Notes under the pieces: model-generated
Databases searched by the model: none
What the model was told of the DNA's origin: nothing
What the model saw: the letters and a program-made list of their open reading frames with translations, nothing else
Source of the DNA: Ricordea florida
Lineage: Eukaryota; Cnidaria; Anthozoa; Corallimorpharia; Ricordeidae
DNA: 64,000 bases
Reading direction: 5' to 3'
Assembly (NCBI GenBank): GCA_949710005.1
Contig: OX453276.1
Span: forward strand, 17,740,449-17,804,448
Shown here: positions 1 to 64,000 of the stretch, piece after piece
How the letters are laid out: every line of letters starts with the position of its first letter
Numbering within the stretch: the first letter of the stretch is position 1
Translations under genes and position numbers: made by a program

Positions 1-163
1 TCACAGCACTGTCAAGTACCCTCATGAACTTGAACACCACTTCTGAGTATGAACACATTTTCTCTCTGCTGGAAATTCAATCTGAATTGTGCATTACATA
101 TGACACATCTAAATCACCTAAAAGATGTTTCCGTCATAGATAGTTAGCTATGTTTGCTTCATG

Positions 164-690
164 CAAGACTCTTGGAACTGCAGAAAACCTTCATCTTACA
201 AGCATACCATTCCTAGAAATAATTGTTGTTATTCATTGAGATTATTACTGTTGAATTTCCTGTTCAAGTTTAGACAAAGTCAGAGTAAGGCAGTCTTTCT
301 ACTCTACGAACACTCAGTTAAAAACTGTCACCTCTAACTCTATTCATTGTCATTACGCTTTCTTAATTGTAACTTCTGCAATAAGAATTCTAAACAAGTT
401 GTTTTTAAACAAAATGTTCAAGTTCCTAATTGTGTTACATTAAAGAGTGCTGCAAACTGCTCAGAAAACCTTCATGTTAGAAGCACACCATTGCTAGAAA
501 TAATTATTGTTGTTCTTTGACATTATCACTGTTGAGCTTCCTGTTCAAGTTTAAACAAAAGCACAGAAAGCACTCTTTCTATGCTACAAAGACTTTGTTG
601 AAAACTGCTCATCTGCAATTCTCTTCACTGTCATTAAGCCTCTTAAATGATAACTTTTGCAATAAGAATTTTTAACAAGTAAAATCAAAG
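164..690. repeat. Imperfect tandem duplication, 281-bp period
   Basis: Two direct copies lie head to tail. Shared landmarks such as CAGAAAACCTTCAT (181 and 462), the CTAGAAATAATT block and CCTGTTCAAGTTTA recur 281 bp apart, followed by similar GCAATAAGAATT motifs. The copies differ by many substitutions and small indels, so the duplication is old. No coding potential is visible. A PIF-Harbinger element begins just after the second copy. Confidence 0.8.
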
Positions 691-718
691 CCTGCTGTGA
701 GGTAACTGGTGAATAGTA

Positions 719-761
719 GGGAGCTTAAGCACGAGAGACCTCGAGGACGACGCCGCCGTCA
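719..761 (+). repeat. Left terminal inverted repeat of PIF-Harbinger element
   Basis: The first 17 bases (GGGAGCTTAAGCACGAG) match the reverse complement of 4735-4751 exactly. After a divergent spacer, GACGACGCCGCCGTCA is again shared with the other end. Confidence 0.9.
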
Positions 762-887
762 GATCCACGAAGGCCTGGGTCTGACGTCGTCGCTCTCCCG
801 CCAAATTTAATTTCTTTAAGCACAGATGCTGTTTTGACAAGACGCCTCCATTCTCAGTTCCAGATACAGTTTTGTATCTGTTGTGCT

Positions 888-2455
888 ATGGCAAGTTTTA
901 AAGAGTTTCGTCAGACCCTTCTTCTCTACTACGATGCTGATCTTATTACTGATGAGGATTTCATAATCCTGTACGAGTTGTTTTCTTCACGAAATCCATA
1001 TTTTGCTTATGATTCGTACGACCGCTTTGACTTGGGTAACATGAACGACGACGAATGCAAAGCCGAATTTAGAGTAAGGAAAAGAGATCTTCCAACACTG
1101 GCGCAAGCTCTTAGGATTCCACGGTCATTTCAGCTTTCTCAGAGGACTGTTGTAGATGGTATGGAAGGCCTCTGTATGCTCTTGAAGCGACTTGCGTATC
1201 CCTGTAGATATGGAGACCTCATTTACCGTTTTGGACGTCCAGTTCCCGTTTTTAGTACGGCTACAAATCATGTCCTCGATTACGTTTACAATACTCACAA
1301 TCATCTCATAACACAATGGAATCACACACTGCTGAGCCCTCGTGCTTTAGAAGTATACGCAGAAACTATCCACGAAAAGGGGGCTGCATTGGAGAACTGT
1401 TTTGGATTTGTGGACGGAACTGTCCGACCTATAGCTCGACCAGATGAACACCAGCGTATTATGTATAATGGACATAAGCGAGTACACGCTTTAAAATTTC
1501 AGTCACTTGCCCTACCTAATGGACTGATTGGCAACCTATATGGACCAGTAGGTAAGTGAAAATTACATGTTTCTTTTGTCATTTTGTTGTTATTCCAGCA
1601 TGCGGGCTTACCTGACTCTCTCTATATAATTTATATTATAGTCGAACATTCACCTTATTGGCTTTCCTCCATTTAAACAGGTCCTGTTCCATTTTACTCT
1701 AAAATAGACTCTTAAGCCCAGCCTCTCATTTTGTGGACTGAATAAAAATGAGCGGAACTAAATAATTTTGATGCAACAAGAAGAGTAAAATAGTTAAAAT
1801 AATAAAAAAATTAAACAAGGGAAATGGAATGTTCTCTCATGTACCTGTACCTATATCAATGTTGTAAAGGTTATGCTTTCACATGGTATATTGATCAGTC
1901 CCTTATAATGCCAGAAACATTCATAACCAAAGCCTGTGTATTATTAAAAGATAGGTCACTTGAAATAGATTGTCTTTAATGGCATGTAAACAAGAAGTAT
2001 CTATATGAAGGTTTTTAATTAGATATTCCCAATTTATTCTAGAGGGAAAGAGGCATGATGCCAGTATGCTCAGAGATTCTGGACTACTACAAGATCTTGA
2101 ACAATATGCATTTTCAACAACAGGGCAACCAATGTGCATATATGGGGACCCTGCCTACCCCCTAAGGGTTCATCTGCAGGGCCCCTTCAGAGATGCTTAC
2201 CTCACCCCTCAGAAGCAGCTTTATAACCAGTCAATGAACTCTGTGCGAACATCGGTTGAATGGCTATTTGCAGATGTCCAAAACTACTTTAAATTTATAG
2301 ACTTCAAGAAAAATCTGAAAGTGGGGCTCAGTAGCGTTGGCAAAATGTATGTTGTATCTGCCTTACTAAGAAATGCCCTTACATGTTTATATGGAAATGA
2401 AACCTCACAGTATTTTCAGCTAGATCCTCCAAGCCTGCAAGATTATTTTGTTTGA
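888..2455 (+). CDS. PIF-Harbinger transposase (HARBI1-like DDE nuclease), two exons
   Basis: Joined exons 888-1551 and 2043-2455 give about 358 residues. The intron is 491 bp with GTAAGT donor and TTCTAG acceptor. The junction restores the usual family motif GPVEGKRHDASMLRDS. The DDE triad is visible: D176 in GFVDGT, D257 in GDPAY and E294 in RTSVEWLF. This family cuts and pastes the element as a nuclease, normally together with the Myb-like partner. I chose the ATG at 888 because the frame upstream of it opens only with a non-ATG codon. No stop or frameshift was found, so the gene may be functional. AATAAA-type signals follow near 2793. Confidence 0.9.
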
Positions 2456-2705
2456 CTCTAAGTATTTTTGATAAGACTTGTATGAAACTGAGAAAAAACA
2501 AAGATCTTTTATTCCAAATACGAGTCTGTAAAACCTCCAACTTAATTAAGTTGAAATACTATTTTTGTTAATTTTATAACTGACTCTATCATTATAAATA
2601 GACAAATAGTGTTTGCTGAAATCTTTAGGGGATTGTAGATGTTGGTATTCTTCTGGGTGTCTAAACTAAGACCATGCACAACAAAAGCAGCTGTAAATAC
2701 AGCGG

Positions 2706-2790
2706 GCTCAGTCTCCAGTCATGTATGTCTCGATGTACCCATGGTGCAGTACCTCCTGCACATCGAGACACCCATGGCTGGAGACTGAGC
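2706..2790. repeat. 85-bp imperfect hairpin between the convergent Harbinger genes
   Basis: GCTCAGTCTCCAG (2706-2718) is the exact reverse complement of 2778-2790. Inner blocks TGTCTCGATGT and ACATCGAGACA also pair. It lies between the two convergent coding regions and is followed at once by AATAAA-like sequence. It could be a shared 3' transcript structure or a small palindromic insertion. Neither is proven. Confidence 0.75.
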
Positions 2791-3237
2791 ATAATAAATA
2801 AAGTTAAACTGTATGTATTTCTTTCCATACCTGTCACCTCTGTGTGACATTAATGAAAATGTTTTTTTTTTATTTAATTTCTATGTACTAAATTTTAAAG
2901 CTGTACAGAGAACTCAACTCTATCAGTGGTTATAAAACTTCAAAGTCAGACATTTGTTTCCTTGCAATGCAAAGCCTAAAAAACATCTCACTGTGTGTAT
3001 CAATAAAAAACATCTTGATGTAAGTGAAATAACAAAAATGTTTAGCACTATAAAAATCATAGTTAAATAGATGCCTTAAAGTCAGGCAGAGTTAACAACA
3101 CCCTGATTTCATTTTCAATAGTATCAACTTCTAAAAATACACAACATTGCAGCCATAAGGCATTACTGAACTCTTTTTTCCAAAAGGTGAACCATGTACA
3201 ACAGAATGCTTTCTTACAAATCCAATATCCTGTTTGT

Positions 3238-4014
3238 TCAGGGATCTTTCTTGGTAGCAAATTTTTCAAACAAAGCAAGCATTGCTTGTGACTGTTGTTG
3301 CTGTTGGGTTAGAATGGACTGCATGGTTTGAAGTTGTTGTTGCTGAAGCCTCTCTTGCTGTCTCTGCTGTTCTTGCTGTTGTCTTTGCTGATTCTGGTGT
3401 TGCTGCTGGATCATCTGCAGCATGTCTTGCTGCATTTTAAGTTGCTGTTCAGACAAATGGGCAATTCGTCCCTCCTCTTGCTTTTTCAGTTCGATTTCCT
3501 CTTTCCTCAAAGCAATTTCTTGCTTTGACTTCTCTTGTAGGTAGCTCACAGCATCACCAACACTCTTTCTGCTCTTTTTGGACTGAGTTTCCTCGTTGCT
3601 ATCCTTTCTTTTCTGGCTCTCACTCAATTTCTCCATGGCTTTTAACCTCATTTTCTCTGCACTCTCCTTTTCTGCCTTGACTTTTTTCTTTTTGGTCTCA
3701 TCTTCCTCTTCTGCCACTTCTTCTTTCTCACAAATTTCCTCAAGCATTATATCTATTTCAGTCATTTCTGGATCTATTCCACTAGCTCTCTCCTCTGACC
3801 TCATTTTTTGCTTGTGCTTCTGCGTCAAAAGCTTTAAACGATCTCTTAGGGATTTTTGTGTAACAATAAATTTACAGCTGGACACTTCATTCAACTTTTC
3901 AGCAAGCTGTGACCAAATTTTTCCCCTTTCAGAGCTACCTTTGCGAGTGGAATAGAGATCTGAAGCAAGGACCTCTCTTAAAAATATGGCATCATGCTCC
4001 GGTTTCCACTGCAT
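3238..4014 (-). CDS. Harbinger Myb/SANT-like DNA-binding accessory protein
   Basis: A 258-residue ORF starting MQWKPEHDAIFLREV. Residues 1-75 look like a Myb/SANT trihelix domain, with spaced tryptophans in QWKPEHD and KIWSQLAEKLN. Then come an acidic patch, a Lys/Glu-rich coiled coil (about 100-190) and a Gln-rich C-terminus (about 195-250). Harbinger elements carry such a gene, whose product helps the transposase reach the nucleus and bind the ends. It converges on the transposase and is intact. Its start lies about 0.7 kb inside the right terminal repeat. Confidence 0.88.
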   Translation of the reverse strand: MQWKPEHDAIFLREVLASDLYSTRKGSSERGKIWSQLAEKLNEVSSCKFIVTQKSLRDRLKLLTQKHKQKMRSEERASGIDPEMTEIDIMLEEICEKEEVAEEEDETKKKKVKAEKESAEKMRLKAMEKLSESQKRKDSNEETQSKKSRKSVGDAVSYLQEKSKQEIALRKEEIELKKQEEGRIAHLSEQQLKMQQDMLQMIQQQHQNQQRQQQEQQRQQERLQQQQLQTMQSILTQQQQQSQAMLALFEKFATKKDP

Positions 4015-4708
4015 TACTCTACAAATAAATCAACAGAAAAGTGTCAATTGCCATATTTATTTGCTAGTGTTAATGTTTGCTTGCCCTATGAATAAATTCA
4101 AAAGTTGTACTTTCTGAAAGGTATTTGATAGCGGTTTTAAGGGAGGTTAAGTGAGAATAACCAAACTTAACCATGTTGACTGCACCAGAAAAACTGCAGA
4201 AAACTTTTCCCATACATGAACACTAGATTGCAAAATAAAAAAACCTTTAAACATCCAAAAAAATCAACACATACTTCGGAAAGACAGACAAACAATGAAA
4301 TAGTAACATAGGTTTCCATTTCTTTTAAAATGTTAAAACGCGGTGGATGCAGTTTGTCTGTTTTTCTCATTTGCAAGTAAGATATTTCATTTTACTTACA
4401 ATTTGAGGGGAGGTTTGTTCGTCGTTTGCTCTGAGGCCATTTCTATCTTCTAAAAAAGTGCTGAAAAAAGGCAGAAATTGTTCTTAAACTCAGCTAAAAA
4501 TATATTTGAGCATCGCTTGAAATCAATGAAATCGTATGAACCAAAAATAGAAGTAAAAAAACCCTACAAAAGCAATAAAATCTCATAAATCACTCACCTT
4601 TCCAGTACGCCGTCAAATTCTCCAAACTCACGTCGTCGGCGCAGAGCGACGTCGTTTGTCAGGGGTATGTCATGCGCAATGTACCTAGTCCCAGTCTCAA
4701 CCGTTAAT

Positions 4709-4751
4709 TGACGGCGGCGTCGTCTTGAAAAGTCCTCGTGCTTAAGCTCCC
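4709..4751 (-). repeat. Right terminal inverted repeat of PIF-Harbinger element
   Basis: This is the inverted partner of 719-761: two perfectly matching blocks of 17 and 16 bases separated by a diverged stretch. It lies upstream of the Myb-like gene, so it may also hold that gene's promoter (inference). Confidence 0.9.
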
Positions 4752-4939
4752 TAGTGAGATAGAGAAGCTGTGGTTAAGGTTGTCGATGTTGGTGAAGATA
4801 AGTTCATAAAGAATGTTAAGGGGTTCTCTTTTTCTGGGGGTTATAGTTGAGGAATGAGAAGATGAGACATGCACACAGATTTCTGAGTGATCCAATGCAG
4901 AGTGTTTTGTAATATGTAGGTATAAAGCAGTTTCAATAT

Positions 4940-5490
4940 AGGTTATCTGTGTACAGAGTGAGTGTCAAAGGGCACATTTTATCTTTATTAATGAATTCCT
5001 TTCCTCTGTTCACACGTCTGATTTTCAGCATTCTGTTTTCTGAAAGACTGTTTGTCCATTTCCCATACATGTTCTGGGTTGGCCTTTTTTCTTTTTCTGG
5101 CAGCCCTATTCATTTTCTCTCAAAAATTGTTCCTGTTCTTCTGTCTTCATAACAACAGACCTTCATTCTCTCTTTTGGTAAGTTCTGATCAACAATTCTC
5201 ATTTTTCATGTATTCTTCATGTAAACTCTGTTCTTCATTTTTGTCAATTGGTTTGTCTCCAACTAAACTTTGAGTGCATTTTGTACCACCAAGTACGGCT
5301 TAAGAACTTTGTTTTTCTATTGTAGAAACATAATAATTTTCACCTATGTGTCCATTGTAAGTGTTTCTACATCCACTCATCATATTCACTGGTTGAACAG
5401 TAGTAATGTGAGAATACTTTTCGTTTTCCTTCAGAAACTGGCAAATATCCTTAGCAACAATTTTGACATCTCATGATTTTCATTTTGTTA
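4940..5490 (-). pseudogene. Degenerate Helitron-like N-terminal coding remnant
   Basis: Reading the minus strand gives a mostly consistent frame with stops. It includes a stretch like LVGDKPIDKNEEQ and a basic stretch like ARKRKKANPEHV, which resemble the variable N-terminal region of long animal Helitron proteins. No intact ORF remains. The assignment rests on motif memory only. It points opposite to the Helitron fragment just downstream, which implies rearrangement. Low confidence. Confidence 0.3.
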
Positions 5491-5714
5491 ATCACTGAAT
5501 ATTCAACCAACATTCATAACCAGCACCAATCAGAACCTTTGACACATTTCAACGCTGACAAAGTTATGAAAGTCTAACATTTACACCCACATACCAAAAA
5601 TAACACATTCACCAGCATTTCCCAGTCAGTAAACAAACTATTATAAAACCTTTCACTTCACACCATAAATAGTTCATTTTGCATATCGACTGCACCCTTT
5701 AATGTATAATTACT

Positions 5715-6060
5715 CCTAGTACTAAATATTGTCTTCGGCAAAATGACAAATTCAAATTACATTGTAGGTTCAACTTTCCTTATGACGACTGTGCTGATAC
5801 AAGACTTAAATTTGAACAAATTAACACAAAAACTGGTAACACAAAATATAAAGCTGTCATTGTCACAAAACAGAATGGTTCTAGATGGAATCATCATCAG
5901 CCATTACAGCTTCAAGGATGGAGAGCAAATTGCGATACTCAAATTGTTATAGATCATCATGCTTCTCTGGAATATCTTGTTTAGCATACATCAAATGCAT
6001 CTTCTGTACTCAAAAATGCTTTCACCAATGGGTATGGTTTTCAAGCTGTTTTAGTCTGAA
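5715..6060 (+). pseudogene. Helitron Rep-region fragment
   Basis: Translation gives a run starting CRFNFPYDD and continuing through LQLQGWRANCDTQIVIDHHA. It matches the helitron-like Rep region also present around 15,815-16,740 (CRFNFPK, then GWRTNCDIQVIIDYH). The frame ends at a stop near 5984 and degenerates afterwards. It is a second, older Helitron copy and carries no ends that I can identify. Confidence 0.7.
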
Positions 6061-8645
6061 AGTGGTTTAGATTTTGACCATTTTTGTCTCAAATTGGGTA
6101 TAGTTTTCAGTGGGCCGGGTACAACTTCACATGAATAATAGAGAAAGGGAAGTAACCAAACTATGTCATTCGAACTAAAATTTTACAAATTCTTGCCTTG
6201 GCCACCAATGCTAAGCTTAATTATGCTATAACAAAGCCAGTATAAAAAGTTGTAACCTAAAAGTACGTTTTTTCAAGTCTTGTATGAAACTGTTAAATAC
6301 CTATTTGATCTTCTGTGGCATGATAGTTTTTTTTTTTCCATTCCATCAATGGTGAACTATATTTCCATAATTGTGCAACTAAAATAGAAAATGAGAAAGT
6401 GAAACATTTCGTTATAAGGCAGGGAAAGAATGTATTGCAACACCCCTTCCTGAAAATCACTTCATACGTTTCATTATTACCAGTGACATTAAATGGAACT
6501 AAGGACTTTTTGCCTTTTTTAGCCCAGTGATTTATCTTATGACAGAATAAGTGACACCTCCAGGCAGTCACTGCAACATAAAAGTGCAAAGTAAATAGGG
6601 TAAGCTGCTGTTATTTGTTTACTGCCCTTGATCAGGTTAGGTTTCTCCCCAACTGAATTAACCAGAATAGTGGTACTTTTAATGGGGTAGACCAGTTCCA
6701 GCATTGTAATTAAAAATGATTGTTAATTTACAGACTTTAGTGCACTCAATTGTGGTACAAAATGCACTGGATATTTCGTTACAAAAACCACTGCCAGGGA
6801 TTTGTGCCTTACATAAATCTAAACTAAAAGACTGGCTTAATAAATAAGCCGACTTTGTCAGTGCAGAACATACCTCTAAGGCCATGTTCATGGCTTCATT
6901 CCTGCAGCAGATCTCAAGTATCAGACACACCTGCTCCAAGTAACGTGATTCCTGTCTCTATGAATAGTGTGAAGTCTTCTAACAACAGTGTGGAAGGCAA
7001 CCTCTATTTCTTGTCAGGCTTAAAATAATGATCAACCCGCCATGGGGTTTCAGTGTATGTATGTTTTGATTTTGTGTACTATTACACTCAGAACAAGTTT
7101 TGTTTTCTATTAATTCACTTTTTCTGGTCTGGTCATGTCACATCCTTTTTCTGGAAAAGAGTAGCAGACTGGCCTCGAGACAATCTCCCCTAATCCAATA
7201 AATACACTTTAAAAAATATCACTGCACTTGGCCTAAGACCGGAACCCCATTCAAAATATGCCCTTCAATTAAACCACATTTTCTTGTTAGCGCGGTACCA
7301 TATACGGCAAGCTAAACTTTGGAAAAAGCCACCAAATTTTACAGTTTTCTTACGTCTTGTAAAATCAAGACTTAAACTAGAGACAAAAGCGGGTGACACC
7401 AAAAAATGGATTCCTCTTGCAGTTGGTATACAAATTGCTATCTCCAGTCCCCCTGACCACCAAAATAATAGCTAATAATTTATGTGAAGATATGCTGTAA
7501 TCCCCTAAAATAATGTAACCATCAGAATTTAAGTACCTCATTTTGCTCCTACCTTTCTTCAATTTTCTGATGTTTTTTTTTTACTTTGTTGTGCTATTTT
7601 TCTTTTGCCTCTGTAATGCACTCTAGTAGTTGAATTGTAATGTATTTTGTTTACAAAAAATCAATTTTGTTTAAAAAGAAAAAAGTTTTGTTTTCTGCAC
7701 ACGTAGAGGTGGAGGATCTAAGCAAGGAAAAATTGCTCAAAGCTGGTAAGAGCATTTATCCCAAGACAGGGGATTTGCAAGATGCCTGAGATACTTAAGA
7801 GCGGTCGTCTGTAAATATCACCTTAGGTGTGTAAAATGAAAAAATTCAAAATCCTCAAACTTTGTCAGAATATAGGTCTTGGGCCTCTATTTAAAGAATA
7901 AAAGGTCTAAGGTTCATTAGATTTATATTTTTAATGCACGGTGAAAATTTAAATTTTATAGCTCGACAGGGGGATTCGAAAGCCGTTTCACCGCTGTTGT
8001 TTCAAAAATTCGCCTAAAATTATTAAATGCAGCAAATCAAATCACGGGAACTCCCTTGATAATGCAATTGTTGGGTCTTCATTTCAAGAGTTTGACCTTT
8101 GAATTCTATTACATTTTGAATATTTTACAGATTTTTAAACATTTAGCATTTGAAAGCGATTTTTCGTTGGTACAAAAACAATGAAGTTTCAAGGCTAATA
8201 TCTCCACTGATATACGGACCATGGCTATCAAAAGGTAATCGACCTTTAGTTCAATTCCTCCTCTTTGTGCACATGTAATAATATTTTGGGGCCACTCAAT
8301 AATTTTGATTTTACAGACCGAAACACATGTGCATTCATCATCGAAGAAATGACTGTCACGTGATAGGTCAACACATGAACAGTACCTTAAAAATATTTTT
8401 ACTCGCATAAAAGCGCTTGAAACTAAGTTATTAGCCAAGCAAGAGTTAAAAGAAACTAAGTGACTTACATTACATCCAGTTTATTTGTGGTCCTGCTCCA
8501 AATCTTGCAATGGCGGCCCGAAGAACACACCGTTACATGTTGCAAAGAATTTTGACTCTTCCTGTCGTCAGAGGATGTCCAGAATCTTATTCTATGGTAT
8601 ATAAACTAACTTTACCGAAGCTTTACAACAGGTTTACAAGAACAG
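6061..8645. other. Unassigned sequence
   Basis: AT-rich sequence with short ORFs (for example 6293-6589 and 6679-6939 on -) that I do not recognise and that lack family motifs. A stretch at 8512-8660 on + reads MAARRTHRYMLQRIL and onward, but it runs into the transposon end at 8646 and has no recognisable domain. No RNA gene or clear repeat boundary was seen. Confidence 0.5.
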
Positions 8646-8746
8646 AAGGGAAATTTGACCTCTAAACAAAGCGTTAGGTCAACGATCATCCGGATTTAAT
8701 GGAGTGTATGTCAACAACAAAGTTCCTTGCGTGACACACAGGAATC
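8646..8746 (+). repeat. Left TIR (101 bp) of unassigned transposon
   Basis: Begins AAGGGAAATTTGACCTC and is a perfect inverted match to 13809-13909. The transposase stop codon is only about 20 bp inside this repeat. Confidence 0.95.
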
Positions 8747-8767
8747 GCACACTTGCTTTGGAATTGT

Positions 8768-11700
8768 TTACATTGAACTTGAACAGCTACAAGATTTGAT
8801 CATATTATTTAACAATGATATGTAAGGAGCTTTTAAACGAGTCGTTATTTCAGAAATGTCTATGTGAAAATATTCGCAGATTTGTCTTAACAGGGAGACG
8901 CTTAATTTCTTCAAAGAGCTTTTAGCACTCAAGCTACAAAGGTTGTACGAGTCGTATACTACCGGGTGCGAAAGTTGGCACTCATTCAGGACGATAGAAC
9001 GCACATCAGTGTAGGCCTCCTGATCCTCGGCTGCAGTTCTCTCGTCATGGTTGCCTGGTTGACCTTTTCTTTCTTTTGACGATCTTCGGGAAAAGAACGA
9101 CTGAATCTGTTGGGGGGTTAGAAACTCTTGCAAAGTAAATCGCCTGTTGCCTTGCTCATCTTTGGCATAACGCATATCTCGACTCACTGCAGCAGCATCA
9201 AGTTTATGCCCACTCTCCTTTCCAATATTGAACTTTTCATTCAAGTATAACCTTTGCTTCTCATTGAAGCGCGTATTTGTTTTGGTGGTCTTAAGAGCCC
9301 ATCCTTGAGGTAGCATGTTTTCACTAGAGGCTGCTCGAGTGTCAGTGCTTTTCAGGACAGCCTGCTCACTAGCACCATGCAACAACTTCTCAGTGTAAAG
9401 AACTTTGGTCTTATCCAGAAGACGCTGTCTTTTAGGTCTCAAATCACACTTGCCATATCCCAGGTGATATTCAAGAGATGAATAGCGTTGATAATTCTTG
9501 ACGCATCCATCGACGGGGCAGGTAAACAGCTTTGGGGACTCTGGCTCAGAAGGGTCCTTGTCAACATCACTGTCATCCTTATTGCCCTTGTCCGATTTTG
9601 AGCTCCTTGACGGAATGATGTCTACGAAATCACCGTCAGAGAACTCACTGTTAAACGTTGTAATGTAAAAGCTTCCAGACACTGAAATAAAAACAAATGT
9701 ATTACAGTCATAATAATAATGTCAACGCAGTCTTGCTTATAGTGATGTTTATTGATTACACAACTGGTAAGGGATACCTGAGGAAAAGAAGGACAGGATA
9801 GAAAAAGCTTCAAACCACTTAGCTATTTTACAAGCACAAAAACAGGACATGACTAATAGACAGCTATTATTGCCTTGATATATTAGACAGACAATGGCTC
9901 TCGCCAGGTCATAAAGTGACCTAATGATTAGGAGCAAAAATTGCTCCTAAAAATTGCTTGTGTAGTTTATTTACCATTCAATTTCGCCCATGGTATGATC
10001 TTCCCCTTGCCGATCCCATATGCTTTCCAAGCGGTTATCTCCTTGTCACAAATAACAAAATTGTTGAGCGTACTTATGCCAACTATCTTGATGGTTTGCA
10101 ATGGCTTGATTTCTCGTCCATCTACGAGAACTACCCGTACACCTCGAACACCACCATTAGACAAGATAGCATCCTGTAGCTGTGCTGCGTTTACCACATC
10201 ATGACCTTCATTGATGTAGCGCCGAACATGGCTTTTGATTGTGGCAGCTTTTCGATCGCAAACGCCTTTCCCGCCTTGGGGATCACTGAAATCAACTCGG
10301 TTGACTTTTATTCCCGTTAATTCCTCCATAACGCAACAAGCTGCCAACATGGCGCCACTGTGATAGCAGCCGGCGTTATCTTGTCGATATGAGGCGGAGT
10401 TGATCATTGGGTTCTGTCTCTTCAGCTCAGTGAGGATGTGTTTCATGATCGGTACAACAACGTCAGTATCTTGAGTACAGTTTTCTACAATGTGTACAAA
10501 TACTTGGTGCTGTAATTTCCCGTTTGATGACCGCCTCACAGCAACACTGATATGCCAAGGTATACCTCTTTTACCGAACCAATCGGTCTGGGTCTCTCTG
10601 TATTTTTGCGGCAAGAACTTCATTGCCCAGTCTTGAGTAATCAAAACGGATTCTTCGCTTAGAGTGTCGAGGATGTCTGTACGTGGTTTGTCTTGTTGTA
10701 TAGAGCGAATCTGATGTTGTTTCCAAGCCTCTATTGCTGCTATTGACTGCTGACAGGTGAACATTACATCGTCGCGTTCGTCACTTGGAAGTTTCTCTGC
10801 GGTACTCTCAGCAAACGCTTTAATCGCAACAAGGGTAGAATTGAGATCTTGGCATGAAGAGCAAAGGTGATCATGAACGTGGCTGCATTTTGAAGAGAAA
10901 TCAGGTTGGTTTTTGTCGCTCAATGTGTGAACAGAACAGTGATCAGGAACGGTGGACGTATTAGAAACGTGCACCTGAAAAATCAAAGGGTTGATCAACA
11001 GTCAATTGCTGTGTTTTGTCATTAACAGTCATTATTGGGCATATAGTGTATGTAACAACGCTCGGCTGATTTCGCAAATATAGCATATTCAACATTCGTA
11101 ATTTTTGCTTTCTGCCAAAACTGGTAGCAATGGGTGTTGGTTCTCGCATTAATAATAGCTAATAAGAAGAAAGAAATACCTTGTAGTCAGTTTTGATATA
11201 CTGTTTTCCTGCCTTTAAGACTGCCTCACAAGAACTGATCCACTCTCTATCACATCCATAGGGTGCGAGTCTCGTCAGTATCCCTGCTAGGTCATCAAAC
11301 GCCTTACCCCCATCAGACGATATATAATCTAGTCCTTGTAGAGACTTCCGTACCGTTGCACTACAAACGGAGAGAATTCTTGACATGGTAGAGTTGCTGA
11401 AAGGCTTAATTTCACTTTCTTTGCAAAACTGTGTATACTGGGCCATAATTCTTTGTGGAATCATCGATCTAATGACGTTTGGACATTCCAGAACTTGACC
11501 ATTTGCTAAGTGGAGGTATCTTTGACCAAACGGGAGGTCTTGAATAACATCAGCACTGGTGATGAAAGATAGAAAATGATCAAGCTGACTTTCATCAACT
11601 CTCATCCGAGGACTTCTTTGTACTGGGACTGATGCACCACGCCCATACTTGAGAATGTGCAATCTTGCAAGTTTGAAACGATATTCGGTAACTCCAGGGA

Positions 11701-13494
11701 TAAATTTCTGGATCTCAGAGAAAGGAACTAGATCTCCAATTATTCCTAACACCTGTCTGCGAGTGCTCCAGGTAGTGGCATTTAGGAAAGTCTCCGCTAA
11801 GGCCTCAAGATATTTTCTGTTAGCTGACTGTGAGATTCCTAGGGACTTTTCGACACTTTGCAACGAATGAATAGCATCCCAAATACCACCAGCATCTCCA
11901 GGCGCAATAACTTCCAACGCAGACACAATTACGTTCGTTGCTTTATCAACACAATGTTTTTTACTGCGGCTGGTCAAATCTTCCCAGCGCTTTTTGGCCT
12001 GACCAATTGGCTCTGCACCACCACATGCATCTATGAATTCATTAAGTTTTTTCAGTCTCAGTCTATTATCAGCTGCATTTGTCGACTCATTGCTGCTGGA
12101 TCCTTCATCTGATAGAATAGCTGTAGTATCCACTGAAACGTCTTTGTTGATGTGATTATTGCTGCTTGAAGCTGTTATAGAATCAGTGGTGCTGCTTGCT
12201 TCGTCTGACACATTGGAATCTTTTGCAAAGGACATCTTACTAAGCAAATCTCCCAGGATATCAACAGCGCTTTCGTCCTCGTGAATCTCCTAAAACAAAA
12301 CGCCGATACTATAAGCAAACCTGAATGAATAAATATTTATGGAGCTGCAACCAACCAACCCACCCAACTCACTGCTTTACTAGTGCATGAGGGAATCGAA
12401 CAGCAAGACTAAAATAAATGAAAGTATAAACAAATGAAAAATGAAGGTTACTATATATACGCACTTGGATTATTTCGGCGTTCTCAAATGTAGCTGCTTG
12501 TACATTTTGGGCATCCTGCCTTACATCCACCGTCAGAGCCGTATTTACCTGATCATCAGCTCTCAGGGAATAGGGGGAAGGGAGGAGATTTGGGGGAAGG
12601 GTGGGAGGGAGGGAAGTTATCAACGTATCGGAGCGCGAATCCATCTCTGCTTTTAGCTGTGTACGACACCGTCTACATATGGCTGAAGGAAAAAAAGGAA
12701 ACAGACCATATAGTAAATGCATAATGCAAGATAAAAGTGAACATGATTAAGACCATCGGTGTTGCCAGCATAATTGACTTCACAGGAAATTTATCTGACT
12801 GGTCATATTTAGACAAAGGAAACAAGGTTGTCCTTACAAGCAAGGAAATAAAATAACTAAAATATCTGGATAAAATATCAAGTGGGATACTAACGCGAGC
12901 CAACAGGAATAAAGCACTTTGTAAGTTTGTATAGTTCCTCAGACTGAGTAGATGTTATACCACGGTCCCCTTTATATTGTTTGTACTTGTGATTGCACCA
13001 TCCAACAGGACTCAGGCACATCCTCTTGCAAGTGCGCCATCTCGTACCATACATGTCCCGATGATGTGGACATACGGTAATGTTTAGATTGACTGAGGTG
13101 ACTTCAAATAAACCTTGGAAAGGAAATGTATTTTGATCTGAATATCCGCACAATAAAGCGCGGCATTCTTCACTCGCAATCAAACACACAAAATCGCAAG
13201 TTTACTGATGATAAGTGCTAAATTATACTAATTCCATCAAATAATACTAAACGTTGCACACTTTCAGTTCTTATACCAAACTAATCCGTTTTGTATGTTG
13301 GCATTCTTACCTGCTCGAACTAATAGTAGTTGTGCCTCAGTCTTTAGATTTCTGTCTCTTACATTCAATAAATTGAGGTGCCCTTTGATCTCGCGTTGAC
13401 AATCTTCAATTGCCAGACACGACTGGTCTTCTGGATAGTCTCTACTTGACCCACACTGACCGCCAACAAACCGCGAGAACCCACGAGAAGCCAT
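8768..13494 (-). CDS. Six-exon transposase-like gene with zinc fingers, about 1,240 aa, family not assigned
   Basis: Exons read on - as 13494-13311, 13204-12895, 12682-12465, 12289-11180, 10974-9975 and 9681-8768. All five introns are short (106-293 bp) and GT..AG. Exon 1 starts MASRGFSRF. Exons 2-3 form a Cys/His-rich module (CPHHRD, CKRMC, WCNHK, ICRRC). Exon 4 is Ser/Thr-rich and then helical. Exon 5 has RNase-H-like acidic motifs ITQDWAMKF, YRQDNAGCYH and FSDPQGGKGVCDRKAA, candidate catalytic D residues. Exon 6 has a C2H2 finger (CPVDGCVKNYQRYSSLEYHLGYGKC with variant spacing). Junctions 2/3 to 5/6 keep frame. Junction 1/2 does not: the exon lengths leave one extra base, so a frameshift near 13,174 or another acceptor is possible. 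Its place inside perfect TIRs argues that it is the transposase. Transposase function is inferred. Confidence 0.75.
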
Positions 13495-13808
13495 CTGAAC
13501 ATTACATCTTTAGCTAAGTGACTAAGAAGCAAATCTACAGAACTGTAAGACTGATGACACGGATTACAACTTAACAGAACTGTGACTCGGTGTGAACTGC
13601 ACGTCTCCACGTGCACAGTGCGGTTTTCAGGTTTCAAGTACACGGTCGCTAGGTACTCAGGTTTCGAGTACACTTATCTAATAAAAGGTTTTCTTCAAGA
13701 TTAAAATATATTTTCAAAGCGATAATATAATAAAAAAGAAAGGATTTATCAAAGAAAAATAAACATTTGTAAACCAAATACAAATATGACTTTATTGACA
13801 AAGTGTAG

Positions 13809-13909
13809 GATTCCTGTGTGTCACGCAAGGAACTTTGTTGTTGACATACACTCCATTAAATCCGGATGATCGTTGACCTAACGCTTTGTTTAGAGGTCAA
13901 ATTTCCCTT
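13809..13909 (-). repeat. Right TIR (101 bp) of unassigned transposon
   Basis: Perfect inverted partner of 8646-8746. It lies about 315 bp upstream of the transposase start codon, so the promoter is probably in or near this end (inference). Confidence 0.95.
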
Positions 13910-13913
13910 ATAT

Positions 13914-15836
13914 GCCAACAGCATATAATGAGGAACTTCATCAGCAAAAATCGTCCAAGGAAAATATGAGAAGATTTCATAAAGCATCAAAATTTACAAT
14001 TTATCAGTGCCATGTCTGTCATGAAGCCTGGCCTTTGAAAACAAAACCAAAGAATTCTGCAAATTACATTTGCTCTTGATGTGTGTGACAAAAGTGTTCC
14101 CAAAAAATTTTCAGCCAATAACTCTACGATACCTTCTCCAGTTCCTAAGGAGTTACAAGGCTTGACACAATTTGAAGAAATGCTCATTGCAAGAGCATTT
14201 CCTGTTATGCATGTATACAAAAAACCAAGGGGTGGTCAAAGAGCATATAAATGCCATATGCTTACTTTGCCTCAGGATGTACAACAACTTGCAGAAATAC
14301 TTCCTAGGTGTCCAAAAGATTTGCCTGTGATTATTTTTACTGTTAATGGTAAAGATAACAATTTTTCTTTGGATTTTGTAGTGAGGCGCAAAAAAGTGGA
14401 AGAGGCACTTTATTGCTTAACTGGTAAAAATGCAAATGAGGAATCAAACAATCCTTTGTACAAAAATGTGAAGATAGATAGGGAAACCCTTGCTAATTTA
14501 CCAGAAAATGACATCCTTTCAGATGTTATGAGAGTAGAGGGTGAAGAAAAATCAAATGAAAATGAAGATGTGGATATTGACACTGGACCAGTTCATTTTG
14601 AAGATGATGAGAAAGTTTATAATGCAGAAACTGAAATGAATAGCTTTGTTCCAACCAACATTGACTCCAAAAATGAAAAAGAAATTATTAATGAACAATT
14701 TCTTCATGTTCCACAATCATTCAATTGGGATATTGGTGATGAGCCATTGAATGAATTTAGTTGTCAATTCTTAGCATCAATGGCTTTTCCAACTTTATTT
14801 CCGGATGGAAAAGGTGGTCCAACCAATAATGCAGTTTTTTCTGATACTTTGACCAATACATCTCAGTCAATTGCAGCTAAACTTCAGAAAAAATAGATGG
14901 AAAATGGGTCTATAGATTTGCATCACATCCCAGATATGCTTACTGGGCCTACAATATTTTATATCGAAGAAGAATTCTTCAACAGGGAAACTTTTTTCTC
15001 ACGTAAAACCCATCAGAAGCTAATCTTACACTTAGTGACTTGAAAGAAATGTTGCACAATCAGTCATATAATTCACTCATGTCAAAAGTATTGTATTACG
15101 CTAAAAATGTTTCTGGAACTAATACTTGTTGAAATTGTGCAAAAGATGATTTAAAGTCAATCTTAACTCAAGTTGGAGCTCCAACAATTTTCTGGACTTT
15201 ATCCTGTGCTGACTTTCACTGGCCTGAATTTCATAACCTCTTTAGCAACAATGGTGAAATATTAGATTCAGAAAGACGAAAAAATGTCATTTATAACCCA
15301 CATCTGCTTGACTGGTTTTTTACTGAACGCACAGAGCAGTTTGTGAAATATTGGCTTAAAAATACACTTGGTGCAAAATGGTACTGGTTTAGGTATGAAT
15401 ATGCTGTACAGTGTGGTTCAATTCATTGCCATGGAGTAGCAAAACGTAAGTCTGATCCCAATTTGTGTGAGCTATCTCAAGTAGCACTCCAAGGGCATCT
15501 TGCTGCTCAGTCACTTTCCAAACACCAATTGTCACCTGAAATATTGCTGAAGAAGCAACAGAAGGTTTCACAAGGACTTGAAGCAGAAAGACCTATTTGC
15601 AACTATGTAGATTTTCTTATGTCAACTAAAAATCCCTGTAATGCTGATAATTGGGTGAAACCTTCAGTTCATCCTTGTAAAAGGCAGTTTGAGGAAATCC
15701 AAAGCAATGAATGGGATAAAGATTATGAAGACCTGTTGAATTCAGTACAAAGGCATACACAATGTTCTACCGCATACTGTTTACGTAGCAGAGGTCAAGA
15801 TAACAAAGTTTCTTGTAGGTTTAATTTCCCTAAATA
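13914..15836 (+). pseudogene. Helitron protein, N-terminal (DUF6570-like) and Rep-upstream region, broken
   Basis: From 13,914 the frame reads RRFHKASKFTIYQCHVCHEAW with paired cysteines, then from 14,081 a long open stretch (271 codons) with IPSPVPKELQGLTQFEEML and ARAFPVMHVYKKPRGGQRA, typical of the DUF6570-type region of Helitron proteins. FPTLFPDGKGGPTNN follows near 14,790. A stop at about 14,894 and frame changes break the next part, which resumes at 15,343-15,837 (HCHGVAKRKSDPN, STAYCLRS, CRFNFPK). The family protein is one continuous chain, so this is a pseudogene. A retroelement fragment begins right at the CRFNFP motif. Confidence 0.82.
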
Positions 15837-15837
15837 A

Positions 15838-16570
15838 TGTTGTGAAAAAACACACTTGGAACATACAACGAGCACATAATTACCACCGTCTCTGCATGTA
15901 TGAAACGCCTTGGCCAGATCAACCAGGTGAAACATGCCTTTGACCAATGTACATTGATTATAATTATTAATTCCTTAGTTTTCAGCAAACTTTTTTACTG
16001 TTCTAATGTATGGAGCAACACAACTGAACATAATCTTGATAAACTCCAAGCGGTTCAGAACTTTGCGTGTCGCATCATTAGCGGAGCCAGAAAATTCGAT
16101 CATATTACACCGATACTGAAGCGTTTACAATGGCTTCCAGTCAGAGACCAACTTTACTATCATCAAGCAATCATGTGCTTTAAGTGCATGACAGGGAGTG
16201 CCCCAGGTTACTTGACTGAGCAGTTCATTAAACGCTCCGACGTGTCAAAGCGCTCAACTAGAAACGCACAAGCTCTTGATATCCCACTATTCAGATCTGC
16301 CAGTGGACAGAAAACCTTTTATTATCAGATTGTTAGTCTTTGGAACTCTCTGACACCCAAACTTAAACTTTGCCAATCTCAGAGAGAATTTAAACAATCC
16401 TTGATACGTCTACTTTTAATGGAATTCTTACGTTAATTAACTTTAATTTTTATTATATTCATAGTATATTTATAATATGTATTTATAGGTTTAAGTATAT
16501 GTATTTATTTGACTCTGAAAAGCCTCATCAGGGAAGGGTTAATAAAATTTGTATGTATGTATGTATGTAA
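15838..16570 (+). mobile_element. 5'-truncated L2/CR1-like non-LTR retrotransposon inside the Helitron
   Basis: The ORF at 15,900-16,436 is the C-terminal part of a non-LTR RT protein. It has LDKLQAVQNFACRIISG, DHITPILKRLQWLPVRDQ and WNSLTPKLK, typical of the region after the RT core. A 3' UTR with GGGTTAATAAAATTTG follows and the element ends in a TATG microsatellite (16,550-16,569). The Helitron frame stops at CRFNFP on the left and resumes with DENFKFKDG on the right, so the insertion is well bracketed. No clear target-site duplication. Confidence 0.85.
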
Positions 16571-16571
16571 G

Positions 16572-18235
16572 ATGAAAACTTCAAATTCAAAGATGGTGTA
16601 CAACACTACAAAGTGAAAGTTGTAACAAAACGAAATGATCCACGTCTGAACAACAACCAGCAAATTCAGCTGTAAGGATGGCGAACAAACTGTGATATTC
16701 AAGTGATCATAGACTACCATTCATGCATGGAGTACATAGCAAAATATGCATCTAAGGCTGAGAAAATATCATCCATTGCAAGAGAAGCATTTCAATCAGT
16801 GCTTTGAGAGTCCTCACACCAAAATGATACAAACAGAGCTTTAAGGACAATAATGATGAGGGCTGTTGGGCAAAGAGATATGAGCATACAAGAAGTGATG
16901 CATCAAATACTTTCCATCAAACTTGTAAGTTCTACATTTGAAGTAATAACAGCATCTCTTGATGGCCCCCGTAAAGTAAACTTGTCAAAAGATGGCACTT
17001 TGTGCACAGAGACTTCATTGCTTGACTCCTATGCACAAAGAAATGTTTATGAAAAAAGATTTCCAGGGATTTCTGAATGCAATTTCATAGAGTTTGCCTC
17101 CAATTACTGTCAAGCTAAAACAGGCATTAAAGAAAAGAACTTCTCCTGTTGTCATTAAGGCTTACCCAAACTATTCCTCATGTCTAAAAGGACCTTCTTA
17201 TGGTTTATACTGTAGATACCAATTAAGATATAAACCATGGCACCATTCAGTTAACAATACTTGGGACAACAAAGAAGGAAGTGATTCAGTTTACATTGAC
17301 CAATGGCATTCTTTTTTGGAAACACCATTAGCATACAGTAGTGAAAGGGTTAATTATCTATGAATTTTCTGTTATTGGTCAAAAGATGTTTGGCTGGATT
17401 AATAGGCGCTGTAAGGAGACAACTGGTCGTCTCACTGTTCCATTTGGAGGGATGGGCATAATATTGGTTGGAGACATAGGTCAATTACCTTCGATTAGTG
17501 ATCAGGTTATATATCACACAAGGCCAAAAACTGATATTTCATTAGAAGGGTATTGCATGTATCGCAAATTCAAAACAGTTGCAAAAATTGGAGAGAAATG
17601 AACGAGCAAAGGGTGCAGACCTTCCACAGCAACAATTTAGAAATCTTCAGATGCGAGCAAGAGATCGCAATTCCAATCTTCAAGAGTGGAATTTACTTTT
17701 GTCTAGAGCACCTCAAAATGTAGAATGATAACATAGCTGATTTTCAAGAATCTGCTGTACGATTATCATTTGGAAATGAGAAGGTTGCAAAAGACAACTT
17801 TGCTAGATTGAAACAACTTGGAGAAAAAAGTTTTGAAATCAAACCACACCACAGCAGTCCTAAAGCAAAACTACGCACTGCAAAAGAAATGGGTCGCTTA
17901 CAACCAACTATATATTTGTCCAAGGAAGCTACGGTCATGTTAACACGCAACCTTTGGACTAAAGCAGGACTTTGCAATGGTGCAATGGGCACTGTTCGCC
18001 ACATAATTTTCCCCAAGAATTATAAACCTCCAATACTACCAATTGCCATTATTGTACAGTTTGATAAGAACGATTACATAGGACCAAGCCTTTGCAAACA
18101 TTTACCAAACTGTGTTCCTATCTATCCAGTAACAAGTGTTTCAAATGACAGCCTTGATAACTATTCATAAAGCTCAAGGACTCACCCTTAAAAATTGCTG
18201 GATTGATGTAGGTCCTTCTGAGAAGGTAGCAGGTC
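16572..18235 (+). pseudogene. Helitron Rep/PIF1-type helicase, C-terminal part, broken
   Basis: After the insertion the Rep region continues (VVTKRNDPRLNNNQQIQL, then GWRTNCDIQVIIDYH) with an in-frame stop. It then runs through EYIAKYASKAEK and the 16,853-17,158 stretch. Helicase motifs follow: LIIYEFSVIGQ (motif II, with Tyr where Asp is expected), GDIGQLPSI (motif III), and a late ITIHKAQGLTL motif near 18,160. The segment that should carry the Walker A GTGKS motif is missing: FLETPLAYSSERV runs straight into motif II at about 17,340. Stops at 17,600 and 17,725 and several frame changes confirm it is dead. Confidence 0.82.
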
Positions 18236-18760
18236 TGACATGTTCCTTTATCAAGAGTCCGCCGGCTATCAAACCTTGTTATTGAACCTATGAGCTTTGA
18301 TAGACTTCATTCGATAAAAAAAAACTTCAAATTACAAGTACAGATTGGTAGAAGAAGCCAGGTTGAAAGCATTAGCCAAACAAACTGTTAATAATTACAG
18401 AAAGACATGCAATGAAATGTAATAAAACATTTCACGTGAGTCAAAGTCTAGCTTACTTCCAACACATACAGTACCTCTTGCAAAAGACAACAACTACAGT
18501 GTGCATTGTGTAAATTATAAAATGAGCAGACTCGCTTACTGTGATCTTGCAGCATTTACTTCAGCTGTTTCAATGGAGATGTCAAAACAAAACAAAAAAC
18601 TACAATGTCCACCTTAGGCATTTCCAGGATAATTCACATGGTGAAAAGAAACATACATTTCCTAAAACTTCATGTATTTCATTGCTTGCAAAAATATGCT
18701 ACTTAATAACAAGGAATATCAAGTACTTAGTTGTATACATACTTAAAAGTTACTTTATGA
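18236..18760 (+). other. Helitron 3' portion between helicase and RPA-like gene
   Basis: No intact ORF. A short frame (LAYCDLAAFTSAVSMEMSKQ, near 18,530) may be the first exon of the RPA-like gene, because its continuation with SPSKKMKFGATPTSPPSS appears at about 19,530 on the other side of the inserted 716-bp element. This is inference. Confidence 0.4.
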
Positions 18761-19476
18761 CAGTGCTCGAAATTAGAAAAAAATCCAGGTTGTCCTTGTG
18801 GCAAATGCCGGACAACCTGGCCTCTGACTTTGGTTGCCCTGATAAGGACTTGGTTGCCCTTAACATGTTCTATGATTTTTGCCTAGTTATAGGGTTTGAC
18901 CAGAGAAAAAGTACCCTTATCAGTATGCCTCTGTTTTCATAGTTCTCAAAGAGCTGTGAATAATAAATATTTAATATTTCAAACAAAGTATAACCCACCC
19001 ATTTACTTCATTTTAAAGCTGACAATTATTACTCTTACCTCAAAATCGTCGCTTGAAAGATCTGTAAGTACTGATCCCAATATGCCCAGAAAAGACTAAA
19101 GACGCGTGCGCCAAAATATTTCGAGGAGGTCTGGGTTTGATGACAACACGTCAAGCTTATCGTGGCTCATTGAATCAAACGAAAAAACGGTTACAACCTT
19201 CCATTTCCTTTGTTTTACAAATTGTCATGGATCCTCATCCATCTATCAGTATCAAGAGATAAATCTCGCATTTAGAGCTGTTTTCTTGTCTCAAGTTTAT
19301 GGCTTCTGTTCCTTATTCTGTTACGCATCACAGTAATGTAAGTACTTCAATTTTTTCCTGGGTTGTCCGGCGAACTCTTCTCGGGCAACTAGCCCTTTAT
19401 TTTTCCTAAAAAATGGTTGCCCGAACGAAGTTTTAGTTGTCTCGAGCAACTGGGCAACCACTAATTTCGAGCACTG
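18761..19476. mobile_element. 716-bp TIR element (hAT-like termini) with 6-bp TSD
   Basis: The ends CAGTGCTCGAAATTAG (18,761-18,776) and CTAATTTCGAGCACTG (19,461-19,476) are perfect inverted repeats. TTATGA flanks both sides (18,755-18,760 and 19,477-19,482). Subterminal regions have several inverted GGTTGCCC / GGGCAACC-type motifs. No transposase is encoded, so it is non-autonomous. CAGTG ends suggest hAT, but hAT normally gives an 8-bp duplication, so the superfamily is open. Confidence 0.85.
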
Positions 19477-19720
19477 TTATGAATTTTCATTTCACAGCAA
19501 ACACATTGTATTCTTCACTGTCAACCTCACCCTCAAAAAAAATGAAATTTGGTGCTACACCAACAAGCCCACCATCTTCGCCGACTGCTTTAACATCAGA
19601 CACCCTCTAACCTACCTGTTTTAGTCTGTCTAAAACAGTCATGTCTTTATTGAAAATTACCTTTGCTGTTCTTATTTTATTAAAAAAAACTAACCTTTTG
19701 ACCTTTTTCTTCAACAGTGC

Positions 19721-20772
19721 TAAAGGGGTACATACAAATGGTGCATGATTTAAAGAGTATGACCAATAGCTCAAACAGTTCAACATTAACTTCCAAGTTG
19801 GCAAAAATGACAGTAAAACTTTCAGAGTCATGGTCAACAAGAGTGACACCTCAAGATGTCGACTACTTATAGACAAGTTCAACTCTGAACAAGCACTTCA
19901 GCTTTCAAACCTGAGAAGTGTGGCAAGTGAAACAATATTTATAAACCAAACAGCAACCACAAAAGATCTCCCAACTCATTTGACCCCATTTCCATTTCAG
20001 CCTATACCTACTTCTACAACAACAGAGATAAGCAATATCTTAGATAAGCACACCTCAAGAACATTTGACGTCTCAGGATCATTGTGTTGGCTTGGTGCTG
20101 AGTCCCTTACTCCAAAAGAATCCAAAAGAGGAGAGAAAAGAGTGTGTGATGCAAGGACAACAGACAGTACAGCATGCATTGACATATCCATATGGGAGCA
20201 AAACATAGAACAGATACAGGAAGGTCAGTTTTACAACCTCATGCATTGCAGATTGAAACACTTGAAAAAGCTGTCAACCACAGTCATTACCACTGCTGAA
20301 AAGCAAGACCTTACATCTGCTAAAGACCATCACAAAACACAAAACATTTTGTGTTGTTCAGATATCTTACACGTCCATGTAAACATCTATCCTGTGTGCA
20401 ACAGTAAGGATTGTAAGAAGAAGGTACCTCCATATCCCGGATCGAAAGTCGTCCAGTGTCATGCTTGCAACAAAAACTGCTATAATAAGAAGTCAATGCT
20501 ACCTTTCAACTTGAAAAAGACAAAAAGCAAACTACTGTCACAGCTTTTGCTACAACCTTGAGCTCCTTCTTAGATGAGGATGTCTATTAGTATAAAGACA
20601 ACGAGAAAGCACTTACAGAAAAGCTGTTGTTGCTTGAAAACGGTGACTTTCACCTCTCCACAACTGGAAGACTGATCACCAGCATAACAAAACATACTGC
20701 ATCAAATGACACCTCCAAAGGCAACAACATAAAAAAGGCCAAGATAATTACAGCCAGTAACAAGTTCTCATG
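19721..20772 (+). pseudogene. Helitron-borne RPA-like (OB-fold) single-strand-binding protein
   Basis: An acceptor-like TTTCTTCAACAG precedes a frame starting LKGYIQMVHDLKSMTNSS. The main open stretch is 19,830-20,561. It has an OB-fold-like segment (KRVCDARTTDSTACIDISIWEQ with IEQIQEGQFYNL) and a zinc-ribbon-like part (CNSKDCKKK, then CHACNKNC). A frameshift near 20,490 moves the rest (LSSFLDEDVY, EKALTEKLLLLE) to another frame that ends at 20,772. RPA1-like proteins bind ssDNA, and such genes ride on animal Helitrons, matching its place after the helicase. The frameshifts near 19,780 and 20,490 make it a pseudogene. Confidence 0.75.
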
Positions 20773-20775
20773 AAC

Positions 20776-22780
20776 ACTGAAAACAACAACGCTTAAAAAT
20801 CATAAATGACGAACAAACAGTATCACGATCCTGATAAAAAGAGCAAGAAACAATAATTACACATACCAAGAGAAAGATAAAGAAACACTAATTACACATC
20901 CTGATAAAAAAAGACACTTCAACCTTTTCAACATCAAAGGACAAAAAAGGATTGCTCTTCAAACAGTTGACTTTCACTCAGTGTTTTCAAAATCAATGGT
21001 CGGCCATCACATCCAACGGCAACTTTTCGATTTGCGACGCCAACTTTGCGTTGGCAAGATAATAAAATTAATAAAGCTTTTGATAAAAGAGCAAGGTGTC
21101 CACAAAAGACGTTGTGAGAAAAAACTTGAAATTTCCCTTGGGAATTTTGCGAAAATAGCGCTTGAACCCGCTGTGATACGTCGAAGGTGAACGTCGAGAA
21201 GTTTGGCTCAGTTTCCAGTACAATACAGCCAGCGGTTTCTAACAGTAGGTATGCTGTATAAAATGCTACATTGTGTCTAAGAAAAACAGACATCTGTCTG
21301 GAGTGTACAAGATACAGGAACGAGCTAACAAGTACATTTATGAACAATAAACCGAGCATTAGCTGTGTAGAGATTTATTTGAATCATTATTAAAAGTTCA
21401 ATTTAACTTTGCTTTTTAAAAATTAATATATTAATAAGTAATTAATAAATACTATTACTGTCTTGAAACCAGAGAGATGAAATATTCTGACAAAGTTAGT
21501 AAAAGTATCTAGATTTACCAGTGTTTTAGATGTCTAAAATCTTTTAATTTGTACCTCAAAATACTGGAAAATGACTCTCAGAGTCTTGAAATTCAAAATT
21601 GTCTTGTGTGTGGGGGGGGGGGGGGGCATCTTCGCCTTTGGCGAATAATTCTTCATTTGTTTCTATTTGGTTTTTTGTTTTTAGTCACAGAATTTTTGGT
21701 GGCCACTGTTCACCTTGGTTCTCGTTACATTTTTCATTTGAATTTCTGTGCTAACACTTGTGCTCTTAATTTGAACCCAGACCCCCCTAGAGGGCAAGGC
21801 CCTTTAGGCCTTGCAACTCTTACTCCATTCAGTGCAACTTCTACTTTCAAAAGTTGTGAAAACACTGTCACTGCATCAAAACATTCTGAAAACCTCCATG
21901 CAGAAACACCCTGTTCCTTTTTCATCAATTTTGAACGTCTTCCAAACATACTGAATTTTTTACAAGTGACTTTTCTTAGTCACACACCATAGTTTTCAAC
22001 TCTTTTTTTGCCAGGTGTTTTAACTGCGTCCTTCAGTTATTGTTCTGTTTCATTCCAAAGACATTTTGCATTGCCTTACGTTATTAACCAATTCATGTTG
22101 TCTTTGGAAGGGCCCTTTAATTATCATTCCCTTTTACTGCAAGGACATTTTGTAAGCCTTATATTTAACAAGTTTGTGCTCTTTTTACAGAATATTACAT
22201 TTCGAATACTGTTATACGCAATGTTAACAAATGCTTTCATAACTTTTCATCGTTATAACAAAATTTTTCATAGTTATACCACCTTTCTATTGTTCGTTAG
22301 AAATAAATAATTAAAGATTGTTCTGTTGTTTAACATGCATTCTATTACATTTGCCTTGTTGACTGAACTGAGCATAACATGTTAAACTACCATTGCCCAT
22401 CCTAAACACGATATGTATGAAGATTTCCATTAACCCAAGAAACAAAGTGTCATCATTGACAAAACACAAACACAACAAGGAATTTACACTCACAAACTCT
22501 CAAACGAAAACTACATTTCAAAGGTTCATAACAAATACGTGGACAACCACATGCAGCCTTCATTCAGTTTTTACAAGGTCGGAGGCAGATTTAGTGACAA
22601 CTATGACTAGTTACTTAAAAAGGGAATTGGAAAACTTTCCCTGCTAGGGGGTATGTTGAGCCACGGAGTGGGAGGGGACAGGGAACGAGCGACTCGTATT
22701 GTCTGATAATCATGCCATGGTACATATGGTCCTCGGATGCATCTATTTCTTTATTTATAAGAACATATTTTGCTCATAAA
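20776..22780. other. Non-coding, no gene recognised; G homopolymer at about 21,610-21,627
   Basis: ORFs here (20,934-21,359 on -, 21,549-21,992 on +) have no recognisable domain. A run of about 18 G follows GTGTG, and just after it TTCGCCTTTGGCGAA (21,635-21,649) forms a small perfect palindrome. Repeated short AATTACACAT segments occur near 20,850-20,900. Confidence 0.5.
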
Positions 22781-23457
22781 TATTTCAGTTTATACACAAC
22801 ATGCATTCGCCTGTGCAGTCCTAGACTGCCTATTTTTCTTTTATACTTTCTAAGTGTCGCCAATTGTAGTTTGTCAAAAACTAAACGTCTTCACACCTAA
22901 ATAAAGTCTACTGCCACTGCTACTGACTTACCAGTTTAGAAGCTCTTGTCGTAAATACCGTCAGAAGAGCAGGACTATTCCAATTCCGAAAGGCATGTAG
23001 TGAGACAGAGTAACTTAGAGCTTTAGCAAGTCCTGCAATAAACGTGCTAAGCGGGTCGAACGAAAACATGTAACGCTGCTTCCACGGAACCTCAGCCGGG
23101 CAAGAGCAGGCGGAAAAAAAAACAGCGAAAAACCTGCAAAGATGTCGACAAGAAACGTAAGGTCTCACATGGGCGGCGGCCGAGGAGACACCACAGTACA
23201 GCACTCGGTTGAAGGCCGTGGTTTCTAATAACGACCCAATATGAGAACAGAAGACAAAACCCAACACAATCCGTTGTGGGCAAATTAACTTGAGCCAACT
23301 CGGAAAAGCATGACTATCCAAGACGGTAGTTCAGAGTATAGCGGTGAGCTGACTTACCAGGGTTACAGTATTCTTCGTACTTCGCAATTCTCTCATTTTT
23401 CTTGCAGCTTGACGGCGTTTAAACAGGCAGTGTAAAAGAGCATAAGTAACAAAACGG
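22780..23457 (-). repeat. Composite dispersed repeat, copy 1 (inverted relative to 32.1 kb)
   Basis: Reverse complement of this segment matches about 32,126-32,830. Shared markers are AATTTGCCCACAACGGATTG (with C/G differences), the GTTTAAACGCCGTCAAGCTG block and two GGTAAGTCAG motifs. One end of the unit is a retroelement-like 3' end (AATAAAGTCTACTGCCACTG at about 22,900-22,920). The other part has short ORFs without a known domain. Confidence 0.75.
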
Positions 23458-24714
23458 GCGGGAGCGACTACATCACATCACGGGCAAAGAGCCAGGATGG
23501 GAAATAGAGTCTGAAATAGGAATGGTCAGCGGCAGAAACCTACAACACTCGGACGACTCATGTTCAGACAAATAAATTGTGTCTTATCGTGAACAACCCC
23601 AAAATACTTGGCCAAACGAAAAGCTAAGCAATTCGACAAAACACTTAGTCCCCTTCATTTATTTTTATTTTTTTGGAGTAACCCAAGAGCCATTAAGGTT
23701 AAAGACGGTTTTAGATCATTTTCATGGAATACTTTGCCTCAGGACAAATAGCGCAAACTTCATAAATATTTTTATGAAAGCTGGTATTTTTGCAATTTAG
23801 GAGTTCTTATAATTAATTACTATACGTATTTAGCTTATCTTCTTATTCTTTTATCGATTTTTTTATCTGTTACTTTATACTTGTTGTAAAGCCTTATTGG
23901 ATAATAATAGAAATAGCGCTATGGAAATGAAGTGTTATTTATTGTATATTTTACGCCAACTGTTTCGAGTCTTATATATTTACAGAGACCCCGCGGAGGG
24001 AGAGGCTGGAGGGGCCTAACCCAACCCCCCCCTACATTTTTTTTTCACAAAGACAAGAGAAAAATAAAAGAAATTAAGAAAGAAACATAAAATAACTGAA
24101 AACATTTTGTTTGTGTACGCCGTTTCCAGAAGCTGATGGTAACATTTTATTAAATTGTAGTTTCAGTAAAATATATCAATTCCGACAACTGTCTCAAACG
24201 TTTTTAGTTATACAAATAACCTAAGACTATTACAGGATCGTGTCCTATTTCATCATTATTTATTTTCGATCCCCACGAATGAATGGGTTTAGTTTATAAG
24301 GCGATAAGGTTCATTGTTGAACTTCATAATTTTTTTTTTCGGCTGAAAAAATTAACACCGCCGGTTCTGACAGGAAGCCTCTTTGAGGGCAGGTGAAATG
24401 TTGCCCAAGGGTCTCTGCGAAAGGCACATTCAGACAACAGGCATGGAAAAACTGGCTACAGCTATCGCATCCAAGCCAATACTTTCCATCATCGTCCTTG
24501 AAAACCTTAAAGACGCGTGTTGTTCCGGTGTTCTATATTTACTTCTTACACTTGAACCAACCTTTGTAGATCCATGTAGACAACGCCTAGTTTCACTGCT
24601 CGAAAATGAAAAGGGATTGCCAAAAAAAAATAAAACTGTATGGGGACGTTTCCACGATTGTTTTCAAATACAGGTGGTGCTGGCAAATTAAAACAGAAGA
24701 TTGTTTTTAGGTAA
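23458..24714. other. Unassigned sequence
   Basis: AT-rich with no recognised gene. An ORF at 24,383-24,691 (102 codons) has no family motif and is not supported. A short GC-rich patch lies at 23,990-24,035. Confidence 0.5.
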
Positions 24715-24998
24715 GGGCGGACCATTACAAAAGTGATGGGGGGTGGGGAATTTTCAGCTTGCACGAATTTATTTTTTTTTTTGGCTCCCTGCTTGTGCAG
24801 GAATTTTTTTTAGGCGAACCCCTCTGCACGAATTTTTTTTACTACGCGTGAAAAAGTCACAATTGGACCTTCCTTCTGCATGAATTTTTTTTTTCTTCTT
24901 CTTCTTTGCATGAATTTGTTTTCTTGGCATTTTCCCTTGCATTAATTTTTTTTTTTTCCCACCCCCTTCCCCCCATCACTTTTCTAATGGTCCGTCCC
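24715..24998. mobile_element. 284-bp MITE with TAA target-site duplication
   Basis: Left end GGGCGGACCATTACAAAAGT and right end (inverted) GGGACGGACCATTAGAAAAG are matching TIRs, both followed inward by GTGATGGGGGG. TAA flanks both sides (24,712-24,714 and 24,999-25,001), as expected for PIF-Harbinger. The interior is about six degenerate copies of GCANGAATTT followed by a T run. Confidence 0.88.
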
Positions 24999-25642
24999 TA
25001 ATAAGACTTACTTCCGGTACAAGTTTAAAGGTCACGATGGGAACTTTCCCTTAACAAATGCCATCTGACATTACAAATCTTTTTTCTTCCGTCTCCTACT
25101 CTCAGACCAAATCCGCCTTTCGGATTGCGAGCTGGGTTTGAAAAATCTAATTAAGACTGAGCGGTCATCGTTTGGCTAATTCCTGACCACGACCACTGCG
25201 TGTAACTTCAAATAGTGAAATGTATAAATTCCGGATAACCTTGCTAATATAAAATATCCCGAATCGGAATTAAGAGAATCACCGACAGGTACTTCAAAAT
25301 AGTGAAAGAATGAAGAAAATGTACATACTTGCTTGGGAAAATCTTGTGTGTTTTTTTCTCTTTTGAGTGACTCTCTGTAAGAACGTAACACGTGGAGTTC
25401 AACACCTGGAATGAATCTAAAAGATCGTCCATTTCTTCTCTGTTTCAATCTAAATATCCAAAGCAATAATGCCCCTCGACGGAAAACCTACTGCGTTTTT
25501 CTTTTAAGAAACGATTTCTAAATCATTCAACGAAGGAGAGTTTTCGCTTTCTTCCATGACAAATCTGTCGATAAAGACAACTACATTGCGAAAAACAAGA
25601 CAACTACATTGCAAAAAAGAAGCAAAAAAACCGGAGATCTAC

Positions 25643-25717
25643 TTCATGCCAGTGTGCCATATAGTCTCCCGCACCATTGTGATGGGGGCGGGTGACTATA
25701 TGGCATACTGGCATGAA
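25643..25717. repeat. Palindromic hairpin element, copy 1
   Basis: TTCATGCCAGTGTGCCATAT on the left pairs with ATATGGCATACTGGCATGAA on the right around a loop of about 14 bases. The same palindrome recurs at 36.1-36.3 kb. Confidence 0.9.
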
Positions 25718-26824
25718 CAATAAACCAAGAAGCGCGCCGAATATGCTAGACGTTATTGACAACCGGAAGAGACGACACATATTTCCGTCAAGCAGCAAGC
25801 CGAGCGACAAACCTTAAAAATCATTTCTCGATCCCTTTCTCCCTGCTTCTGTTGCTTATTGTAGCAGTATCAATCATTGGGAGAGTCAAGGATTTTTAAG
25901 AATTGCTTTCATTTATATTTGGGGTAGTGTCTTGGCAATTTTTTGGACTTTACAACACGCTTGTTAATAGGAACTACAATTGATTTCTGTCTACATAGGG
26001 TATAAGGGTTTTGGATCCTGACCATTACTATTTCAGACTCCATTTTCGACCCCGGATCGTCGCCCGTGATGTGGTCGCCTCATCAGGATTCCCTCTCGTC
26101 CCAAAAACCGTCGGGCCATTTGGGGCCTGGTAAACATCAGCTAGGACCGCCTTGAAACTGATCCAAACAAGAGACACAGGTAGCTGAAGCTTTCTGGTAG
26201 TGTTGACTAACTGGAGATTGTAGGGCAGGTTTTCAACATCTAAAATTTTGCCTCAGATTTAAATAAAATTCAGTTGGTGTTGGTGTTGATTAAATGACGA
26301 TTCAACAAAATACTCACAGTGTCTTCCTGTTGCATTGAATATCGTCCTTAATCACTTTCAGACGACTGCGTTGGGGTCAAGGTCTCTTATGTTTCGAAAG
26401 GAGAGAGAACCTCGACCACAACAGCCACAATGCAAGGGCACCCCACGACTATTTTAGATACAAAATCTGTTCGGAAACAACGTGAGCTAGAATTTTCCAA
26501 TGTGGTACGCAAAGGCCCTTGGCTTTTAAAACTGTGTATGTGAAAAGATTTTCAGTCCCAACAACATCACCGAAAAGATTCGTAACAAGGGAAAAGTAGT
26601 CCCTTACGTTTTCGGAAAGGATATTTTTGCAATTTTTGGCACTTTAAAAGGTCACCTAGCAATTTCGGATGAGCAAATGATTCGTTGGAAAGTTTTCAGA
26701 AGGTACCGTCAAGCTACATATCATTCTCTAAAATTGTCGAACACTTTAATTTTCACCAAAGATCAAATTCTTCTACGTGTTAATACATCTCTTTACACCG
26801 TGTTTAAACATTACAAGGAGCCTA
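25718..26824. other. Unassigned sequence
   Basis: No ORF with a recognisable domain, no RNA gene and no clear repeat boundary. Confidence 0.5.
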
Positions 26825-27612
26825 AAATACAATACAATACAATACAACAACTTTATTTTGACACGATGGATTATTCAGCAGAGCTGATGCGGTTGTGTAT
26901 TTAGAAAATAAAATAATAATACATAAAAATAAGAATTTACATTAAAACTGTAAATTTAAAATCCTAAAAATATGTAAAAACATAATTTTTATGAATAATT
27001 ACAGCGACAATTTGATCAAAGTTTATTTTTCTAGTGTCAAATTTTGATAGCAGACGCTTAAATTGGTTTTATGTTATTTGCCGCTGATTCTTTACTGGAT
27101 AACCTGTTGGATAGGCTATTCCAAGCTATTGCTCCTCTATAGTTGAAGAAGGTCCTCGCAAAATTACTCTCTGGGCTCGGGAGGACAATTTCTCCGTTTT
27201 TTCTACTTTTGCGGCTTGAGTTTATGTGGACAAATTGGTCCTTGAATTCCGTGGCGTTGTATCCGCTAATCGTACCTTAAACATTCTTTCAAGGCTAATC
27301 CATCGTCTTTGCATTGAGACGTCTGGAGTACTAGTGTCCCATGATAGTCGCTACACGATACGTCCGGCTCTAGCGTGCAGTTTTTCCGGTTTGCTGAAGT
27401 GTGTCTTGTTGCACGATCCTAAAAAAAATGGGCCGTACGTTTTTTTGACCAATGGCAATATAACTTTTGTATAGAAGTCTTCCAGTTGCTTTCGGGAGAG
27501 GAACTGCATGCGTCGGAGTAGACTCAGTTTGGACGCAAAAGACTTCGCGACATTAACAACGTGATCTGACCAGGTCATGTCATTGTCAACCTGCACTTCT
27601 AGAAGTCGTTCT
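26825..27612 (-). mobile_element. 5'-truncated L2/CR1-like non-LTR retrotransposon
   Basis: Reading - from 27,612: LLEVQVDNDMTWSDHVVNV, KLSLLRRMQFLSRKQLEDF, a frame change near 27,450, then FFNYRGAIAWNSLSNRLSS and a stop at about 27,060. This is the C-terminal end of a non-LTR RT protein. The 3' end is AATAAAGTTG followed by a TTGTA microsatellite (26,825-26,846 on +). It abuts a Gypsy LTR, so it probably inserted into that LTR. Confidence 0.82.
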
Positions 27613-27613
27613 G

Positions 27614-27772
27614 ATGTTTTCCAGTTTATAAGGGTTGCGGTTGCATGATCGTAGCTGTAAGATCCTTAGAACTGAAGTTGATCTCACATACATTGCCCAA
27701 ATATTACAGCACTCTTGCACTTCAACCGTGTGCTCTACGATCTCGGTCACATGTCTATATAACGTCATAACA
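27614..27772 (-). repeat. Truncated Gypsy 3' LTR
   Basis: On - a polypurine tract (GGAGAAAAGGGA) is followed at once by TGTTATGACG, the expected LTR start. About 159 bp of LTR-like sequence follows before the non-LTR element. No second LTR was found, so the start is defined but the end is lost. Confidence 0.6.
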
Positions 27773-29410
27773 TCCCTTTTCTCCTAAGATTACAGGTATA
27801 TAGTAAAAGAGAACAGCAAACAAACTTCAAAAATTGCAAAAATGTATCAGAGTCAGTAAAAGGATAGAGTTCTAACGTGAAATGTTCCCAAGTTCGCGCA
27901 ATGAACTTGTAGTAATGTACTCTAAGGTTCGGTCTATCTGGAGGTTTGCGAAGCCTCTGTGGGTAATGCCTTTCAACCTCTGAATGACTTGGAGGGCTCA
28001 AAGCATCGCCACTCTTGGGGTCAACATCACATGTACTCTTCTCAGTCACAGCAGGAGTAGAATTCTCTTTCAGTTCTGCCTTAACAGCAGTGATAATGTT
28101 TAACTTCGGTAGTGTTTCTGTAAAACACTCTCAGGATTCTCACAATCCGATATAATGACTTCGTTTCCTTTTCTGTCGTGTACCTTGTGCAGCTGAGCCT
28201 CAAATGTAGTAGACAGCTTGTTTTTTTTTTCTTCTCTTGCCTGAGAAGTACAATGTCATCTGGTTTAACATCGCTCGTCCTGGCATTCCCTTTAGCGTCA
28301 GCATACTGCTTGCTCTTAAATTTCATGGTTTGATCCCTGTCTCTAGTTTCTTAGTCACCGTGCATTGGTTATGATAGTTGGGGTAGTTTTGTTCTTAGGT
28401 GACAGGCCATTAGGCGAAATACTGGTGTCTTTCCTGTTGTATGGTGAGGGGTTGTTCGGTATACCGCCATGTACTTGACAAGTTCTCTTTTCCAATCCAC
28501 ACCTTCAGTGTGTGCCAACCTCAACCGTTCCTGTATTGAGCTGTTTTGTCTTTCGATCTCACCATCTGCTTAGGCCCACTTTTCTGTGACACGTCGGTGT
28601 TTGATTCAACTCTCTTTGGAGTAAGCTTTGAAGGTCTTTGAATTCTTCTGACACAAAGTTTGGTCTGTTGTCACTGGTTATCACTTCTGGCAATCCATGC
28701 CAGGCAAATATTGCTTCTAAGCTCTTAATCTGAGTTTGATGTGATGTCGTTGTCCTTACGACATCATGTAGTGTTTTGCTAGCACACAATAACTGATGTC
28801 CACGGATAAAAACAAGAACACAAACATCCAATCAGAACTTGGCCGCCACTAATCTCCGACTCCCTTGCACATCAGGTAATCTACATGAAATATCCAAAGT
28901 GTCCTAGCTCATGTTATGTACACAGAATATCCTACATCCCTTCCCTTCGTAGTAAAAAAGCCTCGTATGTCCTCTTTTTTTTTCAATAAACAATAAACAA
29001 ATCTAAATGAAAACAAAGCTCAGTCAGTGTCAAAGACAGTTCAATGCGAAGATGCTCATTCCATAACAAAATCGTCAAACTTATTGGGCAGACATCTGCG
29101 CACTGCAACCGTCGCTAGATTAGGAATAAATGTTGCATTGAAATTCACCAGACCCAGAAAATTATTAACTTCTGACACAGTTTGGAGCTCCCGAGCTTCT
29201 TTGAGTGCTTTCACATTTTGCTCTGCTGGATTGATGCCTTTCTGTGTCACTACCAGGCCCATGAATGTCAGCTTCGGCATGTGAAAGAAACACTTCTCTC
29301 CATTCAGGGTAAGGGCTCTGTCTCTCAATCTCATCAGCACTTTCTCCAGTCGTCTGTCATGATGTCATTGGAGATGTTTGCCTTCCCACTGCAGTCTTGC
29401 AAATCTGGCT
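27773..29410 (-). pseudogene. Internally deleted Gypsy pol (RT then integrase)
   Basis: On -, 29,340-29,056 reads KCFFHMPKLTFMGLVVTQKG, then SEVNNFLGLVNFNATFIPN: the end of a Gypsy RT running into the RNase H junction. The RNase H and most of the integrase N-part are missing. Integrase core sequence resumes at about 28,760-28,600 (LPEVITSDNRPNFVSEEFKD). C-terminal pieces follow at 28,326-28,220 (KSKQYADAKGNARTSDVKP) and 28,000-27,930 (HYPQRLRKPPDRP). Stops and frame changes separate all pieces. It is one deleted, inactive LTR element. Confidence 0.8.
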
Positions 29411-29545
29411 GAATTACGAAGTACCTAAAACTAATAGGCTTATTTTTCACATAGGCGAAGTTTCAGAAATGTGATCTAAAATGGGAAATATGTTATCCTT
29501 CTTCTCTTTAACACGCGTACGCTGCCCGAAGACAAAGATTATTAA

Positions 29546-29590
29546 ACACGCACACACACGCACACACACATATGCATACGCAAACACTAT
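29546..29590. repeat. CA/CG-type dinucleotide repeat
   Basis: Alternating ACGCACACACACGCACACAC pattern, a simple microsatellite. Confidence 0.9.
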
Positions 29591-29734
29591 TAACAATAGA
29601 CAGAAAGGTTCAGAAAAGATGTACTGGGGTTTGCACATTGGAAAATAGTACAACATGCATGTTACTTTCTTTGTTTTTGATGCGCAGATCGAAACAACCA
29701 TAATGCGCGCTAAGCCAAACTTGACACTAGTACA

Positions 29735-29761
29735 TTAACCCTTTCACTCCCAAGAGTGACT

Positions 29762-29806
<45 letters not shown>

Positions 29807-29836
29807 ATGGAGACCCCTTGGGAGTGAAAGGGTTAA
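29735..29836. mobile_element. 102-bp MITE, copy A
   Basis: The ends TTAACCCTTTCACTCCCAAG and CTTGGGAGTGAAAGGGTTAA are perfect inverted repeats of 20 bp. The interior is nearly identical to the neighbour at 29,849-29,950. Confidence 0.92.
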
Positions 29837-29848
29837 AAACTATCTCCC

Positions 29849-29950
29849 TTAACCCTTTCACTCCCAAGAGTGACTTTATAGATTTTACTCTGTCGAACGC
29901 CAGACGATTTTACTCGTCAAATGGAGACCCCTTGGGAGTGAAAGGGTTAA
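29849..29950. mobile_element. 102-bp MITE, copy B
   Basis: Same 20-bp TIRs and same orientation as copy A, 12 bp away. I see one or two base differences in the interior (TGTCGAACG versus TGTCTAACG). Confidence 0.92.
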
Positions 29951-31639
29951 GGGCTGGTTTACACGAACGACGCAATTATAAGCACAAGGACATTCACACA
30001 TGAGATAAACATAAGCACAACGTAACAAACGCAAACGCAAAATATTAAATTTTGGCGCGATATCTGGCTTCAACATGACGGACGTAGGGAACACGAGGAG
30101 GTTTTGCTGTTTGTTCTGATTCTAAAAAGGAGAAGAAGGCACGAAGAAATTGATTGGTAATATTACAACAACAAAAATCGCAACTTTTCTGTGCTACTCA
30201 GACCAACTAATTCCGCCACCTCCTTTCAAGCTAAACTTTTCTTATTTTTTTTGTCCTTAAAATATGGGAAACATTTATTATACAGAACTACGGTGACCCG
30301 TTAGTGCAATACACGCGCGCGTACAGCATTATAATGGGGATGTAATCGTGTTTGAAACTTTGTGTTAACAAAACAATCTTTCAGAAACGTTCAAAGCGGA
30401 AACTTCTAAGGGATTATTTACAATTAATATAAGGAAAAAGTACTTTTCTCTTTGTAAATGATTTAAGAACTATGTAAAATGATTGCTTTTTAATTATTGT
30501 TCCCACTGGGGAGGTTCAATAAGGTATGTATGTACGCATGCATACATGTATGCATGCATGCTTCTGCTTGTGTCATCCCGGTTTACACGTGCGAAGCAAC
30601 GACGCAAGCATAAGTACAAGCACAAGGGAATGGAAAATGATTCCATTCCCACGAACTTTTATTTGGTCCGTTTGTTTCGTATGTAGGAATTTGAAGCGTT
30701 TTTATACAAAGATATCTTAAAGTGCTACTGAAACCAAGTTTTTCTACCAGGGAGTTTTGAGTGATTTTGTACTTTGAAACACGCTGATTATTATGGGTGT
30801 GTTCGTTTTTGCCAAGAGAAAGCGGAAAGTGCTTTTTTGCAAGCGTAAAAACTGCATTTTTGCTTCAAACCACTTCCGGGCCCTGGAACCGAATTAAAGT
30901 GAGCGTGACGTCACTGGTTGTCTTGAGTTCGACGCCGTGATTCTTTTCCCTGAGATTGTTTGATTGTTCTTTCGCTTATTTTAAAATTGACAAGTGGCTA
31001 AAATTGCAGGAAAAGTGCAAAAATTACGTTGAAAATGTTCGATTTTCCGTATTTCAGTCAGAAATTCTAAGGATTTTTTTAAAGTCCACCTAGACTTAGA
31101 AAAAAAAAACTTCAAAGAAGAACAAACATAGCGCAACAGTCCCAAAGGACGTCTACTGTTATCGCTATTGTTTGACCGTATGTATAATGAGTAGGGACCT
31201 GTGCGCAAATCTTGCCATCCACGGTTGGCGACCAGATCAGGGTCTACCGTTCTCGTTCTCGAAAACAAAACGATGGACTTTTCTACTCCCAAGTATCCAT
31301 AGCATGACAACGATCGGTACTGGCTTACATGCAGCGCATCATCTTACATGAAGTACCTCAAGGTTAAATGTAAGCTGAAATTCTGCATGTGTGAAGTCTG
31401 TGAACTTGAGTAATATTACTACAAAATGTTTTAGATGAGTGCTGCCTTACGTTGTCCGAGTTTTAGAGTTTAATCCGTCGGATCATGTGTATTTTGTGCA
31501 CCCCTCGACCGACATATGAAAAGCAGGCCAAGTCTTGGTTGATATTCCGTACCTGTTGTTGTTCCCAGATATCGCTTCCTCGCTTTCGATAACTTGGGTG
31601 GTTTACCATTTGCAAAAAGTTTTCGGATAGTTACACTTA
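29951..31639. other. Unassigned sequence with purine-pyrimidine alternation
   Basis: No gene recognised. A (GCATGCATACATGTAT)-type alternating tract lies at about 30,523-30,563. Two similar GGTTTACACG...AAGCACAAG stretches occur at about 29,955-29,990 and 30,580-30,630, hinting at a small dispersed repeat whose ends I cannot define. Confidence 0.45.
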
Positions 31640-31956
31640 GCACGAAGAAGTCGAGGGAGAGCTCAGTTGGTGCCACGGGTTATAGTCATGGCTTTTAAAG
31701 CTTCATTCTCTGGCCCCACAAGGTCATATTTTGTTTGAAGATCGAATCAAACACCATTTGTGTTACATCCATTTCACCGCCATTAAAACCAATTAAATAT
31801 TCTACTTGAGTCTCTACAGCTCGCGAGTGACGTTCTTGTTAACCATTTTATTGGCGATCTTATGCAAGGATGCAATTCTCTCAGTGGAGAAAACAGGAAA
31901 AAAGCCAACCCTGTTCTAAGACTAGGATTGCCACAGGTATCCCAGTAATAAAGACC
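31640..31956 (+). repeat. Long inverted arm, left
   Basis: Inverted and diverged copy of 32,934-33,245. Matching landmarks are TTATAGTCATG with AAAGCTTCATT, TCTGGCCCCA, TTGAGTCTCTACAGCTCG and GGAGAAAACAGGAAAAAAG. The sequence looks coding-like in one frame but has no domain I recognise. Confidence 0.8.
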
Positions 31957-32125
31957 AACAGTAAGGTTGGGCTACCTGTGTCTCTACTTTGGAACAGTTG
32001 CAAGGCGTTCACAGCTGATGTTTGCCGGGATTCACATGGCCGGGCGGTATTGGGGACGAGAGAGAATCCTGATGAGTTGTTCGGTGACAAAAGTCACATG
32101 GCAGGCTTTCGGTTGCAGCGTGTCT

Positions 32126-32830
32126 GTTTTGTTACTTATGATCTTTTACACTGCCTGTTTAAACGCCGTCAAGCTGTAAGGAAAATGAGAGAATTGCTAA
32201 GTACGAAGAACACTGTAACCCTGGTAAGTCAGCTTACCGCTGTACTCTGAACCACCGTCTTGGATAGTCATGATTCTCCGAGTCGGGTCAAGTTAATTTG
32301 CCCACAGCGGATTGTGTTGGGTTTTGCCTTGTGTCTTCGGTTCTCATCTTGGGTCGTTATTACAGATCACGGCCTTCAGGCAACTGCTGCTCTGTGGTGT
32401 CTCATTGGCCGCCGCCCATGTTAGACCTTGGGCTTGTTGTCGACTTCGCCTTCACATCTTGGCAGTGTTTTTCACTGTTTTTTTTCGGCTACCTCTTGCC
32501 CAGCTGACTTTCCGTGGTAGCGACGTTCGTCCCGCTTAGCACGTTTATTGCAGGACTTGCCAAGCCTTTAAATTACTCCGTCTCAGTACATATCCTTCGG
32601 AACTGAATAGGTCTGCTCTCTTGACGGTATTTACAACAAGGGCTTCCAAACTGGTAAGTCAGTAATAGTAGCAGTAGCAGTAGACTTTATTTAGGTGTGA
32701 AGACGTTTAGTGTTTGACAAACTACAATTGAGGACACTTGCAAAATACAAAAGAAAAATTTCAGACCGAAATGAAGAGAAGAAATATTTACATACATACT
32801 TGTAGGCAGATGAAAGGTAAAATGAAATTC
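32126..32830 (+). repeat. Composite dispersed repeat, copy 2
   Basis: Inverted relative to 22,780-23,457. It contains the GCCGTCAAGCTG block, AATTTGCCCACAGCGGATTG, two GGTAAGTCAG motifs, then the reverse complement of a retroelement 3' end with a GTAGCA microsatellite at about 32,665-32,690. It sits between the two long inverted arms. Confidence 0.75.
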
Positions 32831-32933
32831 ATGTTCGAAACTTTATTAATGATCATGTATAAATGATATGATCTCACGGTATCATGCTACAAAAACGGAC
32901 TAAAGAAGTGGACTAAAGCAGAGTGTGGATTTT

Positions 32934-33245
32934 ATGTTAATTGCTGGGATGCCTGTGGCAATCCCAGTCTTGAAATGGCTTGGTTTTTTTCTTTTTTCCT
33001 GTTTTCTCCAGTTAGAAAATTGTATTTTTGCACAAGATTGTCCATATACAGCAGAGTGACATCACCCACGAGCTGTAGAGACTCAAGTAAAAGACTTAAT
33101 TGTTTTTTCATGGCGGTGAAATAGATGGAATACAAATTGTGTTTTATTCAATCTTCAAACAAAATGATCTTATGGGGCCAGAAAATGAAGCTTTTAAAGT
33201 CATGACTATAAGCCGTGGCACTAATTGAACTTTCCCTCCACTTAC
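32934..33245 (-). repeat. Long inverted arm, right
   Basis: Inverted partner of 31,640-31,956, with an estimated 75-80% identity judged by eye and small indels. Confidence 0.8.
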
Positions 33246-35680
33246 AGCTAAATTTAACAATCCAGATCCGACTTAAGTTGCACAACAACTGCAACCTCAG
33301 GTTGTGTTTGTAGTATATGCCTAAGCTGCCTCGTACATCACGGCTGTGCTCTAACAGCGCAACATTTGGCTTCAGGCAACTGAAAAAAATTGCCAGTCGC
33401 CCGGCCGGACACTCTTGTTTTGTAGTTCAGTTCTTTAGCAAAGAAGGCAAAAATATGTGTCATGCTGTTTTCAGTTTATTGTGTTAACAAAGCACAATGA
33501 AAATAGCCTTTTGGAACCAAATACGGTCGCTTGTTTACATTCGCATGCTCGAATCTGAAGTTTCATTCCACTTGATTTAACAAATATGTAAAACGATATC
33601 TCCGACACAATGCACAAATGTTCTGATCTGAAAGTAAGTCCCACTTTTTCCTAAATATTACGTCAATTTCCCATTGCGATGTTCTTTTTTCATCATTTAT
33701 ATTAGGGTTTCAAATATTTTCGACAGCACAGTACGCGAATTATTGTTTTTAGAAAGTCTTTGTTTATGCAAATTTTATCACATTTTCTTATCTTTTCTTA
33801 AAATAATGGCTAATGCTTGGTAAGTGCAAGAAATAATGTACGTAATTTCTAGGAATAGCATAGTTGTATTAATGTCCCCATTACGTTTTGACACTTTCAA
33901 TCTATTTGCAATAGCTAAATTTAGTTTCGAAGAAAATATTATCGAATCCCACGTGTGAATGAAAAATTTGAAATACCGTGGTTTAAACTTGTGTAGAATT
34001 ATGCAATTGGATGCAGAAATCTCATTGGTGTAGCAGCCACTAAATTAAACTTTAATTTTTAATGTTGAAGTTGATGAGCTCAGAGCCAGGTTTTGGAGGC
34101 ATATTTTGTTACAATGACTTTGTACAGTTCTCCATTAACAAAACCTCGTTGTTAGTATATTCTTGGCCAATCTTGTAAAAAGTATTCTCGAAAAAAATGG
34201 CTACATGTAATTTGTAAGGAAACTCAGTATTAAATTACATGGTTAATAATTATTATTAATTAATTAATTTAATTAATGTTTTAGAGCGACCAACGTTAAG
34301 GGGTGGGCACCCTGGCTGGCATGGTTGGAAGCCCGAAGGGCTCCCTAAAATTTTCCTTAGAGCACAGCCTTGTACATCATAAACTCTAAAAAATGTCACA
34401 AAGGCAGAGGAAGTCGAACACAATTCAGAAATTGCCAGAGAATATGGCATAAGCGAATCCATGGTCCAGCACTGGTGACGGGAAAACCGTCAGTGTGCTT
34501 TTTCGTGTGAGAGGTCACATTTTCTGGAATCACCCAATGTGATTTTATGATATAAATTATTGAGGATTATCCCAGTTTTGAAGGGCCTCCAAATTATTAT
34601 AAAGGTTACTAGTAAAGATTATTTTGGCTGAAGATTGCATTGTGTAATTGAATTTTACTCAAGTGTGTTCTTATGTCATGATGACTATGATAATAAAAAC
34701 ATATTTTAGACATGGTTTATAAAATGAAACAGAACACATGTACTGTGTTTCTATCGCGTTATAGAAACATGAGTGAAAGTTAGGGAGAATGAGAAATGCT
34801 ATGGGAACACAAGCCACACTTTGTACTTTGATAGGATTGCAGTATGATTTTATGACATTATGCAAACAATGATCTTCTCTCCAGTCTGTTATTGTGTATG
34901 GCAAGTCTCTTCACTGACCCCTTAGGGAAACGACCGTAAACCGTTTCAGTTGATTGAAGTTGAACTCTTTCGACTGTGTTGTTGCTCAACTTGGTCTGTT
35001 GAATTTCTTTGGAGGTTATTTTTTTGGATACAAAGCTGAATATGCTAACAGTATCAGAAAGCAAACATCAGCAAAAACTAGGGTATAATCTTGTCCAATG
35101 ACTTTGAAATGAGCACAAGGCAAACAACAGAAATGCCAGGCTGAATACTGTTCTCTTCTGAAATCAGTGAAATCAATGCAAGTGAGACCCATTTCACTGA
35201 ATTGTTCAAATGAAGTCAATAGTGTACCATAAAATTCTCTAAATAATGGTGCCACTGAGAATAACCAAAAGTAATGTTATTTTATCTTCCAATTGAACTC
35301 TGAAAATAACGGTCCACACGAAAGTAGCGGCCCGCTAGACTCCAGTTAAAAACTGTTAGTTTTCATACTTAACCTTTTGAGCAGTACTCTAGATTGATCA
35401 CGTCATTGCGATTTTAAAGGCTTAATGTAATGAGTAACTGGAATGAAAAAAGTGTTTCCAAGAAGGAGGACTGAAGATTCATTGCTTTTAGTGATGTTTT
35501 CTTTAAACGAAGCCTTCTGTTGTGGAGAGTAGTCGCCAGAGTAAGACTGACAAAGTAAGAATAATACCAGAAATCTTTAACATGAAATTTTGGAATGCTA
35601 CCATCTGTAGTTACTTGGGGCATTTTTGTCAAAGTGTGAGTGATCCACTCAGAAGGAAAAAGTTTTGGAAAGCTGTTGTG
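33246..35680. other. Mostly unassigned; possible pogo-type HTH scrap at about 34,390-34,490
   Basis: AT-rich with no supported gene. One + frame near 34,390 reads KAEEVEHNSEIAREYGISES, then MVQHW and a stop. It resembles the first helix-turn-helix of pogo/Tigger DNA-binding domains. It is too short for a firm call. Confidence 0.4.
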
Positions 35681-35820
35681 TTTATGTTGTGGTTCAATTT
35701 TTCCCTTGGTTTTAATTTTATTTTCCTTCGTTTTTTGGTTAGTAATGTCTGATAATGAGTTCTGAACAAAGGAAAATAAAATTTAAACCAAGGATAGAAT
35801 TCAACCATAACTTTTATGTA
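35681..35820. mobile_element. Foldback (MITE-like) element, about 140 bp
   Basis: A left arm of about 52 bases (TTTATGTTGTGGTTCAATTT and onward) pairs imperfectly with a right arm ending CAACCATAACTTTTATGTA. Shared inner blocks are CCTTGGTTT and ATTTTATTTTCC. The loop is about 30 bases. No coding capacity. Confidence 0.75.
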
Positions 35821-36134
35821 CATGTAGGTGGTGTTTGCTTAATCTGCCTCTTAATGAAACAACATGCCATGACAATGACAAGTGCTTTACACAGAAAAGA
35901 GTGATTGCCTTGTTATTTTGTTTTGGGTGGCTGACTTCCAGTGCTCTTCAAAATTGCATTTTCTCCTCATTTAAAAATCCTGCTTTGGAAGGACCCTGCC
36001 TTTCTTTTTTGCCATGACTTTTCAAAGACTGGGTTGATTCTTTGTTTGATTCCTTGGTTGATTGGTTTGGAAGGAAAGCAAATAGCGTGGACTGAAACTT
36101 TTGAGATTCTGCCATCATTGACTCAAATTTAGGG

Positions 36135-36223
36135 TTTATACTTTATGCCAGTATGGCATGTAGTCTCTTGTGCCCATCACAATGATGGGAGAGACTATAT
36201 GGCGTACTGGCATGAAGTATAAA
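36135..36223. repeat. Palindromic hairpin element, copy 2
   Basis: TTTATACTTTATGCCAGTAT pairs with its inverted partner ending GGCATGAAGTATAAA, around a CCCATCACAATGATGGG centre that is itself palindromic. Same family as 25,643-25,717. Confidence 0.9.
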
Positions 36224-36231
36224 CTCTCCCA

Positions 36232-36302
36232 TTATACCATTTAGTCTCCCGCACCATTGTGATAGGCGCGGGAGAGTATATGGCATACTGGCATGAAGTA
36301 TA
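36232..36302. repeat. Palindromic hairpin element, copy 3 (left arm partly lost)
   Basis: Follows copy 2 directly. The right arm (ATATGGCATACTGGCATGAA) is intact, while the left arm begins only at ATACCATTTAGTCTCCCGC. Confidence 0.85.
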
Positions 36303-37986
36303 TCCCACATTTAGGCCATTTCAAAAGCCAGAATAGACAGGGATCACATAAAAAAAGGAATGGCTGCAGAATGGTGAAATTAAAGAAATATTTTTACTAA
36401 TTTTGTTGAGTTAAAGGTTAGTTTTTGTGACTATTAGATGTATTTCAATTCTACTGCTAATATCTTGTGGTTGCTCCAGGCTGTGATGAGCATTTTTATC
36501 ATACTTTTGGTAAATGCAAAAACTGTTGTAAAGCTGTTGTGTGCATGTTGAAATGTTTTTTTACAATTTACAACATCAACAACCGATTGAACAAAATTTA
36601 CAGTGATTACTGGTACTTACAAATTAAGAAGAAGTTACTTTTATTAAGCTGCAGTAACTCCTTTCAGTTACAAAAACTGATATCCTTAGAGGCCCTAGAA
36701 AATAAACATGACAATAATAATAGAAATGTAGGAATATGATTTAAAATACGTCAAACTAATCCAAACTAAGCTAATAGAAAAATGCCCAAAAGATAGCATA
36801 TAAAAATTATTGCAGAATATGATTGATAAAAGCTTCAAGCTACAATTTGAAAATGCACATCTATGATAATAAAGAGCTTTTTTGCACATTTTAATTTAAC
36901 AGAGGGCAGACGGAGATGATTGCTTTGCCGTGTTCTTCGCTGTCAGTCAAAATAGAAGAAGTTAGAGTCTTACTGTTTTCATCCAAATGAAAGTTACAGC
37001 TGTAAAATTATAGGGTTTCTTTGTGATTGCTGATTGACAAAAACTTAAGATATTCATATAAAGCAATTGTTAATAATTTTTTATGTTGAATTGTGTTGGC
37101 ATAACCTTCCATTTTATGGAGCAAAATGCTATAAGAAGTACAGGTGGTTTACGTGGAAAATAGTGATAACTTGGTTCTTTTTTCTGTGGCAGTTACTTGT
37201 AGTATGTTGCTTGCATTGTTTGGTGTGGTCGGTTTGATCACTCTGGCTTGCACTTGGCATGGGATTTTAAAACCAAATTATACTTGTTATGCATGAAATG
37301 GAAATTGTAGTTAAAAATTTGTTCCTTACATCAATAATGCAAATCCATTTACTTGTACTGGATGTGTTAGGGTCAAATCAGTGCAATTGATTTGCACTGA
37401 TCCTTTTTAATCCTAAGACATGCAACTTGTCTTAGGATTAAAAATTCTGAATTGAGGATGACACCATTGCTCAAATCACTCTCAAATCCAGTTCAGAAGT
37501 GATCTGAACAGCTTCAGAGTTTTCTTTAGACTGCAAAAACAGTTGGTTTTTATTTTCATTTTCATTTTGCAAATGTGGTAATTCTTCTCACATGACAGCA
37601 GGGCAAGTGAGAGGAGACAAAAACTGTCAGTTGTCCATATAACAAATTCGTTCTGACCAGGATGTTTAAAAATTTTGTTGAGGTGCCAACAATCAATTGA
37701 CTACTCTCTATAACACTCTAGTTGCGATTCAAAAGAATGAACAAATCCCCTCATTCCAACAAAGCCAAAAAGTCTGCACATCCCCTGCATCAACTTTTAT
37801 TGAAGTTCAAGCTTGTCACAACTCACATAAGGGGAGAAGGAAAATTTTCCTCTTGATCTTCCTGGCATTGAAAACAAAACTCCACAGTGGAAGAGAGTCA
37901 CTGAAACTTCAGTTTTCGTCGAGATTATATACCCAAACTTTAAGATGTGAGTCACATATGATGGAAGCAGAGAGAGTAAATTCATT
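36303..37986. other. Unassigned, with two short perfect hairpins at 37,378-37,443
   Basis: No gene recognised. TCAGTGCAA / TTGCACTGA (37,378-37,400) and TTTTAATCCTAAGACA / TGTCTTAGGATTAAAA (37,405-37,443, 16-bp stem, 7-nt loop) are adjacent stem-loops. Confidence 0.7.
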
Positions 37987-38270
37987 TTATGGTAACCGCT
38001 CTTCCATGATGCTTTTCAGTGGGCAGATGACAATTATTTTTATTTGTTCTGTATTCCTTGATTTATTCTTTGCCAAAACAAAAAGTTGATAAATAAGGCT
38101 TTTACCAAAGCCTGTTGGCAGCACACCAAAAACACCCTTTCCATTTTGGAGTGACTCAACAGCTTCCTTCTGCTCAGATTTTAAAACAAATCCCAATTCT
38201 ACTGTGAGCAGATCCAAATCATGCAAATATGGTAGCTTGTCTAATCTGACATGGCATCTCTTTCTGATGA
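37987..38270 (-). pseudogene. RecQ-like DNA helicase fragment (Walker A region)
   Basis: On - the frame reads LGFVLKSEQKEAVESLQNGK, then GVLPTGFGKSLIYQ and IIVICPLKSIMEE: the Q-motif region, Walker A (GFGKS) and motif Ia of a RecQ-family helicase. It ends at a stop about 80 codons in. The open frame begins after a stop near 38,272 without an in-frame ATG. The rest of the helicase was not found nearby. It could be one exon of a host gene or a retro- or transposon-carried copy. RecQ-like genes with multiple copies in corals are a general impression, not proof. Confidence 0.6.
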
Positions 38271-39265
38271 GGTGTTATAAACATTACTTGACATCTTGCA
38301 TCATAATTTAGCCTGTGGGAATTTCCTGTTGCTGGATGAACGGGAAAATTGTAAATGCATTTAATAAATGCAAAGTGGACAGTTTGTGTTTTTAGTCTCT
38401 CTCCCCAGTCTCACTTTAAATTTTCAGCCTCAAACCAGACCTTTGATGAGACCTCACTGTAGCTTTCAGTACTGAAAATTCAAAACCACATGGAGCGTTA
38501 AGATAATCCGTACTTAACCCAGGGTAAAATCTTCAAATGCCAACTAGCAGGAATACTTTACAACTATATACCAACAACCAGGATAAAACGTTGTATTGGT
38601 GTTTATTGGTAACTAAATCTGGAAACTAAAGAAAAATAAGATCCTAATTACTATGGAATCTAACAACGCAAATGTGTACGTGGCAAAACACGAAAGCAAA
38701 GAAATACGCACGAAAGAAACTAGAAATTTCTAAAATCAAGACATAATATTGTAGAAAAGGTAATAAATATACATGTTGTGTATGAAATCTATAAGCAACC
38801 TATTCAGGGCTGAGTGATTAAATCTAACAATGAAAATGCCCTATGATCCTAATGCCATGTTATCTAAATGAAGCTTAAGTACCATTGAAGTGTAACTGAT
38901 CTAAATACAGAAAAAAGAAAAAGTGTAACATAACTTACATGTTGCTCCCACCGTGCCGATGACTCAAAGATGCAACCATGCAATTCAGGAGACCAAGAAA
39001 CTTCAATTATTTTGCTGTATTCCCCACACCCACATTACAAAAAACAACCTTGCGGCGATGGGTGAAATAATATGCCTTATTTTACTTAATCATGTGGCAG
39101 GCAATGAACGCTCTACTGTTTTAAAGTGTCACGCAATCTACATTTACATGGCTCTCCTGAAACACCTCAGGGTTTCAATCAATAATCAATACTATAGTTT
39201 CACGATACAAAACTTAAACAAACGTTCAACTGTAACAATCTGAACTTTTCTTGTCTGGGTCCATG
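38271..39265. other. Unassigned sequence
   Basis: No gene, RNA or repeat boundary recognised. An ORF at 38,953-39,243 has no family features. Confidence 0.5.
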
Positions 39266-39269
39266 GTTC

Positions 39270-40800
39270 CATAGGATTGAAGGCTCCTCGTCTGGGACCT
39301 GCCCCGGTTACTCTGACTCTGGTTCACTCCGAGACATAAGCAGCACCAACTATTGCACTGGACGTTCTAGATACTTCACGTCTCCCAGTCTTCTTCCTCT
39401 GTTGTCTATCTGACTGGCAAGTGCGAGTTTTACAGTACGAACTCGCCCATTGGGACTCTGGTTTGTTGTTGCAACACGTGCCAGCTGCCACCTGTTGCGA
39501 GGGAGGTTCTTTTCTTTAATGAGGACTATGTTGCCTACACAAAGGGCTTATTGAGGCCTCGTCCACTTCTGTTGCTGTTGTAGGCTCAGCAAGAATTCTT
39601 TTCTCCTACGGGCCCAGAACTCATTGGCTAAGTGCTGGACATATCTCTAGCATTTCCTACAATACTTGTCAGCTGACTGAAAATTGCCAGGAGGGGATAG
39701 GACTACCTTGCTTTTCATTGTCAGCAAATGATTTGGTGTCAAAGGGCTTAAGGCATCAGGATCGCTCAGGTTGTCAATTGACAAGGGGTGCGGCTGTTAA
39801 TGATGGCTTCCACCTCACACATTAGGGTTCTGAGGGATTCGTCATCAAGTTGCAGGCCATTGTTCTGAAGGAGTGTAGTCAGGATGTTATGCACAGACCT
39901 GATTTGCTGCTCCCAGATTCCTCCCATATGGCTGGCTGCAGGTACATTCATTTTAAACTTGACCCAATCACAATTCTGTCGCAGCAGCTCTGCTCTGATA
40001 TGATCATTATTGAGTTCTGAAATAGCTTCTTTCATCTCACGTTTTGCCCCAACGAAATTTGTGCCTTGATCGCACTGCAGCTGACGCAGTGGGCCTCTAC
40101 GGCATATAAAACGGCGAAGTGCAATAATAAACGAGTCTGTTTCCAAAATGGATGACGTTTCCAAATGGACTGCTCTTGAGGTGAGGCAGGTGAAGAGGAC
40201 GCCATATATCTTCACCTACTTCCTTCCTTCCTTGACCATCCAGGGACCAAAATAGTCCACTGCACAATACATAAAAGGTGCAGCAGGTTCTAAGCGGTCT
40301 TGCGGTAAGTCAGGCATCTTTTGTTCCTGAACTGCAGTGCGAAGCTCACGACATATGATGCAACTGCCAATATAGCTTCCAACAGAACTCACGCCCTGAA
40401 TGATCCAGTATCCATTGGCTCGTACTTGAATTGTACTCTGCAGCACAAGTGAACACCACGCAGATCTTGGTGGGCTTCTTTGGATGGTATACTCTATGAT
40501 GAGGGATATACCACACAATCAAGGGCTTTAAATGGGAGGAGAGGTCTTGCCTTTGGCCAGGTTTTGGTAATTGTTTCTGGGATTTTGCATGACCCTTTCA
40601 GCATATCCACTAGTGATGATGTTTTGCGTAAAGTCCACATAGTTTCGACGATACTGATCATTAGCAAGAAACCTCTTCTTCAGTTGATTCAACCACCGTG
40701 CAGCCAGTTCTCGGTTGTTCGGAAGCTTGATTGACAGACTCGAGATATGCAGATAAATGGCCAAAATCACTCAAAGAGTTAGAGGAATCGCGGATGAAAG
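39270..40800 (-). pseudogene. Internally deleted BEL/Pao pol (RT start fused to integrase)
   Basis: On - from 40,770: NNRELAARWLNQLKKRFLAN, then, after a frame change, WYIPHHRVYHPKKP, the start of a BEL RT. It joins directly to the integrase zinc region (ANGYWIIQGVSSVGSYIGSC, CIICRELR), then the catalytic core at 40,215-39,766 (GVLFTCLTSRAVHLE, CDQGTNFVG, AASHMGGIWEQQI). Diverged C-terminal sequence (LSPLTPNHLLTMKSK, LPRNRWQLARV) continues to about 39,270. Most of RT and all of RNase H are missing. The element is dead and no LTR was identified. Its 5' side abuts the Tigger element. Confidence 0.8.
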
Positions 40801-40802
40801 TA

Positions 40803-43077
40803 CTGTAAAAACTCGTGTATAAGTCGCACTCGTATATAAGCCGCACCCCCAACTTTAGAGCTTGATTTTGAAAAAAAAGAAAACTCCTAAAAAGCGCTGA
40901 GCAAAAGAAAGTGATTACTTGTACATTGTAAGCTTGGTCAAATCTGATGCTGTGTATTTGCTGCAAGCTAAATAACTCTTGAAATACCTTTTACAAGGTA
41001 TTCTTCAATGGAATTTCCGATATCCTCCTAAAGAGAGGCTCTTTTGACAAGATGTTGCCTTTATTGCTAAAGGCGATAGTGGAAAACGGTGTAATTCAAA
41101 CGGAAATTGGAGCAAAACAATCTCTGCCCGATCGATGCAAAATGATTGCATTTAAAGAGAGAGTCTGGACACAAGAGAAGTACACACGCAAATAAATGGA
41201 CTTGAAGATTATATTTTACAATACTAAATGATACATTTGTATCTGAAAGAGAAACGGGTACATGTGTTATCGATATTAAAAAGTTAACCTATCCTTACTT
41301 TTATGCAAAAACTATTTACATGTGCAAAATTTGAAGTTCGTCTTATCAATCTTTGTCCAAAGTGAACATGTTCTATCGTTCAGCTCAGTTAGAAACCATA
41401 AAAGTCCTCACTGTCACTTTCACCGAAAATGGCCTCATAGAATTCATGTGCAATTTCTGCTTGCTGTCGCTCGAAGTCATCTGCATAGTACAACTCTTCA
41501 TCGCCGTCCAGCTCGTCGATGTCTACGAATGGATCCGAGTCAGACTCCTCTTCCCAGATTTCTTCATCTTCTGTACCGTCCATTGCGTTGGTGATACAGC
41601 ACTTGCAAAACGACTTTGCAATCATTTCAGTTGGTGTGTCATTCCAGAGGCATCACTGATCCATCTGCAGATCTCATCAAGCTTGACTTTCCGAATATGA
41701 CCTCCAGCAGTAAAGGTGTGCTCTCCAGCCAACATCCTTTCTTGCCACTTTGCCCTCATGCGGTCCTTGAAGGGTCTGTTGATAGATGCATCCAATGGCT
41801 GAAGCATGCTGATCAAGCCACCAGGAATCACTACGGGCTCCGTATTTAGAGACCTCAAGGTACAGTGAATTGGTTTGGATAAGTGGGCTCAGAACGAATC
41901 CCACACAAGCATGGACTTTTGCTTGCTGATGCTACCAACTTTACTCCAAGCAGTCTGTAACCAGTCCTGCACGAGTGCTTCGTCCTTCCAGCCCTTTGCC
42001 TGGCACCTGACAACAACCTCTTTGGGAAAGTTCAAGTTCTTAAGAAGTGTTTTCCGTTTAAACACAACGTAAGGTGGGAGGTTTGTTCCATCTCTGAGGT
42101 AGGTGAGCATAACAGTAAACCTATCCTTCTCATGACCTGTGCTTAGAAGTGGGACGCTCTTCACTCCTTTCTCTGCAACGGTACTGTTCGTTACAATGTC
42201 AAACGTAAGTGGGGTCTGGTCTGCATTACCAATGTATTTAAGATCAAAGTCATGCTCCTTCCGTTTAGCCATCACATAGCGCTGAAATTTGATCAACTTC
42301 TCTTCATAGTCTTCGGGAAGTTTCTGAGCAATCGTGGTCCGCCTTCTGATGGAGAAGCCACATTGGTCCATGAAATGATAACACCAGCATTTAGATGCCT
42401 TAAATTGTTCCAGTCCTAGCCTTTGCGCCACTGATTTTGCTTTAAGGCATATGACATTGGTGGATACGCCAGTGCCAGCGTTGCATTTCTCGTTTATCCA
42501 TGCAGCGACTTCTTTTTCAAGTTCAGGAAATGCAGCAGATCGACCACATAGAGCTCGCTTGTTTTGCGGTGTTTTCAGCAGCTTTTCACGTTGCAAGTGC
42601 CAGGGACGTACACAGCTTTCATCTATACTGAACTGCTTTCCAGCGGCACGATTTCCTTTTTCTATAGCATATGCAACAACTCGAAGTTTAAAAGATGCAG
42701 TGTACGATGCTCTGGGAGCATTGTAAGCAGCTTTGTGGAGGAATGGAGATTCCATGCCAGCTAGAGTTTAGCTGCACAAAGGAAGTATAAATGAATCGCT
42801 TGAAAGAACTACTTGCGAAGAAGATTCAGGTTTAAAACCTGAAGAGACAAACGTCTCCTTTAGGAGCCACCACTTCTATCAAGAGCAATGATCAACAACA
42901 GCAACAGGTTTCAGAATGTTGAATGTTTATTTACTTACGTTTTTAAGTGCTATATCTGACCCCTAACTAGGTAATTAGCCCCCTCTGAAAGCAATGGTCT
43001 CGTATATAAGCCGCACCCGCCATTTTGAGCCCAAAATTTCAGCAAAAAGGTGCGGCTTATACACAAGTTTTTATGGG
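40803..43077 (-). mobile_element. Tigger (pogo/Tc1-mariner) DNA transposon, 2,275 bp
   Basis: The inverted ends CTGTAAAAACTCGTGTATAA and CCCATAAAAACTTGTGTATA are each flanked by TA (40,801-40,802 and 43,078-43,079), the pogo target. A second motif, TCGTATATAAGCCGCACCC, occurs just inside both ends (about 40,830-40,848 and 43,003-43,020). One transposase ORF lies between. The left flank is BEL and the right flank is a THAP gene, so the insertion lies at or near a junction of older elements. Confidence 0.88.
41389..42755 (-). pseudogene. Tigger transposase, one nonsense codon and one frameshift
   Basis: From 42,755 on -: two HTH domains in the N-terminal 150 residues (SYTASFKLRVVAYAIEKGNR, FPELEKEVAAWINEKCNAGT), then a DDE_1 core with D in GNADQTPLTFD, D in SMLVWDSF and D in LQPLDASINRPFK. 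This is the DDD-like triad of the pogo group. A TGA follows WDSF at about 41,890, where family members have Arg, consistent with a CpG-type CGA to TGA change. A 1-base frameshift near 41,635 separates the acidic C-terminus (41,625-41,389, rich in D/E). Otherwise the coding region is continuous, so inactivation looks recent. Confidence 0.85.
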
Positions 43078-43082
43078 TATTC

Positions 43083-44440
43083 ATTCCTTTCCCAAAACCT
43101 TCGCGAGACATGCCAAAGTGCAAGCGTTGGCTAGTGGCTTGTTCGCGTGAATTTTTAACAGAGAAAAACATAACAAGAAGCACTAATATTTGTGCTCTTC
43201 ACTGGCCCGGTGAAAAAGGTCCAACAGCCGAATTTCCCGATCCACTGAAGGCAAATCTAAGACCAGAGCAACGAAGTCGAGCACATTCTCCAAAGAGAAA
43301 AGCACCGAAAGAAAGAGAAAATTCAGCGTCAAAAACTACGAGGAACAATTTTTTAAAGATAATACAGTTTCTGATGATCATGGTCAGGAGCCACAAGAAG
43401 TTGAACCAACAGTTGACAAAAGTTGATCAAGGCTCTCAGACTATATATTCAAGATATGAGTTGTCTGCAAAGGTCGAAAGTATGATTTTGAAAAACGACA
43501 TCTCTATAACGCAGTTACAGGGTCCTGCAATAGTGAGTACTTTATCTTATGAAAATATCGTGCAAGATGTAGCTCTCATGAAACACTTCACCAGCCGCAA
43601 GCCTTCCCAGTTTGAAGTTTTGCATGATTTTCTTGACAATGTTTGCCCTTAAGAGGCAATCAACAACTGGAAAAGCAAAGATTGCTCAGCAACAGAGAAC
43701 GCAAGTACTGGCCCGAAAACTGATTTTTCATCAAGAGAAAAATTTTTCATTTGCCTTCTGAGACTGAAGAGCGGTTTTACTCTCAAAACTATTGCAGCCT
43801 TTCTTAGTACACCAAACAGGAAAATTAACTGCTCCCATACTAGAAAGATTTTTACAACATATATTCAGTTCATGTATGTAATTTTAAGAGGCATGCAAAA
43901 GTTTATGTTTCCAGAGAGAGCCCAATTTAGCAGGTTTCTCCCTAAGATATTTAAAACCATTAAAAACATACGCTGTATTGTTGATTGCATGGAATTTAGT
44001 GGAGAATGCTCCAGGAATTTTGCCAGGCAAGGAAACACTTTCTCTTCCTACAAGCACACCAACACATTTAAGTGTCTCTTTGCTGTAACCCCCAGTGGTG
44101 GAGAATGTTTTATTTCTGATTTGTTCGAGGATGATATTGATGATCTTCACATCTTTGGCAGATTGTGGTTTCACTGTGCAGGATCTCTTAAATCCTCTCC
44201 AAGTGCAGTTAAAAATTCCATCATTTTTGAAAGGTAGAAAAAGTCTTAGTGCTGCAGAGGAATTGGAAACACATCGCATTGCAAAAGCTAGGATTCACGT
44301 GGAGCATTTCAAATCGAACTACCTGCAGAGGCCTTTGGGTATTGCCATTATAAAAACAAGGCTGTGCATGAGGTCATCAAGTTATTGCACCGTCGATGTT
44401 GGATGCGAGAGATGGGTTCTCTGCTTATGTTAGGGTTTCT
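43083..44440 (+). pseudogene. THAP-domain DDE (IS5/Harbinger-related) transposase, broken
   Basis: The first part (to 43,652) begins inside a THAP zinc-finger domain: FPKPSRDMPKCKRWLVACSR, then NICALHW, with the N-terminal Cys pair missing. A coiled linker follows. From about 43,700 a DDE-type region reads [20 protein letters not shown], then [20 protein letters not shown] and [17 protein letters not shown]. Around 44,160 it shifts frame to [14 protein letters not shown] and SLSAAEELETHRIAKARIHV. Stops at 43,650 and 44,237 and frame changes make it a pseudogene. The missing 5' end coincides with the Tigger insertion boundary. Confidence 0.8.
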
Positions 44441-45330
44441 CCTTGGAATGCTCAAAAAGCTAAAGTTAATACATGAATTTTGTGCAGTGATGAGACAGAC
44501 GTGTCATTGGATGCCTTGAGTGAACAATTTGTGCAAGACAACATTACGCGAATAAAGGAGGTTATAAGGATTTTCTCATCTAATTTAAATTTTTGTAGCA
44601 TTTTTGGATGAAGGTTTCTCAATTACGGTCTGTCATGCGTGGTTGTGTGGAAAGTAGTTGAAAGACAAAGACTTGACAACAAAAGCGTGACAACGCTCAA
44701 AGTTTGATTACGCTTGCAGCTGAAACGGTTGACGTTACAAAGGATTGCCAGACATAATGTTATTTAAGACTGTTTCTAAAATGTACAGAACTTGTTGTTT
44801 ATAATAAAGTTCTTGGTAATTATGACTGCAAAAGGGCTAGCAAAGCTATTAACTTGGAGACCATGTTTGTCAGCCCGAATTCCCTCGGGCCTTTTTTCAA
44901 AATCTTGTCTGGATTCTTTTCTTATTCAAACTCAAGTTTTTTTTTCCTGCGTGGTCTTGTGGAAAGACAGCGGGAACAGGGCCAATAAGGCTAAATCAGA
45001 AGAATAGTATTTCTGATTGAGGAGTAATGTTGTTTTTCCCACATATTGCTTGTTCACCTTCGATAACTAGGAATCACGATGATTGGCATCAAGTTTCACA
45101 ATTGTTTTTATATGGTGGGAACCAAGAAAGCCAATTGGTCAACATTAATCCGATTAGTAAACAAATCCAATTATCACTGAAATTTCTGTAAAACTTTAGA
45201 AATCTTTCTGATAAAATTGCTCACCTTAAACATGACGCCGACAAGAATTGCGGTGCGATATACAGTCTCATAGTGTTTTTGCAGTCGTCGAACCAGCCAT
45301 ATAGTGTACAACATATACAAACCGTAGGTG
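44441..45330. other. Unassigned sequence
   Basis: No supported gene. It is AT-rich and ends at the start of the tandem segmental duplication. Confidence 0.5.
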
Positions 45331-45334
45331 TAAG

Positions 45335-45730
45335 ACATCTAAGACATCTGACATTTGCACTATATCCAAAGAAAGGTAGGAAGGCCACTCAGCATTATAA
45401 AAAACTTGCTTTAGAAAATTGGATGCACTGAATGCGTTGTAAAAGAAAATCAGGCAAAGGATTAAGCATTGTATCACAATAAAACAATTTGGAAAAAACA
45501 AGAGATTCTACTAAATGCTTGTGAAGTTTAAAGTCTGAAATATTTTATCTTCCTTAGAATACCGGTACTTAATGCGCCATAACAAGATTTGCACAGCAAT
45601 ATTATATGCTCATTCCAACTAAGATGTTTATAAAAAACAACGCCTAGTAGTTTGCTGGCATTAACATATTCTAAATTTTTGTCTAACACTGAGATAGTGG
45701 GATGATTCTAGTCTAAACTATGGGCTCGGA
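45335..45730 (-). pseudogene. Non-LTR RT C-terminal fragment (copy 1)
   Basis: Minus-strand sequence matches the better-preserved 54,791-55,330 copy: NAEWPSYLSLDIVQ, then an internal deletion, then frames corresponding to the region of KILGFVFHKHLSWNEHI. It has several stops. It is an old non-LTR remnant, already present before the duplication. Confidence 0.7.
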
Positions 45731-45959
45731 ACATCTGGCTTGCGCTGACCAGCGTGCCTTTGGTCTTTTTGGAATTAAAAGCAAGATGGGAGTTGCTTGA
45801 CCAAGTGCTGAGGGAATCTAAATTTAATACCAAATTTAGCTACTTTTTAAAATTTCAAATCCTTAGAACTAAGCATTTTGTCATATGACATGACATTCAT
45901 GCAACCCTGCAAAACCAGAAAGTTGACAGGCAATAAAAAATGACCAGTGTGAAGTATAA

Positions 45960-47430
45960 AAAAACTGGTATATAAGCATTATAAACATTTTCTGTGTTCC
46001 TTTTGACATAGAGTCTATCGCTCAAGCAAAGTGCAGCACAAAGGCTGATGTCACCGTCAATAGCTGGTCCTCTTCAGCTTGCCTCCATCATAACAAACTT
46101 TGCATCTCCTTTCTAATCTTTTCCCCTTCACATTGGTTGGGAAAAAGTCAGGCAAATGTCTTTCAACTTGTCTAGCCAATAAAAAGGCATTGGAGGGCTT
46201 TCCATCCCTTTCTTCCCGAAGAAAAATTGCGAATCAGCTGTTTACCAAGGTCCATCTGGAACAGCTTCTGAGTCTGTTTTGCAAGGTGTGTAGATTCTTG
46301 CTCAAGTACAAAGCTATTGTAAATGGATCTATCAATTAGATCATAGAAGACTCTTCTCCACCATTTCTTCCTAGCCACTATGATGGGGTTGTAAGACTTC
46401 ATCTGGTCATTTTTATCGACACCCCCCTTTTATGTATTTATGTGAGATGACTGACTCAATGGTGCCAATCTGTTGTTTGTGGTTCACCTCAGGAAGTTGC
46501 TGTGCAGGGATTGGTTGTAGGTGCCACTTGCATGGACCCTTCATTTCCCACACCACATCACCCCTCTTCATTATTTTGATCGCTGCTTTGTCATAGAGGC
46601 ATGCAGGGAACTCTTTTTGGCCAGGTCACAAAGTCCCATGACAGAGTATTGTGTTGAGATACAATTCCTCAATAAGCCTGCACAAGGTAAAAAAAAATGT
46701 TGCAGAAAATTGCATACTTTTATGTGTTGTAAGATGACTGACTCAATGGTGCCATTCTGTTGTTTGTGGTTCACCTGAGGAAGTTGCTGTGCAGGGGCTT
46801 GGGTGTAGGTGCCACTTGCATGGACCCTTCATTTCCCACACCACATCACTCCTCTTCATTATTTTGATCGCTGCTTTGTCATAGAGGCATGCAGGGAACT
46901 CTTTTTGGCCAGGTCACAAAGTCCAATGACAGGGTATTGAGTTGAGATACAATTCCTCAATAAGCCTCTACAAGGTAAAAAAAACATGTTGGAGAAAATT
47001 GCATACCAGTGGCCTTGAACATGTTGACAAAGCTTGGTGACCACTGAGCATCCCAAGCCATGTTGCACTCCTTGTGGGGATTTATCTGTGTAAATGTCAA
47101 ATTCACACAAGTAACAATTGGTGCTTTCAGCTCTGCACCACATCTTGATCCCCCTCTTTCTGGGCCCCAGAGGCATGTACTGCTTTAGGGAAGTCCTTCC
47201 CTTGTACTTTATCATTGCCTCATGCTGATGGTGGGGATTGTAATTTAATTGAAAGTTAGTGTTCAGGGCACTGAGACATTCTCTTACCTTGAAAAGCTGT
47301 GGCATTTTGCTGTTGTCACAAAGGTGGAGGTTGTTCCAGATCTCCCATAACCTGTTTCTAGCCGTTTTCCTACCCACGTTTTCCCACAAAAAATGTGGCA
47401 ATTCTCACATGGTCAAAAACGAGACAATCT
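45960..47430 (-). pseudogene. piggyBac transposase remnant A
   Basis: From 47,401 on -: LWEIWNNLHLCDNSKMPQLF, NPHHQHEAMIKYKGRTSLKQ, YMPLGPRKRGIKMWCRAEST, LCEFDIYTDKSPQGVQHGLG: the central DDE_Tnp_1_7 region of piggyBac. Then comes a duplicated segment. Nearer the C-terminus KWWRRVFYDLIDRSIYNSFV (46,370-46,310) and the Cys-rich tail GKRLERRCKVCYDGGKLKRT (about 46,120-46,060) follow. Many stops and frame changes. The N-terminal domain is missing here but present in the paralogous copy at 57.0-57.5 kb. Confidence 0.82.
46433..47006. repeat. 287-bp tandem duplication inside piggyBac remnant A
   Basis: GATGACTGACTCAATGGTGC starts at 46,446 and, after 287 bp, at 46,733. Both units end with AATAAGCCT...GGTAAAAAAA and a GCATAC. 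The paralogous piggyBac at 56.35-56.61 kb has only one unit, so this duplication postdates the segmental duplication or was lost from copy 2. Confidence 0.88.
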
Positions 47431-47946
47431 CACCCAAGAAAAAGGATAAGTGACCAGAAGTATGCATTTTTGAAATCCTCAATAGTTAAGCTTTACAATG
47501 TAGTAATGTTTTTTTTTCACAACAGACTGTTGCCATGGAAATCAGTGACCTATCAATCACTTAATGAGATTAAAATTTATTTGGAAAATTGTAGTGCATA
47601 ACTAAAACTTCTACAATATTCAGATTTCTTCATTTAACTCTCAGAATTACATTTCAAAATCGCTACAATACATTGCATTTTCCAAATTCAAAATAGACTT
47701 GACTTATTGCATTAATATGGAGTACAGGTGTATGTCAAAGATGGATGAAATCTCCATGGTTACAGACAAAATTTGACCTGAATGCCATTCCTTACTTAGT
47801 TGGAGCAACTACAATACAAAGCAACACAGAAGGGATTCGAAAGGTCCTTGAGAGCTCCTATAGTTGTTTTAACACTTTTAGGCTTCACTTTCAGCTCAAC
47901 TCTTATATGGTTGCCATGGAAAGCACAAATGAATAACAAAAATAGC

Positions 47947-48868
47947 TCATTTTTGTGTTTTGGCTCTTTTTCTGCCACTCTTGTCCCTGGTGTTAGAGGG
48001 ATCATCAAATTTAAACTGTTGCATGGTGTGGTAATGATGAAAGCAAGGTTCTATGCACATATGTGTCTCGCACACAGCACACTCGTCGAGTGTTTGCCCT
48101 ACTTGGGTGTGGACAATGCATGCTTCCTTTGCATCTCGTTTTACGAGGTGGTGAAAATCATGATTGAAACAAATTTCTGCTGGAAGAGGGGTTTGAAGGC
48201 CTTCCCCTTTCCTTGACATAGGTTCTTCCACCAATCAATTGCTTTGATAATAATGTACAGAATGTAAGCTGTGTGCATTTGGTATTTTGATGGCTGGGGG
48301 GAGCTTGCATTGAAATAAAACCATTCAGACAGCACTGTTCAAGTCCATGAAAGAAGAGTGCTAAGTACCAAGTACAAGTTTTGAAATGTTTTTTGTAAGA
48401 AGCAATTCTTTGATCAGCTAGGTCAACACCACCCATTGATGCATTGTACAATCTGATGCCCACAGGACAGCCAAATTCTTTCGCTTCCATGCCCCATCAT
48501 CATGCTCCCTTTGAAGTTCACCATTGTCTCGTCAATTGAAACCTCTCTAGCTGGAATTTAATTCTGCCTTAACTGTCATCATAGTTAATCAAGAACACTA
48601 CAAATTTTGAAAAGGCGATCACGTTGAGCAGGATCTTGTGGTATCTCACTTTCATTGTCAACAAAATCTCTAAAACGCAATATGTTCATAAATCTGTCGC
48701 GGGACATAATATTTCCAAAGTTACAGTTACCTGATCTTTTTCCCAGTGGGAGTGAAGAGAAGGCTTTTGCACAATCCCCATTGCAAAATAAAGTCCAAGC
48801 CATGTATGCAACTCATTGATGGTTAGTTTGATGCGTTTTTTTTTTAGCGTAGACAGATCTGGGGACAA
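47947..48868 (-). pseudogene. piggyBac transposase remnant B (different family from A)
   Basis: On -: LTINELHTWLGLYFAMGIVQ (48,830s), then after a frameshift FGNIMSRDRFMNILRFRDFV (48,720-48,660). After a large deletion, RLYNASMGGVDLADQRIASY (48,455-48,400), and a Cys/His-rich C-terminus (CAVCETHMCIEPCFHHYHT, about 48,090-48,030). Order and motifs are those of piggyBac, but sequence differs from remnants A and C. The middle of the catalytic domain is absent. Confidence 0.8.
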
Positions 48869-49113
48869 AAATGAAGAATCTGCTGATCCAAAATCTGCTG
48901 GTTCTTGTTATGGCTGATATGAAGGCTATATTGGGCTGCAAAGGGGGAAAAAAAGGAAAAAAAATGGTTAAGGTGGCTACAAAATAAAATGTTTTTATGA
49001 AAGAGTACCCTTAACAGTAATATATATAATATGCAATAGTAATATATGCAAATTAAAATTATAATTTCTAGGCTCTCGCAAAGTTTCACAATATATTTTA
49101 CAAATGTTTCCAA

Positions 49114-52100
49114 GTGATGCGGTCAGCGGTCATGGCAAACGGTCGTGTGATTTCTTGGTCTTCCATTTTGTTGTTGATTGCAAGGATTACTGTGCTCATA
49201 TGTCTACTAAAAAGCTCTTTAAATAGTAGAACATGCGAAATTGTTGGTAAGGATGATTCAGTCACTCACTTTTCACTATTTTCGCCTTGGAACAGTCGCC
49301 TTTCACAAGCTGGTCAAATGACGAAGCAGACACGTGGTCGGAAATTTCTTTCCGCTCATTTTACCCTAATTCACAGTCCTGCTTTAAGTTTTTGGAGCTT
49401 ATAGTGAGCGGAGACATCTGCCCTAATCCCGGTCCAACGGCTACTGAAAATATTCCAGCCAAGTGTGCCATATGCAAGAGGACAGTTGCGAAGACTCATC
49501 GTGCTGTAAACTGCGACTCTTGTTCAAAATGGTGCCACATAAAATGTGGAGGTGTTTCTGTAAATGAGTATCGCAGACTGCAAATGGAAGATGAAATCTC
49601 ATGGATATGCCCTATTTGCACAGTACCTAGTGATCCTGAGCTACTCCACAGTTTTGTTAATGACTCTACTCTGGAAGTTCTACATACACACGACCTTCAG
49701 GTTTACAATGATCTGGAGCCATTAATTAACACGCAAGGTCTAAAGGTCGCCCACTTAAATGTTAATGGATTGACGAACAAAATGTCAGAAATCAGATTCC
49801 TTCTCCAGGAAACGAGGTTTGACATCTTAGGGTTAACTAAAACACACTTGAACAACAAAATTGAAGATGACCAGATATCTGTTGATGGATACAAATTGGT
49901 ACGTAAAGACAGAAAATGTGGAAATTCCTGGGGTGGTTGTGTAATGTATTACAAGAATTGTCTGAATGTCATTGAAAGGGATGATATCTGCTCAAAAAGT
50001 GACCTTGAGCAAGTGTGGATTGATCTTATGCTTGTATCTCAACGACTTTTACTAGGAACTTTCTACAGACCTCCAACTGACAATCAATTCTTTGACAAGT
50101 TCCATGAAATTTTAGATGATTTGTGGCTAAAAAGATCTAACATTATGATTATGGGTGACTTCAACTCTGACATTAAGTCTAGTGTGGGAAAACGCTTGTT
50201 GAAAGTTACCAGAAATGTTGGCTTAGAAAATGTCATTAAAGAACCTACAAGAACTACAGAGTCTTCAAACACAATCATAGACCTAATCTTCACTTCTCAT
50301 AAATCCAAGGTGACAGTGGCAGGCTGTTATGCCCCAGGCATTTCTGATCACCATCTTGTGTATGCTGTAGTTAATTTGCGGAGACAAAAATCAAGTCCAG
50401 TGATCAAAGAAGTGTCAGATTTTAAGAACCTTAATTGCGACAAACTCAGACATGATCTCAGTACGGCACCTTGGAGTGTCTGTGAGATATTTGATGACAT
50501 AGATGATGTTGCTTGGGCATGGGAGTATTTATATAAGGTCGTTATGATTGATCATTTGTAAACTAGAAAAGTAAAAGTGCGTACTAATGGTTTGAAGTGG
50601 ATGAATGGCAACATCAGGAAGGCGATGAATAGAAGATATGCCCTGCTAAGAAGAGCTCAAAGTAATCCAAGTGATCCAGAAGCTTGGAAACTGTACCAAC
50701 AACAACGAAATCACGAGACTAAGATCATGAGAGAAGCCGAAGCAGAATATTGGAATGATAAGTTTAACAATGCAAACAGCTCAAGTGATTTCTGGAGGGT
50801 GGTACGTGAAATGCAAGACAAGTCAAAGAGTAGTGTGGGGGCAATCAAAAATGAGGATGGAAACATCATAACCAATGCTAAAGATAAGGCAGAAAGCTTA
50901 AACCATTTCTTTTCTAAAGTTGGTGAAAGACTTACATGTGTAACATAACAGTGTAAATGAACATCACCATATTTACCAAGTCACTCCTACTGCCGAACCA
51001 TTACAACTAAATGCTCATAAGATCAAAAGAGGTATTGACAAAAGAGTTAAGCCTGGAAAAGGGTGTGGTCCTGACAACATAACTGTAAGAGGACTCAAAC
51101 TAGGGGTGATGCAGTTACTGTCGGTCTATCTTATGTTATGGGAGAAAGTCTAAAAACTTCAAAGTATCCTTCCCAATGGAAAATGAGTAAAGTAAAAGCT
51201 GTACCTAAAAGGGGAAATAGTTCCGAAAGAAGTAATTTCAGACCCATTTCCCTGTTGAGCATCCTGAGCAAAGTGTACGAGAGTATTATAGGAGATCATA
51301 TTGACTGTCATTTTGTAAACAAAGGACTGTCCAGCGAAAACCAATGGGGTTTCAAACCAAATAGATCTACAGAACTTCTAATGCTGCATCTGACCGAAGT
51401 GTGGAGACGAGCTGGATAGAAATAGAATTGTGGGTGTTCTGTTTATCAACTTTAAAAAGGCATTTGATTCCATTTGTCATAAAACAATGGCTCTTAAACT
51501 CTAAGCCTGTGGAATTTCAGGAAATGTGTATAATTTGATTGTTGATTATTTAGCTGGGAGAAAGCAGTTTGTTGAGATTGAGGGTGAAAGATCTAGCGAA
51601 GCGGAAGTCAAATTCATGTGTACCTCAAGGCTTAGTACTTGGGCCTAGGCTTTTTAGTATTTATGTCAACGATCTTCCACAGGTGCCTAGCTGTGGAAGG
51701 ATGGAAATGTTTGCTGACGACACAACTTTATATTGTATTGGCGATTCCATTGATGAAGTCTGTTCCAAGATCCAAACTTCAATAACTGAAATAGCTAAGT
51801 GGTGTAATAGGAACGTTGTGACTATTCATCCTGATTATGCTTCTTATCCGTAAAAATTTCATTGGTCCTCGAAGACCAATTAAGCTGGGTGATCACGTAA
51901 TTAGTTTTGTTAATAAGTCGCACTGTCTTGGGTTCACGATTGATAATAAGTTAAGCTGGGGATGCCATATAAAAGATCTTACAACATCTATGACTAACAA
52001 GGTGAAGCTATTACGTAGGTTTAAAAGCCTTTCTTTCCAAATATTAGAACCAATTTATTTTAAGGGTATTCTTCCGAGTGTGACCTATGGAATAAGTGTA

Positions 52101-52720
52101 TGGGGAAATTGTAGTGATGCAAAACTAGACGATCTAGAGAAAATTCATCTTAGAGCGGCCAAACCCGTTTTCAAACAACAGATACCACCCTCTTGGAAAT
52201 CATTAAGTTATTTCTACAAGAAGAGGCTCCTCTGTCTGACACATAAGGCTTTGCCCTGAACAAGTTGCAACAATCATTAAGAAAAGTCCTAATTTATGCA
52301 ATATGAGAGACAACTTTAAACTTACTCTAGACAGACCGAACTCTAATGTTGGAAAACTGTCGTTCAAACATAGATCTGCAATGGCTTGGAATTCTTTACC
52401 GCAATCAGTTAAATCCATAGAAGGCTACCATGGATTTAAAAACAAACTTCGTTATCTTTCTACAGTTATTGATAGAATTTCTTTCAACCAATCGGCAATA
52501 ATTTACACTAAAGATTTAACAAATTATAAATATTTTTAGGAATTCTAATTTAACTTGTAATCATATTTTAGAATTTTATACATTGTGTAATTATTAGGTT
52601 TATTAGGTTTCTTATTTTTTATTTTGTAACTCTTAATTAACTGCAGGTCCACATCAGCTTATGCTGCCTATATACCGACCTGCGTAAACAAATAAATGAT
52701 GTATGTATGTATGTATGTAC
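49114..52720 (+). mobile_element. L2/CR1-like non-LTR retrotransposon 1, full length but decayed
   Basis: The left boundary is set by the paralogous sequence at 57,990, which shares sequence only up to about 49,113. The right boundary is a TATG microsatellite (about 52,698-52,718) following AAACAAATAAATGATG. The interior encodes a hydrophobic N-terminus, a 2A-like motif, a PHD finger, an APE endonuclease and RT, in broken frames. Copy 2 lacks this insertion. The 736 bp present there at 57,990-58,726 is absent here, so insertion came with a deletion, or copy 2 gained sequence. Confidence 0.85.
49132..52539 (+). pseudogene. Non-LTR polyprotein: signal-like helix, 2A-like motif, PHD, APE endonuclease, RT (broken)
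   Basis: The start MANGRVISWSSILLLIARIT is a hydrophobic signal-like helix. A frameshift near 49,300 leads into 49,287-50,561. The 2A-like motif SGDICPNPGP ends at 49,436. A Cys4-His-Cys3 PHD finger follows (CAICKRT, CDSCSKWCHIKC, WICPIC). APE motifs: KVAHLNVNGLTNK, TKTHL (Lys where Glu is expected), YRPPTD, MGDFNSDI and ISDHHLV. An in-frame TAA lies at 50,559. RT parts occur at 51,138-51,419 (RGNSSERSNFRPISLLSILS), 51,420-51,480 (KKAFDSICH-like), 51,600s (CVPQGLVLGPRLF) and 51,705 (MFADDTTLY). The C-terminus is at 52,303-52,539. At least six disruptions. Confidence 0.85.
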
Positions 52721-52949
52721 CTTTATATTATAAACTCTGGTTTATTGGGGATAACATCACAAACAGCATTGGTATGGATGGTGGATAGTGCAAAAACATC
52801 CTTCTTGTCTTTCCAGTGCACTGCTGTCATGTACCCTGTGGTAAGTATTGCGTACCAAACTGGACAAAAATACTTCTATGTCTAATTTTAATACTTCTTC
52901 GACATAAATAAACATTGTTTGAAATATGATACTTCAAGCGGTATATGTA

Positions 52950-53830
52950 AACATTGTTTGACATATAATACTTCCTAACGTATATATAAACATTGTTTGG
53001 AATTATACGGACTCCCCTTGTGAGTTGTGGTAGCCATGCATTTTAGCCTTCAGTCAAATGGTTTTGTATTACTCCCCAGTTTTCCATTAAAAGTTTCTTT
53101 AGGCCATGCACTGCTGAGTGGTATATCGTGACAAATGGCAAAACTGTAGTTTGAGTCTTTTTTCTTTGTTGGAGTGCCAACCTTCTGTCTTCACAGCAGA
53201 CTCCTGTTAGGAACCTCTCGATGAAGTTATTAGGGTATCCTCACGTTTTGAGGTGTAGTTTGAAGTTTGAGAGGCACTCATCAAATGTAGTCTGTGAAGA
53301 GTTTGTTCTAAGGAGTCTTGTTGCTTTGCCTTTGATAAAACCTCGTTTTACACCTGGGGGGGGGGGGGTGACATGAGGTGAAATGCGTGTATTGGAAGGT
53401 TTCTGTCGGCTTGTAGTGGGTCCTGTTGTCCAGGATAGAGTCAGTTTAAAATCTATCCCCTTTGTATACTATTGTGTTGAGGAAAGTGATTTCCCTTTCT
53501 GAAATCTCAGCTGTGAATTTGATCAAAGGGTGGAACTGGTTAGGTTGTTCAATGAATAAATCAATGTCTTGCTTGTTTTGGTTCCACAAGGAGAAAACGT
53601 CATCGATGTAACGTTTTCATTCTAATGGCTTGATTTTGCTCTGATGAATGAGTTCTATTTCAATTTCTGCCATGAAGATGTTTGCAAATGCAACTGCCAT
53701 CTTAGTATCCATGGCAGTACCATGGGTTTTCAGATAGTTTTTGCCATTGAATTGGAATGCGTTTTCCTTTAATATCAAAACAAGCATTTCCCGTCTCAAT
53801 TTTTTCATCTTTTTTTTGGTAGCAGCAGGG
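52950..53830 (-). pseudogene. Penelope-like element RT remnant (copy 1)
   Basis: On -: ENAFQFNGKNYLKTHGTAMD, then TKMAVAFANIFMAEIEIELI (53,760-53,640), then a YIDD box in RYIDDVFSLWNQNKQDIDLF (about 53,610-53,550), and FTAEISEREITFLNTIVYKG, followed by a thumb-like region to 53,000 (RFYQRQS-type and FICHDIPLS-type frames). These are motifs of Penelope RTs. The order matches the family. Stops and frame changes are frequent, and no GIY-YIG endonuclease was recognised. Confidence 0.82.
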
Positions 53831-53965
53831 TTTTATCCCTTCTACCACTGTCGCCTTAGTGTATATATGTGTGGCTTCAAGTTACCCTTATTACATTTTG
53901 ACGTTGTCATTTTAAGCCACATCCCACAACCCTGCCATTTTTCATCATCTTGACATTCATATTTT

Positions 53966-54495
53966 TTCTCCAGAAGAAGTGCTTGAAGTATCAGGAATTT
54001 TCAATGCAGCCACGCTTTCAGCTCACAGGGTTTCTTTTGGTAGCGGTCGCTGAACCGGAATGTTGAACTGTAATTTTGACATGAGCTTGACAGGTGGGCA
54101 TAAAGGAAATATGTGTGCTCTGGCTGCAAGCGCTCCCTCCCTCCCCTCCTCCCCATTTTCATCAAGGCCTCGCCGCTCACTGCCCCCCACCCCCTCCCCC
54201 TCCATCCCCTTTGCACTTGCTACGCAGGCTAAAAAGAAGTAAGAACTATAAAATATGAGATTTAAAGCTAAGATTACCAAATGTTGAAAGAAACATCACT
54301 AACAGCTGGACTTTATATTGCAATGTTTGTTGATTGACACCTATCATGATATGACAAAATGGATAAGCAATGTCACTCAAATATAAAGTAATGTTCTTTT
54401 TCTTCCTGTACAATGCTGTGGTATTTTAGGAAAATCATGGACTGTAGTCCAAAATGAAGCCAAATGTCTACTGAGAAATTTAATGATTAAATAGA
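53966..54495. other. Junction region between the two tandem copies
   Basis: No gene recognised. A C-rich low-complexity patch lies at 54,130-54,220. This stretch separates the end of copy 1 from the retroelement remnant that starts copy 2. Confidence 0.5.
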
Positions 54496-54499
54496 TAGA

Positions 54500-55330
54500 T
54501 AATGGTTTATTACAACATTCACTCAGTGGCTCTTCCTCTGTAAAAACTATACTACTCTACATGTACACTAAATAGAAAAGATGAAGTCATAACAATAATA
54601 ATAATATGCAGTATAATATATAATAATAAGTAACTGGTGTTTATCGAGTTCAAATGTCCCTTGAAATGGCAAAGTGTTTTTTCAGTAACCTGACAAAGGT
54701 TGAGAATTCTTTACATTGTCTTATTGAATTATCTAATCTTATCTAATTCATTGAATAGTTTTGCAGACATATCTTGGAAAGTTCCCTTTTCTAGAGGAGT
54801 AGCCAGTCTAATTGTGTTACTAGTTCTAAGACATCGACATTTTGCACTATATCTAAAGAAAGGTAGGAAGGCCACTCAGCATTATATATTGCCTTATCTA
54901 CAAGTTTTAAGTGATTAAATTGTCTCTGTTGCTTTGTGGGAAGCCAGCCTAGTTTATAGATAACATTAGTGTCATTTATATATTTTCCAGTAGCAAACGT
55001 TGCTGCAGAAAATTGGATGCGCTGAATGTGTTGTAAAAGAAAATCAGGCAAAGAATTAAGCATTGTATCACCATAAAACAATTTGTAAAGAACAAGAGAT
55101 TCTACTGAATGCTCACGAAGTTTAAAATCTGCAAAATGTTTTATCTTCCTCAGAATACCGGTACTTAATGTGCCATAACAAGATTTGCACAGCAATATTA
55201 TATGTTCGTTCCAACTAAGATGTTTATGAAAAACGAAGCCTAGTATTTTGCTGCGATTAACATATTCTAAATTTTTGTCTAACACTGAGAAAGTGGGATG
55301 ATTCTTGTGTAAACTACGGGCTCGGAACAT
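54500..55330 (-). pseudogene. Non-LTR RT C-terminal fragment (copy 2)
   Basis: An open frame of 179 codons ends at 54,791: MFRARSLHKNHPTFSVLDKN, KILGFVFHKHLSWNEHIILL, IQRIQFSAATFATGKYINDT, KLGWLPTKQQRQFNHLKLVD. This is the region downstream of a non-LTR RT core. Related sequence continues to about 54,660. The 3' end near 54,500 is a TAATAAACC followed by ATCT repeats. The paralogue at 45,335-45,730 is shorter by about 110 bp. Confidence 0.78.
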
Positions 55331-55339
55331 CTGGCTTGT

Positions 55340-55735
55340 GCTGAACAGAAAACGTTGGTTTTTTAGTCGGGCAACCGACTATAGGTTTACACTCGAGTTT
55401 CATCGCAAATCGCAGTCACGTGCAATGGGGAATGCCGCAGACACGTAATACGGGCGCAACCTTTCTACGATTTTGCGAATGTCTCACTACATTCAAACCA
55501 GAAATCAAACGAGTTACCAGTGAACAGAAAATGTGGACAGAGTTACAGAAGAGCATAATTTGCTGATACAGACAAGGTGCCTCACGATGAAACTCGAGGA
55601 AACGACAACAAAGGTGCCACGTTGGAAAACAGGACCTTGGTACCCTTAGCATTTCTTTTTTGGACCACTCCGCACCATAAGTGGTCAACACTCATAACAG
55701 CACGTCTACTTGTTGCCCAACTTACGATCTTAGAT
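55340..55735. other. Copy-2-specific insertion of unknown type
   Basis: Copy 1 passes directly from GCTTGCGCTGACCAG to TTTTTGGAATTAAAAGCAAG. In copy 2 about 400 bp lie in between. GTCGGGCAACCGAC near the left end and GTTGCCCAAC near the right hint at weak inverted ends. No TSD or coding function seen. Confidence 0.45.
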
Positions 55736-55989
55736 CATCTTGTTTGGAATTTAAAGCAAGGTGGGAGTCGCTCGACCAAGTGCTGAGGGAATTTAAATTG
55801 AATATCAAATTTAGCTACTTCTTAAAATTTCAAATCCTTAGAACTTGGCATTTTGTCATGTGACATGACATGTTATGCAACCCAGAAAAACCAGAAAGTT
55901 GACAGGCAATAAAAAATGACCAGTGTAAAGTATTAAAACTGGTATATAAACATAAACATTTTCTGTGTTCCTTTTGACATGGTAAAGAG

Positions 55990-57476
55990 TCTACCAGTGA
56001 TGGTTAAGTCTAAAGCAAAGTGCAGCACAAAGGCTGATGTCACAGTCAATAGCTGGTCCTCTTCAGCTTACCTCCATCATAACAAACTTTGCATCTCCTT
56101 TCTAATCTTTTCCCCTTCACATTGGTTGGGAGAAAGTCAGGGAAATGTCTTTCAACATGTCTAACCAATAAATGCTCATTGGAGGGCTTTCCATGCTTTC
56201 TTCATGAAGAAAAATGCCTTACCAAGGTCCATCTGGAACAGCTTCTGGGTCTGTTGTGCATGGATCTATCAATAAGATCAATAAGATCATAGAAGACTCT
56301 GGGACAGGGTTGTAAGACTTCATCTGGTCATTTTTATCCACACCACTCTTTTACGTGTCGTTAGACGACTGACTCAATGGTGCCATTCCATTGTTTGTGG
56401 TTCACCTCAGGAAATTGCTGTGCAGGGGCTTGGGTGTAGGTGCCACTTGCATGGACTGTTCATTATTTTGATTACTGCTTTGTCATAGAGGCATGCAGGG
56501 AACTCTTTTTGGCCTGGTCACAAAGTCCCATGACAGTATTTTGTTGAGATACAATTCCTCAGTAAGCCTGAACGAGGTAAAAAAAATGTTGCAGAAAATT
56601 GCATACCAGTGACCTTGAACATGTTGACAAAGTTTGGTGACCACTGAGAATCCCAAGCCATGTTGCACTCTTTGTGGGGATTTACCTGTGTAAATGTCAA
56701 ATTCACCCAAGTAACTATTGGTGCTGTCAGCTCTTCGCCACATCTTTATTCCCCCTCTTTATGGGCCCCAGAGGCATGTACTGCTTTAGGGAAGTCCTTC
56801 CCTTGTACTTTATCATTGCCTCATGCACAGCTTGCTGATGGTGGGGATTAGTGTTCAGGGCATTAAGACATTCTCTTACCTTGAAAAGCTGTGGCATTTT
56901 GCTGTTGTCACAAAGGTGGAGGTTGTTCCAGATCTCCCACAACGTGTTCCTAGGCGTTACTTTTGCAAATTCTTCCCCCAACACTCAGTCAGATGACCAG
57001 TAACCTTGCAAACTTGGGAGCCTTTGAATACTCATGCAAATGAGAAGGCCCAAAAATGCCCTAAGTTCTTCAAGAGGAATCTCTTTCCAGCTATGTACAT
57101 CTTTGTTTCTAGCTTTTAATGACTGACAGGCATAGTGATTTGTCTCTCTTAGGATATTTTCCAACATGCGATTATCAAAAAAAGAAAACAGCATAACATT
57201 TACTTGCCCAAATACTTGCAAAAAGCTGGCAATGTCAATGTCACTTCTCGCACTACTCCATTCAAACTCTTTTGGACTTACATTGCTTGGTCTTCCTCTG
57301 CTACTATCCCTATCTCCATTTTCCTCTATATCAAGAGTGGCAGGGTCTACATATTTGTCATCTTCATCTTCAGGGAGCAGATCGTTTTGTTCGTCATAAT
57401 CTTCATGAAGCCCTTTGAAGTCAGTGTTCACTCCATCTTCGGGGATATCAAAGTTATTGTGCAATGTTTCTGCCAC
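55990..57476 (-). pseudogene. piggyBac transposase remnant C (paralogue of A, with N-terminal domain)
   Basis: The start MAETLHNNFDIPEDGVNTDF is followed by an acidic region and the piggyBac N-terminal domain (LQVFGQVNVMLFSFFDNRML, ETNHYACQSLKARN, EELRAFLGLLICMSIQRLPS, GYWSSD) to 56,985. After a stop the central part continues at 56,984-56,727 (TLWEIWNNLHLCDNSKMPQL, HEAMIKYKGRTSLKQYMPLG), then 56,743-56,483 in another frame, and a Cys-rich tail near 56,130-56,040. Stops and frame changes mean it is not functional. It is better preserved at its N-terminus than remnant A. Confidence 0.82.
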
Positions 57477-58098
57477 AGTCTAGCGACAATTAGGGCTTGC
57501 CATGATTCAATGACCTTTAAAATTTCGCTGGATAATTGACAGTTAAGGAAAGTTAAAAAAATCTCACTAAAGCAACCTAAAGGTGTCTAACTTTACGAAA
57601 GTCAAAGTAAACAGGACGGGGCATGCGTTTTTTAGCCTAGACAGATCTGGGGACTAAAAATGGAGAATCCACCGATCCAAAATCTGCTGTTTGTTGTTAT
57701 GGCTGATATATTGGCCATATTGGGCCGCAAAGGGTTAAGGTAAAAAATGGCTCAGATGGCTACAAAATAAAATGCTTTTATGAAAGAGTACCCTTAACAG
57801 TAATATATATTTTATATGTTATATAGCGTTTGAAAGCTTATGAAGTTCTGACTATTTTTTGATTTTAGAAAAGTGATAAATAATTAATATCCATCTCCAT
57901 GGTAACTAATGATTACACATAGTTTATGCACATATGCAAATTAAAATTATAATTTCTAGGCTCTCGGAAAGTTCCACAATATGTCTTAGAAATGTTTGCA
58001 ACTGACGTATACATTATCAAAAAGGATATTTTATGAGCTAATCATTTTGCAAACGTTTACCAATAGTTTTAATTCCACACAAAATAATAATTATGACT

Positions 58099-58665
58099 TT
58101 AAAATATACTGTCATTTACAAAAATTATTGAAATTTGTTTTGGATTTTTTAAGACAACATTCAATTTACTAAACACCCTTTCAGGTGTGTTCCATGCGAA
58201 AGGTGAATCAAGTAATGTTGTTCTGCATATAAAAAGCAATGTCTCATTTTCCTCAATAAGTGAAGAGTAAACTTTTATCATAGTTTTGATTGTGTGCCAC
58301 CTTAAAAAACATGGATGCTCACAAAGGTGTGCATCACACTTTGCATAATAGAAATTTGGTTTGGGATGTTTCAGATTTCCTTGTGCATTTTCGGTGTAGG
58401 CAGTTGCTTTAAATCTTCTCTTTTCAGCCCTCTGCCCAAAATACTTTCCCATGAACCAATCTCTTGGAATTGGAGAGTGACCTGGTCCCCTGACAGGTCT
58501 GGAACCTGCATTTTCTCACAAAGTAAATAGTAGCTGAACCAGTGGAAAGATGAAAGTCTAAACTGCTTCTGTGTGGCTTCATTGCTGGGTTTCAGTTTAT
58601 ATAGCAGATGGCTGTTTACTAAGCCAATCTCAATGAGTCGCCGAAACAGTCTCCTCCACAACTAC
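58099..58665 (-). pseudogene. piggyBac C-terminal remnant D
   Basis: On -: LFRRLIEIGLVNSHLLYKLK, FRLSSFHWFSYYLLCEKM, PDLSGDQVTLQF, then a Cys/His-rich tail in another frame (YAKCDAHLCEHPCFLRWHTI). This is the end of a piggyBac-type transposase different from A and C. It is present only in copy 2 of the duplication. Confidence 0.72.
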
Positions 58666-58833
58666 ATAGTTTTCTTCCCAATTGCAAAGTAACCAAGTGG
58701 TTGATCATTGTGGTTAAAACCACCTATATATTATAAACTCTGGTTTATTGGGGATAACATCACGTACAGCATTGCCATGGATGGTGGATAGTGCAAAAAC
58801 ATCCTTCCTGTCTTTCCAGTGCACTGCTGTCAT

Positions 58834-61800
58834 ACATACATACATACATGAACTTTATTTCAACTCGAATTTGAGAGTAGCTATAAAAACTAATGTCTTC
58901 GAGTAAAATAATAAATTTAAAATACAATAAAATACAAATTTATCATTAAAATACTAAAAGCATGCCTATAAAATAGTAAAATTGATAATATGGAAAGAAT
59001 ACAATTTATAATAAGTTATATTTAATATTAAAATTGATAAAAATTTCGAATATTCCTCTTAAATTCGTTAAAATCCTTGCAAGTTCTCAAGGCATCAGGA
59101 AGAGCATTCCAAAGTTTTGCACAATGATACCTTAACGAGTTTAGACCAAATGTTGTTGTTCTTGCCTTTGGAAGTGACAGAATGTAGTTGCCACGTAGGT
59201 TGTAGTTTACAGCGCGTAGAGTAAACATGTCTCATATAATTTGGATAATCAGTTACAAACAAGCTCTTGTATAATACAATCAGCATACTTTGAAGTCGTT
59301 TATTATGTAATGAAGTGAGGTTAACCTTTTCGAGTAACTGGCTGTAAGAAGAACTGTAATCTTTAAGAATAAACCTTTTAAAAATAAAGAATAAAGAATA
59401 AAGTATACGTTTATTCAAGGTGTCCAACTTGTCAGTGTTACGTGCCCCACAAAAGTGCCAAACTGTAGAGCAGTAATGAAAGTGTGGTACGATGAAAGCC
59501 ATGTACAGCTTGAACATAGTTTCACGTGAAATCAGTTTGTGTAGTCTTAACATAACATTTAATTGATTATTTATTTTCTTGCAGATGGTAGATATATAAT
59601 TATCGAAGCAAAGTTTGTTGTCTATGTTCATACCAAATATGTCTATCGAAGGCTTGACAGCAAAAGAAAATGTGTAATCGGTAGTGCCCAGGACCATAGC
59701 CTGATGCTTGGCTTCGTTGACAATCATACCGTTATCGCGATACCAGTGATTAGCGACTAGAACATCCTGCGTAATACGTTCCTCCAAGTGAACCGGATCT
59801 ACATCAGAGTCGTAGATTTGCTGATCGTCTGCATAAATATTTAGCTTGGTATGTGTCACATGATAAAAAAGATCGTTTATAAAAATATTGAACAACATAG
59901 GTCCTAAGACGCTTCCCTGTGGTACTCCCCTACTGACTCGTTTCCAGGTAGAGTGAGTATCCCCGATCTTGACTCTTTGAGATCTGTCACTCAAATAATC
60001 TCTGAGTAAGGCACAACTTTCTTCACCTACTCCATACGCTTTGAGTTTGGCTAGAAGGAGTGAGTGTGGGATGACGTCAAACGCTTTTGATAAGTCCATG
60101 GACATAACAGCCACCAATTCTCCTTTGTCGCGCATTGACCTCCAATCCTCAGTCATCCTTAATAAAGACGTCTCGCAGCTGTAATATTTTCTGTATGCAG
60201 ATGTGAAATCCGACACGATATCCCGATAGAAATCACAAAGCTGTGATGACAGAAGTCTTTCGTAGATATTGTTCAGAGCGGGTAGGACAGTGACAGGCCT
60301 GTAGTTGTGCTTGTTTAATTCCTCTCCTTTTTTGAGCAGTGGTGTTACTTGCCCCATTTTCCAACGAGCTGGATAACGACGTTGATCGATGGAACTATTG
60401 ATTATTTTGGCTAGAGGCCCTGCTATCACAGTTGCAGATTCTTTAATGAGCCTAGGCGGAATCATGTCATGTCCACACGACTTGCGAACATTAATACCTG
60501 AGAGGAGCCGTTCTATTTGTACTTGGTTTGTGTATTGAAAGTTGAAACACACTGGCGCGCTCCGTTTGTCACTTCGCTTGTGAATGGCCTTGATGCTTGA
60601 ATGATTGGCAAAGTCCTCTCCATAATCAACCTCATTTATCTCAGCAACACCATCAACAATATGCACGAAGTGATCGTTGAACAATTCTGAAATCTCTTTC
60701 TTGTCACTAACAACAGCATCGTTCTCTTTTAGAATGATATCGTTTGCTTGCTTTATTTTCTTGGAGTGTATAAACGGGCGGCATGTGTCCCAAAAGTCAC
60801 GCGGATTGTCGGGTTCCATTGTTTTCTTTAAGAAATGTTCTTTAATTGCCTTGCGTCTAAGAGATGTACACTTGTTGCGTTGCGTTTTATAATTCGCATA
60901 ATTTTCATCATTGCGATCATTTGTAAATTTTTTCCACAGTCTGTTGCGATGTCGAATAGCTTTACGCCATTGCTCTGTCATGTAAGGTATCTGATTACCT
61001 CTTACATGCACCTGTTTAAGAGGGGCGTGTTCGTTAAGAATGTCAAGGTACAATGATTCAAAAGCGTGAATTTTGTCATCCACATCGTCAAATAAATCTA
61101 TTATGTGGAAAGGAGCTGAATGCAAATCTCGCAGGAACTGCTCTTGGTTGAAGTTTTTCATACTCCGGAAACAGATTTTACGTGAACGCGATTGTGGGGC
61201 TGAAGCCCGCAAGACCGTGTATACCAGAGAATGATCGCTAATTTGTGTGTCTACTACTCCAGATGTCAGAATCCTTCTCTTGTTATTTGTAAGGATTAAA
61301 TCAAGAAGTGTTGCTGATGTTTTGGCCTTTCGTGTAGCCGACTTGATAACATTATGTAGATTAAAGATGTCTAATAAATCTAAGAGATCTCGACCGTCAT
61401 ACGGTGGCATGTCGGGTTTCATAAGGTCAGCATTAAAGTCTCCAGCCAAAATAACATCGCTCGTCAGTGCAGTTGCTGCCTCAAACAGCGCAGAAAGTTC
61501 ATACTTCCATTGTAGTTTCGGTACAGAGGGCGGCCGGTAAATAGCAACCACAGTAATCCAAGTCTTCGCTAATTTAACTTTAAGGACCAGCGATTCAGTC
61601 CTGAAGTTAGACCTGACACTCGATGAGAGTCCTTTGAACTGTTTGACTTCAGTGAAGCAAATGTTACTTTTGACATAAATCATTAGCCCACCTTCATACG
61701 CGTTTCTATCTCTTCGACATAGACGATACCCCTCAACAAGAAATTGGCTGCTCGGAAATGTTGCATCTAACTTAGTTTCTGTAATGGCCAGAATATCAAA

Positions 61801-62532
61801 TCGGCCGGAAAGCAACCAGCTTTTAATATCATGGAATTTAAATCCTCCAATACCATTAGCATTTATGTGACCGATCTTAAAGTTGGAACGACGACTTTCA
61901 GTAATCTTGTCAAAGTCGGCCCATATTTCGTTCTCGGCTTCCACATCACTTTGGCCATGATTTTCATCTTCACTGGAATCCTCCAGAAGACTGTCACTGA
62001 GTGGAGGTAAGGAACACATAATACAGTACCAGGCCTGTATGGACAATCGATACCGGCAAAAATCTTTCACAGACATGCCTGAACAATTCTTATGAAAAGC
62101 TCTGGCACACTGACCCATACAGCGGACGCCATCTTGGTTCTTTCGAATTACCTTCCCACAACCTGTACAGATCTCTTTTGTGCCAGCAAAATTGTTTTCT
62201 TTAGCCGGTCCAGGATTACTTTTGACGTTTCCGGAGAGTTTAAGTAGTGCATACTGTGTCGTCGCCGTGGTATTGCTGTAATAAGGGGACCTTAGTCCTA
62301 AATACGCCTTCAATCGATTTCGTGAATATGGCTGATGCGGCAATTTCACAGAGATACCAGCATATTGGCTGCATCTGGTTCCCGAAAACATAAGCGTATC
62401 ATTCCTGGGAAGCTTACAGTTATATTTAGCTAAAGACGAGCTGGTAAATGTAGTAGAGTAACACAATATCAAGAGCAAAATATGGAGCCCGCATACCACG
62501 CTACCGTCCGCCATTGCAAAAAAGGGAAAAAC
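58834..62532 (-). mobile_element. L2/CR1-like non-LTR retrotransposon 2, nearly intact
   Basis: The 3' end (on -) is AATAAAGTTCATGTATGTATG, a TATG-type microsatellite at 58,834-58,852 on +. The 5' end is inferred at about 62,532, because copy 1 reads straight through CTGCTGTCATGTACCCTGTGG whereas here the element splits GCTGTCAT from ACCCTGTGG. Length is about 3.7 kb. No target-site duplication is obvious, and two bases (GT) of the site may be lost. Confidence 0.88.
59028..62514 (-). CDS. Non-LTR polyprotein: signal-like helix, 2A-like motif, PHD-type finger, APE endonuclease, RT
   Basis: I chose the ATG at 62,514 (MADGSVVCGLHILLLILCYS), because the open frame upstream lies in flanking sequence. 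Numbering from it: hydrophobic helix 6-25; 2A-like SGNVKSNPGP at 94-103; Cys-rich finger about 116-167 (CTGCGK, CARAFHKNC, WYCIMC); APE endonuclease about 213-435 (GHINANGIG, ITETKLD, IYRPPSV, AGDFNADLM, ISDHSLVY); RT about 640-940 (DLSKAFDVI, GVPQGSVLGP, YADDQQIY). All key residues named are present. A 1-base frameshift at about 59,229 moves the last 66 codons (NSLRYHCAKLWNALPDAL) to another frame ending at 59,028; unshifted, the frame ends at 59,095. The core is otherwise open over about 1,100 codons. Confidence 0.9.
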
Positions 62533-62699
62533 CCTGTGGTAATTATTGCGCACCAAACTGGACAAAAAATACTTCTATGCCTAATTTTAATACTTCTTCC
62601 ACATAAATAAAAAATATATGATACTTCTAGAGGTATATGTAAACATTGTTTGACATGTATAATACTTCCTACCGTATATATAAACATTGTTTGGAATTA

Positions 62700-63200
62700 T
62701 ACGGACTCCCCTTGTGAGGTGTGGTAGCCATGCATTTTAGCCTTCAGTCAAATGGTTTTGTATTACTCCCCAGTTTTCCATTAAAAGTTTCTTTAGGCCA
62801 TGCACTGCTGAGTGGTATGTTGCAACAAATGGCAAAACTGTAGTTTGAGTCTTTTTTCTTTGTTGGAGTGCCAACCTTCTGTCTTCACAGCAGACTCCTG
62901 TTAGGAACCTCTCGATGAAGTTATTAGGGTATCCTCGCCTTTGATAAAACCTCGTTTTGCACCTGAGGTGTGACATGAGGTGAAATGCGTGTATTGGAAG
63001 GTTTCTGTCGGCTTGTAGTGGGTCCTGTTGTCCAGGATACAGTCAGTTTAAAATCTATCCCCTTTGTATACTATTGTGTTGAGGAAAGTGATCTCCCTGG
63101 CAGTACCATGGGTTTTCAGATAGTTTTTGCCATTGAATTGGAATGAGTTTTCCTTTAATATCAAAACAAGCATTTCACTTCTCAATTTTTCCATCTTTTT
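62700..63200 (-). pseudogene. Penelope-like element RT remnant (copy 2, deleted)
   Basis: On -: ENSFQFNGKNYLKTHGTA joins directly to REITFLNTIVYKG, so the segment with the TKMA block and the YIDD box seen in copy 1 is deleted. Thumb-like sequence continues (RFYQRRGYPNNFIERFLTGV in 62,976-62,737 and GLKKLLMENWGVIQ). Confidence 0.8.
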
Positions 63201-63265
63201 TTTTGGTAGCAACAAGGTTTTATCCCTTCTACCACTGTCATATGTGTGGCTTCAAGTTACCCTTA

Positions 63266-63488
63266 TTACATTTTGACGTCATTTTAAGCCACATCCCACA
63301 ACCCTACCATTTTTCATCATCTTGACATTCATAATGTGGGAACCCAGAGCTCATCTGCCAGCTGTGCCATGCTGGTGAGGCCTAAGAAGGCCGAAACAGC
63401 TGTCCATGGCTGCTGTCTTTTGAGCCTTTATTGCATTTTGATGTTGTCATTTTAAGGCACATCCCATAACCCTACCATTTTTCATCAT
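63266..63488. repeat. Direct repeats flanking a hammerhead-like motif
   Basis: A block of about 58 bp beginning CATTTTGACGT and containing CATCCCACAACCCTACCATT occurs at about 63,268-63,322 and again, slightly diverged, at about 63,432-63,488. A spacer of about 110 bp with the ribozyme-like motif lies between. The same block appears once in copy 1 (53,894-53,950). Confidence 0.8.
63366..63410 (+). ncRNA. Hammerhead ribozyme-like motif (type I, minimal stem III)
   Basis: Stem I: GCCATG (63,366-63,371) pairs with CATGGC (63,405-63,410). Core CTGGTGA (63,372-63,378) takes the place of CTGATGA. Stem II: GGCCT-AAGA-AGGCC (63,379-63,392). GAAA is at 63,393-63,396. Stem III is the palindrome ACAGCTGT (63,396-63,403), and C at 63,404 is the expected cleavage site after GT. 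The single core change (A6 to G) may reduce activity. Hammerheads with very short stem III are known from Penelope-like elements and retrozymes. Here the motif is on +, opposite to the neighbouring Penelope RT. Confidence 0.75.
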
Positions 63489-64000
63489 TTCCCTAAGATA
63501 GTTGGTCGGGATTGGAGGGTTGTGAAATATGTTAGATGCATGGGATACTGTTATTCTCTCCTCCTGTGGTATATTTGTATACATCCATAGACACTAGTAT
63601 AGTGTCTTGGTGTATTTTTGTTCTTTCCACAACATTAATAAAGTCTGTAGTATCCTTAAGGTAGGATTTTTGCTTTTAAGCAATTGGCTGGAGCAGTCTA
63701 TCCAAAAATTAGGATATTTTTTCTGTTGGGCCTTCTTCCCCTGATATGATCGGTCTCCCGACCGGTTTAGGCTTGTGAATTTTTGTTAGGGTATAGAAGA
63801 TAGGTATTCTAGGTGGACTGGGAGTTTGTGAAAGCCATTTAGCTGTCATGTCATCTATGTGCTTACCTTGGTGGAGTTGAGTAATAATTCAATTCACTCT
63901 TTGTTGCGTGTCTTTCACCAAAGGTTGTCTTAAAGACTTATAGTGCTTTCTGTTGTTGAATTGCACTTGGGCCTCCTTTATTTTGTCTGTTTTATTCATG
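63489..64000 (-). pseudogene. Penelope-like RT, N-terminal part, running off the window
   Basis: On - from 64,000: LVKDTQQRVN, then after a stop PRIPIFYTLTKIHKPKPVGR, PIISGEEGPTEKIS, KDTTDFINVVERTKIHQDTI and LVSMDVYKYTTG. This matches the early RT motifs of Penelope elements (KIHK, GRPI, SMDV). Stops are present. The start lies beyond the window edge. Confidence 0.8.

What the first reader, a model, noticed from the sequence alone, without database searches (positions are those of the whole stretch)
8646..13909. 5.26-kb transposon with perfect 101-bp TIRs and a six-exon transposase I cannot assign to a superfamily
The TIRs are identical over 101 bp and enclose one gene of about 1,240 codons with five short canonical introns. 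It has a Cys/His module, three acidic motifs (ITQDW, YRQDNAGCYH, FSDPQGGKGVCDRKAA) and a C-terminal C2H2 finger. I do not match it confidently to any named DNA transposon group. An apparently young, multi-exon, autonomous element of uncertain class is the best candidate for an undescribed system here.
Basis: partly seen in the sequence, partly recalled or inferred. Interest (0 to 1): 0.78.

Follow-up and report, generated by a model that had tools for sequence, protein, structure and literature searches.

The report
Intact animal DDD-transposase DNA transposon
This is an intact, probably recently mobile 'jumping gene' from what looks like an animal genome; it belongs to a widespread, mostly unnamed family of DNA-cutting transposases and was not shown to be a new kind of system.

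The parts
8646..13909 (.). whole element, 5,264 bp
   Evidence: TIR-bounded; no other copy in the window
8646..8746 (+). terminal inverted repeat, 101 bp, starts AAGGGAAATTTGACC; holds an inverted TTGACCT/AGGTCAA pair at its bases 10 and 31
13809..13909 (-). second terminal inverted repeat, identical to the first
13311..13494 (-). exon 1 (ATG at 13494-13492)
   Evidence: start agrees with relatives
12895..13113 (-). exon 2, rest of the N-terminal Cys/His region
   Evidence: boundaries set by alignment to relatives
12465..12682 (-). exon 3, ends the Cys/His region, then a linker
11180..12289 (-). exon 4, mostly helical region before the catalytic domain; DNA binding is inference
   Evidence: helices in the model of relative P0006; weak RFX-like Pfam hits in 2 of 19 members
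9975..10974 (-). exon 5, conserved His/Cys cluster and RNase H catalytic domain
10138..10692 (-). RNase H-like core (residues 95-279 of exon 5)
10630..10632 (-). candidate catalytic Asp 1 (Asp 692, DWAMK)
10378..10380 (-). candidate catalytic Asp 2 (Asp 776, DNAGCYH)
10255..10257 (-). candidate catalytic Asp 3 (Asp 817, CDRKAA)
8768..9681 (-). exon 6: C2H2-like finger, helical segments that look homeodomain-like (inference, no fold match), C-terminal tail, stop
9437..9520 (-). C2H2-like zinc finger (from residue 965, CPVDGC; end estimated)

Best explanation
The element is an intact, autonomous class II transposon of an animal, most likely an anthozoan. Its single gene makes a 1,214-residue DDD transposase. 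Zinc-binding and helical regions around the catalytic domain bind the 101-bp inverted repeats. The RNase H domain uses Asp692, Asp776 and Asp817 to hold two metal ions, cut the ends and join them to a new target (cut and paste). Shown: the TIRs, the open gene and the conserved triad; the fold is shown by a confident model. Inferred: the host, TIR binding, metal use, cut-and-paste rather than replicative movement, and recent activity.
Against: No target-site duplication flanks this copy. No second copy was seen: none in the window, and the whole-genome search did not complete. Foldseek alone gave weak matches, led by a herpesvirus terminase nuclease (E 2.3e-4), and for the full-length relative none at E 0.001 or better, so the integrase match rests on VIA-align. 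No activity data.
Confidence: 0.88

Rival explanations
1. On class: it is a member of the known Sola superfamily (Sola1, 2 or 3) or a lineage within it. (These rivals on class are not rivals of the mechanism above, and they are not exclusive of each other.)
For: Sola elements encode DDD transposases, have 4-bp duplications, are mostly 2-9 kb and have TIRs of 11-1124 bp (PMC10741241 passages); curated bivalve Sola1 averages 5,445 bp (PMC10294476 passages). Size, TIR length and DDD fit. The right flank starts ATAT, which fits the AWWT duplications reported for Sola2 of a slime mould (PMC3627910 passages).
Against: The left flank ends ACAG, so no 4-bp duplication is present. No Sola protein was available for comparison.
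Confidence: 0.45
2. On class: it belongs to a transposon superfamily that has not been described.
For: No Pfam or NCBIfam transposase model above cut-off (NCBIfam saw only the catalytic consensus). A full-text search for motif strings, three of them from this family, found 0 papers.
Against: Repbase and Dfam were not available. The family occurs in Nematostella and Branchiostoma, whose transposons have long been catalogued (recalled). Pfam and NCBIfam do not cover every eukaryotic superfamily (recalled).
Confidence: 0.2
3. On class: it is a distant lineage of the group that carries Pfam DUF7869.
For: DUF7869 is the best Pfam hit of the catalytic consensus (E 0.042, 13.9 bits against a cut-off of 26) and weakly hits 4 of 19 members. 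hhalign puts the three Asp of both families in register.
Against: The hhalign score is not significant (E 0.11-0.13, probability about 0.5%), and 5 of 20 column-shuffled controls scored higher.
Confidence: 0.2
4. This copy is damaged or recombinant at its ends: the missing duplication shows that the two ends come from different insertions, or that the left end has lost bases.
For: No duplication. The right flank reads ATATGCC then AACAG and the left flank also ends in AACAG, as if seven terminal bases were lost at the left end.
Against: Identical TIRs and a fully open gene. A shared 5-mer within a dozen bases is weak evidence. Some known superfamilies make no duplication (PHIS: none or 1-4 bp, PMC10045372 passages).
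Confidence: 0.2

Closest known systems
Uncharacterized proteins of Nematostella, Exaiptasia, Oculina and Branchiostoma (P0001, P0002, P0006, P0014)
   Same: Homologues over nearly the whole length: 46% over 1-1186 (P0001), 41% over 1-1211 (P0006), 37% over 6-1211 (P0014); P0002 50% over 285-1211 in its best local alignment. Same motifs and order of parts, except that the P0001 gene model lacks a stretch after the first Asp
   Different: Other species; their TIRs and duplications could not be read here
Sola superfamily
   Same: DDD transposase, size range, TIR range (PMC10741241 passages)
   Different: 4-bp duplication absent in this copy; sequence homology untested
Pfam DUF7869 proteins (those named are insect)
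   Same: Three Asp in similar motif contexts, aligned in register
   Different: No significant profile similarity
Retroviral integrase catalytic core
   Different: 12% identity; the third acidic residue here is Asp (Glu in integrases, recalled); other flanking domains
hAT, P, MuDR, Kolobok, Dada group
   Same: DDE/D transposases
   Different: The C/DxxH motif that these five share after the second Asp (PMC9587614 passages) is absent in the window and in 71 of 72 rows with both Asp columns

Membership tests
DDE/D (RNase H-fold) transposases | RNase H fold with three acidic residues at the end of strand 1, the end of strand 4 and the start of the last core helix | tested here: met
   predicted model and conservation:
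TIR DNA transposon | inverted terminal repeats enclosing a transposase gene | tested here: met
TIR DNA transposon | target-site duplication | tested here: inconclusive
   not seen at this one copy; other copies out of reach
Sola | DDD transposase | tested here: met
Sola | 4-bp target-site duplication | tested here: inconclusive
   not seen at this one copy, ACAG left and ATAT right
Sola | transposase sequence similar to Sola1, 2 or 3 | not testable with these tools
   no reference sequence at hand; two papers not held
Kolobok | TTAA duplication | tested here: inconclusive
   not seen at this one copy; feature from PMC9587614 passages
Kolobok, Dada, hAT, P, MuDR | C/DxxH motif between the second and third acidic residue | tested here: not met
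   absent in the window; present in 1 of 72 rows with both Asp columns
Dada | no terminal inverted repeats, insertion in small RNA genes | tested here: not met
   101-bp TIRs; no tRNA and no Rfam hit at gathering scores in the window; definition from PMC3706591 passages
DUF7869 | Pfam PF25273 at its cut-off | tested here: not met
   13.9 bits against 26 for the family consensus
Pogo/Tc5-like, Harbinger-like, piggyBac-like, by Pfam model | hit to DDE_1, DDE_Tnp_4 or DDE_Tnp_1_7 | tested here: not met
   none listed (25 of 26 families shown); the same library finds all three elsewhere in the window

The most novel reading that the evidence does not exclude
The element and its animal relatives form an undescribed superfamily of DDD transposons, marked by DWAMKFLP / SDNAGCYH / GGKGxCDRKAA motifs, an N-terminal Cys/His module and a C-terminal C2H2-like finger followed by homeodomain-like helices, and found in at least five animal phyla (Cnidaria, Chordata, Echinodermata, Mollusca and Rotifera by the names).
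Probability: 0.2. Interest if true: 0.6.

Novelty: new member of a known kind. Interest (0 to 1): 0.37.

Why it matters
Several animal gene catalogues carry these proteins as 'uncharacterized' or 'hypothetical' genes; recognising them as transposase genes would clean up those annotations. An open copy with perfect TIRs is also a candidate active transposon that could be tested as a genetic tool. If the family proves to have no named superfamily, a Pfam model and a name are due.

Tried and rejected
Copies in the window: blastn of the element against the 64 kb found only matches of 41 bp or less at E 0.28 or worse, apart from the element itself and its two TIRs. Two sites resemble the first 20 bases of the TIR with 4-5 mismatches (54662 -, 15832 -), about what chance gives by my estimate. 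Copies elsewhere: viral contigs by protein pattern gave 7 stretches and no relative, and by TIR 0. Prokaryote contigs by protein gave 6 stretches and no relative; an 18-base TIR pattern gave five bacterial records, about the number that chance predicts by my estimate, not followed. Own genome: the genome search was asked the same question 19 times and never answered.

Class: Pfam on the protein (three hits, E 0.15-0.25), on 19 members (25 of 26 families shown; best zf-C2H2 0.0053, DUF4886 0.015, CENP-B dimerisation 0.02 in one member) and on a family consensus, NCBIfam on the catalytic consensus (IS481 at E 0.003, 17.1 bits against 224) and PDB sequences (four hits at E 0.2 or worse; 39 hits, nearly all zinc fingers, one U-box protein) gave no transposase at its cut-off. 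The DUF7869 lead was followed with a profile comparison and controls and is not significant; 55 of the 120 listed DUF7869-type proteins were aligned. The viral structure library gave RNase H, terminase and other weak matches. The full-length model returned mainly the catalytic core, so the other domains have no fold assignment; absence from those lists is not evidence.

Rows left out: 9 of the 86 relatives (P0025, P0037, P0074, P0076, P0078, P0082, P0084, P0085, P0086: partial, fused or odd-length) were not put in the 78-row alignment, and 5 of its 78 rows were too short for the tree. The profile search scored only the 7,994 candidates sharing most words.

First splice model: exon 2 was first taken as 13167-12961 (or from 13137 or 13113); alignment to relatives moved it to 13113-12895. 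Searches used the first version (1,210 aa).

Full report
Observation. The inverted repeats 8646-8746 and 13809-13909 are identical over 101 bp and 98% over 109 bp. In 100 single-base shuffles of 8400-14200 the longest exact inverted repeat was 18 bp, so this is not chance. Each repeat holds an inverted TTGACCT/AGGTCAA pair, a plausible transposase binding site (inference).

Gene. The minus strand carries six exons: 13494-13311, 13113-12895, 12682-12465, 12289-11180, 10974-9975, 9681-8768. The five introns are 175-293 bp, all GT-AG. The product is 1,214 aa without a stop. My first splice model had exon 2 wrong; the alignment to relatives restored conserved segments around LARAG, CP.HR and IPVGSPIC. 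Relatives match over nearly the whole length: P0001 46% over 1-1186, P0006 41% over 1-1211. With an open gene and identical TIRs the copy looks young (inference; no clock was applied, and introns rest on sequence alone).

Relatives. The first search found 86 proteins, 31-59% identical. A profile search found 126, of which 120 were listed, part of them the same. The species named are animals: anthozoans, Branchiostoma, Antedon, bivalves, a limpet and bdelloid rotifers; many hits come from metagenomes without a name. 12 of 86 are from Actinostola and 8 of 86 from Oculina, so the family is multi-copy. 81 of 86 carry no precomputed Pfam domain; the other five bear reverse-transcriptase or unrelated domains. 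A FastTree tree, midpoint-rooted, of 73 of the 78 catalytic domains groups the window with two Nematostella proteins (support 0.96), inside a clade (support 0.99) of twelve rows: the window, one metagenome protein and ten named proteins, all anthozoan. Anthozoan copies occur in at least two further lineages. The host species was not identified; 'anthozoan' is inference from this.

Class. No Pfam or NCBIfam transposase model reached its cut-off, although the same Pfam library gave hits for 6 of 10 other ORFs of the window. [quoted passage not shown] Sola fits on DDD, size and TIR length (PMC10741241, passages), but its sequences were out of reach. Sola2 duplications of slime moulds are AT-rich, AWWT (PMC3627910, passages); the right flank begins ATAT but the left ends ACAG. 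DUF7869 is the nearest Pfam name: the three Asp align in register, but 5 of 20 column-shuffled controls scored higher than the real pair.

In print? A full-text search for five motif strings, three of this family and two of DUF7869-like proteins, gave 0 papers, and 'DUF7869' gave 0. Of the searches on transposon superfamilies and Sola I saw titles and abstract starts: 20 of 130 papers, 6 of 6, 20 of 26, 20 of 5,683, 20 of 32, 30 of 32; none of those describes this family by title or abstract start. I read passages only of PMC4455052, PMC10294476, PMC9587614, PMC10741241, PMC3706591, PMC10045372, PMC3627910, PMC9297572, PMC5199201, PMC7998251 and PMC7822920. The library lacks most subscription journals and Repbase is not in it, so this does not show that the family is undescribed.

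Mechanism. Shown: the TIRs, the open gene, the triad, the modelled fold. Inferred: end binding by the zinc and helical regions, two-metal catalysis, cut and paste. Unexplained: the missing target-site duplication.

Verdict. A genuine DNA transposon of a known general kind, in a family that public annotation leaves mostly unnamed. An undescribed superfamily is possible (about 0.2) but was not shown.

Noticed in passing
14039-15834 +: Helitron-like coding pieces (DUF6570, Helitron_like_N) lie just beyond the right end of the element.
   Followed up: partly
8640-8645 and 13910-13921: No target-site duplication, but the left flank ends AACAG and the right flank reads ATATGCC then AACAG.
   Followed up: partly
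59098-62574 -: Long open non-LTR retrotransposon ORF with endonuclease and reverse transcriptase (1,159 aa).
   Followed up: no
45338-49117 and 54825-58005: Two similar blocks in the same orientation, 80-95% identical in pieces.
   Followed up: no
41892-42767 -; 43653-44234 +; 56988-57479 -: Pieces of pogo/Tc5-like, Harbinger-like and piggyBac-like transposases.
   Followed up: no
29735-29950: Two 102-bp copies 12 bp apart, 99% identical.
   Followed up: no
12568-12612: G-rich run on the plus strand inside exon 3.
   Followed up: no
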